A DNA stretch of 64,000 nucleotides from Coffea arabica. Lineage: Eukaryota; Streptophyta; Magnoliopsida; Gentianales; Rubiaceae. This document shows positions 1 to 64,000 of the stretch, in pieces. The translations under genes were made by a program, and so were the position numbers. The notes below the pieces were generated by a model. That model had not been told where the DNA came from. It searched no databases and was given only the letters and a program-made list of their open reading frames with translations. How positions within the stretch are numbered: the stretch's first letter is position 1; each line of letters starts with the position of its first letter. Location of the stretch: the NCBI RefSeq assembly GCF_036785885.1, contig NC_092317.1:932501-996500 (forward strand). Reading direction: 5' to 3'.

Positions 1-1729
1 CCATCTGATTGGAGGATTAAAAATGGTGCTTCTCCCCCTCAAGACACTTACCATGTGATCCAACTGCTCATAATCCCATTTCCCGCTCCAGCCGCTGGCA
101 GTATACTAACTGTGATTTGGACGCAAATATTATCTACGCACAACTACTAATTTCTGTCATTAATATTCAAGGGCCAGGGAGCTACTCTACTGCAAATTCA
201 CCAACTTATCATTAAGATGATAGAAATCAAAGAAACCACTTATTACTTCTAAAACTTGCAGGGCCAGCTAGATAGGAGACAGCTGATGTATGTTTTCCTA
301 ATTGTCATTAATATATCTGAATCTTCAGCTGCGAGAAATGAAGGGCCTTTCCTTTCGGTAGAGAGTTTCTGGCAATGTTCAAGGAAGAACTGGCACCAAG
401 AAAATGCATTCCTATTCTTTCGAGTGAGGTGTAAATATAATATGACAAGCAAAAGATTGGGTGAAAAAACCAAAGACCAAGTGTTAATGCTATATTAGCT
501 CAAGCTCAGATAGATATTTGTGCGCAGTAGTGGTAAAGGAAAAGAGAAAGGGGGGGGGGGGGGGGAAGGAGGGGTTGGGGAATTGAGATTCACGTCACCC
601 TACTGGTCACCAACTTGCTTCCTACCTAGTCTTTCTAAATTCTGAACTATCCTCGAGATGCATGTAAGACCTTTAAGTAGAAAAAAGATCCTGAAAGAAA
701 GAAAGGAAGGAAGGAAGAAGCAATGAGTATGAAGGGGAGGCACGCATGTGAGGGTGTGATTGGGGAGAAATGAGATTTACTAGTAGTTTATTGTGTAGAG
801 GTTTGGAAACCAACTGATACCCTGCGCGGAAGGACGAGAGACTTGCCAAATCTGGAAAGTCGTACAAGAGTTGCCCAAAAGTTTAAGGCACTGCATGATG
901 TGGACCTCTATCCTCCATGGACTTTTGTAATTTTCCAATTCCCACCCTCCCTTGTTTGACTGGCACTTCTTTCCATTCCATCTTCTAGCATTCCTACGAT
1001 CCCTACTCGCCTCCTTCCTAAATCCTCCTAGGGAAGAAAAAGGGGAAAATAAAAACAAAAAATTCTCGGCCAAAGACTAGTTAGTGCTGCAGGATGGAAG
1101 CATCAGCTCAATTCGCTCCTTGCATCTTGCAGGTTGTTGCCTTGATTGAACTGGGGGTTCATAGTTCATACGACACGAGTGCAATTTGTTTCTTACTTAA
1201 TTCTTTAGTGCCGTTGATGGTTTTCATGGGCTGCATACATTACATATGTTTGATGCTGTTTGTATACGATTGTTTGTGAGTACGTGATAGAATTAACAAA
1301 ACGTTTGTCTCCTACATATGATCGTTGACATGCATTAAAGTTGAGTGTGGATTACTATATATGATTTTGCTTTTAATCTTGGCGTTTACTAAAAGATAGT
1401 GGATTTAAAAGTTTGTCCAACGTTTTGCAGTAATAGAAAGAAGTTTGGCAAACGGATAATGGAGGGCAATTCAAGGTGGAGGACGGAGTTTTCTATGTCC
1501 AAGGAATTTTTTTTTTTTTTTTTCACAACGATAACAGTTGTATAATCTAATCTAACATAATCTAAGAACAGGGGGAGTATAATCGACGGGAATTTTGTCG
1601 AAAGAAGCCACCCAAAGGTGTTAGCCACAATTAAGTGACAAGTTTGGTGGGAGGTCAAGGTTCTTCCCAAGACTTTAAGGTCTAAGGGGGGAGTAATTGA
1701 GTGATAATCTAAAAAGCTGAAAATGAGTC
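1..1729. other. intergenic, no supported gene
   Basis: I see no gene here. Open frames on both strands are short, lack family signatures and do not join into a spliced gene. The stretch contains a run of 15 G at 551-565, a GAAA/GAAG-rich patch near 690-720 and a T run near 1508-1523. Confidence 0.6.
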
Positions 1730-1935
1730 ATAAACTTTGTCAGAGGCATCAAGCACCACAACAATAGATAACCTGTCAGCGGGCAAATTAGCTTCACGAA
1801 AACAATGTGAAACTTGAGAGAAATGAACACGAAAATGCATAAGCTGCTCAAGCTCCCTCTGAACAGTCTATGGACAGTGCACCCACCCTTCCACCATCTG
1901 AACTAAAATCTTCGAACCCCACTCAATGTGCAAGT
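1730..1935 (-). mobile_element. decayed LINE-type RNase H fragment
   Basis: Read on the minus strand, this stretch gives a short, once-interrupted peptide that ends in SHCFREANLPADRLS after a segment like RELEQLMHFRVHFSQV. That arrangement resembles the C-terminal end of the RNase H domain (HxxREaNxxAD) found in plant non-LTR retrotransposons and related RVT_3 domains. No reverse transcriptase, poly-A tail or target duplication was found, so only a relic is claimed. A fragment of a host RNase H-like gene is possible. Confidence 0.35.
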
Positions 1936-2754
1936 TGAAAAATCCCCTGGAATATGATTAGTATATGGAAGCACCTGAACTAAAAGACAGTAGATGTGGA
2001 GTACTGTTTTCACCAGCACAACTATGGACAATGTGTTGAAATGTGGAAGCAGCACTTATTTTATGTAGTTGAAATATCAATACCATAATGTACAGTGACA
2101 CCATAGCTGTTACCTGGCATTTGCCAATACTTGACAAAGCAATGTCCTGAATTGACTCTACTCAAAATCTGAAAAGCAGACTTTAAATCCTTCTATCCTA
2201 TAGATAATCAAACCAACACTCCAACATCAAGGTAGAAAAAATCCCTCACTCCACCCCAATTCACCACAACCAGAATATAGAACAAAAGAAAAGTGCACAC
2301 AGAAGAAAGATCATACAATGCTAAAGTAGATCATTGTCCCATTGATTGAGTGGCAGACATCTTGTTCACTTATAATCAGCTGAAACACAATCACTTGCAA
2401 TACAAGTGATTCTCTTTTCTCTTAATTCTGTAATCATTTACTATAGATATTTTCTACGTCATACGAATTTGGTTTTGGATTCACAAATTTCCCACTCAAA
2501 CTACAGTGAATGAGCACCTTCATTGTCAAAAGCTTTCCACTATGAGAAAAAAAAAAAAAGAATTCATACAATTCATGCTGATAAAGCAAGCTTTACAAGA
2601 TCACAAGGACTTAGTTTTCGATTCCCAAGCAGATTTTTATGCTCCTATTGCCCAAAAGAAAACGTGTCTCTCACCAGTTAAATGATGGGCACTAAGCCTG
2701 GCAGAAGACGCTGTTGATGACTTAATAATTATTGCACTCCAAGTGTTTAGATCA

Positions 2755-5570
2755 TTACAATTCATCATGCTTCGGAAGAAACCCTGCAGAATGAAAAACA
2801 TGAGAAGCAACACACACACACAAAATGCGAAAGACTTCCCAATATAGAAACAGGAGATGAAGAAAATTATTGTCAAAGTTGAATACTGCTCTTTGTAATA
2901 TTTAGTGAAATGATGTCTCGGCTTATATCTAGTAGAGAGAGAGAGAGAGGGAGGCAACCTTATGGCATCTTCAAAAAAACCAGTCTTAAATTCATCCAGA
3001 AGGGCAGAGGTTGTAAATACTGACACATAGCTTAACCAATCATTTACAAAGTTTGGAAGGTGCCGCAATCAACTCAAAAGCATTACCTATCAAATCATGT
3101 TTGAAAGATGGAAAAGATTACGAGAGAATGCTACGTCAGAATTCCATAAAGTTGTTTTTTAGAGGACCAATTAGACATGACGAATATGGTAGTAGGTGTT
3201 GCTTTTGTCACTTCATATTAACCAAAAAAGCAAAAAACATGTAAAAATACTTCATCAATTCACTTGATCCAAGAATACCTATCTCACTATATATTGGAAG
3301 CCTGCTGCACGAATTTCGTTTACATATCCTGTCTGCTTATATCTGGCTACCAACTCTTTGATCACAAGTTAACGCATTTATTACTATGACCAGAACAGGA
3401 AGTCACTTTCCCCAAGTTACACCAATCAGCACTGTCTCAGCTTGATTGCATGCACATTGAGTACTGATTTTCTATTAAGCTATTCTCTTCACATGTTGTT
3501 TTTTCTTTATCATATCCAACATGTTGTACAAGCCATATCTGGAACACTAGGAACACAAAGCTGTTTAAGAACTGCTCCTTGTATTTAATGTACATTTTGT
3601 TGAGGTAGAATGACAAAGGTGAACAGATCAAAAGAAAATGTTGGATCATGTACTAGAATGGAGTCTTAACCATCAAATTTATCATAAAAATGACATGTAT
3701 TGAAATGTTACGGAGTCTACAACTAGGTTTGCTACTCCTATGACGTATGCCTCTTTTTGCATACTTCTGGATTCTTTCAAATTAAGATTCAAAAGTTTTT
3801 ATGTAGAAAATGTTTAGCTATGCAACTAAAATTGCACAACTGACCTGATGATGACTTTTCAAAGAAAAAGGCTATTTCTCTCACTGCAGATTGAGGTGAA
3901 TCTGACCCATGAACACAATTCCTCTGTAAATCCAGGCCACACATGGCTCTGATGCTGCAGGAGAAGCAAAAAGAACTTCATAAATAAATACCAATATAGC
4001 AAGAAATATGCTTGAAAAGTTCTCTACAAATAATGACTTGGAAAGTGGATGAGAAGAAATGAGATTGGCAGAAGAGAACAGACTAGTAGAGGACAGCAAA
4101 AAACCTGTGAGGGTGTGTAACCTTAGCTGTCTGGGCATCTGTTGGTCCAATTAAAGCACGCCAATCAGCAACAGCATTTGCCTTCTCCAAAACCATCATC
4201 AACACCGGACCACTAACACAAAGAAAGAACATGAGGGAGGGAGGGAGGGAGGGAGGGAGGCCGGGGGGGGGGGGGGAGATAGAGAGAGAGATGCCAATCC
4301 ACAAGAGCAATTGCCTTCTCCAAAACCATTATCAACACTGGACCACTAAAACAAAGAACATGAACGCAAATGTTGTGGGAGAAAAAATTTGTTTTAAAAG
4401 GTCCGAGGCCATCTTTTGGAATCTCCAATTATTGATAACATAGACTGTCTTGACCAAGTCATCATGTTCAAGTCTGGAATACGGCAAATTCACATACTGC
4501 AATGCAACTCAGATTACCACATGCAAAGGCCAATTGGTTCTTGAAATAGTTGAAAGGGGAAAAAATAACCAGATAAAGATTTAAAAAACCGTGTAAAAAT
4601 ATTGCATCACTTCCATAAATCAACAATAGAAGATACTGGAGCAATCTCAGTTGCAAATCTACAAGCTTGATTTGCCATTTTGCATTCGAATTGAAGTCCA
4701 AAGTCAATTTGTAATAAAAAAAATTGAAATAAGCAGACTGCAAATACCACATTAAATTCCTACCCATCTACCAAGTTAAAGGGCTTGAAATTATTCACGA
4801 GGCAAGAATACCTGGTCATGTACCGGACAAGGCCTGGAAAGAAGCTTCTCGAGGAGTGCTCAGCATAAAAATCCTTCACAGTCTCCTCATCGAGCTGAAC
4901 CGTAGTTTCATTGGTGATGCCAAAACCAAACTCTGAAATGATTTTCTTGATAGCAGTAGTGTAATTTCCAGACACTCCATCTGGTTTTATCATAGCAAAT
5001 GTCAAATCTTTTTCTGTACTTGATTCCGCAGAACACCTACATTAGCATGGGGTTCATAGCTCATAGCTCAAAAATTAGCATGTAGGCATAATTAAGGAAT
5101 TGCATTGGAATAAAGTTCACAACTTGGATATTGGCATATAAGTGAAAAATCTCATTGGAATAAAGCTCGTAACTTGGAAATTAGTATAACAATCACAATT
5201 CATGAAGCTCATCTCTAGGAAACTAGTAAATCACATTCTTCAAGTTAATTAATTGGATGGAAATTACTATAGAGATCACAATTCATCGACCTCATACCTA
5301 GGAAACTAGTAAATCACTCACATTCTTAAAGCTCATTAATTGGAAGTTGGCATAGAGATCAGAATTGATAATTAATAAATTCATCAACAGATAAAGTATC
5401 TACTTACGGGAAATGCAATTGCAGAAAACACAGAAAGAGGGGGGGATGGGTGTTGGGAAGATTCAGCTCGTGACAGTAGAATCTGCTTACGTTTGAAGAC
5501 AAGGCAGTATTGAGACGAGAAGGAAAAGAAGCTTGAACTCTTCGAAGAACGTAATGAAGTGAAGATCCAT
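2755..5570 (-). CDS. ER-type nucleoside diphosphate kinase (five exons, 183 aa)
   Basis: The enzyme transfers a gamma-phosphate from ATP to other nucleoside diphosphates through a phosphohistidine. Exons on the minus strand are 5491-5570, 4812-5036, 4105-4212, 3845-3954 and 2755-2783. All introns are GT-AG, phases agree, and the total is 552 nt with stop. Residues 1-30 (MDLHFITFFEE then a Leu-rich stretch KLLFLLVSILPCLQ) look like a signal sequence. The kinase core follows: FAMIKPDG at 40-47, SSRSFFPGLV, SGPVLMMVLEK, and the active-site NCVHGSDS with the phospho-histidine at about 153. The protein ends KHDEL, an ER retrieval signal, encoded in a last coding exon of only 29 nt. It resembles the diverged plant NDPK group with extra N- and C-terminal sequence rather than cytosolic NDPK1. 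The start was chosen because only this ATG gives the hydrophobic leader and correct phase into exon 2. ER localisation is inferred from the two signals. Confidence 0.9.
4213..4362 (-). repeat. partial duplicate of NDPK exon 3 inside intron 2
   Basis: The stretch 4293-4362 repeats, with few changes, the first ~60 bases of NDPK exon 3 plus its acceptor (4150-4225). It would encode SGPVLIMVLEKAIALVDWH but then runs into a GA/GGGA simple repeat (4231-4292) and has no donor site. The second half of the exon is missing, so it is a dead exon copy from a local duplication, probably limited by the simple repeat. Confidence 0.8.
4231..4292 (+). repeat. GGGA/poly-G/GA simple repeat
   Basis: Six GGGA-like units are followed by a run of 14 G (4263-4276) and then by GA repeats. 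Four or more G-runs lie close together, so the plus strand could form a G-quadruplex. It lies between exon 3 of the NDPK gene and the duplicated exon piece. Confidence 0.85.
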
Positions 5571-7718
5571 TTCACAGCATCAAACTGATTGAATACCCAA
5601 AAAAAAAAAGATCATTGCACGGGAGACGTACAATATATCATTTTTATGTTTAATAAAAACCAGGAAAAAATGACGGTTTAATCACCTCTAGAAGATACAC
5701 AAATAAAAAAATGACTGTTTAATCATCTTTAGAAAATACACAAGTCACTCTCTTCAACATCGACTTCAGAAGCTGGTAATTATAACTGAAATGGGTACCG
5801 AGGAAATTGACTTCCAGCAGAGAAAGTCAATCTTTGGACTTGTGTTAGAAGTAGGCTCCAAAAAAAAATAATAAAACATCAAGTCCCGGAACGTATTTTG
5901 TTTCTCAAACGACTCCATCATTTTTTCTTATGAAGGACAATTAATATCAAAATCTCCCCATTGGCACCATTGCTGCCTTCATTACCACTTATGATTCTTA
6001 TAATCAATTCTGGGATGGATTTTAATTCTTATGATGAAACCATGGAGTATCTGAACAGAAGTTTGCTAATATCTCCTTGCCAAGAAAATGAAAATGGGAC
6101 TCGTGTGTAAGATTGAAAGGCGCTGAAATTGAATACTATGTTGCAGCAGCCAGGGAAAATAAATTCTAGCAGCCTATAAGATTTAACAATGGTATTCTAG
6201 TAAAAAGAAACGAAGAGAATTGATAATTGAGCAGAAAAGAGAAAAAAAAAAAAAAGAAAGAAAGAAAGAAAGAGAAGTGATTTACCTGTGAATAGAGGAA
6301 AATTTAAGTGGGCGAAAAATATACTAAAAGTATCTGTTTGTTAATACTCGCGGCGGCTCTTGTGTTTTGACCGGCTCCCGAACGAACAGAACTGAGTTTA
6401 CGGGACGATGTCGGGCGGTGTCAGAGAGGAAAAAACATTCGCTATTTGTTTTTCGCCGAGGATTCCGCCAATCAAATCAAATCAAATCCCCTTCTGTCTT
6501 TTTTTTTTTTTGGTCTTCATATTTTTGAGATTACAATTATCTCCTTATATATTCATGTGAATTAGTAGTGAAGCTAAATCAAGTAACTTTACTTGTGCTC
6601 GTGAGCTACTCTGTCAAGGTTTCAACTTCAGTTCGAACTATTTGTCTAAAGTTAATTTTTATATTCTTTTTATTATAATGTTAATTATATTTGTCTAATG
6701 TTAATTATATTCTTTTTTAAAATTATGTGTAAATATTAATTTTTATTAGTTGAGATCGATTAGATTTGAATAGGCTCGATTGAGTTTAATTAGACTTAAT
6801 TTAGATTTAATTAAACTCGAGATCAAGTAAAATAAACTGAAATCGAACTTGAGTTTGACTTTCAAAAACTCGACGAGTTCGAACTGAAACTCAATTATTC
6901 TATCTTGAGTCGAGTTTGAATAGTACACTATTCGAATTTGACTCGACTCGAGTGCACTCCTAGTGTAAATTATCAGGAGAAGTCGTTGTCTTTTCAGAAG
7001 TTTATCAAGATCTATGACATATGCCAATTCTCAAAATGTAATTGGGATTTTGTGAGCGTCAATTGTACAATTCCTCTACCTCTTGAAGAAGGAATATGAT
7101 GATAAGTGCCCACTACTCGAAGCATATAAATATAATGGCATGCTTGACGTTCGAATGTTATACCACAACCTGAGACTTCAGATCTATGGATGTATTGTTT
7201 TGACAGGGGAAGCTAGTACCAGCATCCGCTTCTCATCACCAAATTACAAGTTTTGCCACGATTCATATTTTCAGTTTCTAGAATTTTCAAAATTCCTTGA
7301 TTTTCTTCTGCCGTGCTAAACCTACATCTGCGTGTTCCATTAAAAAAAAAAAATTGTAATCACAAATTAAAAGGAAACCCAATATTTTAATTTTAAAATC
7401 AGAAAATCCAGGTCCCAAATCAACATATTTTGTTGCCAAATGAATGTAATCCCAGTCTCGATCAAAAGCTGAGCAAAATCTTGATTGAAAAAAAATCCAT
7501 CAAAATTTGGAATTGATAGACATGACAAGATAATAGAGAGGGAGAGAGAGATGATGATGATGATGATGATGATCAACGAATAGAACATTATAGAAACCGA
7601 AACGTCTTCAGTCTAGGTATGTATCTATGCGTATATACATATATAGTTATATACACACAAAACCCTTCATTAAAGTGTACACTGAAAGAAGGGTAGCTAT
7701 ACATTCTTGCGGGGCTTC
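5571..7718. other. spacer between NDPK and ITIH-like genes
   Basis: This holds the NDPK promoter and leader and the 3' flank of the next minus-strand gene. A GC-rich patch at about 6345-6475 stands out from its AT-rich surroundings and may be the NDPK promoter or leader. Simple repeats occur at 6243-6275 (A then GAAA) and 7551-7573 (ATG). The stretch ~6730-6965 has repeated CTCGACTCGAG-like words and ends GTGCACTCCTAG, like the end of a non-autonomous hAT element, but its other end was not found. Open frames here show no family signature. Confidence 0.5.
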
Positions 7719-10700
7719 TTAACCGCAGAAGTCACAAGAAAAACAGACCTCACAACAAAAATTCATGCACCCGAAACATGCAAGCGCAGTGCATAGCTGC
7801 GTCAAAACCACTGCACACTGGTCATTAAGCCGGCTACAGAACTGAATGAAACACATGCAACAACAGCAATCTAGCATTCTGCCGCACAAATTTCTAGCAG
7901 CTTTCGTTATCATTTCTGAAGTTTCATGCAATTTAGGTTCTGCTGTTTCTGGTGGAACATTCTCTGCAGTGGCCTTCAAGCTACCAAAGCCAGCCCCCAC
8001 TGTACGCAGGACTATTATTTTCTTGCCACTTGATTCACTTAGCTGCGCATTTAATCGATGTCATGCAGCAATTTCAATGAACATCAATGTGCATTCCTTT
8101 TTTAACCAAACAAGCAAATTTAAGAATAGGTTAGTAGCCCAATTAAAGCATGAATCGCACACCTGCTTCTCCTTCTTGGTCTCTACCAAAACCAAGTTGG
8201 TGTACTCTGAAGGCACGCCCATCTGCAAGCTCATTCTCTCAACCTGCAACCATACGTAACGAGCCTAAGTAACATACAAGTAACAAAAGAAGCAAATATG
8301 CCAGGATCAGAATGGGCGAAAAAGTAAACATCTTTAACAACTGATCTATATACAGCATTAAGAGACACTGACAATTTTTATTGATCTTGAACTCCTAGAA
8401 GCACAAAAAGAAGGCAGTCATACATAATTAGTTAAAAACATCTTATAAAGAAAATTTCCCTTGTGATTTCTTGGGGTTGTGGTCCTCAACTAAACATGCT
8501 TCTTAGAATTAGAAAATCTGCCTTCATTGCTCGCCGCATGGCCAGACACATAAAAGTATCCCAATAGAGATGCACAAAACTAAGATAGCTACTAAACACT
8601 CTCCCACAATGAACTGAACTCCACCCAGAGGATTTGGCTGCTAGCTATAACTTGCCAACCTTACTTTTTGAATATATTGCCCTGTTGAGATTTCCTACAA
8701 AACATGAGAAGGAGAAGTAAAGACCAACCTTCTCCTCTAGTTGTTTATCTTCTGATAGCCACGCATTAGCTGTCAGTGCATCAATTTGACTCTTTGCAAA
8801 CATCTGCAATAGAAATAGTAATCAGATTACAGAAATCCTTTTGATTGCAGCTTTCTCCAGGAAAAAAACATGATCGATGAACATTTTTCTGATATCTTTT
8901 CTCATAAATTCTGTTCAATTAGTTCAAAATAAACCTCTAAAGAACCAGAGATCCATATAAATCAGTTAAGTCCATTATTTGACAGTGTACTTGTGAAACA
9001 TTGTAATCAATTTGAGCAGTCGGTATCAATTATTTCCAAAAAGGAAAAGCTTTGTTGCTTCGAATGACTCTTGCACTTGATAATTTGGATGTCTGTGAGA
9101 CAGAAGGTAGACTGACTTCTTCGATACTTGGGGACCAAAAACAATTCAAACTCTCCTAGCTGCAAAAGAGTCGAGCCATGCTTTTGAATAAAACATATGC
9201 TTTTATTTTCTTTTGTGTTTCAATTTATAACAATGTTAAGTACCAACCACAGGAGTGTCAAACCTGATTTCAAGGAAAACATCATAACAAAAAGCATAGG
9301 TTAACTTCACATGGGTCAAGTCAAAAGCATTACTCTTTCCATCGGGAAATCCTTTGCTTTCTGCACCTTTGCATCAATAACATAATTTTCCAAATCAGCC
9401 AATGTACCACGAAATTTTACAGAGTCAGGAAATTTCCCAGTGTATCTGCCTGACACAAGTAATGGACTTTCGGACAACAGGTCTGGCAGCTGAAACGGAT
9501 ATAACTGCAATGAGGAGAGATATAGTCACATTAGAACTGAAGAAAAGACAAATACATTACTGAGGAAAAGTACCAAAAGGAGAAATCAGATTGTTCAGCA
9601 TAAACTTTAAAATATTGGTGGTAAATAGATCAAGAAGAAAAAATATCCAATTGTAATGAGTTCTGATATGTAACTTGTGCAACTAATACCACTGTATGCC
9701 TAGAAAAATATCAGGTTCAGCTTACCTCAAGTGAATCAAGCTGTTCAAGACAATCAATGGTTAAATCTGCAAGAATGACTGATGATGCTTGATCAAATAG
9801 TCTTTCCAACCGAAAGTCAATTGAATCTGGCCACATGAAATTGATGATAAAACATAAGATCTTGAATATTTGATTTATATGTTTTCAATAACTTTGAGAT
9901 TAATGGTAAATGAAACTTGCATTATACTGAAAAATGTAAATAAAATTTAACTCCAAAGTAACTACAGCACTTAAGAACTCAAATGATGATAAAGTAGATC
10001 ATCACATAAGAAGCAGATGGGCTGAAATCTCTTTCCTGTTTACTTCCACACCATTTGTCTAAAAAGAGCAAAGATCATCCATAAGCAAATGCTAAAACAA
10101 GGCAAAACATCACTAACATGGTCAGCTCAAATAGAGCAACTCACCCATGTCATATGCAGCATCATAATAACCTCTCCCTATTTCGGCAAGCACTTGCAGG
10201 AAGTAGTGGTTACAATATGAACCTGAAGAGCGAAAAACCAATGAAGTATTACATGTTGAAATTGTCAAATAACATGGTTCAGAGACGAATGTTCAGACAA
10301 AAACATAAGAGGAGATCTTTTGAATACCCCATGAGCCACCAAGATTAATATCGCAAAGATGCAACTCAATCATTTGTCATCTAAATATGAAAATGAGTAA
10401 TATGGTAATAACAAGGATCAAATGTCTGAATGAACCACTGCACAATGCAGCACCACACGTATAGATGATTTTACATGATCAATGATGCGAACAAAAAGCT
10501 TGTGATTGTAGAAGAGATGCTTATTTATGTGCCACACTTGGTTAGAGAGAAAGTCTTGCAGGGTTTGAAAGAACATAAAGACGCTTCTTTGTTTAATCTG
10601 AGGCATGTTCTATTCGCAGGGATTAGAATAAAATTGTCAACAACAAAGAAAATCAGGTAGAACTATATGGCAATGCACCTACCAATTGCCAATGTGTTAA

Positions 10701-13700
10701 TTCGAGGAGAATTAAAGCCTCCCTCCATGGCTTGATGTTTCACGATAGCACAAATATCTCGCTCATCTTCAACACTCCCATCAGTAATGAGAAATATAAG
10801 AGAAATCAAATCGCCAGCTTTCGACATCATCTTTAGTGCCTAAAATAAGTAAGCTATAAAGGTAAATGCACATTTTGACTGGAATACTATAGCATGTGTT
10901 CACTTCAGGAAACCCAAATACTCAAGAGATGAAAAAATTGCAAACAATGAAAAAATTAACCAATTCTGAAGATGTGCTCTGCAAGTAAGCAATCTCAACA
11001 ACCATCTCAGACACATACCCTACTGTAGGGATTGAAATATATTAAGACATGATATATGTGAGATTGTTCAAACGATGACAATCAAAGTACATAGGTAACC
11101 CAGACGATACATGCTAGATCAGAATATCAAAGGCACATATTTTATAGGGCAAAGGCACTGTTAGAGGATGAAATTGTTAGCTAAGTCCACAATTGTGCTC
11201 TGCTGGTAAAAATTTTAAATCTGTGTCAAAGGATGTTCATGGAGGGAATCAAGTGTACTGCAAAATAAGCTATTGTGACCCATGGTTTTGTTTTAATTGC
11301 ATCAGGCTGTCATGTAGCAACAGTCAACTTACTAGGCGAAAAAGCCCAAGATTCTTTTTCTAACTTTAATAACATCTACTGGATAACAAGTCAACTGAGA
11401 GAAATCAAATGCTAGACTTGTGGGTTTCATGATTAGTTTGTTTCCTGTATCATCTCTTGAAATGAAAATTTCAGCAAATGTAGTCAAATAAAAACAAAAA
11501 TTACATATATAAATTCATGACCAAGTTCTTTAACTACCTGACTTAGGGGAAGTGAAATATTTGTACTGCCATCTGCTACAACATTATTAGCAATCCATTG
11601 ACTAGCATTTTCAATCACCTCCTTGGTTGCCAGCTCCATGGACGATGAAAACAATAAGCTAAGACCATTAAAAGCAATAATGTTAAAACTGTCTGCTGGG
11701 TTTAGCTTGGACAGTGCGGTTAGCACTGCAGCTTTGACTTTATCCAGAGGGTCTCCTCTCATGCTCGCACTTATGTCAACTACAAAGATGACTTCCTTTC
11801 TGAAAACCTGCAAAATAAGAAAAAAGGTAATGAAGAGAGGGCAACCACATGTTCCATGAAATATAAAGATGGAGGATGACAGGCACAAAAGATATTACAC
11901 CAGATAGTAAGGGGATGTATTCCTGTTACAAAACTAAGCACCATTTTAAGCAGAAAAAGTTAAGTCTGGCATATTCTACCTCGGACTAGATAAACTGAGG
12001 CTCCCTAAACTAGCAACAAAGCTGAAGGGTAGAAGACCATGAGCAACTCATTCAAAACAAACACTGTCTACACGCAAATATAAATGCCCGTCTATATCCA
12101 CAGTAAGGGAAAAAAATTAAGCATCCCCTAATGAGCAAAACTTTGAAAGTCACATATTCTAATGGAGTGGCATCAATTATAAGAACAAAGTTTATCTGAA
12201 ACCAAACTCAGGAAAAGCAAACAAAAGTATGTGTCCTGCATGATGAAGGAAGAAAGTTAATATCATCTGGTATTCTATAAATAGCAACTGCCTGCCACAT
12301 TTTCTAGCTTTTGACATCAAAGTCAGACCTACAGAAGTGAAGAATTTGGGCCATTTAACTAAATACCCTTGCAGACTACATATAGGTGAAAGTAGGAAAA
12401 TAACGTTCTGGGAATACGAGGCCAAACAAAAAGCATTATTCTGCAAACATGAACATGAAATGTAAAAGACTTGCCTAAAAGGAAAAACTTTTACCTGACT
12501 GAAGCATTTATGGAGATAGGACATATAAACTATGAGAAGATCAACAGTCTAACCTTCCTGTTATTAGTATTTCCAGGGTACAGATAAAAGCAAAACATGT
12601 CTCTCTGGTCAAAGTCATGCAGAGGAGGTGACTGCAAGAGCACACCACCAACTATGTCATTTGAAGAAACCTGAAGCAGTCATCAGAAGAAATATACGAG
12701 TCATTTCATTACCAGGTTTCTGCATCTCAAACAATCAAACTCACCATCATCCAAAGATCAGCTTAGGCAGAATCGATGCAATTAAACAGTCATATAAAAC
12801 TCGTGATCAATGTTAAGTGGCTTACACTGTATATGAAACTGAAGTCATTTATTGACCACATAGAAGCTTCCCTCTCATATGAAAATTGTAGTTTTTCAGC
12901 TTGGCGACTTACTTGCTGTGAAGCAATTTGTTTGGGGAATTAAAATCAGTTCAGTATATGATTTGAGTAATTAAAATTTAGAAAACATAGATACCTTTAA
13001 AGGATGGCTAGAACTATTGCAGAAAATCTCCACCGCAATACCAGAGTTCACATTCAACAGTATCTTTTCAATTTTAGACACCTTCTTCCCAACAGGGGTG
13101 ACGTACTGCGGAAAAGTGAACGGTATCTTGAGGCACAATTGATTATTTTGGCACAACAATTTCTGGGACCAACTGATCCTGACTGAAAGCGTACATCCTC
13201 CATCAACCTGAAAAATGCAACAGTAAATCCACAGTTACCCTTATTTAACAAATATTTAACTGCAAAGTTAAAAGCAGCAGAAAGCAAAATCAATAACCAA
13301 ATCTAACTGAATGTACACCTGAGGAATCTTCAAAGTATATATGTGGCCTTTCAACAAGAAGCCATCTTTAGCTTTATCTGCTTCTCTGTCTTCCTCCAAT
13401 GTTGTCAATTGTGTAGAGTACGATCTCAGAGGGCATTCAACTTGAACACCTAGAATTGAACCCTGTTAGCCAAATGATGATACTTGAGAAAATTACGTTG
13501 GAGAAATTCAAAAACTGGCAGAAACACCATTTTGCAGGTTGAGCTAGTTGCAAAAAAATTAGCAGTAGAAAACATACAATAAAACAGAAACAACAGAATA
13601 CAAAATTAAGCCACACACAAATTTCCTCCACGATCTATCTAATCACACACATATTGAATGGCCAACCAAAAAGCGTAGACACAGAAAAACCAATAGCATA

Positions 13701-14276
13701 TAGACCGGTTCGTTTTAAAAACAGGAGTACGACCCTTACTATCTCCGTTTCCCTTACTAATTCAGTAATTCTACTCCCAGCTTTCTCCTTTCCACTACCT
13801 GGCCTTCTAAACAAGCATCATAGCCGTTCATTTCATCTTCCCAGGAAAACATGATAAAAATAATTCAACAGAAAGTAAGTAGAGACCTTTTCGCCCATTG
13901 GGACAGCGATGCGGCAGTCGCAGCTTTTACTAGCAGAAACACAATGCAGCCGCCAAGTACCGGTGACAGTTATAAAAGCAGTATCCAAATAACAGTCAAC
14001 CTCCATGGCCACTCCATGCATGTGCAGCGGAATCAACGCCGGGGGCTCGCACCTGCCATGAACGTACGGCTGGTAGCTGGGTATGTCAGGATTATCCACC
14101 ATTGACGGCTCTGATATCACTGCATAAACCATCGGCCCCGTGGGCAAGAGCGGCCAATTAGTCTCTGACTTTCTCTCCATTACCGCAGGCGCCGGTGCCG
14201 AACTCTCTTTCCCGTAGAAAATTCTCTTGGATAGCTTCAGACCAAGCTCAACTGAGTTTGAGAACTGGTCCGCCAT
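7719..14276 (-). CDS. inter-alpha-trypsin-inhibitor heavy-chain-like protein, VIT + vWA domains (13 exons, 736 aa)
   Basis: Plant proteins of this family have no proven role; the vWA fold binds ligands through a metal site. Exons: 13887-14276, 13319-13462, 12995-13207, 12826-12915, 12554-12670, 11538-11807, 10683-10839, 10145-10222, 9726-9826, 9334-9504, 8729-8803, 8163-8243, 7719-8042. All junctions are GT-AG with matching phase (2211 nt with stop). Residues 1-~250 form the leader and VIT-like region (WRLHC, CDCRIAVPMGEKGSILGV, CPLRSYSTQL). The vWA domain starts near 320: VIFVVDISASMRGDPLDKVK gives the MIDAS DxSxS at 329-333, GSTNISLPLSQ carries the MIDAS threonine, and FLITDGSVEDE gives the later aspartate (about 428). 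The last ~60 residues hold 16 cysteines, including CCCCMC. There is no signal peptide, unlike secreted animal ITIH chains. It resembles Arabidopsis At1g19110-type proteins. Confidence 0.92.
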
Positions 14277-15130
14277 TTCTTCTTTCTTTTCTTTTTTTCT
14301 TTTTTTTTTTTAATTTGGGTTGTTAATATGAGAGATCGATGAGGATGAATTCGTTAACGTGGGCTGTTAAAAGAAGTGAAGATGAGGAAAAGGACTAAGT
14401 TGATGCTGGCTGGAGCAGAGTAGACGTCCGTTGTGAGAGAGAGTGCTACTAGAAAGACGCATTTATTTTTTCAATGCGACTGATCATTGATGGGCTCTTC
14501 TTTTCTGTGGGAATGATGAAGAAAAAGATGAAACAAGGAAGACGAGAGGATCTTCCTTCGTCTACTGCTACTATTAAGTATTACTTACTTCTCTGCTTGT
14601 ATGTACTGGTGGTGGTGGTTACTAACTGGTGGTGATTGGCTTTTGGGTAATGGACACATTTGACGTGGGATATGTGTATGCTAGCACTTTTTTTTAGTGT
14701 TTTTTTTTCTCCCTTTTAATAGGACTTTTATGTAATTTCACTGTTGTATTGGAACATTGAGAGAGAGAGAGAGCCGAGTTTGTTTACGCTAGAATTTCAG
14801 TCAATGGTTATTTGCTACCATGTTTTAAAAATGCTTGGGGACTTGTATTAGGTGAGCAGTAAGAAATAAAATAATGATGATGAATGAACAAAGCTAAGTA
14901 TGTTCATTTTGTGGGTTATTGGGTTGAATGTGATCAAGATAAGCATATTCTCAGTCATTTAAGAGGAGTTAAAACGAGCTTTCTTGCTATTCATCAAAGG
15001 GGTATAATTAGATATCGTGAAGATTTAAGAAAGTAAGGTATCGAGTTGAAATATTTAATTGCCTGCCAACCAATTTTACAATTGAAGATATACCAAGCAT
15101 AAGTTAAATTTTTTTTTAAAAAAAAAGGTG
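14277..15130. other. upstream region of ITIH-like gene
   Basis: Promoter and leader of the minus-strand gene. A CT/T-rich tract lies just before its ATG (14278-14313), and short GA repeats occur at 14757-14774. No other gene is visible. Confidence 0.5.
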
Positions 15131-15337
15131 TCCGTTTGGATTGGCCTATTTTTTAAAAACAAGTTTTTCAAATACAATACTATAGTAATACACAAATAAA
15201 AATAATTCAAAAAACAACATTTCATCCATATAATTTATCAAATATTTCAAAAACCATCCTATAATAAATTTTTTATATATATACTACTACAATAGAATAT
15301 TTTTAAAACACTATCAAAAAACAGCTAATCCAAACAG
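15131..15337. mobile_element. MITE with GTTTGGATT ends
   Basis: The left end reads GTTTGGATTGGCCTATTTTTT and the right end is its imperfect inverse, AAAAAACAGCTAATCCAAAC. The interior is AT-rich and non-coding. The ends resemble those of Tourist/Harbinger MITEs, but I could not fix a target-site duplication. Confidence 0.55.
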
Positions 15338-16083
15338 TTAGATGGTTTCTTGTTTGAGTTAACCTACCCCCATCCCCGCCCAAAAAAAAAAAAAAAAAAA
15401 AAGAAAGCTAGTCACAGTCCTTTGTCATCTCTATTTTATTTATTATGGTCCATCGAGACTACGTGCTGGCCTCTCCTCTCCGATTTTCATTAACTCAGAC
15501 ACAAGTCAGTCTCCTTGTTGTGAGGGTATAAATGAAGACATCGAGGTATCTCTTACTTTCTTCTTGTATTAGTACATTTTGAAGCGGTGCTCATACTTGA
15601 ATAATTTAAGAGGTGATGCAAAGCAATAATATTACTAGTACGTCGTAGTCAAGCGGAAGACTTGATTAGTGTCTGCCACACCGATAATGATGATTAATGT
15701 GTGGCTAATACGCATGATGGCTTGTCATTCTTAATGGTTAAAAGAAGCGAGCACCTACCGGCCCGAGAAAATAAAAATTGATTCGGACCACGGTGGTCCA
15801 AGGTGGCTGGACCAGGACCGCTGGACCTATTGACTATTGTGTCGTGGCGATGGCAACAGAAATTCGACAGCGCACAAAAATGCAAAAGGACGTAGCAGTC
15901 CAAGTTTTGGGCGTACAAATAGACAAATTCAATGTCAAGGCTTTTTCCGGTCCACAAACAGCAAAATTTTCCTCGTTGCAGCAACTCATAATTGTGGGAA
16001 CTGAGTCGTGACTCTGGAGTGCACTTGAAAGTGAAAGGTGGAATATTTGAAAATTAAATATAGGATACTAATTTTAATACGTG
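15338..16083. other. intergenic, no supported gene
   Basis: Nothing recognisable. The open frames near 15700-16010 lack family signatures. Confidence 0.5.
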
Positions 16084-16093
16084 AAAAAACTTT

Positions 16094-17326
16094 GGAATGA
16101 TTTCAAAAACCTCCCCTAAAGTTTTTGACAGTGCTACTGCTCTCTCATGAAATTTTAAAAATATCATTAACCTTCCTTAAAATTAATGTTCTTGTAATAA
16201 ATCAGCCCAATTCAAAAAAATCAATAATAAAAAAATGATTTCACGAGTGAGAAGAATATTTCATACCAAAAAGTACCCCTTATTTTATTACTAGTTGGTT
16301 GACTTAGAATCAAAAGGAAATATTAATTAAAAATATAAAAATAAAGGCTAAACTCTAGCATGAGTATAATAGAATTTAGTAACAATGATTATTTTTCACA
16401 AAACATCATGAAATAGCAAAATCAAAGTATTGGAGATGAAAACTTGTTAATTTGGAATCAAGAATTCCTAAACATTTAGTATCAGAATTTGAAAGATTTT
16501 AAATAGGAATTGAACAAGACGACGTATGGCCTTTTCAAGAAAAAAAAAAACATCACAATAGATAGCTAATGATAAAAAATATAAAATACACTAAAATATG
16601 TTATTTTTTTGAATTATTTTTTAACTTACAAGGTCCATTATTTCACATGATTAATAAGAAATTTCCATCATTTGTAATTTTTTTTTTAAAAAAACTACTC
16701 TCAAGCAACGTTTGGATTAATAAAAAGTGTATGATTTTAATGAAAAAAAAATCAAAATAGAACTTTTTTTTTCTTACAATCTTGTTTGGATTACATATAA
16801 AAAGAAAATAAAAGAAACACCAAATATTTTGAAAAAAAAAGGAGAGAATAGATTATGTGTAGTTACATTTTATCCATAACTTAATAAAATCTAATTGTAA
16901 ACATATTTTAATACTTTACCCTCTTTTTTGTGTATTTTCATATTCATCTTATTATTCGTATGAAAAATTTATGAAATAATAATATTTCAATTGGAATTTT
17001 AATCATTTTTTAGGAGAAAGAAATTACGAGAACTGTTAAAATGAAGAAAAAGAATTTTAAAATGTTAACAATTACCGTTACAAAATTTAGAATTCAAGAT
17101 TTTCAAATTTTTTATGTTCCAAATCATGATTAATTTAGTGCAAGTGACTCAATTGTTTCTCTCCATATAACTACGTAATATTTCCTAAATTGTAAGGATA
17201 ATAAAGTCATTTAATCATCCATAAGATAAGCATTGGATCCCAAATAGCATATAAGGAAGACAATCGATATTTTTAAAACTTTAAAGGATGATAGTGAAAT
17301 TGTCAGAAACCTCGTGAAATTATCCC
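16094..17326. mobile_element. Mutator-type non-autonomous element with 10-bp target duplication
   Basis: The left end begins GGAATGATTTCAAAAACCTC and the inverse of the right end begins GGGATAATTTCACGAGGTTT. The two arms stay alignable for about 70 bp, through TTTTAAAAATATC. The element is flanked by a perfect direct repeat AAAAAACTTT (16084-16093 and 17327-17336). Duplications of 9-10 bp with long terminal inverted repeats point to MULEs. The AT-rich interior encodes no transposase. Confidence 0.75.
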
Positions 17327-17847
17327 AAAAAACTTTTATAGCGCTACTATTGTACCGTCGATATGGTAACAGTAGAAGCGCTGTTGATTACGGTGCCATG
17401 TTTTTCTTTCTTAACTTTAGACTTGTCTTTTACGACCCACAAAAATTAACAAAAAGAAATCGAAAAAGTTTACGTTGTCACTTGTCTTGTCTTGTCGTTA
17501 AATATTCTTAAAAGATGTCACTCACCTAACACTTGATTGATAAACACATCCAACAAACTAGCTGACGTGTTCTGCTTATCGCCTTCTGACTAGCATCGAT
17601 TCTAATGCTCCCGAATGAATCTAGTCTCGATTCTAATGCTCCGTCATATTTTATGCTACTGCTTAACTCTCATTAGCTTTAATCTTGCAAGTTCAAATCA
17701 GGGAGACACCATCATTTTACGCCTCGACTCGCTTCAACTTGGGTTGATCACCTCACCTCTGCTAATCCTCAACACTACTGTATTCATCACCAGCTAGAAA
17801 CAATATGGACGCGTGGTCACACTTGGAAATTTATCATGCTAGATTTA

Positions 17848-17995
17848 GGTTGTGTTTGGATTGCATTTTCCGTCATTTTTCATGGAAAAATTACTGTAGC
17901 GATTTGATATATGTGAGAGAAAAATATGATAGGGAAATGTGATCACGAAAAATGACAAATATTTTCCGACGGAAACAAGCAATCCAAACAAGGCC
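17848..17995 (+). mobile_element. Tourist/Harbinger-like MITE, copy 1 (148 bp)
   Basis: Starts GGTTGTGTTTGGATTGC and ends GCAATCCAAACAAGGCC, flanked by TTA on both sides (17845-17847, 17996-17998). A 3-bp TTA/TAA duplication and GGNNNTGTTTGG ends are typical of PIF/Harbinger MITEs. A second copy lies inverted at 57945-58091. Confidence 0.85.
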
Positions 17996-18113
17996 TTAGC
18001 ATTTACTTATTTGGTCAACACTCGAGGAGCCTTTTGTTTTAGCGGCTCGCACCTGTCCACACTCCCAACTTAAAAACTGTCGTCGGCTTCCATTCATCAT
18101 AATAGATAGTACA

Positions 18114-18850
18114 TTGCATTTCATGTGCAGAATTGAGAATTATAGTCGTTACTGCCACGATATGCTTCATTCACTTCAAAATGAGGGCTCGCCCAGTATA
18201 AATGGTAACCATTCCTTGACAAAGAATGTAAATTCTGAATTACCATCAGTATTGTCCGCTCAATCTTTTCACTACACAATAACTTGGGAAACTGCTTGCA
18301 CATTTTGTTTCTCAAAATTCTCACGCCTTCCATTTTTCAATGGAGAGAGGGAGATGGGTCATAATGCGATAGCGCATCAAGAAGTTCAGAAGAACAGAAT
18401 CGCTGACCAGACCACAGTCCACAATAGGGAAACCCTTTTGGAACTTTTCCAGACAGAAAACCATGTCCATGACCATAGGCTAGTTTTAGGGACAGAAAAT
18501 CATGTGTATGACCATAGGCTAGTAGTTTTGGAGCTCGAATACATGACAGGGCACTCCATTTTGCTGGGATCCCCAGGCAAGTTCGACAAAACATTTGCCC
18601 ATCAAAGTGGCACTGGTAGGACACACCAGTGGGACAACTGTAGCCGAAATCCCACCCGCTTTTCAGCACACAAAATGACGAATCTATCACAACTGTCTTT
18701 TACTCAAAATACAGAGTGTATCCCTTAATCCAAGGCACGCATTCCTGAGAAAAGGCATGGACGGTCAAGGCTTCACATAAAGCCCCTTGTACGCCGCCCC
18801 TATACCCACAGCCCCTGAGGCAGCATCAAAGTGAGATATGCCTAGAGCTA
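18114..18850. other. unassigned open region with internal 39-bp duplication
   Basis: Open frames run on both strands: a 204-codon frame on plus (18114-18728) and a Cys-rich 117-codon frame on minus (18337-18690). Neither matches a family I know. Two adjacent units of about 39 bp (18452-18490 and 18491-18530) share most bases. Further on, the minus strand has an AG acceptor near 18852 and a short frame with GISHFDAASGAVGIG that stops near 18769. No upstream exons could be joined. It may be a decayed gene piece. Confidence 0.25.
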
Positions 18851-18935
18851 ATTCTGTGAACAGCAATGGGCCCTCAAGCATTTAAGATGGCATCCCCAGT
18901 TCAGCCAATTACCAGGTTCAAAATCTCCAGATATC

Positions 18936-19095
18936 GAGTGTGTTTGGATAGAGTATTATTTGAGATACAATTAGTATCGCACTTTTTGTAATGTGATATA
19001 AAAATGTGATCGAGAAAATAAAAAACACATTCAAAAACGTATTTGTGATGCAATCAAATAGCTTTTTGCAAATAATATCTTACTGTCTCGTAACA
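18936..19095 (+). mobile_element. MITE remnant (TGTTTGGATAGAGTATTATTTG family)
   Basis: The left end TGTTTGGATAGAGTATTATTTGA-like sequence and the internal GTAATGTGATATAAAAATGTGAT match the elements at about 57378-57545 and 20977-21115. The right terminal repeat is missing or degraded. Confidence 0.5.
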
Positions 19096-19305
19096 TAGAA
19101 AATCAATTCAACCCCCAGTTACCTCAAGCAGAAATTAAACCAGAATAACCAGGGGGCAATTTGATTGTCCCTACAAGTTGTGCTTAAAAACCACAGGTAG
19201 TTCATACTAGGTTTGACTACAATGTGACTAAAATATTCCCCCCCCCCGGGCGGGAAAAAAAATTCATTCGTCAAATGGAGGCGAAGAACAGCACCAAGTC
19301 CATCC

Positions 19306-20574
<1,269 letters not shown>

Positions 20575-20639
20575 TCTTCCCCCTCTCCTTCTTCTTCTTC
20601 TTCTTCTTCTTCTTTGCCGCTAAAGCCTTTGGAGTGAAG

Positions 20640-20648
20640 AAACCCTAG
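20640..20648 (+). promoter_or_regulatory. telo-box (AAACCCTAG) near RPS29 start
   Basis: AAACCCTA lies about 66 bp upstream of the RPS29 ATG. This motif is characteristic of promoters and leaders of plant ribosomal-protein and translation-factor genes. A (GAA)n leader stretch lies between it and the ATG. Confidence 0.6.
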
Positions 20649-20976
20649 CTAACTTCCGATGCCCGGCTGGTGGCTATTAATGAAGGGTAAACTGAGGTAA
20701 ATACCGAAGTAAAAAAGACCCCACTAAAATGGATTGAAAGTTAAGGGAGGGTAGGGTGGTGTAAGTGTGTAGTGGAGTCCAGATGTGGTTAATGTAGACC
20801 GCCAAAGTGCTCCAGTCCTATTGGCTATTCATTCTAATATGTTGCGTGTGAGTCGTGACAACTTGACAATTGTACGTACACAACCAGCGGGAATACAATT
20901 GTCAGTGTGAGATTGTGAACCTTTTGATATAGGCTTTAAATACCTAAATGTAGATTAGCCAGTTATATTGCCAAAA

Positions 20977-21115
20977 TGTGTTTGGATCGAATATTATTTT
21001 GAAATAGATCTAGAATATTGCTGTATTACTTTTGTTTTGTGATGTATGTAATATAAAAATTAATTAAAAAATATATTTGTAATGCTAGAAAAATAATATT
21101 TAAGAAAATTTTCAT
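20977..21115 (+). mobile_element. MITE remnant (TGTTTGGAT family)
   Basis: Begins GTGTTTGGATCGAATATTATTTTG and contains TTTTGTGATGTATGTAATATAAAAATT, matching the arrangement at 18936 and 57378. The right end is not identifiable. The flanking AT-rich DNA to 21460 shows no gene. Confidence 0.45.
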
Positions 21116-21469
21116 TAAAAAATTTGTTTCATGGCAATACAATTTGCACTGTGAATCAAATGATAAAGAGTAAATTCATCTTGTTAACAACAAATCAAGG
21201 ATTAGAGTTTTTGTTCTTTTTTTTAAAAAAAAAGGTATTACCATATCTATTTTTGCATATACACGTATGTAATATAAAAAAATTACTTAAAAGTGATTTG
21301 AGATTCTTTCTAAAACTAATTTTTGGAAAAAGAAAAATCGTTTAAAACGTCTTTTATAATTTATCAAATGAATTTTTTTACCCTTTACTTTTAAAATATT
21401 GATTTTGCATCTATTATAAAATCAAGTTCACTAATTTTGATCCCAACCTAAGTTTATTGGTGCTTTATA

Positions 21470-22486
21470 GGGCCTGTTTGGAATCGAGTTTTTTTGTCAA
21501 GTTTTTTAGCTACTAGTTTTTTAACAATTTTAGCTACAGAAACCCAAAAAAACTTATCAAATTTTTTAACCTATACACTTCAAAATATCTAATACACAAA
21601 AAACTTTCTCTTTTCTTCTTCTTTCTCCCCCACCCCTATCCACCACACCTTCATCATCGGCCACCCCTCCGCCGCCGGCCACCATCACCTCCGCCGCCAG
21701 GCACCACCACCTCTACCGCTGTTTCCAGTGCCGGCCACCTATTCCGGCGCCGGTCAACCCCTTTTTTTTCCCCTCTCCCTCTCCCTCTCCCCCTCCCCCT
21801 CTCCTTCCCTCCCCTCTCCTCCCTGGCCACACCCTCCCGCTTCCTTAGCTGCGATCTGGTCGAACGACCAGATTGGGCAAAAGGGGAGGGGAGTAGGAAA
21901 GGGGAGGAGAATGGGAGAGGGAGATGGAGAAGAGGGAGAGAGAAAAAGCAAAAAAAAAAAAATTTGTAGGTGCCATGGCTGCTGGTTCTCTGTTTCGGGA
22001 GGGAGAGGGGGATGGTGAAGGGGAGTAGAGGGGGAGAAGAGGGGAAGAGAAAAAGAAAAAAAAAAATTGAGGAGAGGGGCTGCTGATTCGTCTGGTACCG
22101 CGAGGGAAGAGGGAGGGGGAAGGAAGGAAGAAGAAGAAGAAAAGGAGAGAAAAGAAAAGAAAAAGGAAAGAAAGAAAGAAAAAGAAAAAGAGAGAGAAAA
22201 AGAAAGAAAAAAAAATGGTAGGGGCATGGCTGCTTGGAACTGGGAAGGCAGAGGTAATGGGGGAGGGAAGGGGGGGGAAGGGAGAAGAAGAGAGAAAAGA
22301 AAAGAAAAAGAAAGAGAAAGAGAAAAAGAAAGAAAAGAAAAAAGAAGTTTTTCAACTTACAAAAACTTCTACAAAAAAGTTTTTCACCTTACAAAAATTT
22401 CTACAAAATTTTTTCAAAAACTTCTATAGTGCACTATAGTAAAGTTTTAGACAAACTTCCAAAAAACTCAGGTTCCAAACAGGCCC
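21470..22486. mobile_element. Harbinger-like non-autonomous element, 1017 bp, with purine/pyrimidine-skewed interior
   Basis: Ends are GGGCCTGTTTGGAATC on the left and GGTTCCAAACAGGCCC on the right, flanked by ATA on both sides (21467-21469, 22487-22489). That fits a 3-bp PIF/Harbinger-type duplication. The interior is unusual: about 21600-21840 is almost pure C/T on plus, and about 21880-22350 is almost pure A/G. Long open frames on both strands here are low-complexity artefacts of that skew. No transposase is seen. Confidence 0.75.
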
Positions 22487-22489
22487 ATA

Positions 22490-24851
22490 GCTTGGATGCA
22501 CTGTATGACCAGTATGTACAAAGAGGTCGAATCACGCTTTTTTACAGGCAAAAGTGAATGTGAACTCGATAATTTATTTAACTACATATGTAATTTTACC
22601 TTGGTGTCTCAAATAAGTTATAAAGTGGTCAAAAATTTAGGTCGGAACTACATTAAGCTAATTGGATTTTATAAGTGATGTAAAGTCAGCATCTTAAGAA
22701 TAAAGAACAAAAAAAATTCATTTGACGAGACATGATCAATATTTTAAATGATTTTCCCTTTGAAAAAAAGCACATATACACATTAATTTCATGGTTAATG
22801 ACTATTATTATTATTGTTTGGATCATGATTCAACCTTCTTTTGATTTTGCATTAAGTATATGAAGATAGACCACCTCGCGCGTTTTTTTCCGTATTGTCT
22901 TTTGAAACCATTTAATCCATTATGTGCTTAAAGAAATAAATGACATATTTTAGATGATTGGAAAGTCATTGCACATGCATATAGTATTATAGTGTAGCAT
23001 AAGAGATACGGATTTACCACATAAACATATAGCGTAGCATAAGAGTTTCTTTAAAGTTGTAAAGTTGTTTGGATGCTTGTGTTTGGGTAGGAGGTTATTT
23101 TAAAAAATTATTTAAAATTATATTGTAACACTTTTTTATGAGGTGAAGTGTTTGAGATAAAAAAAAAGATTGAAAGATGTAGTTATGATGCAAGTGAAAA
23201 AAATTTATATCTGTTTTTTTCCTTTCAAGGGAAGTGTTTTTCTAATAATTTATGCTATTAGGTATTATTGTAGATCTTTTAGTTTAGCATTTTTTTATTA
23301 TTAATTGCAGTTGAGATAAAAAATTTAAAAAATGGTTGGGGTTATTTAAGAAAAAAATAAAAGTAAAAGGAAATTTATTTAAAGTGTCTCTTACATTTTG
23401 TCTTTTTATTTTTATTTTTAAAATATTAACCTTACGATTCTTACAAATGCAAGTAAGCAAATTTTGGTTTCAATATAACTTTTCAACAATTTTTTACCCT
23501 GAAAATACTATATAACCCATATGTCATCATTTTTTTGTGTGCAATTAAGTTAGATTCCACTTTTTTAGTAATAAAAATAAATATAAATTGGATCATATTT
23601 TACTTTTTATAGGAAAAAATGAATATGATTTGGGTCATTTGTCTCATAACATATGAAATCTAACTTTTTACTCAAAAAAAAAAAAAGATTACGTGTGAGA
23701 CATATGATGGATTCAAGGTAAAAAGTTATTAAAAATATGTGTTTGAACTAAATTTTATCGACTTAATTTTATAAGAGATTTAAAGTTATTATTTTAAAAT
23801 TGAATAATGAAAAAATTAATTTGACAAAATTCCCCGTGCATCTGAATTAAGCAAACGGGTTAAAAGGTTCGTCAAAACCTCAAAATGCCCGACGAGGCCT
23901 AAATTCCCGCAAATCCAAATCCAAGTACAGAAGACAGGGTAGGACTTAGAGAAGAAGAATAAAGAAGGAAAATACAAAGGAAAGGAAGTCTTCTCGTACA
24001 CACCAATATAAATTCCGTTACTTAACTTGTTAACTTCAATTTTGAATACCTTGGAATCAAAGCTATCGTCTAATATTCATCACCAATAAATTTCCTAAAT
24101 TCCCGTAAGTATCGGATTTCCCCAGGTTTGTTATTTCCTATGTCTATCCAGTATTCTTCTCCGCAATTGAATCGACTTTTACATGTCCCTCAAAGTTTGG
24201 ACCTTTAGGGTTTTGCTTTTTCATATTTTACTCATGTACAGGTCAGATTTTGATGTTAATTTTTTTCATCTTATTCCTTTCCGTATTTGATGGCTGTTTA
24301 AATTTGACCGAAAAGAAAAATCCCAATTAACCTTTAGGTGGTTTGACGGTACTGTGAATTTTTTAGTTATTTGGTCAAAAGGGTGGCAGAAATTTTGGGG
24401 AGCTTTGTTCAAAGATGCTTGCTTACTGAGCGTGAAAGTTTGGGCAATCAAAAAATTTGTTTGCTTGTTTGAAAGATTATGCTTTTACGTGAAATCACAA
24501 ACTTTAATGCTTATTGTTTTGCTTTCTGATTTTGTTTGGATTTTTCAGCAATCAAAAAGCTGAGTTATGCTCGAAAGCCTATTTGTTTTTCCTTAAAGGC
24601 ACTAACTGTTTGATATATATTGCGTTTAGTAGTCAATCGATGAGAGGTAACTTTTGCTTGTACTGTCTACAGTACTTGCATTCTGAAAGGGTAGTTACAG
24701 TTTGAAATCTTGCTGCTTTGCAATTGATTGTAAGTTCGGAAAAGATAAACATAGAATAAATAAGAGATTTAGCACAATCGGCCATAAACAACCAATTTAA
24801 TTGGGTTATCCTTTTCTGCCTCTGTTTTAAAGATTTAAGGATCGAAAAGTT
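22490..24851. other. intergenic and lipase promoter/leader
   Basis: AT-rich, no supported gene. A GTTTGGGTAGGAGGTTATTTT stretch near 23085 looks like another MITE-end remnant. The last ~800 bp should hold the promoter and leader of the downstream lipase. Open frames here have no family signature. Confidence 0.5.
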
Positions 24852-27800
24852 ATGGCAACTGCAACTATGGCGACTGCAGCTGGTGCTGCTGCTCTCTTGT
24901 ATTATACATTGAATAGAAAAATAGTGTCCAGTACCACTAAGAGAGATGATGATGAAGATAGTGGTGGTGTGGACACACAAACTCATTCAGGGATTGATCG
25001 AGTTTCAAATAGGCTCATACAAGCTCCTGCAACATGGTTAGAGACAATTTCAACGTTATCTGAGACACTAAGGTTTACATATTCTGAGACTCTGGGAAAG
25101 TGGCCCATTGGTGATTTGGCTTTCGGAATCAGCTTTCTGTTAAAGAGGCAGGTAAGGTTTTTGTTCTTTATTGCAAGTTGGCATCAATATGCTTGCCCGT
25201 TATTGATGATTGGTGTAATAAGCCTATAGTTCGAGAACTTGTTGATTTTAAGAAATAAAAAAAGAGTTGATGATTGATAGGGACTTTAGTTGTTATTACG
25301 AGCATGTGAATGTGTTTGCAGGGAAATTTACACGTTGGAAGCGTATTTGGAGGGAATGATAGCCATCAACTCAAAGGACCTGAAATTACATTGGAGCTTA
25401 GACATCTCTTGAACTTGTTGACGCTTTGTTGGCATTTTTCCAAAAAACCATTTCCACTGTTTTTGGAGGAGACGGGCTTTTCCCAAGAAAATGTTCTTCT
25501 CCAAGAACCTAAGGCCGGAGTAAGTTATTTAAATGTTTCCATGGTGATGAGCTAATCATAAATCCCTTCTATTTGTCAAGTTGGGAGTCGATGCTGACCA
25601 AGATCCTTGTATGCCATTGCTTTCTTTCCATAGTTTCTACATCTTGACAAGATTATCCTTTTGTTGTTCCTGTATCTAGCTGGGCTTGATACAGTTGGGT
25701 GATAGATGAAATAGAGTGTATTCTGATGTCTTAAATGTTCACTTTTTTTGCAAGTGAGAGACTGTAGCCGAAAGACATACAGAAATCTTGTTTTGTCCCT
25801 GAAGAAATGCTAAACATTTTATTGTTTTGCAGATACTGAAACCGGCTTTTACAGTTCTGGTTGATCAAAATTCAAAAACATTCCTCTTATTGATTCGTGG
25901 AACACACAGTATCAAGGATACTCTGACAGCTGCTACTGGAGCAGTAGTACCTTTCCATCACTCTGTCGTGTGTGAGGGAGGAGTCATCAATTTGGTTTTG
26001 GGTTATGCACATTGTGGGATGGTTGCAGCAGCTCGCTGGATTGCTAAACTTGCAACTCCTTGTCTCCTTAGAGCCCTCAACAATTATCCTGAGTATAAAC
26101 TTAAGGTATGTGACATGTTGGATGGTGTTTGATTCCATAAGCTGGTCCTCAATAGATGCTTTGCTTGGGTTTCATTATTCATATGATAAAATCAAAATAC
26201 TGGATGAATATTGGCTCATGGTAATATAGTTCAGTGATGACTTGGGTTTGGGAGGTATAAGATTGTATATAGAACACAACTAATCTCGTTGCAGGCTGGC
26301 AGGATAAACCTTACATGCCCGGATTGTTGTGTGTCTTAAGAAGTGGTTGATTCTAGTTTGACTTCTATGTTACTGCTGCCTTTGTTTTGGCACTAACATT
26401 CATACTGGTCAAGCCCCTCATGCTTGTGCTTTCTGATTCTTCTTAAGGCTTTTGTAGTTTAACAGATAAGATATGACTGGTGTTGCAACTTATTCGTGGC
26501 AGCTACTCGAGTTTGTAGATCTTTCTGTGTACACCATATAGCTAGGCATAATTTCTTATTCATAGTGTGTGTGGCTGGGCTTGTAATGATAAAATCAAGT
26601 TGTTTTGTCTGGTTACAGATTGTAGGACATTCTTTGGGTGGTGGTACTGCAGCTCTTTTAACTTATGTATTGCGTGAGCAGAAGGAACTATCAACAGCTA
26701 CGTGTGTAGCATTTGCTCCAGGTTATTGTCTTGCTTTTCTACCAGGAACGTGAGGTTTTTGTTGATTTCTAATGATTCTTTGCTTCTAGCTACGTTTTGT
26801 TTTTCTTCATAATTGTGCTAACTTTATGATGAGGAAAAGAGAGTTGCTTTAGATCTCACGCAATGTTCAATGCAGCTGCTTGTATGACATGGGAATTGGC
26901 TGAATCTGGCACTGAATTCATTACTTCTGTAATAAATGGAGCTGATCTGGTGCCAACATTCTCTGCTGCTTCAGTGGATGACCTTCGTGCTGAGGTCAAT
27001 TCTTGAATCTGATTCCTTGTCTTGTCATACTAGCTGAATTTCTTTGTGCCCTTTTGCTTTCAACGATGAAGTATTTTGGTTTCTGTTAAAGTGGTTGACT
27101 TTGTGGTTGTATATGTAGTTTACTTATGATGCGTTTCTTGCCGGTATTCTACCTGCCTTCTCATTTCTGTTTAGATATTACTGTCAAATTCTCTTTGCAC
27201 TAATTTTAGTTCTATTAGGGTACTCTGTATACATCTATTTTGATGGATTTCATCAATAAGTGATGATCCAGTATTGGTAATTATGCATCTAGAGTTGCTT
27301 TTGAGTTTACTTTAGTGTTTCCTGTATTCAAGAGTAGAATTTTGTGTAATTATTCATTGGGACATGCACAATAAGTTGGTTTCCGATAGTAAAGTTAAGA
27401 ATGTATAACTGATTGTCTCTTTTTTCAATAAGCACCTCTATTCTGCATGAGTCCTCAATTGTGTGGCAATTTTTTTAGCTTGGATAACCTTGATCTTCCT
27501 CTAAACCATTGATTAAGACTGACTTCCTTTGGCAAATCGTTGTTGTAGTGATGGCTATAACGTTGATCTGGTAGAATGTTCTGGTACTTTTGAAAATTAA
27601 ATAATAATCTCACACGTCTATGATGGCCTGATAAGTGTCATCTGCATACGATCATTGCTCTTTAGATTGTTGTATTGCATGTAAATTTAAACAAATGACA
27701 TTTTCTGATTTCAGACATCTGTACGGTTTCGTTTTTTTTGTACCCCTTGAGTTGGGCTTTTTCTTGTTTAGAATGTTTTTGTACTCTGGGCTTTTTTATA

Positions 27801-29258
27801 ATTATATGTAGCGTCTCTTGGAATGAAAAATATTTTACCTGTTTCAGGTGACAGCATCAGCCTGGTTGAATGATCTTAGGAATCAGATTGAACAAACTCG
27901 AATCCTTAGTACTGTTTATCGATCTGCTTCAGCCTTGGGTTCTCGTCTTCCATCCATGGCAAGTGCTAAAGCAAAAGTTGCTGGTGCTGGTGCAATACTG
28001 CGCCCAGTATCTACTGGTACACAGGTATATAAAATATCATAAATGCTGTATTCCAGTCTGGGCTCCTCCTTGCCTCTTCAATGTCGCACTGAACGTTTGA
28101 ACTCTTATTTGTGAAAATGTAATAGTCATCCCTTTTTTCTTCTTGTTCTGTGTTCTTTATTTGCTATCCGGTTGAGTTCTTTTAGAACCCTTAATCAATA
28201 AGAAGTTTGACCGCTGTATGCTGCTTGCTACATCTTAGCTGGTTCTGCTGTATTACTGTTGGAATCTGAATGTGGCAGTCTTCCATTTGAGATGTCTGAA
28301 TTTCAACAAATTGGTGTAGAACATATACAGAGTATTATCTATGCCAGCATCTTGACATTGTCTGATTGAAGAGATCATTTTTGGTCAATTTCCTGCTTGC
28401 GTTTTTGTTGATGTTCTATTAAATGGTTGCTGGCTGTGTTGTTGACTTTAGGTTGTTATGAAGAGAGCCCAAAGCATGGCTCAGGCAGCATTATCAAGAC
28501 CTGGCATGCGATTATCCTCATGGTCATGCATGGGTCCTCGACGTCGTTCAGCAAATAAACAAGGGAGCACTAATGATGGGGCAGAGTCTTTGGAATCTTC
28601 TGCAATTCATGGAGAAACATCTGAACCATTCCTTGCTACCTCTGAGGTGACCTCAAGTAGCATTGACAGCTCTGAAATCCCTGTATCTTCATCAGGAGGG
28701 GTGGTGTGGAGTTCAGGAAGTTGCTCAAGTGAGATCAGATGCGGTGTTGATGCTGACCTTGATGAGGGCGAGGATGTCTTGGACCATGATAGACATCAAG
28801 ATCGTATGACGGAAGTTGAGTTGTGGCAACAAATTGAGAAAGAGCTTTATGATCAGATTGAATGTGAGGAATCTGATGTGGTGAAGGAGATTAGGGAAGA
28901 AGAAGCAGCAGCTATTGCAGAGGTAAGTGATAGTGACTCTGAAAGCTCACTGCCTAATACAAAGGAAGTGCACAGGTTTTTCCCCCCGGGAAGAATAATG
29001 CACATCGTGACACTTCTTACTGATGAGGTGGACTGTGGAATTGACAGCATTACTTCTAGTAGCTTGGACCATTGTCAACCAGCTGAGCCAAAAGTTGGAA
29101 TTTTTCTGACTCCTAGGTCATTGTATAGTAAACTAAGGCTGTCCCAGACCATGATTGCTGATCACTTCATGCCAGTTTATAGAAGACAAATGGAAAAGCT
29201 CATAAGAGAACTTGAGGAAGAGAGCTCTGATAGCCATCGTTTTGATCAGGAAATTTAA
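24852..29258 (+). CDS. class 3 lipase, sn-1-specific diacylglycerol-lipase type (seven exons, 658 aa)
   Basis: Predicted to hydrolyse acylglycerols at or near membranes. Exons: 24852-25151, 25322-25519, 25833-26105, 26619-26721, 26876-26994, 27848-28024 and 28452-29258; all GT-AG, phases consistent. The first ~110 residues match the lipase_3 N-terminal domain and carry a hydrophobic Ala-rich stretch (GAAALLYYTLNRK) that may anchor to membrane. LLLIRGTHS precedes the nucleophile elbow IVGHSLGGGTAALL, with catalytic Ser at about 262. The candidate Asp is in NGADLVPTFS (about 315) and the candidate His in PPGRIMHIV (about 574). An acidic, serine-rich linker (about 425-565) separates Asp and His. 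The final segment resembles the MIADHFMPVYRRQME tail of plant DAGL-like proteins. The ATG at 24852 gives the usual N-terminus. The gene appears intact. Confidence 0.93.
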
Positions 29259-30805
29259 GAAGATATTTTGTGTAGTGCACCCGATTCTAGATTTTAGGAA
29301 AATGATGCTGGAGGAGGCTTATTTCTTTATCTGCCTCCAAAATGCTGCTTTCCAATTTTCTCCATTGTCAGAAGTTGGAAGTCCTTGTGGCCCTGTGTTA
29401 TTGCAGGACAAAGAAGTAATATCTCAAGAATATAAGAAGTCTTAACTCGACTGACCCTTCCGGTGGGACCTTTGGTTCAAGGGAAAGAGAGGTTGTCGCG
29501 CTGCTTTTAGTGGGTTATAGTCTCTGTATAGTTTAACATTGAATTTATTCTTTGTTTTTGTGTCGGGGGGCAGTGAATTTGATTTTGGTTGCTCTTTGGT
29601 GCGGGCAATATATGAATGAAGGGGGGATTTGTAGTCTGGAGATGCCCCTCCATTGTATCATCTTTTGTTGCTTTGGTTGTTCATGGTCATCTCACTTGTA
29701 ACCCTCAAAATCTCCCAAATGGGAGAAACTTTTTATTCCAAACCCGACTCTGTTCAGTTCGCTCCCCGGTGTATAGGAATTAAGTAGGCTTTGAGCGACT
29801 CAGGAATGGAAAATTAGGGATCCCATCTGCTATGGGCCTTTGTCAGCTGTTCAATGAAAATGTCCAATGGGGGGTCCTCCTGTCTGCTATATCCCATTAA
29901 TTCTGTCAAATAATAATGTGTTACATTTTTGGCATCTAGAATTTCGCATTATGGTCGTGTATAACAAACATACCATATCTAAGATACCACCGTTATTATT
30001 TGATAAATTACTGATAAGTAGTAGTATCACGAAATGTACTCAAGCATCTATTATACCGTTTGATCTCTCCTTATTCGTTAATCCCCATTTTTTGTACTGA
30101 AACAATCAATGGAAGCGAGGGTCACCGCTTCTGCTGCCAACTGTCTCGAGCTTATTATATGTGTTTTTATGTCCCCCAAAAAAAAAATCCTTTTTTAACC
30201 CAGCAATTAAATACAAAATCCAGTGTGTGTGTGTTTATTTTTTTTTATTTTTATTTTTATTTTAAATTTTGAGGAGCAAAAAGGTTGTTGGCATCGAATG
30301 ATATGGGCCCCAAATTCTGCTAAAAATGTATTTCTGAAATTTCTTCCCCAACCTTCTACCAAAGTCGAACTCACATAACGAAGGGAAGCTTCCATTCATC
30401 GGGTTGTATTGTAGCTGCATACACAACACAACACAATGATTAAAGTCTTGGTCTTCTGATTTTCCCGGAAATATTGTGGTAGGCGCGTTTCTTTTATCTA
30501 TGGGCAAAAAGTGGGCTCTGAACTTTTCAAACATCATCCAAATTCCTACATTTCTATCTTCCTGCTCTAGCATCGCTTGCCTGTCCAAGAAAATCTCTTT
30601 GAACCTGGCTTTTCTCCTCGAAAGTTAAAAACTTCCAGTCTGAAGACTAATACAAATAAAGTACGAGTTCATTGAAACTCGTACAGAAACTATTTTCAAT
30701 TTTAGTTTATTGGTTAATCTCGTATTTGATGTGAATATTCCAATTCATTCTCTCTTTTTTCTGATGCGAAGATTCTGAATCTTTGTTCTAAAATTCCTTC
30801 ATGTA
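29259..30805. other. 3' flank of lipase and upstream region of first EXO70
   Basis: Probable lipase 3' UTR up to about 29750, then AT-rich spacer with a T-rich/TTTTTA run near 30236-30265. A 108-codon minus frame (30262-30588) has no recognisable family. Confidence 0.5.
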
Positions 30806-30808
30806 ATG
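30801..30808 (+). promoter_or_regulatory. minimal start-stop uORF overlapping the EXO70 copy 1 ATG
   Basis: ATGTAATG: an ATG directly followed by TAA, whose last A is the first base of the annotated ATG at 30806. If transcribed, it would act as a start-stop upstream ORF and either cause reinitiation at once or favour the downstream in-frame ATG at 30833. Confidence 0.4.
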
Positions 30809-32569
30809 CTTTCTTTCCTGGCATATCTCATAATGGGATCCTCACAATCACTTCAATCAGCCGTTGAAGTAGTCTCAAACTGGCATCCGCAACCAAGAGA
30901 AAGATTAATATTCGATTGTGGTCGTGCTGAAGTCAGTCAATACCTGCAGGCGGTAGTCAAGATTCGGCAATCAGCAAGCGATAATGATGAGCTCAAAGAC
31001 ATCATTTCCATGGCTGTATCTCGGCTCAAGCATGAGTTTAGGACCGTATTGACTAGGCAAACAGATTCAGCTATGGGTTCGAATTCCACGACTGAGTTGA
31101 GCTCTTTAACTGACAGCACTGGCTATCAGTTTCGATATGAGGATTTTGTAGTGCACGAAACACCAAGTGCAGAGGTGATCCGTTATCTCCGAAGCATAGC
31201 GGAGACAATGGATTCTTGCGGGCATCTTGATGTCTGCATTGAGGTGTACAAGTCAGTGAGGAGGCCTTTCGTGAATGCAGTATTCAAGAGGCTTCGGCTT
31301 GATGAATTGAAGGCTGGGGACGTTAAGAGGTTTTTGTGGGAAGAGTTGAAGATGAAAATTGAGCGCTGGATAGAGGCTGCTAGGGTGTGTACCAAGATTC
31401 TCTTCACCAGGGAAAAGCAATTTGCCGCTCAAATATTTTCCGGGCTTGGAAGAACTGCCACTCACGAGGAATGTTTCCTATACACAGCCAAAGATGCTGC
31501 AGTTTGTTTATTCAGTTTTGCCGAATCTGTGAGCTTGAGTCACCAATCTCCAGAGAGGCTGGAGGCAGTCCTGATGCTTTACGAGGTAATGTTCTCTCTT
31601 GCGCAGGATGTTGGTGCCCTTTTCCCGTCAGAATCAGCAAAAGCTATACCAAATGGCACAGCTGCGACCCTGTCTAGACTTGAGGACGAGGTCAGAAGGA
31701 TGCTCTCGGCTTTTGAGAATGCTGTGCTTCATGAGCTTTCGACCATCTCAGATGATGGAGGCAGAGTCCATCCGCTGACAAAACACGTCATGGGGTATGT
31801 TAATCTGATGGTAGTTCATAGGAAGAATCTAGTGAGGTTGATTGTGTCAAGGCCCTCGATGACTATTAGGGGTCAAAATGTTCCAGACTCGGAGCTTCAG
31901 GACCCCACGAGTCTAAGTCCTTTAACTTTGCATTTGGTTTTGATCATAGCAGTTTTACAATCAAATTTGGAGCATAAATCCGAGTACTTCAAGGATCCTT
32001 CTTTGAGGTATCTGTTCATGATGAACAATGTGAGGTATATTGTACAAAAAATTGAGGGTTCGGGGGAACTGCAAGAGTTGATTAGTGCTGATTATCTGAA
32101 GAAGTTAGACGGGTATGTCAAAGGGGCAATGACTAGCTATCAGGAAATAACCTGTGGAAGGTTATTGAATTGCTTGAGAGACGAGGGACTCTATGTTTGT
32201 CGGTGTTTTACTTCTCAAGTGTCAATTCGTGCTTTGAGGAAAAGGATCAAGATCGTAAACATTGTTTTTGAAGAGATTCGGTCGCTACAATCATCACGGG
32301 AAGTACAAGATCTCGGGCTTCGGGAGGAGCTCCGCCGTTCCATGTTGGAGAAATTGATGCCAGCTTATGAGGGCTTTCTCATGAGGTTTAGTAGCCATTT
32401 AGAGAGTGGAAAACAGAGAAAAATGTGCCTCCAGTACGTCCAGAGGATACATGTTAAGTATTCCCTCAAGGACCTTGAGGAGTTGATCATGACGAAATTG
32501 TTTGCGCGTCATCGGCTACCTCCATCATCAGACGGCCCAGTTGAGAACTCTCATCTAGGAGGTGGTTAA
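30806..32569 (+). CDS. EXO70 exocyst subunit, tandem copy 1 (single exon, 587 aa)
   Basis: EXO70 binds plasma-membrane phosphoinositides and helps the exocyst tether secretory vesicles. The frame is uninterrupted. After a short variable N-terminus, AVSRLKHEFRTVL (about 70-82) is the conserved linker block. ERWIEAARV begins the EXO70 C-terminal domain (about 185-575). HPLTKHVMGYV, YLFMMNNVRYIVQKI and LREELRRSMLEKLMPAYEGF are family hallmarks. At 587 aa it is a little shorter than typical plant EXO70 (600-700), lacking much of the N-terminal rod. The single exon is normal for most plant clades. The ATG at 30806 is preceded by an overlapping ATGTAATG, so initiation could instead be at MGSSQS (30833). 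It is the first of four related copies in the same direction. Clade assignment is not possible by eye. Confidence 0.92.
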   Translation: MLSFLAYLIMGSSQSLQSAVEVVSNWHPQPRERLIFDCGRAEVSQYLQAVVKIRQSASDNDELKDIISMAVSRLKHEFRTVLTRQTDSAMGSNSTTELSSLTDSTGYQFRYEDFVVHETPSAEVIRYLRSIAETMDSCGHLDVCIEVYKSVRRPFVNAVFKRLRLDELKAGDVKRFLWEELKMKIERWIEAARVCTKILFTREKQFAAQIFSGLGRTATHEECFLYTAKDAAVCLFSFAESVSLSHQSPERLEAVLMLYEVMFSLAQDVGALFPSESAKAIPNGTAATLSRLEDEVRRMLSAFENAVLHELSTISDDGGRVHPLTKHVMGYVNLMVVHRKNLVRLIVSRPSMTIRGQNVPDSELQDPTSLSPLTLHLVLIIAVLQSNLEHKSEYFKDPSLRYLFMMNNVRYIVQKIEGSGELQELISADYLKKLDGYVKGAMTSYQEITCGRLLNCLRDEGLYVCRCFTSQVSIRALRKRIKIVNIVFEEIRSLQSSREVQDLGLREELRRSMLEKLMPAYEGFLMRFSSHLESGKQRKMCLQYVQRIHVKYSLKDLEELIMTKLFARHRLPPSSDGPVENSHLGGG

Positions 32570-33095
32570 ATGCAACACCTGGCAAGATTTAGCAGCAGAG
32601 AATGTAACTTTTCTCCAGTTCTTGAAAATTGCCTGCACTATTAGATGAAATGCCAGGTTAAGCTGTATGTTGGAAATAGTGGTATACAGTGAAGCCCTTC
32701 TTTTACGTGTGAGAATAATTCTTTTACTAGTCTGCTCAGGCATGTAATATCCCTTGCGCATTCATGTTGAATTTAACGTCTAGAAAATATCTGCACAAAT
32801 TCTTTTGTAACCTTTATCATTCCAGTAATAAATGACAGATGATGTTTATGAATGTCTGGAGTGATATATATGGTACTTACTGCGATCAGTTCCGATTAGG
32901 TTCTAATCCACTCTTTTCGGGAATAATAGCAATTAAGCAGAGGATTACATTTCTTTTCTTGAAAGACTCTTAGAAGTTGGAAGCGTACAGATTTGATTGG
33001 TCTGGATGATTTTACATGAATAATGTAACGCTATTGCGATCCAAAAGAAAATTGATAAGTTTTTTTTTTTTTTTTTTTTTGTCTTTAGCAGCAAA

Positions 33096-33511
33096 ATGCA
33101 GCTTTATAATAGAATCCAAGGTTTATTGGATCTTACAAATGTGTCGACTACTGAGTTTATGAATCCAGATGACTTTCCAGATTCTTTTCTTCCTCAAGTG
33201 TTCCCTTTCCCCTCCCTTTCTGTCATTTTGAATTTGTCATGTATCTCACAGACTTGTCCAGTCTCCCCCTTTTCCAGTTTTCCGTGCTTCTCTAATATTT
33301 AATGTTTTCTCAGGTATCACAAAATTATTTCATCCCATTTACAACTTCTGGGAATATTCTGAAAAGCTATTGGGAGGTCCGAAGGATGAGTTTACTTGGT
33401 CGAAAATTTCAGCTTCGAACACAAATTAAATGTGATGTAGCTCCAGACTTGGAATTTGACAGAAGATCAATCAGCAAGGTTTTTGATGCAGGGGGTACTG
33501 AACAAAATTGA
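33096..33511 (+). pseudogene. unassigned gene fragment
   Basis: Two short frames could splice: one ends DDFPDSFLPQ at a GTGTTC donor near 33199, the next begins VSQNYFIPFTTSGNILKSYW after a TTTTCTCAG acceptor near 33314. No family is recognised and no further exons are visible. A T run at 33060-33080 lies just upstream, as in the remnant of an inserted sequence. It sits between EXO70 copy 1 and the decayed EXO70 copy. Confidence 0.25.
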
Positions 33512-33639
33512 AAGGAAGTGCACACGGAGAAAGGCACTGTGAATCAAAACGGAGATAAACTCAAGTGTGATTTTTGCAGTCTATTGCAGGCGGAGTCTGG
33601 AAGAAAAATCTCAGGTAACACCGAAGATCATTTCGCGTT

Positions 33640-34480
33640 CGTGGAACATCAATACCTTCTAGGCTTGCTGAGGCCATTAGGTTGACTTTGTTGGACTTTG
33701 AGGATGCTGTGCTCAACGAGATGTCTAGTGTTCCGGCACCTGGAGAGACAATTCATCGCTTGACCAAGTGTGTGATGGGCTATGTCAGTCTCAAGCAAGG
33801 ATACTCTTGAGGAGATGATCATTACAAAGCCATTAATGGTATAAGGTGAATCAACAGTTCCAGATTTGGAACGAATCCTGGAATTGGAAGGACGACGTCT
33901 TTTAGCAATCACTCTGGTCTGGATCATTAATTGTAACCTTAGGATTGAAGTTAGAGGGTAAATCCCGGAACTACCAAGCTGCATCCTAGGCACACTTGTT
34001 CATTATGAACAATGTTCGCTACATTGTCCAATGTATTCAGCAATCCGGAGAATTAACTGAGATGATCGGAGACAAATATCTGCTGCAAGTTAAAGGAAAA
34101 TATTCAGCAGGCAACAACCAGCTATTTGAGATGAACGTGGCAAAGGGTCTTGGATTGCTTGAGAGATGAAGGACCACATGTGAGTCACCTGTTCCACTCA
34201 GGGGTGTCGAACAAAATTCTGGGAGGTTCAAGAACTTCAATGCTTTGGTTGAAGATATTCAAAGACTCCAGGCAATGTGGGCAGTGCCAGATCCCGAGCT
34301 TCGTAAGAAACTTTTACGGTCCATTTTGGACAAACTGATTCCTTCCTACGGGACGTTTCTTGATCAGTTCAGAAACCACAGACAGAGAGAGAGGAAAACT
34401 ACCAAAACGATACATCGAGTACTCAGAAGAGGAACTTGAGAGCATGGTCCGGAGTTTGTTTCTGTATCACTGACGACTGG
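33640..34480 (+). pseudogene. decayed EXO70 copy (C-terminal half only)
   Basis: Pieces in different frames match the neighbouring EXO70 genes in order: RLAEAIRLTLLDFEDAVLNE, then PAPGETIHRLTKCVMGYVS, then FIMNNVRYIVQ, then MWAVPDPELRKKLLRSILDK and LIPSYGTFLDQF. The frame is broken several times by small insertions or deletions and in-frame stops. The N-terminal half is absent. It is closest in wording to copies 2 and 3. Expression as a functional protein is not possible. Confidence 0.85.
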
Positions 34481-35917
34481 AATGGAACTCTTGCAGGTGC
34501 ATTCGCAGAAATGTGGCTCTTATCTCTAGTAAAATAATTCATTATCAGGTGCAAAAATCAGAACCTGCTCTTAGCATATACTGATTCTTTTACTACTATT
34601 AGCGGCGACTTGTTTTCTCGTCTGTCATGCGGAAGTTGGACCAGCCCTCATCTGATCTGAGGCGCTGAGAAATTTCCTTACAGATGCTTTTTGGACTTTT
34701 AATGCACACAGAAAGTATCTTCATCTGTCGAGTGAGTATGCCTGCCGTAGATGTGTAAAAAAAAGGCGATTTCTGATTTTTGACTCCTCAAATGTTATGT
34801 TAGTTCGAAGATCTTCAACCCACTCGAGTGGTTTTCGCATCCCATTCTTGGGCTTCCCAGTCTCCAGACCATTTCTTAGCAGCTAACACTACAATGCTCA
34901 CAACTCAAACGACATTTTTTTCTTTAGCAGTCCATTTATCTAATCCAATCTTGTAGGAGTAATAATTTCGTCTTGCACCAAATAAAGGAAAAAAATGAAA
35001 AATCATTACGCCATTTTTAAAAGTCACAAAATAATTGTAGAACTACCATATATATATATATATATGTATGTATATATATAAACAAGAAAACTGATGAGAC
35101 TCTGGGATACGCGGAGTGTGATTACTTCTAATCTAAAGTAAGACCTGTACATTAATTAGTCCGGGCAATGTGCTGAAGTTTAAGTCAAGCCCTTGTTCAT
35201 CTTCTAGAATTTGCGCATCACACTGCCATTCACATTTTTCCTCGAAACTTCCCAAAAAAAAAAAAAAAAAAAGGACACGTAGCGTTAATTGTTATTGGGT
35301 AATGTTATTTGCACTCCAACAATCCCATTTTTACTTTAATAAGACCATATTACTCCTTCTCTAATTTCTTCTTCTTGCCTATGAGTTAACTTTACTAGAT
35401 TTTTTTCTTACATTCTAAAACCAATTAATTATTCCATTATACATTATAATGACTAATTTAAAATTGTCACTAATATGTATTATGTATTTTTCTACAAAAC
35501 CTCACAAAATTACATGATGCAAATGATCAATCTAACAATATAATATGAATAGATTCCAAACTTCAAACCCAAATAAATAAATAAATCCCAAGTTTCAAAA
35601 AGATCAAAAACTAAGTATAACTGTAATGTCTCATAAACAGGACACTAATACTTCAAAAAGTCAACTAAAAATAGTTCATATAACTACTATAGAGGGAGTG
35701 AAACTTTCTAGTACATATTTCAACAAAAGCATAGCAACGTCTAGTATCAAGATGATGCAATTGAACCTCAATTGCGCTCATCAAAATCTGCAAAATTGAA
35801 ATTGAAATAAGAATATAAAAAAAAAAAAGCTATGTAGATTTAGAAGAAGAGAAGCAAAATTTTTTGTTACCTTTTGGATGAGTACGATAATTGTACCCAA
35901 CTTTCTTGCATGTGAAC
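34481..35917. other. intergenic spacer
   Basis: No gene. Contains an AT microsatellite (35048-35079), an A run (35253-35271) and AT-rich DNA. Confidence 0.6.
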
Positions 35918-36341
35918 TAGGGCTGCAAACGAATCGAGCCGCTCGCGAGCGGCTCGAGTCAAGCTCGAGCTCGAGCTCGAGTTCAGAATATTAAGCTCGT
36001 TAGCTCGCGAACCGGCTCGCGAGCTTAGGTATATATATATTTTTTTTATTTTTATTTTTATTTAATAATAAAATTATGTATATTATATATATATATATAT
36101 TTTTTATTTTTATAGTAAAATTACGTATATATCCTTAATATTTTATTATTTATTAAGAAAAAAATATTATTTTATTTATTTTTTTAAAAATAAAATAATT
36201 ATTTTTTATTTTTTTTCGAGCTTGAGCTCGAAATTTGCCGGCTCGTCGAGTTCGAGCTCGAGCTCGAGCTTGGTAAAATTTAGTCGAGACTCGGTTCGAT
36301 TAGATCAAAGCTCGACTCGACTCGACTCGTTTGCAGCCCTA
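35918..36341. mobile_element. hAT-like MITE with TAGGGCTGCAAACGA ends (424 bp)
   Basis: The left end TAGGGCTGCAAACGA is the exact inverse of the right end TCGTTTGCAGCCCTA. The flanks ATGTGAAC (35910-35917) and TTGTGAAC (36342-36349) are an 8-bp duplication with one mismatch, as for hAT elements. The arms are rich in GAGCTCGAGCTCGAG-type words and enclose an AT-rich core. No transposase is encoded. It lies within ~450 bp of the start of EXO70 copy 2. Confidence 0.85.
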
Positions 36342-36778
36342 TTGTGAACACAAGATAAAGCAAGAGAAGAGATTAGAATAGCGATAATTGTGCCCAATTT
36401 TCATTATCAAGACAAAAATAGAGTAGTGTGAGTGCAGATAAAGTAAAGGGAGTGCAAATAAAATTACCTATTGTTATTTTCCATATTTCTTTTTCCAGTT
36501 TTGTACGCTGACGAGACGCGGAACAACGTGCGATGATCAAAAGTGACCGGACAACTGCTCTTTCCGTTCAGTTCCGTTCTCCCCCTCTCCGCTCCATCTC
36601 CAATTAGGGTTCTGCTCCTCATTAACTTCCTCTCCTTTGACCTTTCCGCTAACTGAAATCACTATGCTGATTGTGGAGTGGTCGCCATAAAAAATTACGT
36701 TCTTGGTTGAATTTCCACTTGGGTTTAGTCTGACCATCATAATTACCAACTGTTTCCTAATTCAAAAGTTTGCTAGCT

Positions 36779-38461
36779 ATGAATTCTATTACTGTGATGG
36801 AAGCTTCAAATTCAAACTCTCGTGATTTGTCGAGCCCAACGGAACCCGTTTACCAGAAAATTCATCTCGGCCTTGGTTATGATGGGACCAAGTCGCCCGA
36901 CGCTAGCTCCCCTGATCAAACTCCTGCTGAAGCAAATGAAGCTATGGAAATTGCAGTGGATCGGCTCAAGAACGATTTCCAAGACATATTGCATCTGCAG
37001 GTCAAAGGGGTTGCTGCTGCCCTCACTGATCCCAGCTCCACCACTGACTCGACTTGTTCATTTAGCCTTTGCCTGTCGGCTCTGGAGGAGAGTAGTTATT
37101 CAGGGTACCATGGTCCAAGTCCGAAAGAAATTGCCCATCTCAGATCAATTGCCCAGAAGATGAATGCAAAAGGGCATCTTGATAAGTTGGTCCATGTGTA
37201 TGTCACTGAGAGGAAGTCTTTCATGTATGCACATTTCCGAAAGCTTTGGGATGAGAAGTCTGGAATCTGTGATGTCCGGAGGCTGGAGTGGGGAGTTCTA
37301 GAGGCGAAAATAATGCGCTGGATTCGAGCAGTGCATTGTTGCCTCCGGGGGATTCTCCCATTTGAGAAGCAGCTTTCAAATCATGTTTTTAGAGGTATTG
37401 GTAATGATGCTATTGGTGAGCCTTGCTTTTTTGCGATTGTTACTGATTATGTAGCTGAATTACTTGATTTTGCTGATGCTCTTAGCTCCTGTCGTCCATC
37501 ACCTGAGAAGTTACAAGAGATTTTAGCCCTTTATAGAAGTTTTTCTCGTTTGAGGTCGGATATTAACTCTGTGTTTGAGTCAGAAGCTGGCCAGACGATT
37601 CGTGTTCGTACTGATTGTATACTGTCCAGGCTTGGTGGTGAAGTGGTGAGCCTTGCTCTTTCAGATTTTGAGGAAACACTGCTTCGCGAGCTGTGTAATT
37701 ATCCCATTCCTGGAGGGGCAATTCACCGCTCGACCGAGTATGTGATGGGATACGTGACGAGTCTGGTTTCAGAAAGTAAGGAAACTCTGACGGAGTTAAT
37801 AACTTCCAAGCCTTCAACGACCATAGGAAATCTAATGATCTCAGATTTGGATGTCAAGGAATTGGAAGGGCGCGCTCCTTTGGCAGCACATTTTTTGTGG
37901 ATTATTATCGTGTTACATCTCAATTTGGAGCGTAGATCCAAGTGTTACAAAGATTCCTTGTTGGCAAATTTGTTCATGATGAATAATGTTCACTACATCG
38001 TCCAGCAAATTAGAAGGTCTGCAGCATTGACAGAGATGATTGGGGACAATTATATCAACAAGCTTACTGAAAATGTGCAGGATTCAATGACTAATTATGT
38101 GAGTGGAACTTGGGATGTGCTTGTGTACTGTTTGAGACATGAGGGACTGAATGGCAGCTGGGGTTTCACTGTCGGTTCTGGTGTGTCAAGGAAAGCTCTA
38201 AAATTAAGATTCAAGAACTTCAATACTCTCTTTAAAGAAACACATCGGACGCAAATGATGTGGGAAGTACCGGACCTTGAGCTCCGAACGAAGCTTCACC
38301 AGTCTATTCTAGATAAGCTGATTCCTCCGTATAGGAATTTTCTCGGGAAATTCAGGAGCCTAATAGACAGGGGAAAGCAATCAGGAAAGTATATCATGTA
38401 CTCTGCTGAGCAATTGGAGGCTAAGGTTTTGGGTTTATTTTCCTATTCCAGCTACCTCTAA
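36779..38461 (+). CDS. EXO70 exocyst subunit, tandem copy 2 (single exon, 560 aa)
   Basis: Same family and predicted role as the copy at 30806. The frame is intact. AVDRLKNDFQDIL (about 59-71) is the conserved N-terminal block, HLRSIAQKMNAKGHLDK follows, and the EXO70 domain runs from about residue 160 (LEWGVLEAKIMRWIRA) to near the end. GAIHRSTEYVMGYV, NLFMMNNVHYIVQQI and LRTKLHQSILDKLIPPYRNF are hallmark blocks. The N-terminal ~60 residues are low-complexity and not shared with copy 1. The first ATG in frame, at 36779, was taken as start; the in-frame methionine at 36797 is an alternative. It is clearly more like copy 3 than copy 1 (shared MRWIRA, RSPEKL, APLAAH/TPLAAH, LERKSK/LERRSK blocks). 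Confidence 0.92.
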   Translation: MNSITVMEASNSNSRDLSSPTEPVYQKIHLGLGYDGTKSPDASSPDQTPAEANEAMEIAVDRLKNDFQDILHLQVKGVAAALTDPSSTTDSTCSFSLCLSALEESSYSGYHGPSPKEIAHLRSIAQKMNAKGHLDKLVHVYVTERKSFMYAHFRKLWDEKSGICDVRRLEWGVLEAKIMRWIRAVHCCLRGILPFEKQLSNHVFRGIGNDAIGEPCFFAIVTDYVAELLDFADALSSCRPSPEKLQEILALYRSFSRLRSDINSVFESEAGQTIRVRTDCILSRLGGEVVSLALSDFEETLLRELCNYPIPGGAIHRSTEYVMGYVTSLVSESKETLTELITSKPSTTIGNLMISDLDVKELEGRAPLAAHFLWIIIVLHLNLERRSKCYKDSLLANLFMMNNVHYIVQQIRRSAALTEMIGDNYINKLTENVQDSMTNYVSGTWDVLVYCLRHEGLNGSWGFTVGSGVSRKALKLRFKNFNTLFKETHRTQMMWEVPDLELRTKLHQSILDKLIPPYRNFLGKFRSLIDRGKQSGKYIMYSAEQLEAKVLGLFSYSSYL

Positions 38462-39721
38462 AACGATGTATGACGTTAGTTATCATGTACAAAAAATAGT
38501 TTGCTCCCAAGTGCATCTACTGCAGTTCGCCACACCTATTATATAGTATGTTCGACTGTTCTCAATGGTAGATTGGCAAGGAGGCAGGCAGTGTATTGCA
38601 TGTTGGATGGGATCAGAACATAGAACGACAAGGACAAGGACCGTTTTATTTTTCTTCAGCATTTACAAGTTCATTCCATTCAATTGAAGAAGCTAACTGA
38701 ATGTCCATTCTGTCGTCTGTCTATATAGTTTGCACACTCTTTGCCTGGTCGGTTTTCTGTTGTAGTTGTGTTCAATCTATGTAGATGTTCGCCTGTCTCC
38801 CATTTAGACCAAATGCAGCTTAATACCTAACAACTTTGTGCTTTTAACCTGCTATTAGCTAATATGCGTCGTTCAGTTTTCTCACACTTAGCGTAAGTTT
38901 GTACTTTCCAGATGTGGTGATGGCTTGATGGAAAAAAAGGGCTCTGGACTCGAACCACTACGGATCAATCACAAAGTTGTTCAGTCAAACACGGGATAGA
39001 CTTCCTGCTGTTACTTTGCAGAACCAAAACTTTGTAAAAGTTTCCTGCTCATTGAAAAGTAATTTGTTATGCCCATAATTTGAATGATTCCACTTTTAAC
39101 TAGCAGTAGTAATTACTAACCTTCAAGAGAATTCAAGTCCATAAGCACCTCCCTGAGTTTTTTCTTTTCTGGAACAATAAGTTGTGTTTTGTTTTGTTTT
39201 CTGTCTTTTGCCACGATGAGACTTCGCAACATTCGCATCGAAGCTTCGTACTATTAAAAAATCAAACCACCTGGTTTTAGGGATCCCTCTTTAGTGGAGA
39301 AATCTCCATGTGGTGTAAAGCCACGCAAAACTGCTGAGTCAGAAAAGGGACGGTGAAGAAACCAGCAGGTAATGCGGTAAACGATGACGCGAAGCGTGAA
39401 CAGGCTGCTGCTGACTTTGAATAGAAAATTGGTGGCCATTGAGTGGAACGGAATATTGAATAGTAATAAAGAGGCAGCAGAATTTTGGTTCCCCCCAACC
39501 CCACGACAAAATTTACGGTACAAAATTGCGGAAAAGTCAAGTGCAAGGAAAAACATATGGAAAACAACATATGAAGTCACATTCTAAGACTTAAAAACTT
39601 GTATACAAGCACTAATTATAATGCAACAGTAACACTTCTAGCTATAGCAAACAGATTGATAGATGTAATTTGGAATTAATAGTTAAAGTCTTGCAACGAT
39701 GCAATTGAAGATGCAGTTAAT
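38462..39721. other. 3' flank of EXO70 copy 2
   Basis: Probable 3' UTR, then spacer. A minus-strand frame beginning MATNFLFKVSSSLFTLRVIV near 39437 reads like a basic organelle-targeting leader, but it ends after 61 codons and no second exon was found. No supported gene. Confidence 0.4.
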
Positions 39722-39734
39722 AACAAAAGATGCA

Positions 39735-39891
39735 CCATCACCCTCTTTGATGGTGCTGGAAATCAGGGGTTCAACCCCTGTCTCCTTCAAATTTGTCACA
39801 ATATGTGGCTGATCTTAGTTGATCATCTCCCCTTGCCTCTTTCTCCTAGATTAGGCTAGTTTAGATTATAGGACAAAAAAAAAAAAAAAAC
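39735..39891 (+). mobile_element. tRNA-derived SINE with 13-bp target duplication
   Basis: The stretch CAGGGGTTCAACCCCTG contains a pol III B-box (GGTTCAACCCC) about 40 bases from the start. A 17-base A tail closes the element at 39874-39890. Direct repeats AACAAAAGATGCA flank it (39722-39734 and 39892-39904). All three features fit a short SINE inserted in plus orientation. Confidence 0.8.
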
Positions 39892-39904
39892 AACAAAAGA
39901 TGCA

Positions 39905-41099
39905 ACAGTCCATCTTCGCATTCCAACAACACTAATGAATGTAACATTAGTTGTTAGAAAGAGACAAGAACTATCATTTGGAAAAGAAAAAAAAAACTCA
40001 AATTTGTTGAAAAAGATGAAAGGCGTTGAATAGTAAGTCCTGGGAAAAGAGATATCAAAGGCCTACATGTATATTGTCCAAACGAACCATGAATTATGTC
40101 CAAAAGGATAAATATTGAAGAATGTTTGGCACCCTTGTTAGGTAGATGAAAAAGACGAGTATTCAAATTAAGTGCTTTCATATATGATATGTATCATATA
40201 GGGGGAGCAAAATTTAACACGAGGCATTATTGAGTCGAGAAATCCTTGGTCTAAATGAAACTAGTTTGTGAATGTTATTGACAAGAATATATTTTGTCTT
40301 TACAAATGTTTGGCGACTGGCACATACTATGGTAATGTCAAAATTATAATGAACATATTCATGAATAAACAATATAAGCTAAAATATTGTAAAAAAAAAA
40401 AAAAAAAAAAAGAAAGAAAGTGCGACTATGTAAAATAATGAATGTAGGAAGTTTATATTAGAATAATAGCCAACAACTAATGCATGTTATGATTAACTAA
40501 ATTGAATAGGGATTACTTTACAGGATTGTTAATGGGTTCTGTGAGTTAGGTTTTAGTAAGTCAAAACCCAGCTAACAAAGCAAATTGAGTTCTGGATTTT
40601 TGAGTTATGGACTTGTCTTATGAATCTTGTACTTGCCTCACATTAAAAAAAAAAGAAAAATTCTCAAACGCAAATAAAAACAAAGTTACGCGAGGCTACA
40701 CTTTTTCTGTCAACTCATACACCTAATTAGATTAGAAATACTTAAGAGATCAGCGATTAAACGATTCAATTAAAAGTAATCTAAGAGGCCTCACAAAAAA
40801 ATCTACGTCCCGCCAATTGGTACGTGAGGCTACACGACTCCACATAAAATCAGACACCTACTTGGTGTACTTTCGTTCGTTCGACTTAGCAGTGGGTCGC
40901 ATCAGAATATTTTAAACTTTGTTCCGGTTGCTAACCGGACATGTGATGTGATCCTTGCCCAGGGCCCGCCTGGACTTCAGTCACTGGCTATGCGTTACAC
41001 GTTCCGCTTGACTCCAGCAGCTTGATCCTCCACCATAGAGTATCCTGGTCTTGGCTGCTGCTTCTTCTGATGATTATCATTAGACGCCAAGCTAGTCAA
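39905..41099. other. intergenic spacer
   Basis: AT-rich, with an A run at 40391-40411. No supported gene. Confidence 0.6.
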
Positions 41100-41395
41100 C
41101 TCCGCACCCTGGTTCAAAGGATTTGGCCAAGTCGTCACCGTCTCAGTCTCGACGCTCTCGATGCGATATCGAAACGGTACGATTTTGCGATATTTGACTC
41201 TCCAAAATATCAGAAAAGAGTTGAAACGGTCGAATCATATCGAGTCGTTCTGAATCAACTCGAATTTTTATTATTTTTACTAATTTTTAATTATTTTTAT
41301 TTATCATATTATTTTTAATAATTTTTAAAATATTAAATATTTTAAAATTTCGCATCTTATGGCCGCGATTGTAACCGCGACAGTGACTTTGAATC
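41100..41395 (+). repeat. dispersed repeat, copy A
   Basis: Shares with 57568-57870 a stretch rich in CG-containing words (GAAACGG, CGAATC, TCGAGTC), then TCAACTCGAATTTTTATTATTTTTACT-like DNA, an AT-rich block, and AAATTTCGC...CCGCGAT. The two copies are diverged. No terminal repeats or coding potential were found, so the class is unknown. Confidence 0.55.
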
Positions 41396-41620
41396 ACGCG
41401 CGCTCGCACGCATGTCTATCTTGACTTCACCTTTCCTGGCCACTTCCAGAGTCATGATCTCTCAGCGTCTAAATGCTCAATAGATATATTTCCCACTCAG
41501 ACAACTGAAGCCTCTAGATTACTAATTATTCATCAAGATTCGGTTGTTAAATTCCATTAAGTTATGAAACTGGAGGACTGATCACCAGCACTTCCAGTTC
41601 CAGCTGATTTTTAATTTAGT

Positions 41621-43150
41621 ATGGCCATTAATACGCCGGAGCCAAGAACCAGCACCGAGACGAGTTCGTTTACTTTAGGTACGTCAGGGATATTGGAGGA
41701 GAATTTTGAGTCACGAAGTAATGATTTCCAGCCACAGGCCGAAACCGATCTCTTGGCAGCACTACTGGCTGGGGAATCAATGAGTGACCTTAGTCTGAAT
41801 GCGACAGAGCTTCATGATGTCAGGTCTAAAGCAGAGAAGATGGACTCAGAAGGGTGTCTCGGACAGTTCGAGGCTGAATACGTGAGTGAAAGGAAGTGTT
41901 TCATCAAATTACGCTTTCAAAACCTCTGGGATCAGAACTTACAAATGGGAACTGCTGATACCCAGAAGTTGGAGTGGGAAGTTCTGGAGGTAAAGATCAT
42001 GCGCTGGATTCGAGGAGCACGTTGTAGCCTTAGGGATATCCTTGCATTTGAGAAGCGACTCTCAATGTATGTTTTTCAAGGTCTAGGAAACGCCAGTACC
42101 GCACGCTCGTGTTTCATTGAGATAGTTAAAGACCCCGTAGCTCGGTTACTTGACTTCCCGGAAGCTCTATGCTCCTGTCGTCGATCACCGGAAAGGTTGC
42201 GAAAGATGTTACTCTTACATACGAGTTTCTCTCATCTCATCTCGGATATTAAGGCTTCCTTTGGAGCCTCGGAAGAAGAGATTAGGAGCATTCAAGCACG
42301 CGCTGACGTTATACTTTCCAGGCTGGGTGAAGTGGTTAGACTCACTCTCGTAGATTTTGAGGCTGCGATTCTCGGCGATCTCGACGAGTGTCCGGCTCCA
42401 GATGGGGCAATTCACAGGTTGACAAAGTACGTGATGGATTATATCATCGGCCTTACAGATTTTCAGGAATCTCTAATGAAACTAATACTCTCAAAGCCTT
42501 CAGTCAGTTCCGGGGATGGACTGAGTTCCAAATTGGAGGTTGCAGAACTGGAAAGGCAAACACCTTTGGCAGCGCATTTGTTGTGGACCATTATCGTCCT
42601 GCTGAATAACTTGGAGCGCAAGTCCAAATCCTATCGAGATCCCTCGCTGTCCAATTTGTTTGTGATGAATAATATTCACTACATTGTCCAAGGAATTAGG
42701 AAGTCCAGAGTTCTGAGACAGATGGCAGGGTGTTATCTAAACAAGCTGACAGAAATTGTGCGGGAGGCAATGTATGGGTACCTAAAAGCTAGTTGGGATC
42801 AGGTCATGTATTGTTTAAGAAGCCAGGGATTGCGTGTTGTGAGCTGGGGTTGCATTTCCTGGGTGTCAAAAAATGTTCCGAAAGACAGACTCAAGAAATT
42901 CAATAAGCTGTTTGCAGAAATCCATTTCGCCCAAACAATGTGGACTGTACCAGACCTTGGCCTACGGGAGGGACTTCAACGGTCCATACGGAATAGACTA
43001 ATCCCGACCTATGAGAGCTATCTCAGAAACTTCGGGAGCCACATTATGAGCGGAGAGGGTTCTTCAGAGAGGTGTATCCTTTACTCTGTTGAGGAACTGG
43101 AGGACAGGGTCTTGGAGTTGTTCACCTGTCCTCTTCTTCCTCTGGAGTAA
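41621..43150 (+). CDS. EXO70 exocyst subunit, tandem copy 3 (single exon, 509 aa)
   Basis: Same family as the two copies upstream, with an intact frame. It is the shortest: the block corresponding to AVxRLKxxF in the others is absent and the N-terminus begins MAINTPEPRTSTETSSF. From DVRSKAEKMDSEGCLGQF onwards it aligns along the whole length, with LEWEVLEVKIMRWIRGARC, GAIHRLTKYVMDYI, SNLFVMNNIHYIVQGI and LREGLQRSIRNRLIPTYESY. The C-terminal domain, which carries the membrane-binding surface in known EXO70s, is complete; the N-terminal part that usually contacts other exocyst subunits is reduced. That may mean altered assembly (inference). An ATG at 41621 opens the frame. Confidence 0.92.
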   Translation: MAINTPEPRTSTETSSFTLGTSGILEENFESRSNDFQPQAETDLLAALLAGESMSDLSLNATELHDVRSKAEKMDSEGCLGQFEAEYVSERKCFIKLRFQNLWDQNLQMGTADTQKLEWEVLEVKIMRWIRGARCSLRDILAFEKRLSMYVFQGLGNASTARSCFIEIVKDPVARLLDFPEALCSCRRSPERLRKMLLLHTSFSHLISDIKASFGASEEEIRSIQARADVILSRLGEVVRLTLVDFEAAILGDLDECPAPDGAIHRLTKYVMDYIIGLTDFQESLMKLILSKPSVSSGDGLSSKLEVAELERQTPLAAHLLWTIIVLLNNLERKSKSYRDPSLSNLFVMNNIHYIVQGIRKSRVLRQMAGCYLNKLTEIVREAMYGYLKASWDQVMYCLRSQGLRVVSWGCISWVSKNVPKDRLKKFNKLFAEIHFAQTMWTVPDLGLREGLQRSIRNRLIPTYESYLRNFGSHIMSGEGSSERCILYSVEELEDRVLELFTCPLLPLE

Positions 43151-44105
43151 TGCTCCCAGAAGTGTATTCTTAGAGGATTGTATTCTTACCCGGTCGTTGC
43201 ACTTCAAGAAAGATACAGAATGAAATCATAATCTTAGATGCTGCAGCATTAGTTTAGTTGAACGAATGAGATTATAATCTTAGATGCTTGGAGGCCTAGT
43301 ATTATTTTTGTCATTCATTCATGCCAAATGCTGCTGCTTATGATCTTGTTCTTGTTATGTATTAGTAGTTTCTATAAAGCTTTTGGTCAGCTTATCAGCT
43401 TTTGTTGTCAGCTTTCTCAGATGCTTCAACTGTTGGAATTGGAAGAATATACACTAGTTCCGTACTTTTATTAGTGTTCCATCTCCACCTCATAGCCTAA
43501 GTAAAACGGTTACTGCTCCCTCCGTCACCGCAATTCATCCCATTTTGATGAACACGTTGGTTAAACTCTTCCCGCTTAGTTTAATTCCAGCAAGAGAAGC
43601 TTTGGCTGGGGAGGAGAACACCGTCAATTAAATCTTCTTCGAATTCGCAGTAACCTTTACGCATTGAACCCAAAGTGCCTTAATATCTCGCAAAGACCAG
43701 ACCGAACTCAGAAAAGTCTTTTGGCCTTCTAGGCACCCATCAGCAGTCGGGACCATCACAAACAAACGCGTGACTTTTGAGCATTGACTTTGACCAAAAG
43801 CTTTTCAGTTTTTACTTTTTACCCCAAGTTAGTTTCCACTGAAATTGCAGAGAGAGATTCCGGTGGACCTGACCGGGCCGGGCTCACCCCTTTCCAGTCC
43901 ACCTGTTAAGTACTAAGTACTACTGTACTTAGTCCTAGATTAGTTCTTCTTCTTCTTCTCCTTCCAGTTTCATGATCAATCATTTTAAACCAAATAAACC
44001 TAATTTAAGAGCGTTCGCATTTGATAGTTTCCTAATAATTCCTAGCTTGCAGTTTCTTGCCTCGTTGATATCTATAGCCGATTATACAAACATAGTTTGA
44101 CCGCC
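43151..44105. other. spacer and promoter of the NLR gene
   Basis: 3' flank of EXO70 copy 3, then the NLR promoter. Besides the paired W-boxes noted separately, a CTT repeat lies at about 43946-43961. No further gene. Confidence 0.5.
43784..43795 (+). promoter_or_regulatory. paired W-boxes upstream of the NLR
   Basis: TTGACTTTGACC contains two directly adjacent TTGAC(C/T) cores, about 310-320 bp upstream of the NLR ATG. WRKY factors bind such sites in defence-gene promoters. The core is short enough to occur by chance, but adjacent pairs are less common. Confidence 0.4.
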
Positions 44106-46970
44106 ATGTCTGATCCAATTCTATCCGCGGTCTTAACCCAGCTGGGTTCCATCCTGGAGACCCAAGTCCGCCAAGAATTGAAACTCGTGGTGGGTGTGGA
44201 CAAAGATATCGAGAACCTTAAAACTACCCTCCGTTCCATCGAAGCCGTGATGGTGGATGCTGAGAAGAAACAAGTCAAGGACAACTCCGTGGAACAATGG
44301 CTGCAGAGGCTCCAAGAAGTCGTATACGACATGGATGATGTATTGAACGAGTGGAACACGGCACTTCTGAAGACAGAAACTCAGGAACTCGAAGATTCTG
44401 CAACCCCTCACAAAAAGGTGTGCTTTTTCATTTCCTCACCTTGCCTTTGCTTTAGCCGGGTTGCTAAACGTCGTGACATAGCCCTTAAGATTCAGGTTAT
44501 CAATAGAAATTTGGATCTAATTGCCGGAGAAAAGGATAGGTATAATTTCACGACTGTCACCGGGTATGAAGGGCCCGTGAGAGCTAAAACCACCTCTTTT
44601 GTTGATGTGGCTAAAGTCCGAGGTCGAGATGGAGACGAGGCTACTCTTGTGGACCAATTGCTTATGCAGGGTAGTCGTGGAATGAGGCCCCTCCACACCA
44701 TTTCTATTGTGGGTATGGGCGGGATTGGAAAGACGACCCTTGCCCAATTAGTCTACCGTTCTGAACAGGTGAAAGCTCATTTCCCTACCATGTCGTGGGT
44801 TTGTGTTTCTGAACCTTTCGATGATCTGAGAGTTGCTAAAGCAATCGTTGAATCGCTTGAAGGGAGTGCACCAAACTTATTCGAACTGGAAACTGTATTG
44901 GGTCGTCTGAGAGACCGCATTAAGGGACAGAAATTCCTTCTTGTGCTGGATGACGTATGGACCGAGGATTATGAAAGGTTAGAACCCCTGATAAGCTCCC
45001 TTAGCAGTGGTGCCCCTGGTAGTAAAGTTTTAGTCACTACGAGGAATGAGAGGGTTGCTCAGATGATGGAAAGTAGCTACCTGCTGCGTTTGGGGGAATT
45101 GACTGAGGAGGATTGCTGGTCTCTCTTCAGTCAATTAGCTTTATCTGAAAGAAGCCAGAAAGACATTCAAGAACTGAAAGATATTGGTATGAGAATAGCT
45201 AGCAAGTGCAAGGGCTTACCTCTAGCTGCAAAAACTATAGGGAGTTTAATGCGCTTCAAAACTTCACTTCAAGATTGGAAGAATGTTCTGGAGAGTGATA
45301 TGTGGGACTTGGAAGCAAAAAAAGGTATTTTTCCTCCTCTGCTGTTGAGCTATTATGATTTGCCTTTACCAGTGAAAAGGTGTTTCTCGTATTGTGCCAT
45401 CTTTCCACAGGATTACGAGATAGAGGCTGACAATATAATCAAGCTGTGGATGGCGCAAGGTTATCTTAGTGCGAATGGAACTGGGGAAATGGAAGCAACT
45501 GGTAGGGAGTACTTGAACACTTTAGTGATGAGGTCCTTCTTCCAAATGAAAAAGGATAAGGATAAGGGTCGGGATAATGCTACTAGGTTGAAGATGCATG
45601 ACATGGTTCTTGATTTAGCACGGTATCTCAGAAAAAATGAATCCTATGTCATGGAGGTTGATGGCAGATTGGTTCACCGGATCAATTCATCCTGTGATAA
45701 GGCCCGTCATTTGACATTGATACGTTCAGAAGACGTCCATTTCCCCTTGTCCATAGGCAATGTAGGAAAACTACACACGTTTTGGGTTCAATCATTTTAT
45801 GACTCCCCACCAATTGTTAGTGAGGTTGACAGAATCTCACCTGATTTATTTGACGGCTTGGTGCATCTCAAGGCTTTGGATTTGAGTCGTAACAGGTTGT
45901 GTGAACTCTCAGAGGAGATAGATAAATTGACAAATCTGAGGTATCTCAACTTATCCCATAATCCATTTTGGGAATTGCCTGAAACAGTTTGTGATTTATA
46001 TAACTTGCAAACCTTGAAGCTTGTTGCATGCGACCATCTTAGGCAAGTACCTAAAGGGATTGGCAAACTAAGAAACTTGAGGCATCTTGAGATTGATCGT
46101 ACAGGTAGTCTAAGGACATTGCCTAAAGGGATAGGAATGCTGCCCTCTCTTCAAACACTGACCAAGTTTGTTCTAGCTGGCGTTACTGATGGTGAAGAAA
46201 CAATTTGCACAATAGGAGATCTCAGTAGTCTGAACCAGCTTCACGGCTGTCTCAGAATAGAAGGTCTGGGTTATGTAGCAAATGCAGATCAAGCAGAGAA
46301 AGCTCAGTTGAAGAACAAGAAACACTTGGCCGAATTGCATTTGGATTTTAATCCTCAACTGCAAGCTGGGGGGAGAACAGATGTTGCTGATGCTCTTCAA
46401 TTGTGCTCGGATTTGCAAACATTGCATCTCAGTTTCTATGGTGGTGCTCGCCTCCCCGTTTGGATGACATCACTAAATAATTTGCGAAAGCTCCGACTTC
46501 AAGATTGTCCAAATTGTACCACTTTGCCTCCTTTGGGTAGGCTTGCGTCCCTTGAAAATCTCTGCTTAGAGAACATGCATGGATTGAAGCTTATTGGCAC
46601 TGAACCTTTTGGAGGACCTGATTTGGGTGGATGCATGCAGACGAATGGTGCACCGTCAACAGCTGCACTTGCCATATTCCCGAAGTTGAAGAAGCTCAAA
46701 TTTGCAGGCATGAGTAGTTGGGAAAAATGGGACATGACCTGCAAAGATAGAGGCGCTAAAGAGGGAAATCCGAGTATTATGCCATATCTTCGCTATTTGA
46801 AGCTTTCAGATTGCAGCAAGCTGAACACGCTGCCGGATCACCTGCTCGAGAAGACTCCCATACGAAAGTTGTACATCCACAACTGTCCACTTCTGCAGCA
46901 ACAATACCAAAAGAGAATAGGGGAGCACTGGACGAAGATATCCCACATCTCTAGGGTCCGAATTTCATGA
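44106..46970 (+). CDS. CC-NB-LRR (CNL) immune receptor, RGA type, single exon, 954 aa
   Basis: An intracellular receptor for pathogen effectors that acts as an ATP/ADP switch. An Rx-type coiled-coil domain covers about residues 1-150 (WLQRLQEVVYDMDDVLNEW is the EDVID-equivalent region). The NB-ARC domain follows: P-loop GMGGIGKTT (203-211), kinase 2 LLVLDDVW (278-285), GSKVLVTTRN, GLPLAAKTIG, CFSYCAIFPQDYEIE, and MHD at about 497-499. LRRs run from about 560 to 940 (LKALDLSRNRL, LRYLNLSHNPF, LPKGIGMLPSLQTL, LPPLGRLASLENL, LKKLKF). All switch motifs are present and the frame is unbroken, so it looks functional. The start ATGTCTGATCC at 44106 has a good context (CCGCCATG). No integrated extra domain is seen. 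It lies directly after the EXO70 cluster in the same direction. Confidence 0.95.
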   Translation: MSDPILSAVLTQLGSILETQVRQELKLVVGVDKDIENLKTTLRSIEAVMVDAEKKQVKDNSVEQWLQRLQEVVYDMDDVLNEWNTALLKTETQELEDSATPHKKVCFFISSPCLCFSRVAKRRDIALKIQVINRNLDLIAGEKDRYNFTTVTGYEGPVRAKTTSFVDVAKVRGRDGDEATLVDQLLMQGSRGMRPLHTISIVGMGGIGKTTLAQLVYRSEQVKAHFPTMSWVCVSEPFDDLRVAKAIVESLEGSAPNLFELETVLGRLRDRIKGQKFLLVLDDVWTEDYERLEPLISSLSSGAPGSKVLVTTRNERVAQMMESSYLLRLGELTEEDCWSLFSQLALSERSQKDIQELKDIGMRIASKCKGLPLAAKTIGSLMRFKTSLQDWKNVLESDMWDLEAKKGIFPPLLLSYYDLPLPVKRCFSYCAIFPQDYEIEADNIIKLWMAQGYLSANGTGEMEATGREYLNTLVMRSFFQMKKDKDKGRDNATRLKMHDMVLDLARYLRKNESYVMEVDGRLVHRINSSCDKARHLTLIRSEDVHFPLSIGNVGKLHTFWVQSFYDSPPIVSEVDRISPDLFDGLVHLKALDLSRNRLCELSEEIDKLTNLRYLNLSHNPFWELPETVCDLYNLQTLKLVACDHLRQVPKGIGKLRNLRHLEIDRTGSLRTLPKGIGMLPSLQTLTKFVLAGVTDGEETICTIGDLSSLNQLHGCLRIEGLGYVANADQAEKAQLKNKKHLAELHLDFNPQLQAGGRTDVADALQLCSDLQTLHLSFYGGARLPVWMTSLNNLRKLRLQDCPNCTTLPPLGRLASLENLCLENMHGLKLIGTEPFGGPDLGGCMQTNGAPSTAALAIFPKLKKLKFAGMSSWEKWDMTCKDRGAKEGNPSIMPYLRYLKLSDCSKLNTLPDHLLEKTPIRKLYIHNCPLLQQQYQKRIGEHWTKISHISRVRIS

Positions 46971-49427
46971 TGTTGAAACCGCTATGTATATTGTAACTCT
47001 AATGGGAGTTTTTGAGTATTTGCTAATGACTGATCTGCTGCTCTCAAAATTCATACAGACTTCCTCAAGTACCAGTACTGGGGATGTTTTTCCTCTTCGT
47101 ATAATTGGTTGCTTGTTTGCTTCTTCGTATACAACTAATGTGTCTGTTGTATGATTCACAGTTCTTTTCTTGATGAATGGATTGTGTGTGAAATTTCCTC
47201 CTCCGACAACATCATTTGGTCACATTGCTTTCTGCAGACTTAAATATGGGAACAAACTCGCAAAGACTCGAGCCTGAAGGAAGCCGAATCTAAATCCGCC
47301 ACTTCAATCTACTCTTCAATATCGTCCCAAGGATGGAAACAAGAAGCCAACGAACTGGATTCCCCTTATGCAACAGAAGCCAAATGGAGTACCCGTTGCT
47401 CTTTCAATTTCAAACTGAATCATTTCTTGGTTTATGTGCTGTCAATGGGCTGCACCATCCAAATTTTAAGGATTCCTGATAAATCCGCTCCGTGACCCAT
47501 ATTATCTATTAAATTTAAATAAAATCAGAAACCCAAATAGGTATACAGTACAGACACGAAGGTCGATCCTGCTGGCAGTCAGCATCCCCTTTAACTAAAA
47601 CTGTCTCTCCGAAGAAAATCAGAGCAGCCACTGAATTCAATACTTTTCTCAATAAATATATGCAAGTCCGCCAAAAAAAAAAAAAAAAAATTTTGTTCAT
47701 TCATCGGAGGATAAGGAAAGTAAAAGTGAAGCTAATCAATTTTGAAGAAAAGTGAGAGAATACAGCCACATGACAGATTCTTCTCCAAACAAATTGGGAG
47801 AAGTAATTGGGGTTGAATGGTCGGTCGGTCATCAGAAAGCATTATTAATGCCGACAACTTAAAAATTTGTAATATTCGTATCGGACAAAGCCAAAAAGGA
47901 ACGTAGCTCTTTTAACTTTTTGGTCTTTTTCGATGGCTCTTTGTTACCTTTTTTACTTCTGGAAGAGAGTTGGATGATTCATCTCATCTTTTATCGATTT
48001 CTAGACAGGGTTCGCTTCAATTTTTTTGCTTTATTTCTTTTGGTTTCTTTCTGAAAAAAAAATGTTTTTTTTTTTAACGAACATGACTCAGCATTTTCTA
48101 CTGAATCTGGGATACTTTTATACTACTAATAAACATGCTAGTTTTTTTTTTTTTTTTTTTAATAACCAAACGATAATATAATAAACATGCTAATTAATTC
48201 GAGTATTCAGCAGCCTAAAGATACATACATACTCGAGAATATACTGCATCCTCAGTCATCTTGGCTGAGATTTTGTTGTGTTATTGAAAAGCTTTCCTTT
48301 ATATTAAAAAAAGAAAAAATAAAAATGGAGAACAAATGATAAACTTAACATTTTACGGCGTTCATGCAAGGGTAAAACCACATAATATGAAGAAAAATAT
48401 TTGTTTTACGTATCACTTTCGCAAGGGATCTCCAAATCCATCCCAACTCATCAGAGCATATATATATATCTTCACCTATACGTAAAGAAGCATATTGTGT
48501 ATAAAGTCCATAGAATGATTCCTAAAAAACTCAAAGCATATGCATACAAACTGAAATCATTGGTCACCCATGCTTTTACCAAATCCTATTTATTGCTAGC
48601 TAGAAGACAGTTTAGATGTTTGACCGTCTCGGCGCCACGTCTGATTTGTTCTTTTGTTTTGTCAGGAGTATTTTATTTGAAGCCAGTAGCTGAATTATGG
48701 AAGCGATGATTAAGGCATCAAAAGGCATATGCCATCGAGATGTTCACATACATACATCGAAGACAAAAAATTTTTCCTTTCGATTCGATACATCCAGATC
48801 CAGGCACAGGCGGACACAGCCTTCCCCTCTGGCTCCCTCCGGTATGATGCTTATTTAATAAAATGACACCTGCTACTAGTACTAGTAGGAGGTGCTTCTT
48901 TTTTCTTTGTTGTTGTTCTTTTTGGTATGAGATGAAGAGAAACTCGTTCGTGTGACACGCACGTCATATGTGGTGGTGTCTTCTTGCTCCTGTTCCTGTG
49001 TGTAATTATATCATGAATCACCAATTGAAGAAATGTGTAAGCAGCAGTGTGATGGTGATCCTGCCCCATTCTTTATTGTGCGTTTTCACCATCATTTGTC
49101 ATCAGACACCTGGAAGCATCTTTTAAAGTTTGAATTTGATAATATAGGGAAATGGTAGTCTTCTTCTTTCTTTCTTTGCCCCTTCCTTCCGTGGAAAGCA
49201 TTTCCTTCATTCTTATCCGCAGCTGCACAATTCATTTCCTTGCATGTTTTAATCTCTTCAAATTTTCTACGTGCATTTGCTACTGCGTGTTTTGACTCTT
49301 AATTATGAAATGAAATTTAATAATAATTAATGTTTACAGGGAAAGTGCGGAAAAGAAAAGCAACAATAGCTGCCCATAGGATGATCTCTCTGTTTCACAC
49401 GTGAAGGAAATGGAAAGCCTCGCTAGT
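46971..49427. other. intergenic spacer
   Basis: Probable NLR 3' UTR in the first ~200 bp, then AT-rich DNA with A or T runs (47673-47690, 48142-48161). Open frames have no family signature. Confidence 0.6.
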
Positions 49428-49436
49428 TGATATTTA

Positions 49437-50541
49437 GGGAAAATCGTCCAAAACGTCTCTCACATTTTTTTAAAATGACTTTTTTCGTCCCTCACTTTTA
49501 AAAGTGTAATTTTATGTCCCTTACATATTCACATCGGTCAAATTTAGTCCCTAACTAGGTTTCCGATCATTTTTTGGCCGGAATCCATCATGTGCAAGGC
49601 ACGTGATCATTTTTTAAGGGTAAATTTATCAAATTATATTTTACATAATCTGATCTATAGTCCTCCACATTTTATAAAATAATTTTTTTCGTCCCTCACA
49701 TTTTATAAAATGATTTTTTTCATCCCTCACATTTCACAAAATGAATTTCTCCATCCCTCACATTTCAAAAAATGAATTTTTCATTTCTCACTAATTATGT
49801 GTGTGAATACATTTTTTTAAACACATGTATATGTCTATTTGATTTTGCTTAATAATAATAACATAAACACATGTATGTAATTGGGTCCAACTTGTGGGCT
49901 ATCTTCTCTTTTTGTATGATTATGACTAATATTTACCAATAGAACCTTAATTTGCATATTCTTATTGTATTTTGACCGAAAATAGCTTTATTGGCCAACT
50001 TGACAATGAAATCAAATGATCACGTATAATATATGGTATTCGTATTGTTAAGTGAAATCAAATAGACCCATACATATATTTATGCTATTCGTATTATTAA
50101 GCAAAATCAAATAGACATATACATGTGTTTAAACAAAATGTATTCACACACATTTTTTTTTTAGGGTTTCCCTCACATACATAATTAGTGAGGGATGGAA
50201 ATATTCATTTTTTGAAATGTGAGGGATGGAGAAATTCATTTTGTGAAATGTAAGGGATGAAAAAATCATTTTATAAAATGTGAGGGACGAAAAAATTTGT
50301 TTTATAAAATGTGGAGGACTATAGATCAGATTATGTAAAATATAATTTGACAAATTTACCCTTCAAAAATGATCACGTGCCTTGCACGTGATGGATTCCG
50401 GCCAAAAAATGATCGGAAACCTAGTTAGGGACTAAATTTGACCGATGTGAATATGTAAGGGACATAAAATTACACTTTTAAAAGTGAGGGACGAAAAAAG
50501 TCACTTTAAAAAATGTGAGAGACGTTTTGGACGATTTTCCC
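49437..50541. mobile_element. foldback Mutator-type element, 1105 bp, with long inverted arms
   Basis: Begins GGGAAAATCGTCCAAAACG and ends with its inverse CGTTTTGGACGATTTTCCC. The inverted arms remain alignable for about 430 bp each (for example GGCCGGAATCCATCA in the left arm and TGATGGATTCCGGCC in the right), around an AT-rich centre of about 250 bp. Perfect 9-bp direct repeats TGATATTTA flank it (49428-49436 and 50542-50550). Very long terminal inverted repeats with a 9-bp duplication are diagnostic of non-autonomous MULE/foldback elements. No transposase frame was found; open frames in the arms are mirror artefacts. Confidence 0.93.
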
Positions 50542-50550
50542 TGATATTTA

Positions 50551-51184
50551 TAACCATGCGAAAGCTTTTGGCGGTAAGTGAGGAGGGAAAAGTAGAATGT
50601 AGTAGGGCTACTACCTAGTACCTACGTCATCCTGATCCTGGCTGCGTCTTGGATGAGTCTGACGAGTGGCTCCCTAAACTGAAAGAAGGGCAGGCAACAG
50701 GTTGGTTCATTCAATTACAGTAGTATTAATTATTATTTGGCCTAAACAAAAGCACGTGAAAACGTGCAATGACAGTAGCAGCAGAGTGTGAGTGGCTAAA
50801 CCTCGCACGTAACGTAACAGTTTGGAGTCATGTCACTCTCCTGCTCCTACGTCATTATTTGCGGCTTTGAATAGATGGACGGTGAAGGGTCATGAGTTTA
50901 GGACAAAAAAAGAAGAAGTTAATTAGTCCATTTCCTACTTGGGCCTAGTTTGCACTGGGGATGTGGAGAAGAAAAAATAATAGAAATTTAAAACTTATCC
51001 CTCGTTTCTAAATTGTTTAACTCCAAACAAAAATACAACAATTAAATAGTTTAAGTACTTTTTTTCTTTTTTCAAGACCTAACTCAATTTGTAGTCAGAC
51101 GATTATAAATGAAATTCTAGTTCTGACTCTCAGATTTTTCGTAGAATTTGAAATTTCCCTTCTTCAAAATTGTTGTATATAGTA
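50551..51184. other. intergenic spacer
   Basis: No supported gene or repeat. Confidence 0.6.
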
Positions 51185-51514
51185 CTCCCTTCGTCCCACT
51201 TTGATAGTTATGTTTCTTTTCACACAGTTTAAAAAAAAGTAATTAACTTTGTTGGAAAAGTAAATTTAGATTGCTATTTTCCTAAAATACCCTCACATTA
51301 AATAAAGTACAACTTTACCGGAACTTGAATTGATGGTAAAAAAAGAATCAACTCTCATTAAATGAGGTAGGTTTATTATAGTAACAACAACTTACATTGA
51401 ATAAGGACATTTTAGAAAAATTAAAATACAACTACATTTTTCAATTGGAAAGTGGACTACAATTTGGGACAGACGAAAAAGGAAAACAGGACTATTAAAG
51501 TGGGACGGAGGGAG
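51185..51514. mobile_element. Stowaway MITE (330 bp)
   Basis: Left end CTCCCTTCGTCCCACTTTGA and right end TAAAGTGGGACGGAGGGAG are inverted repeats, and TA lies on both sides (51183-51184 and 51515-51516). CTCCCTCCGTCCCA ends with TA duplication define Stowaway (Tc1/mariner) MITEs. Interior is non-coding. Confidence 0.95.
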
Positions 51515-51516
51515 TA

Positions 51517-52284
51517 CCTTTTTTGTACTCAACTATGGAGACAAACACTAAAGAAATATAAAGCTATTGATGATGTCTAATAAACACTAAAGAAATATAA
51601 AAAGCTTTTAACAATAACATAATAATTAATATACATAATAAATACAATAGACTCATTTATTTATTTCCGTGAACGATCTGCTAAAAGCCTTCCTTCTCAT
51701 CCTGTTCGCCGGTACATAGATAGAGATGTTCGGCTGATCTTTCGCAACGGTGGAGCATGGGAAGCAACCGGTGGAGGTCATTTTCACAATCATACAAAAG
51801 AATTCATCACACCATTTCTTTTTGCTTGGTCCATGCAATGCTAATAATTAGCAAAAAAAGCAAAGCAAAACTCCCATATGTATCCTATATATATGTACAT
51901 GATGATGAATGCGAGTCTGGAGTCTATTTCGCAACCCCAAAGGGTCCGGTCCACTGACAAGTGACAAGTGACAAGTGATTGTACATAATAACACCACTTC
52001 CTTGTTGCTTCGAGCCACTAATAATATAAGTGGAAATGATAATGAAATGGGGCTTTTCTCGATATGGCGTGGATTTTACTCCTCGTTCGACTTTGAATCA
52101 AATGGAATACCTTTTTGAGAAGACTTCTGGTCTGGCCCGCTCCAGCCTCCACTCAAGCGATAGAGCTCTGGAGTCTTGTCCCCAAAGAAAAATAAACCAG
52201 ACTTACAACAAAACACTTAAATAAATCTTCCCTTCAAAAAATATATATAAAAGCTTCTGAAGCTAAAACTGAACTTCTCATTTC

Positions 52285-52327
<43 letters not shown>

Positions 52328-54031
52328 TTGTTCCGGCCTTCACTAAATCAGTGGAAAGTGGAAACCCAAGATTATTAGTATTATGTTCAACATCGGAATA
52401 ATCAAGCAAGGATAGTGAACCCCATATGAACGACAACCACGTATGTCCTATCCGACACGTAAAAAGTACACACAAAAAAGCCAATTCGTAACACAATTAA
52501 CATGCTTTGTTTTCATTTTGAAAGATATCTTTTTTATTGACTTAAAAAGTTCTAGACATATATGTACATTAGATAGGGGAGTTTCTCCCACCAAAAAAAA
52601 AAAAAAAAAAAAAAGGGGATGGGAGAGTTTCTCTTTATATAATTTTTTGGATTAATGGGAATAATACTTAATAGAGCTATACTTGAAAGCCCACCATAGC
52701 ACCTTAACCAAAAAAAAAATAGGATTTCTTCATATAGCCTGATATTATTATCTTTTTATGGCCCACGCGCGCGCATATATATATATATATATACATGTTC
52801 CAATTGTAGAATTTCTTTCCTTCGTCATACATCCTAGAAAATAGGACAAGATTTCTCTGATTGATCTTCATATTGGGGGTCACATATTCGTGTTATTAAT
52901 TAATCTGATTTCTGACAAAACGAACCAAAAATATCCATTATTCTTATGGATTGTCAGTTCTTTTCCTAGTTTCGATCTGGGTATTATGGTTTTTGTTGGT
53001 TGTTGGTTACTAGCACCGATCATTTCTGGGGTTAATTTTGACTTACATAACACTCTAACTATTATTTCTATGAGAAAACCTTAATAAGTGCAATGACATA
53101 TACTTCAGCATTCTCAAATTTATATAGATATAGATAATTTGGTGATTGATACTTTCTTAAAGTTTTTTTTTTCCCTCCAACTGTCTAGCTTCCTTCCCTT
53201 TACCTGATTTATTCATTCGTGTCAAAGTACTGAAAATTTTTCATTTAATTAATATCTTTGACTTTGATTGTAAGTATCGACCATGAAATTACCGCTTATA
53301 TCCTTTTCATCCACTTTTTTTGTATATGCTTTTCATTGAAAAACCTATAGCTTTTTTTCTCGTTTTCTCCAAAAAAAAAAAAAAAAAAAAAAAAAACCGA
53401 TTATATACATAATATAATAAGTAGTCATCCCTTCGATTTTGGTCTCCCACATGTGAAAGTATTATACTACTACTCAGCAAATACCAATAGTACATCTGTC
53501 ACAATATAAAATGATTGTGCGACTGAAATGTATCAGTATTTGCTGGATAATAATTTCATATGCGAGAAACTACAATCAAAGGGATTTCCTTCCTCAATTT
53601 CACACCACAGCTGTGCAGTTTGCTCCAATTTTTGACTTTCACACGTCCTACCCTACCCTTTGAAATTGATTTGGGACACGTAATGCAAGTCTGGAAGTCA
53701 AGAGACGTGAGTGAGGCACAACGGACTAAGTAATGTATGAGGCTGGATTTTCCCCCTTTTTTTTTTTTTTTTTTTTAAAGTGTGAAGACATCCGCAATGG
53801 ACGCACGCAAATTAAACCAAACTGCTACTAATTAATTGCAACAATCAAGTCAAATAATTGGACGGTTTTGGAAGTTGGTAGAACGCAAAAAATTTTACTA
53901 ATAATTATCGTCGTCTATAATATATATGTAAAGTATACCATGTATTTACATATATAAAGGGAAGGAAGGAAGACGTAGGAGTTGGTGTAAAAGTTTTTAG
54001 TCCTTCTAAACTATCACTGAAAAATCACCCA
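51517..54031. other. gene-free AT-rich spacer
   Basis: No gene supported. Holds a long (TA)n microsatellite at 52289-52324, a shorter one near 52771-52791, and A or T runs at 52592-52614, 53370-53396 and 53756-53777. Confidence 0.65.
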
Positions 54032-54050
54032 TGCTAAGTTTCAATATATC

Positions 54051-54249
54051 TTTTTTTTTTTTTTTGTCAACACAGTGGGTATCTGGGTCCGTGGATTGGT
54101 TACCGTACGATCCAACTAATCCCACTACGTGACCGGGTGACCGGGAGAGGCTACCCAACATCACCGACCAGGTAAACCCGGGGACTCGATCCCTGGACGT
54201 GGCTCTCCCCCAACTGGGACTACAACCACGGAACCGAACCCCAAAGGGC
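54051..54249 (-). mobile_element. tRNA-derived SINE, minus orientation, 19-bp target duplication
   Basis: On the minus strand it starts near AGCCCTTTGGGGTTCGG, shows a box A-like TAGTCCCAGTTGG and a box B-like GGATCGAGTCC, and ends in an A tail (T16 at 54051-54065 on plus). A perfect 19-bp direct repeat, TGCTAAGTTTCAATATATC, flanks it (54032-54050 and 54250-54268). The intact duplication and tail suggest a fairly recent insertion. Confidence 0.93.
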
Positions 54250-55061
54250 TGCTAAGTTTCAATATATCATTCTTCCAACTAATATATATTCCTGTTTATT
54301 TTATTATTCAAACCTTAATTTTTATTAGAAACTATTAACCCTGGTTATGAATTACTATCAAATAATTATTTGTTTTTACATCTTATTTTAACGAATTTTC
54401 TATATATTTACTATTACAACATATAATTAATTCTCTAGAAAGTGATTTCTCAAAAAATCTAGCACAAACTTCTTTTATTAGTTACTCGCACGCTCGTGCT
54501 TGCGCCCTTTGAATACTAGTTATCGCATATGACGATGAGAAATTCGGTAAAGGCGTTGTAAATGGGCGGAGGTGGGGATGGAGGCGCAGCTTCGGCGGCG
54601 GGAACTTATTGGTGAAGAAAACTTAAAACAAAGAAGGAAAGAAAGAAAAATCTCCCAAACAGAGGCGTGGGTAAGGAATTTGCTGCGGCCTACTACTAGT
54701 TTCCTTTTGGAGAAAAAATGGAGATATATTAAATTTGGGGGGGCAGAACACAAAGTGCAGATAATGCCCAGCTGGCAAACCCAATCATATGAGGCCAGAA
54801 TTTCTTTGACAGCACAATTGGTGACGTGGATTCTATTACTGGACCCCACACCCTCCCAGTGTCCACGCCCTCCATTCCTCCAATCATCGCTCCTTCCATT
54901 CTCTACTTTTTCCCTCCCTCCTTACTCCTTGGCGGAGCGCTCGCTTTCCTTCTTTCTTTCTTTCTTACCAGTGACTCGACTCCTCCCTGTCTTGCTTTCA
55001 TATATTTCTCTCCATCCTCGTCGGTCAATCCTCCCCAGAACACAAACCCCCCCAACCCTCC

Positions 55062-55069
55062 CTATATAT
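55062..55069 (+). promoter_or_regulatory. TATA box of the DUF1677 gene
   Basis: CTATATAT in a C-rich context, about 670 bp before the ATG. This would place the transcript start near 55095 and leave a leader of about 350 nt before the 5' UTR intron. Confidence 0.45.
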
Positions 55070-55442
55070 CCTCTCGCTCCATCTTTCTCCCTAAAACCCT
55101 CCCCCGAACAAATAAAAGTTCTCTGCAACAGAAGATTTGACTCCTTTTTTATGTTCGTCTTCATCTCACCACTTGATTGATATTCCCCATTTCCCGAAGA
55201 AGAAGGACAGAATCTTTCCTGAAAAAAATGTCTTTCATGTATACCTTTTTCATTCCCGAGGACGCCAAGGCTGAAGAAGGCGAGTGGGAAAGAGAACGAT
55301 AAACGCAATAAGAATAATATCCCGTTGGAATATTATTTTATAAGCAGCAGAAGCAGATCCATCTCTTCTGTTTCTCTGTGCAAAAAAAAAACTTGGACCA
55401 CACTCCTTCATATATCTATACCCTTCCATCTTACTTGTGCAG

Positions 55443-55729
55443 GTAATTTTCTTGTTAGGTTTAAATGCTTCTTTTATACTACCATCTACGTTTAATTTAA
55501 GGTTTAGTGTTTTGCTTTTCGTGAAATTTGTAGCCGGATGGAAATCAAAACTTGTAATGAGATAATCATGTTACTCAGGGTTTGGAGTTAAATTTTTGTA
55601 CGAAGCCAGAGTACAGGTTCTGACACTAAATTCCTATTTGGATGAAACAACAAAACGAGTAGTACTATAATTGTACATATAAAAATTCATTACCTCTTTT
55701 TTTTTTTTTTTTTTGGATTTTGAATTCAG
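55443..55729 (+). other. probable 5' UTR intron of the DUF1677 gene
   Basis: CTTGTGCAG|GTAATTTT is a good donor at 55443. The acceptor is GAATTCAG at 55729 after a run of about 22 T, and splicing leaves TTTTAGCG before the ATG at 55738. Leader introns are common upstream of single-coding-exon plant genes. Confidence 0.55.
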
Positions 55730-55737
55730 TTTTAGCG

Positions 55738-56364
55738 ATGTCCGTGACAACGGTAATCACCGACTCAATCGTGATGACGACGACGGCGTCGGCCACCGAT
55801 TCACAAACGGTGACGGCGAAACTGGCAGCAGCCACAATTGATGTGGATTTCGCAAAATGCGATTGCTGCGGACTGACGGAGGAATGCACCTTGGCGTATA
55901 TCGAAAGAATTCGAGAGCGGTATCAGGGGAAATGGATATGCGGTCTGTGTGCGGAGGCGGTGAAGGACGAAGTCTTCCGATCCAAAAGGCTAATAAGCAC
56001 CGAAGAAGCAATGAGCCGTCACTTCAATTTTTGCAACAAGTTCAGGTCCTCCGGACCGCCTCCCGACGCCACCGGCCATTTAATCTCTGCTGTCAGGCAC
56101 ATCTTGAAGAAGAGTTTAGATTCTCCCAAATCCATGCTGCGCTCCGTGCCCTGTAGTCCGACCGAGAGCGCTAGGGTCGGTGGGGGGTTGACTCGGTCGG
56201 AGAGCTGCATTCCGAGTTTGAATTTTGTTGACTCGGCGGGGTTGCATGGGGTTGAAGGAGAGTCTGAACGACAATCGTTGGACATTGGTACAGAAACCGA
56301 TAGTGCCCTAGTAGTAGAAGTAGACAGCGCAGTTTCTTTTGAATTTCGGCAGGGACACCGCTAG
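55738..56364 (+). CDS. DUF1677 family protein (208 aa)
   Basis: Function unknown; the family is plant-specific and small, with a cysteine-rich core. The core is at about residues 40-100: CDCCGLTEECTLAYIERIRE, then WICGLCAEAVKDE, then EEAMSRHFNFCNKF. These CxCC and CxxC pairs could bind metal. A Ser/Pro-rich region (SLDSPKSMLRSVPCSPTE) follows, with possible phosphorylation sites. The C-terminus is acidic. The N-terminal ~35 residues are Thr/Ala-rich. Start at 55738 was chosen because the frame upstream lies in the leader intron. There are no coding introns and no damage. Confidence 0.9.
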   Translation: MSVTTVITDSIVMTTTASATDSQTVTAKLAAATIDVDFAKCDCCGLTEECTLAYIERIRERYQGKWICGLCAEAVKDEVFRSKRLISTEEAMSRHFNFCNKFRSSGPPPDATGHLISAVRHILKKSLDSPKSMLRSVPCSPTESARVGGGLTRSESCIPSLNFVDSAGLHGVEGESERQSLDIGTETDSALVVEVDSAVSFEFRQGHR

Positions 56365-57377
56365 ATGAGAAAAGGAAGTGCAAAATAATACAAAGAAAGA
56401 AACAAACAAACAAACATTTAGTAGTACTAATAAAAGTTTCCAGTAGTTTGACTTATTTTAAGTTTTACGTTTCTCACTCATTTGTAAACACAAGAGTTTG
56501 TGTTTATCATTGTGGATATATTATTGATCAGTAAGGGGGGTAGTAGGATTCTTAAACTTGCCCGCTTTTCCTCTCTCGTCTTCTTTTCTTTTTGTTTAAG
56601 CTATTTTCGCTTTTGTTTTGGGGTCGGATTATTTGGTTTTTGCGCAGTTGATATGATAGCGATTGATACGAAATGAGTTGGGATTGATGGATTCATTGAT
56701 GGTGATATAAGTGGGTCGATGCATGTGTTCTTATCTTTCTTGATGGCTACCGTTCCCTTCAATTATTCAGGCATGGAAATTTGTCATCAGATGCTCCAGT
56801 AAGTATTACTGGAATTAGAGGAGCTAATGATGTTACGTCAACTCGATAATTTCTCGTCCAAATTCTTGGCGTAATCTTTTATAAGCTTCAATTGATTTTG
56901 GTTAAATTTTTGTTGCGTTTGCTTGCGTTGACAACGATCAAATGCTACTCTGATTCATTGCATTATCTTTTCATGCGTTGCCCTGATGCCCGGATCTTGG
57001 TAGTCCTACATTTTACATTTAAATTATTGTTAGCCTCCTCCTAGTGGTTAATGAAGGTTTACTACAAATGCGGTTACAACTCAGTAATTATCTTGGGTAC
57101 TTCCTAATGACAGGAGAAAAGGCGTAGGAAAAAGGGTAAAATTGGAAATGCTTTTGACTGTGTCTTTGGCTGGCATATAGCTTGATGACTGGGGAGAAAG
57201 TGCATCTCCCCAAATCAGTAAGCAGGCTGATTCATTGCTTTTGTCAGTATAAATTTATGTATTCGAGCAGTGCCCTGACGGTGGAGCATATATACTACTA
57301 GTAGTAGTGAATATGCACAGCACAGCTTTGATTTAAGATGTGGCCTCTGGATTCCGGTGGGCTGGCGCCTTGTAGTT
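56365..57377. other. 3' flank of the DUF1677 gene
   Basis: Probable 3' UTR followed by spacer. No gene. Confidence 0.6.
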
Positions 57378-57545
57378 CTGTTTGGATTATAAATTATTTG
57401 AGATATTTTTACTGTAGTATTTTTTGTGATGTGATATATGTGAGATAAAAAGGTAATTGGGAAGATAAAAAGATGTGTTAGAAATTGTAATGATGATGTA
57501 AGCAAATAAATATTGACAAATAATCCTCTATCCAAACAAACCATA
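57378..57545 (+). mobile_element. MITE with TGTTTGGAT ends (~168 bp)
   Basis: The left end CTGTTTGGATTATAAATTATTTG is roughly the inverse of the right end CAAATAATCCTCTATCCAAAC. It contains TTTTTGTGATGTGATATATGTGAGATA, shared with the remnants at 18936 and 20977. The target duplication is not clear. Confidence 0.6.
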
Positions 57546-57567
57546 AATAGGCTCTCACAAGCATGGT

Positions 57568-57870
57568 ACAAAGACTCGGCCGAGTCGTCATCGGAACGGG
57601 ACTTTCCATTCCGATACCGGGACGAGATGACTCTGAGATAATGGATCACCAAAAACTCGGCCAAGACGTTTTCAAAACGGATAAAAATGACCGAATCGTC
57701 TCGAGTCAACTTAAATTTTTATTATTTTTACTATTTTTGTTTGTCATGTTTTTTCACAATTTTTAGAATATTAAATGTTTAAAAAATTTACGTGTCACTA
57801 AAATCGCGACCGATATGTCGAAACCGATGTGGAACGGATCGAACCACTACCGCGGCCTAGCTTTGAACCA
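57568..57870 (+). repeat. dispersed repeat, copy B
   Basis: Second copy of the CG-word-rich then AT-rich repeat at 41100-41395 (shared CCGAATCGTCTCGAGTCAAC-like core, TTTTTATTATTTTTACT and an AAATCGCGACC-like tail). Class unknown. It lies next to the MITEs on both sides. Confidence 0.55.
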
Positions 57871-57944
57871 TGCTCACAAGTACAAGTGCCGTCATATTCA
57901 TATCTACCGAGGTTCATGCTTTCTGATTTTACTGGGAGAACTAA

Positions 57945-58091
57945 GGCCATGCTTGGATTGCTTGTTTCCGTCGAAAAATATTGTCGTTTTTCGTGATCAC
58001 ATTTCCCTATCACCTTTTTCCCTCACATATATCAAATCGCTACAGTAATTTTTCCATGAAAAATGACGGAAAATGCAATCCAAACACAACC
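57945..58091 (-). mobile_element. Tourist/Harbinger-like MITE, copy 2 (147 bp)
   Basis: Inverted copy of the element at 17848-17995: starts GGCCATGCTTGGATTGC and ends GCAATCCAAACACAACC, with TAA on both sides (57942-57944, 58092-58094). Internal words such as TTTTTCGTGATCACATTTCC match copy 1 on the opposite strand with few differences, so the family was active fairly recently. Confidence 0.88.
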
Positions 58092-60197
58092 TAAGCCTGC
58101 CGTTTTATTTACTTACTGATGATTTGCAGAAAGAAAGAAAGTAGGCCTTTAGAAAGCTAACCTGATTCGTCCTCAGTCCTCATGATGCATGCATATCCAG
58201 GGCAATCGCCCAAAAAGAGAGCCAGAAAATCACGTAGATGCTCACGTGCTGTTTTGGACTGTTATTTTCTAAAGAAAAATTACTTTTTATCAGATAAGAC
58301 AACACAAGAACTCTTGACGTCTGTTGGAGAATTTGACAATAACGAAAGAGTTTTTATCTCCTACTTTTTGGCTTTATTTAGAAGAGAACATCTTCTACTA
58401 AATAGTGCAACAATTAACCGCCAGGCCGTATGAAAATATCCGAAACTCAGAGAGGCTCTGTGTCTCAGGAGCACGATTAAAAATTTGGACTAAAGCATGC
58501 AAACGCACAAACATTTGTTCAAGCACATTAAATTCTTCACAACATTATGGAGAAGCAAATATATTTATTTATTTATTCTTTCTAAATAAAATAAATGGGA
58601 CGCTTGAACAAATTTCTAAATCTTGGAGGCGACATAATGTCAATCAATGCATCCCTCGATCATGCAGATCCATCGATGGTGTCCGAAAACACACACAATC
58701 GCATTCCACAAACCCATACTGATGATCGATCAATCAGCTGTGTCCCTCCATGTCCGCAAAAAAAACACAAGGATGGATGGTATAACCACACATCATGGGA
58801 CCTACGCTGTTGCTAACTTGTTATGCCCAGTAGTGGCACGGATCACAAATATCAGTTTTCTGGTCCCCATATACACATATATGTATAAATATTCTCTCTC
58901 TCTCTTTTTTTTTTTTTTAACCTCATCTCTTCCCTTGGGAGTTAGGACATCTCTCTCTTCAAAATCCTGCGGACAACAAACTCAATTATCCTCTCGTCTT
59001 TACTCCATTTCCCGGCTCGAGTATGGGTCCGAAAAGCTGGTGGAGACTAGAGTTCGTGGATAGGTGTGGAATTGTTCTTGTCGCGTCTCTCTGCTCAATA
59101 ATGCAAGATAAATGATAGTAGTGTTTTTTTTTTTGGAAGAGGGGGGGGGGGGGGGGTTGTGTGTGTGTGCGCGTGTGAGAGTGGGTGGGGTGGATAGCAA
59201 AACAGACATGATCCACTGCTTGCTGGTGGTGTGTTTTATTGATCTTGAATTCTTGATCACTGACAACAACTTGTTTGTTCATGCATAGGACGACACCTAA
59301 TAAAAAGGCTAATACTATTGGAGGTCCGATTCAATCCGACAGAGAAGCTTGGCAATTATTGACGAAGCTAGGCCATACTTTGGATGACCGAGCAACCACG
59401 TTAACTAGGCCATACTATTCAATTGCAGTTTCTTTGTTTTGGGGATCATTCGAATCTGCCATTGAAAGCTCAACCACGTTAACTAGCCAACTCTTTTGAT
59501 GAGAAGCCGAGAGAAACCAAAAGTCACTTGATTTGGTTTTTCTTACCTAAGCTTTTTACTTGTGCCAATATCTATCTGGTTTTAAATGTTCATCGACGAG
59601 AGAATCTAAAGTATTGGAGTATCTAAATATTTTAATTCGGTCAACAAATTTTGTTACTTCAGGTTTCTCATTTCTTCGTTCAACCAAGAAAAATAATAAG
59701 CTTTCCCTTGCACCAACTGCTCCCTCCGTTGGGTCCAAGCCGTCCACCTAAGATCCCCCACAAATTCCGAAAGCAGATTGAATATCACTCTTGACGAATA
59801 CCAAAAGCAGGAGAAAAGAAATCAATAATATTCTCCAGCTTATAACATAGTTTGAGATTTTGCCAGATGGTTCTTTTCTTCCAATGGCTTGGGATACGGA
59901 CCCGCATAGAAGGTGGGGAAAGGGGCAAAATAAAGGGCGACACCATACATAATATTGCCCCCTCCTACTAATTGAAATCAGAGGAACTAAGACATCAAGG
60001 ATTTTAATTATTCATAACGTTCGATCGCGCCTGATACTACAGTCGCCTTTTGAGTGGGGGCCCCGAGCTGCGCCGAGGTTGTCAATTCTACAAGAAAAGC
60101 AGAGGATAAAAAAAAATATCCGCACTATAGTCAGAGGAAGACTAGGGTGCTTCTACAAGTGAGGCAAGAAAAATCTCAGTCAAAAGAGGAACCACAC
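58092..60197. other. gene-free spacer
   Basis: No gene. Holds a G run (59141-59156) followed by TGTGTG, a T run near 58903-58917 and short repeats. Open frames have no family signature. Confidence 0.6.
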
Positions 60198-63100
60198 TTA
60201 CCAACCGAAGTTGATTCCCTGAGCCAGTGGCAATTCGCTCCCATAATTGATTGTGCTGCAGGAAAATGACATTAGCCCAGATGAGGTTTTGGTTCAAAAG
60301 GCCTTTGAACCTCCTACACTACATGCGACACTTGCAAACATATCTAAGTTGTGAAACCCCAGCAGCCAACCATGGGAAAGAAGAAAACAAACTTCTTGTT
60401 CCTTGATGTAAATTTAATACACTGAATTCATCCAAGAGGATAATAATGTTTACCAGGTTGAGCGTCTCATATACTGTTTCCAAGAATCACTTCCAGCCTC
60501 TCGCCCTCCCCCTGTAGCTTTTTCACCACCAAATGCACCACCAATTTCAGCACCATTTGTTGGTATATTAACATTCACAATCCCACAATCACTTCCTGCA
60601 GGTCTGCATCACTTACCATGTGAATTCCAGCAAACAAAGTAAGAGAAGCGAGAATAGTAGTAACAATCTAGAAAAAGATGCTAGGTTTACAATGTATTCC
60701 ATTTGGGTAAATTGAAAATCAACACAAAAAGGTTATATGGGAAAGGGGGAAAAATCATAGTATGTGTCTTACGAAGCTCAAAAGAAAATATTTTGAGTAC
60801 CAAAGCTGGCTGATGCATGCAGCAAGTCATACAAGTCCAAAATCATTGAGCAAAACCATATGTAAACTGAGCGTAGTACAAGTGAACCACTAACCCAATC
60901 CATCTGAATATAACCTCAGGCCTGCGGGAGAAAATGGAACTGCTTAGTCCTTGAGGTACTGAGTTGTTTATTTCTATAGCTTCCTTCAGCGTCTGCAAAG
61001 CGATGGTAGTTAAGAATAAAAATCACTTGGATCATACATAATGCCTAGTTGTCAGGTAGGATTAAGGAAAACTAGGAATTGCATAGATTCTGATTAATCT
61101 CTGATAAAAGCCACCTGAAATTTCATAACATAGAGAACAGGAGCAAATAGTTCCTCCTTTACTACATCAGCATCAGGAGAAATTTCAACTATAGTGGGCT
61201 GCACAAAGTTTCCTTCAGATTCTATTACTGAACCACCAGTCAGGATCTTTCCTCCCTGCAAAGATTAGTTTATAAATCAAGCTTTGCCATGTTAAAAGCA
61301 TTACCAGAAGAAAGCACCAAACTGATGTCATCTGCATCTTCCTTGCCACAACCAAACAACACCTCCCCCCCCCCCCCCCAACCAAAAAAAAAACGGGATA
61401 AGGAACCACAGAGAGATAATGCAGAAAAGCAGAACAGTCTCATGCACATATATTGTCTGCTGTTTAACCTACCAACTATTAAACCAACAGTCTCATGCAC
61501 AGTTAGCTTGGAAATACTTACAAGATGCATCAAGGACGTAATATGTGTTAGAACCACATGCTTAAACTATACCTTCAGTGAGCAAAGTGACTCTCTTTTC
61601 ATTATATTTCCAGAATTTCAAGGACATTAGAACAATTCAACTTAATTTTTCCAAGTTTTTTAAGAAATGCTTGCTAAAACATATTTAATTCCTTATTGCT
61701 CATTGAGCAGATGCAACATAGATGCTCAAAGAGGTTTTCCACGGGGAAAACAAAAATTAATGAAGAAGCACCTAGACAAAGCAGATTGAAAAGAGTTACT
61801 ATAATTATTTCAGAAATTGCATACCTGAGATTTGATATTCTGAATTCCCTTCTCAAAGTTCTCCTTCAAAGTGCGAGTATGAAGTGGCCCAAGAAGTGTG
61901 CCTTTCTCTAATGGATCCCCTATTTTAACTTGTTTGTACACATCAAGAAGTCGGCCAAGTACTTTGGCATATAAGCTCTCATGAAGAAGCTACATCAAGG
62001 AAGGAAACTAACTGATTTTGCTTGAATTAAGAAAGTCATGGAAATTCAAGTTTTAGGCGGGTAGAATCTTGACCACTTAAAATAAACACAACAAATTGTA
62101 TAATACCAGTCTACGGCATGTAGTACAGCGCTGGCCAGCTGTACCAACAGCAGCAAAAAGAACCGAGCGAACAGCAAGTTCGATGTCAGCATCATCCATA
62201 ACGATTATAGCATTATTTCCACTTAGTTCAAGCAAGCATTTACCAAACCTCTGATTCACTGTCTGTTGAACCATTAGACCCACCTATTGCAGGCATGAAA
62301 GAACAAAAAAAAGTAAGTTCTCCTTTCAACAATTTGAAAATTGGCCAAACAAAACAGATAAATAGACTAAAACCATGGCATCAAGATATGTTACAAAGTA
62401 TGCATGAAACAGTCACTTATGGTGCTTGGGACTCACATTGTCAGGTTTAGGAAGAACACACATACTGTCTCATAAGGGCTCATACGTTAACATGGAACTG
62501 ATTAACTAGAGTAGGTAAACTCACAAAAAGAAATTTAGTAAAACATGACTCATAGTTAAAGATACACAAAACACCAAGACTTAAGTGTGAAGAAACACAT
62601 CTTCAGTACAATCACCCATAAACTTTGTCACTGGGAATAAAATAGTTTCATACACCATCAGTTACAAAACAAGTGATTGATGGAGTTTCACTAAGGCAAC
62701 ATATTGTGCTGCTCATAAGATTATGAAACCAAAGCAGAGGATGCTAATACCTTTCAGATTAATGAAAATGGATTTTCTTTACGTGATGTTGATCTATAAA
62801 TATACAGCCGACACAGGAACAGACCATATATAAAGGGGTATAAAAGATAACAAATAAATTCCAAGAATTTCAGCAATAAATCGAACCGTTCCATCTATGA
62901 TCTTCAAACTCCAAGCTAGCAAATTTCTTGTTGGACTCATTTAAGAACTAAAACTTAGCAACAACGAGTAGAACCAAAATACAGACAGAAGGGGATAACT
63001 GTAAAACAGTATAGGTACAATGTAAGTAGGGTTAAGGCAAAATCCTTCATAAAGAGATATTTTAGTAAGTACCTTTGAACTCCCTGTAAATGAAACCAAA

Positions 63101-63609
63101 GGAATACGTGCATCTTTAGCTATGGCCTGCCCAATTTCAGCACCGCCGCAAAAGGTGGTGAAAATTGCACCTGGTAAATTGTTTTTCTCCAACACCCCAG
63201 CAACTATTTTGGTCATGGCTATGGTGACCAAGGGGGTAGTTGGAGCACCTTTCCTGTTATCACAACATAGAAAGAATGATTCCAGCAGGGTTTTGCACAA
63301 CCCCGCCGCCGGGGGGGGGGGGTGAAGAAAAAAGGGAACAACAACCAATACATCAGGCACAATCACAAACATGATATAAAGAGTAAAGATTCAAATGCAC
63401 AAACAAGGAATATGAATCTCTTTATAAATGAAGATAACATCAAATCAATAAAGTGAAACTCCATAATGGAGCAGAGAGCTCTGAGATTTTCTGTTCATGT
63501 AATTCAGCCATGGTCTGACAGAATGAATTACTCTATAAAATAAGTAACCATTATAAGACTCACCAGACAACACAGTTGCCACAAACCAGAGCTATGCACG
63601 CATTCCATC
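60198..63609 (-). CDS. ALDH7 family aldehyde dehydrogenase (antiquitin), 3' eight exons; 5' part beyond the window
   Basis: Oxidises aldehydes such as alpha-aminoadipic semialdehyde (lysine breakdown) with NAD; plant members are stress-induced. Exons seen on the minus strand: 63564-63609, 63073-63253, 62107-62283, 61825-61989, 61115-61255, 60895-60992, 60454-60603 and 60198-60255. All are GT-AG and in phase, giving 337 residues of the expected ~508. [20 protein letters not shown] is the cofactor region, then [27 protein letters not shown] holds the general-base Glu, and [13 protein letters not shown] holds the catalytic Cys. [50 protein letters not shown] and [21 protein letters not shown] are family blocks, and the end is [11 protein letters not shown]. 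The first exon here starts in phase 1, so the protein continues upstream. No damage is seen. Confidence 0.95.
61365..61379 (+). repeat. C15 homopolymer in an ALDH7 intron
   Basis: A run of 15 C on plus (G in the transcript), within the intron between exons 61825-61989 and 61115-61255. A second G run (63311-63322) lies in another region of the same gene, between exons 63073-63253 and 63564-63609. Confidence 0.9.
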
Positions 63610-64000
63610 CTACATAAGTAAAGCACAAGTTATAGCAGAAATAACTGAAAACAATTTTCATACAAAAAAATTTGCACAAATAATTTGCTCATTCAAATCA
63701 ACATAAATAAAGATATTAAAAGTCCACCAACAAAAAGCGACTTTATAAACACAACATGCCTAAGCGAAAGATAGAATCATAGAACTCCTAAATATCAGGA
63801 GGTGGGGCATCTTTTAGTTTGTGTCTGTCATATAAATTGTATGTCGCTTAGTATAGCATTTTCCTTAAATAATGACATCCCAGGGGGGAAATTAAAAAAA
63901 ATGAGGTTCTCTTGATAATTTGAGATATGGAGAAACAGCATAAATTCCAATGAAGGCAAATTTTCTAAAAATTGGAACAGGCACCAGCAGATTTCCACAT

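Follow-up and report, generated by a model that had tools for sequence, protein, structure and literature searches.

Exo70 pairs with Exo84 through the CorEx helix (PMC9258809), and changes at the N-terminus of plant Exo70 abolish Exo84 binding and release the protein from the exocyst (PMC12626893). The N-terminally truncated Exo70FX12 acts in immunity, and variation in N-terminal loss among grass EXO70s is reported to be confined to Exo70D and Exo70FX, with D, E and H listed elsewhere in the same paper as N-terminally reduced clades (Holden et al., PMC9258809). EXO70 proteins are also guarded by immune receptors, as in the TN2-EXO70B1 pair (PMC4305288) and the Pii/AVR-Pii/OsExo70F2-F3 system (PMC9618136), and the literature describes ZAR1 as a singleton that is conserved, with ZRK baits that have diversified (PMC10561179). 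In the top search results of the open-licence literature, we found no report of an EXO70 array adjoining an NLR outside the grasses.

The locus considered here lies in a stretch of 64,000 nucleotides (the window; C8:932501-996500, with contigs numbered from C1 and short positions in Mb) of a genome of 1.198 Gb in 131 contigs. It holds three intact EXO70 genes (E1, E2 and E3), a decayed copy and a CNL. Our preferred reading, to which we give a probability of roughly 0.7, is that the EXO70s form an old tandem array of common origin with an upstream EXO70 gene (P), that they have lost most of the N-terminal segment that joins EXO70 to the exocyst and work outside it, and that the CNL beside them is independent.

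Gene content of the locus on two haplotypes

All five genes lie on the plus strand (Table 1), between the first ATG of E1 (30806) and the end of the CNL stop codon (46970). The inventory in the earlier note, with three intact and one decayed EXO70 genes and one intact CNL in a common direction, proved exact to the coordinate by ORFs, Pfam and tblastn. Its statement that other genes are absent between the members is borne out for ORFs of at least 150 aa, since a scan of ORFs, which small spliced genes would escape, yielded no further one in this interval. The second Met of E1 is the more probable start, giving 578 aa instead of the 587 aa from the first ATG, because the ORF of its allele on C7 begins there. 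Stops interrupt the decayed copy, which runs through three frames, and its similarity to P is limited to residues 334-614 of 628, roughly the C-terminal 45%. Elsewhere in the window, Pfam matches mark exons of two minus-strand genes, one with a von Willebrand factor A domain (11487-11894) and one for an aldehyde dehydrogenase (62944-63390).

Table 1. Features of the EXO70-CNL locus, its surroundings and its counterpart on C7 (positions without a contig are those of the window)
Feature	Position	Strand	Description
P	C8:911747-913633		full-length EXO70, 628 aa; ~50 kb upstream of the array
Class 3 lipase	matches within 25803-26753		left of the array; Pfam
E1	30806-32569	+	intact EXO70 ORF, 587 aa; weak Exo70_N remnant
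Decayed EXO70	~33625-34467	+	tblastn with P and E2; frameshifts and stops
E2	36779-38461	+	intact EXO70 ORF, 560 aa; Exo70_N unmatched
E3	41621-43150	+	intact EXO70 ORF, 509 aa; Exo70_N region unrecognisable
CNL	44106-46970	+	intact CC-NB-ARC-LRR ORF, 954 aa
DUF1677 gene	55738-56364		right of the CNL; Pfam
E1 allele	C7:951483-953219		intact, 578 aa
Decayed copy allele	C7:954280-954884		stops, as in the C8 copy
E2 allele	C7:956736-958418		intact
E3 allele	C7:964085-965614		intact
CNL allele	C7:966721-969585		intact

The three intact EXO70 proteins carry the full Exo70_C domain (Pfam), with 264.9 bits for E1, 290.6 for E2 and 269.6 for E3, covering positions 2-370, 2-369 and 2-370, respectively, of the 372 in the profile. 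A structure model of E3, built from an alignment of only three proteins of the window, has a mean pLDDT of 52.5, too low for the model to be useful. The CNL encodes Rx_N, NB-ARC, winged-helix and LRR domains (Pfam), the LRRs including R13L1/DRL21, in a single intact ORF, and P-loop, kinase-2, GLPL and MHD motifs can be read by eye in its translation. Pfam finds no integrated domain in it. A fusion of NLR and EXO70 at the locus is ruled out, as E3 and the CNL are separate ORFs, the CNL starting 955 bases past the E3 stop. Nor is there a fusion among the 62 Exo70_C matches listed for the genome, which sit in open frames, read without introns, of at most 767 codons.

Most EXO70 matches have a partner on an adjacent contig (C7/C8 and C1/C2, for example), which suggests that the assembly contains both parental haplotypes. 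Indeed, C7 carries the same five genes in the same order as C8, all intact except for the decayed copy, with the E2-E3 spacing about 2.5 kb longer.

Origin of the array and the shortening of its N-termini

Common origin is evident from a tree of 22 sequences, comprising 20 of the 21 collected from this genome and two PDB chains, the latter in their aligned stretches only. One allele per locus was intended, although the C21:3.42 and C22:13.51 sequences may be allelic, and the tree leaves out a 197-aa fragment (C22:13.47) and the intron-bearing EXO70s at C3/C4:8.0 and C11/C12:5-6 Mb. In it P, E1, E2 and E3 form one clade with a set of four shortened sequences from C3, C21 and C22 (support 100/100). 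OsExo70F2 lies apart from this clade and groups with the gene at C14:1.03 Mb (100/99), which is, by that grouping, an F-clade EXO70. The F-clade EXO70 was matched near the end of C9 (C9:54646297) and near the start of C14 (C14:1031381), with none among the matches listed on C10 or C13, a placement that reflects either an inter-haplotype translocation or an assembly misjoin.

The branches within the clade are markedly unequal. Summed from its base, they measure ~0.16 for P, ~1.11 for E1, ~1.10 for E2, ~1.42 for E3 and ~1.8 for the C22 copies. E1 is placed beside the long-branched C3/C22 group with support of only 91/92, and this placement may reflect long-branch attraction. No EXO70 match at E 0.01 occurs between P and the array in C8:915001-932500 or in positions 1-30805 of the window. 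E2 and E3 are 48% identical in amino acids with a dS of ~1.2, E1 and E2 have a dS of ~2.6, and the remaining four pairs are saturated. A recent duplication is ruled out by dS values of ~1.2 or more, and by this measure the duplications are old. The earlier note had proposed rapid change after duplication; the long branches, together with N-termini eroded relative to P, agree with change, but the duplications are old and the allelic dN/dS values given below overlap those of other EXO70 pairs.

Perhaps P, the sister gene, is an EXO70D. This assignment is by elimination, because the other clades appear to be taken: we presume that the N-terminus at C2:50.1 Mb is EXO70B-like and that other genes are C-, E-, G- and H-like. 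EXO70E is possible as well for P, since E is also among the clades listed as N-terminally reduced (PMC9258809).

It has to be asked whether the array is part of Exo70FX itself, the grass clade with which it shares N-terminal loss, long branches and growth in copy number (PMC9258809). We consider such membership very improbable. The array groups with P and apart from OsExo70F2, in a tree with OsExo70F2 as its only F or FX reference, and Exo70FX is reported as specific to the Poales (PMC9258809). Moreover, the genome has 42 TIR matches, many of them clustered on C15 and C16, which argue against a monocot on the strength of TIR domains, NB-ARC linkage aside. To our knowledge, TIR-NB-LRR genes are absent from monocots.

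The N-termini shorten stepwise. Ahead of a shared landmark there are 183 residues in P, 128 in E1, 121 in E2 and 67 in E3, compared with 85-93 in the C3, C21 and C22 copies (the counts are unusable for C22:62.3 and C7:0.27, which are cut at the ends of their stretches). Since P is itself shorter than the comparison genes at C14:1.03 (268), C14:4.19 (222) and C2:50.1 (204), part of the loss predates the array, and shortening is not special to the array, since C19:4.1 of a different clade has a single residue before the landmark. Pfam tells the same story, with an Exo70_N match of 55.9 bits in P, a weak one of 32.1 bits in E1 (cut-off 23.9) and none at E 0.001 in E2 or E3. Thus the loss of an N-terminal block, which the earlier note assigned to one copy, is real but extends to E1, E2 and E3, all of which are shorter than P. 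E2 is homologous to P from P residue 54 onwards, and a search of the window with the first 110 residues of P recovers E1 (1.6e-11) and E2 (2.8e-6). The same search finds nothing credible in the DNA upstream of E3 (best other E 0.39), so that a hidden first exon is unlikely for this gene. The net charge of chosen N-terminal stretches is -12 in P, 0 in E1, -5 in E2 and -7 in E3, to which we give little weight because the ranges are arbitrary. Given the disappearance of Exo70_N and the published role of the N-terminus in Exo84 binding, the best inference is that E2 and E3 have lost exocyst binding.

An EXO70 copy at C22:13468169-13470959 (L045:3169-5959) is split into one N-terminal fragment and C-terminal fragments, between which lies a SUMO-like short ORF (Rad60-SLD, 24.8 bits, cut-off 23.8). 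One of the shortened C22 EXO70s is preceded, at a distance of about 3 kb, by ORFs that by eye are reverse-transcriptase-like (L044:25-1753) and are perhaps linked to its movement.

Allelic constraint and the adjacency of the CNL

Such long branches could simply mean weak constraint, the extra EXO70s drifting to loss in a relaxed or dying array. One copy is already dead on both haplotypes, and third-position GC (GC3) is lower in the array (0.44-0.50) than in P (0.62). However, the comparison of the haplotypes, aligned over positions 29351-52719 of the window and counted in matching stretches of more than 150 bases, makes this explanation quite improbable. The four intact ORFs differ by 80 mismatches and not a single indel in 7,842 aligned bases (0.8-1.25% mismatch per ORF), whereas the non-coding remainder, over 11,066 aligned bases, has 479 mismatches (4.3%) and 226 indel events (20.4 per kb). 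In the decayed copy, 679 aligned bases contain 25 mismatches (3.7%) and 4 indel events, and 160 bases are unaligned. The four ORFs are thus kept as genes, under constraint. E1-E3 by themselves have no indel in 4,977 aligned coding bases and 1.05-1.25% mismatch, and their pooled nonsynonymous share between haplotypes, 33 of 56, is below the neutral expectation of 77.6% (p 0.0013), as are those of E1 (p 0.028) and E2 (p 0.014) taken singly. By this ratio E3 (11/16, p 0.28) and the CNL (16/23, p 0.23) do not differ from neutral; for these two it is the lack of indels and the low divergence that indicate constraint.

Allelic dN/dS is 0.38 for E1, 0.32 for E2, 0.64 for E3 and 0.65 for the CNL. The array values are unremarkable, as they overlap with those of three other EXO70 pairs (0.18, 0.46 and 0.58). 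These baselines are P, C2/C1 (50.1/55.7 Mb) and C12/C11, kept from six pairs after three (A, C14/C9; B, C13/C14; G, C2/C1) were dropped for wrong ORFs. Positive selection is unsupported, the counts between haplotypes being small. Diversification of NLRs is usually focused on the LRRs. The small counts in the CNL run the opposite way, with 10 nonsynonymous and 2 synonymous differences between haplotypes in the CC-NB part (residues 1-519, window 44106-45662) and 6 and 5, respectively, in the LRR part.

The CNL is 98% identical to its C7 allele and at most 45% identical to every other of the 50 matches listed, the best full-length one reaching 41%. Relatives were sought among 48 scored of 2,753 first-look candidates; nine of these relatives (eight from C9/C10, one from C1) resemble L031 at 74-85% and form one group apart from the CNL in a tree. 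By these comparisons the CNL is a lone lineage outside any close NLR cluster. Its best match among solved structures is 6j5t, 'Disease resistance RPP13-like protein 4' (E 2e-64), which we take to be ZAR1. No credible match to this CNL is found near the related shortened EXO70s in four 10-kb stretches, three on C22 and one on C3 (best E 0.055), and none lies beside P in 25.5 kb. About 4 kb upstream of P is an LRR receptor-like kinase (C8:905737-908012; L054:2737-5012), whose LRR, LRRNT_2 and kinase domains (Pfam) are divided between two frames, presumably of the pollen-receptor-kinase type by its looks.

How surprising is one such neighbour? The NB-ARC density is 1.34 per Mb (1,610 first-look candidates in 1,198 Mb, 124 of them scored, hence not a count of confirmed NLRs), and our own count puts the EXO70 loci of a haplotype, with the broken ones, at about 23. 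With an even spread, ~0.06 NLRs in total would be expected by chance within 1 kb either side of these loci, and perhaps 0.3 if genes are assumed to make up a fifth of the genome, both figures resting on the unconfirmed candidate counts. A single EXO70-CNL adjacency is not clearly beyond chance. The earlier observation that an intact CNL follows the EXO70 cluster stands for both haplotypes, but the arrangement is not repeated at the other loci of the EXO70 clade covered here (three on C22, one on C3, and P).

It is possible that the locus is a guard or decoy unit, in which one or more shortened EXO70s would be effector targets or baits monitored by the lone CNL, linkage keeping matched alleles together. 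The identical order and intactness of the genes on both haplotypes would suit this, as would a lone CNL lineage beside a diversified EXO70 array, and the guarded EXO70s and the ZAR1 singleton mentioned at the outset provide precedents. Yet the four shortened EXO70s on C3/C22 are without an NLR in their 10-kb stretches, the adjacency is near chance expectation, the allelic dN/dS of the EXO70s is not above that of other pairs, and the CC-NB counts of the CNL are too few to judge. In rice, all Exo70s are reported to differ at the residues of the AVR-Pii pocket (PMC9618136). At these residues E1 differs from P by H for Y and E3 by I for V, and E2 has T, L and S where P has A, V and L; however, the pocket is variable in other EXO70s of the genome too. 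We regard this reading as unlikely, and the guard/guardee or co-regulated unit put forward in the earlier note finds no support in the C3/C22 copies, which have no NLR in the 10 kb around them that were covered, the lack of fusions among the listed matches or the overlapping dN/dS values. A more specific version, in which a non-grass, FX-like radiation outside the F clade supplies exocyst-escaped EXO70 baits to an old, lone CNL guard in a ZAR1/ZRK-like module, seems to us distinctly unlikely. If the CNL did depend on the array, the locus would be a naturally linked bait-and-receptor set. We know of none of the EXO70/CNL kind outside grasses and Arabidopsis.

A more appealing scenario, and the one we prefer, is that EXO70 paralogues sharing their origin with P have lost most of the segment that would join them to the exocyst. 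Since Exo70_C is kept and this segment is mostly lost, E1-E3 would most likely bind membranes or cargo independently of the exocyst, and the CNL would stand beside the array by ordinary gene order, most likely as an independent receptor. The weak Exo70_N match retained by E1 speaks against exocyst escape for that copy, and the CNL-E3 adjacency on both haplotypes, which a functional link also predicts, speaks against independence of the CNL.

Relation to described systems

In Arabidopsis, EXO70B1 and the NB-ARC protein TN2 are functionally linked; TN2, however, is a TIR-NBS protein without LRRs (PMC4305288), whereas the receptor here is a CNL. The array lies apart from the C2:50.1 gene, which we take for EXO70B. 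An EXO70 serves as effector target or bait of a CNL in the OsExo70F2/F3-Pii system (PMC9618136) and in the barley NLR with an integrated Exo70 (PMC13291817), but these systems involve the grass F clade and a NOI domain or an integrated Exo70, and Pfam finds no integrated domain in the CNL here. ZAR1 with its ZRKs likewise pairs a single CNL with baits from a diversified family, as the EXO70s here might be; the baits of ZAR1 are kinases (PMC10561179), in contrast to the putative EXO70 baits of this locus.

Of the two halves of the locus, the array is the more interesting. P, taken by elimination as an EXO70D, would belong to a clade that in grasses shares variable N-terminal loss with FX (PMC9258809), and the array differs in having lost more of the N-terminus than P. 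P, E1, E2 and E3 form a graded series at one locus outside the F clade, which makes the idea of exit from the complex testable in one genome, and plant EXO70 provides a case study of a subunit leaving its complex and gaining new roles. The closest likeness is to Exo70FX, represented by barley Exo70FX12/Pur1 at Rps8, with its N-terminal loss, fast divergence and growth in copy number, and with one locus at which an EXO70 lies close to an immune receptor gene (PMC9258809). In contrast to Exo70FX, the array groups with P in a plant that is probably not a monocot, and its neighbour is a CNL instead of the receptor kinase found there. Judging from its sequences, the array resembles grass Exo70FX without being a member of it and would parallel it by a separate route.
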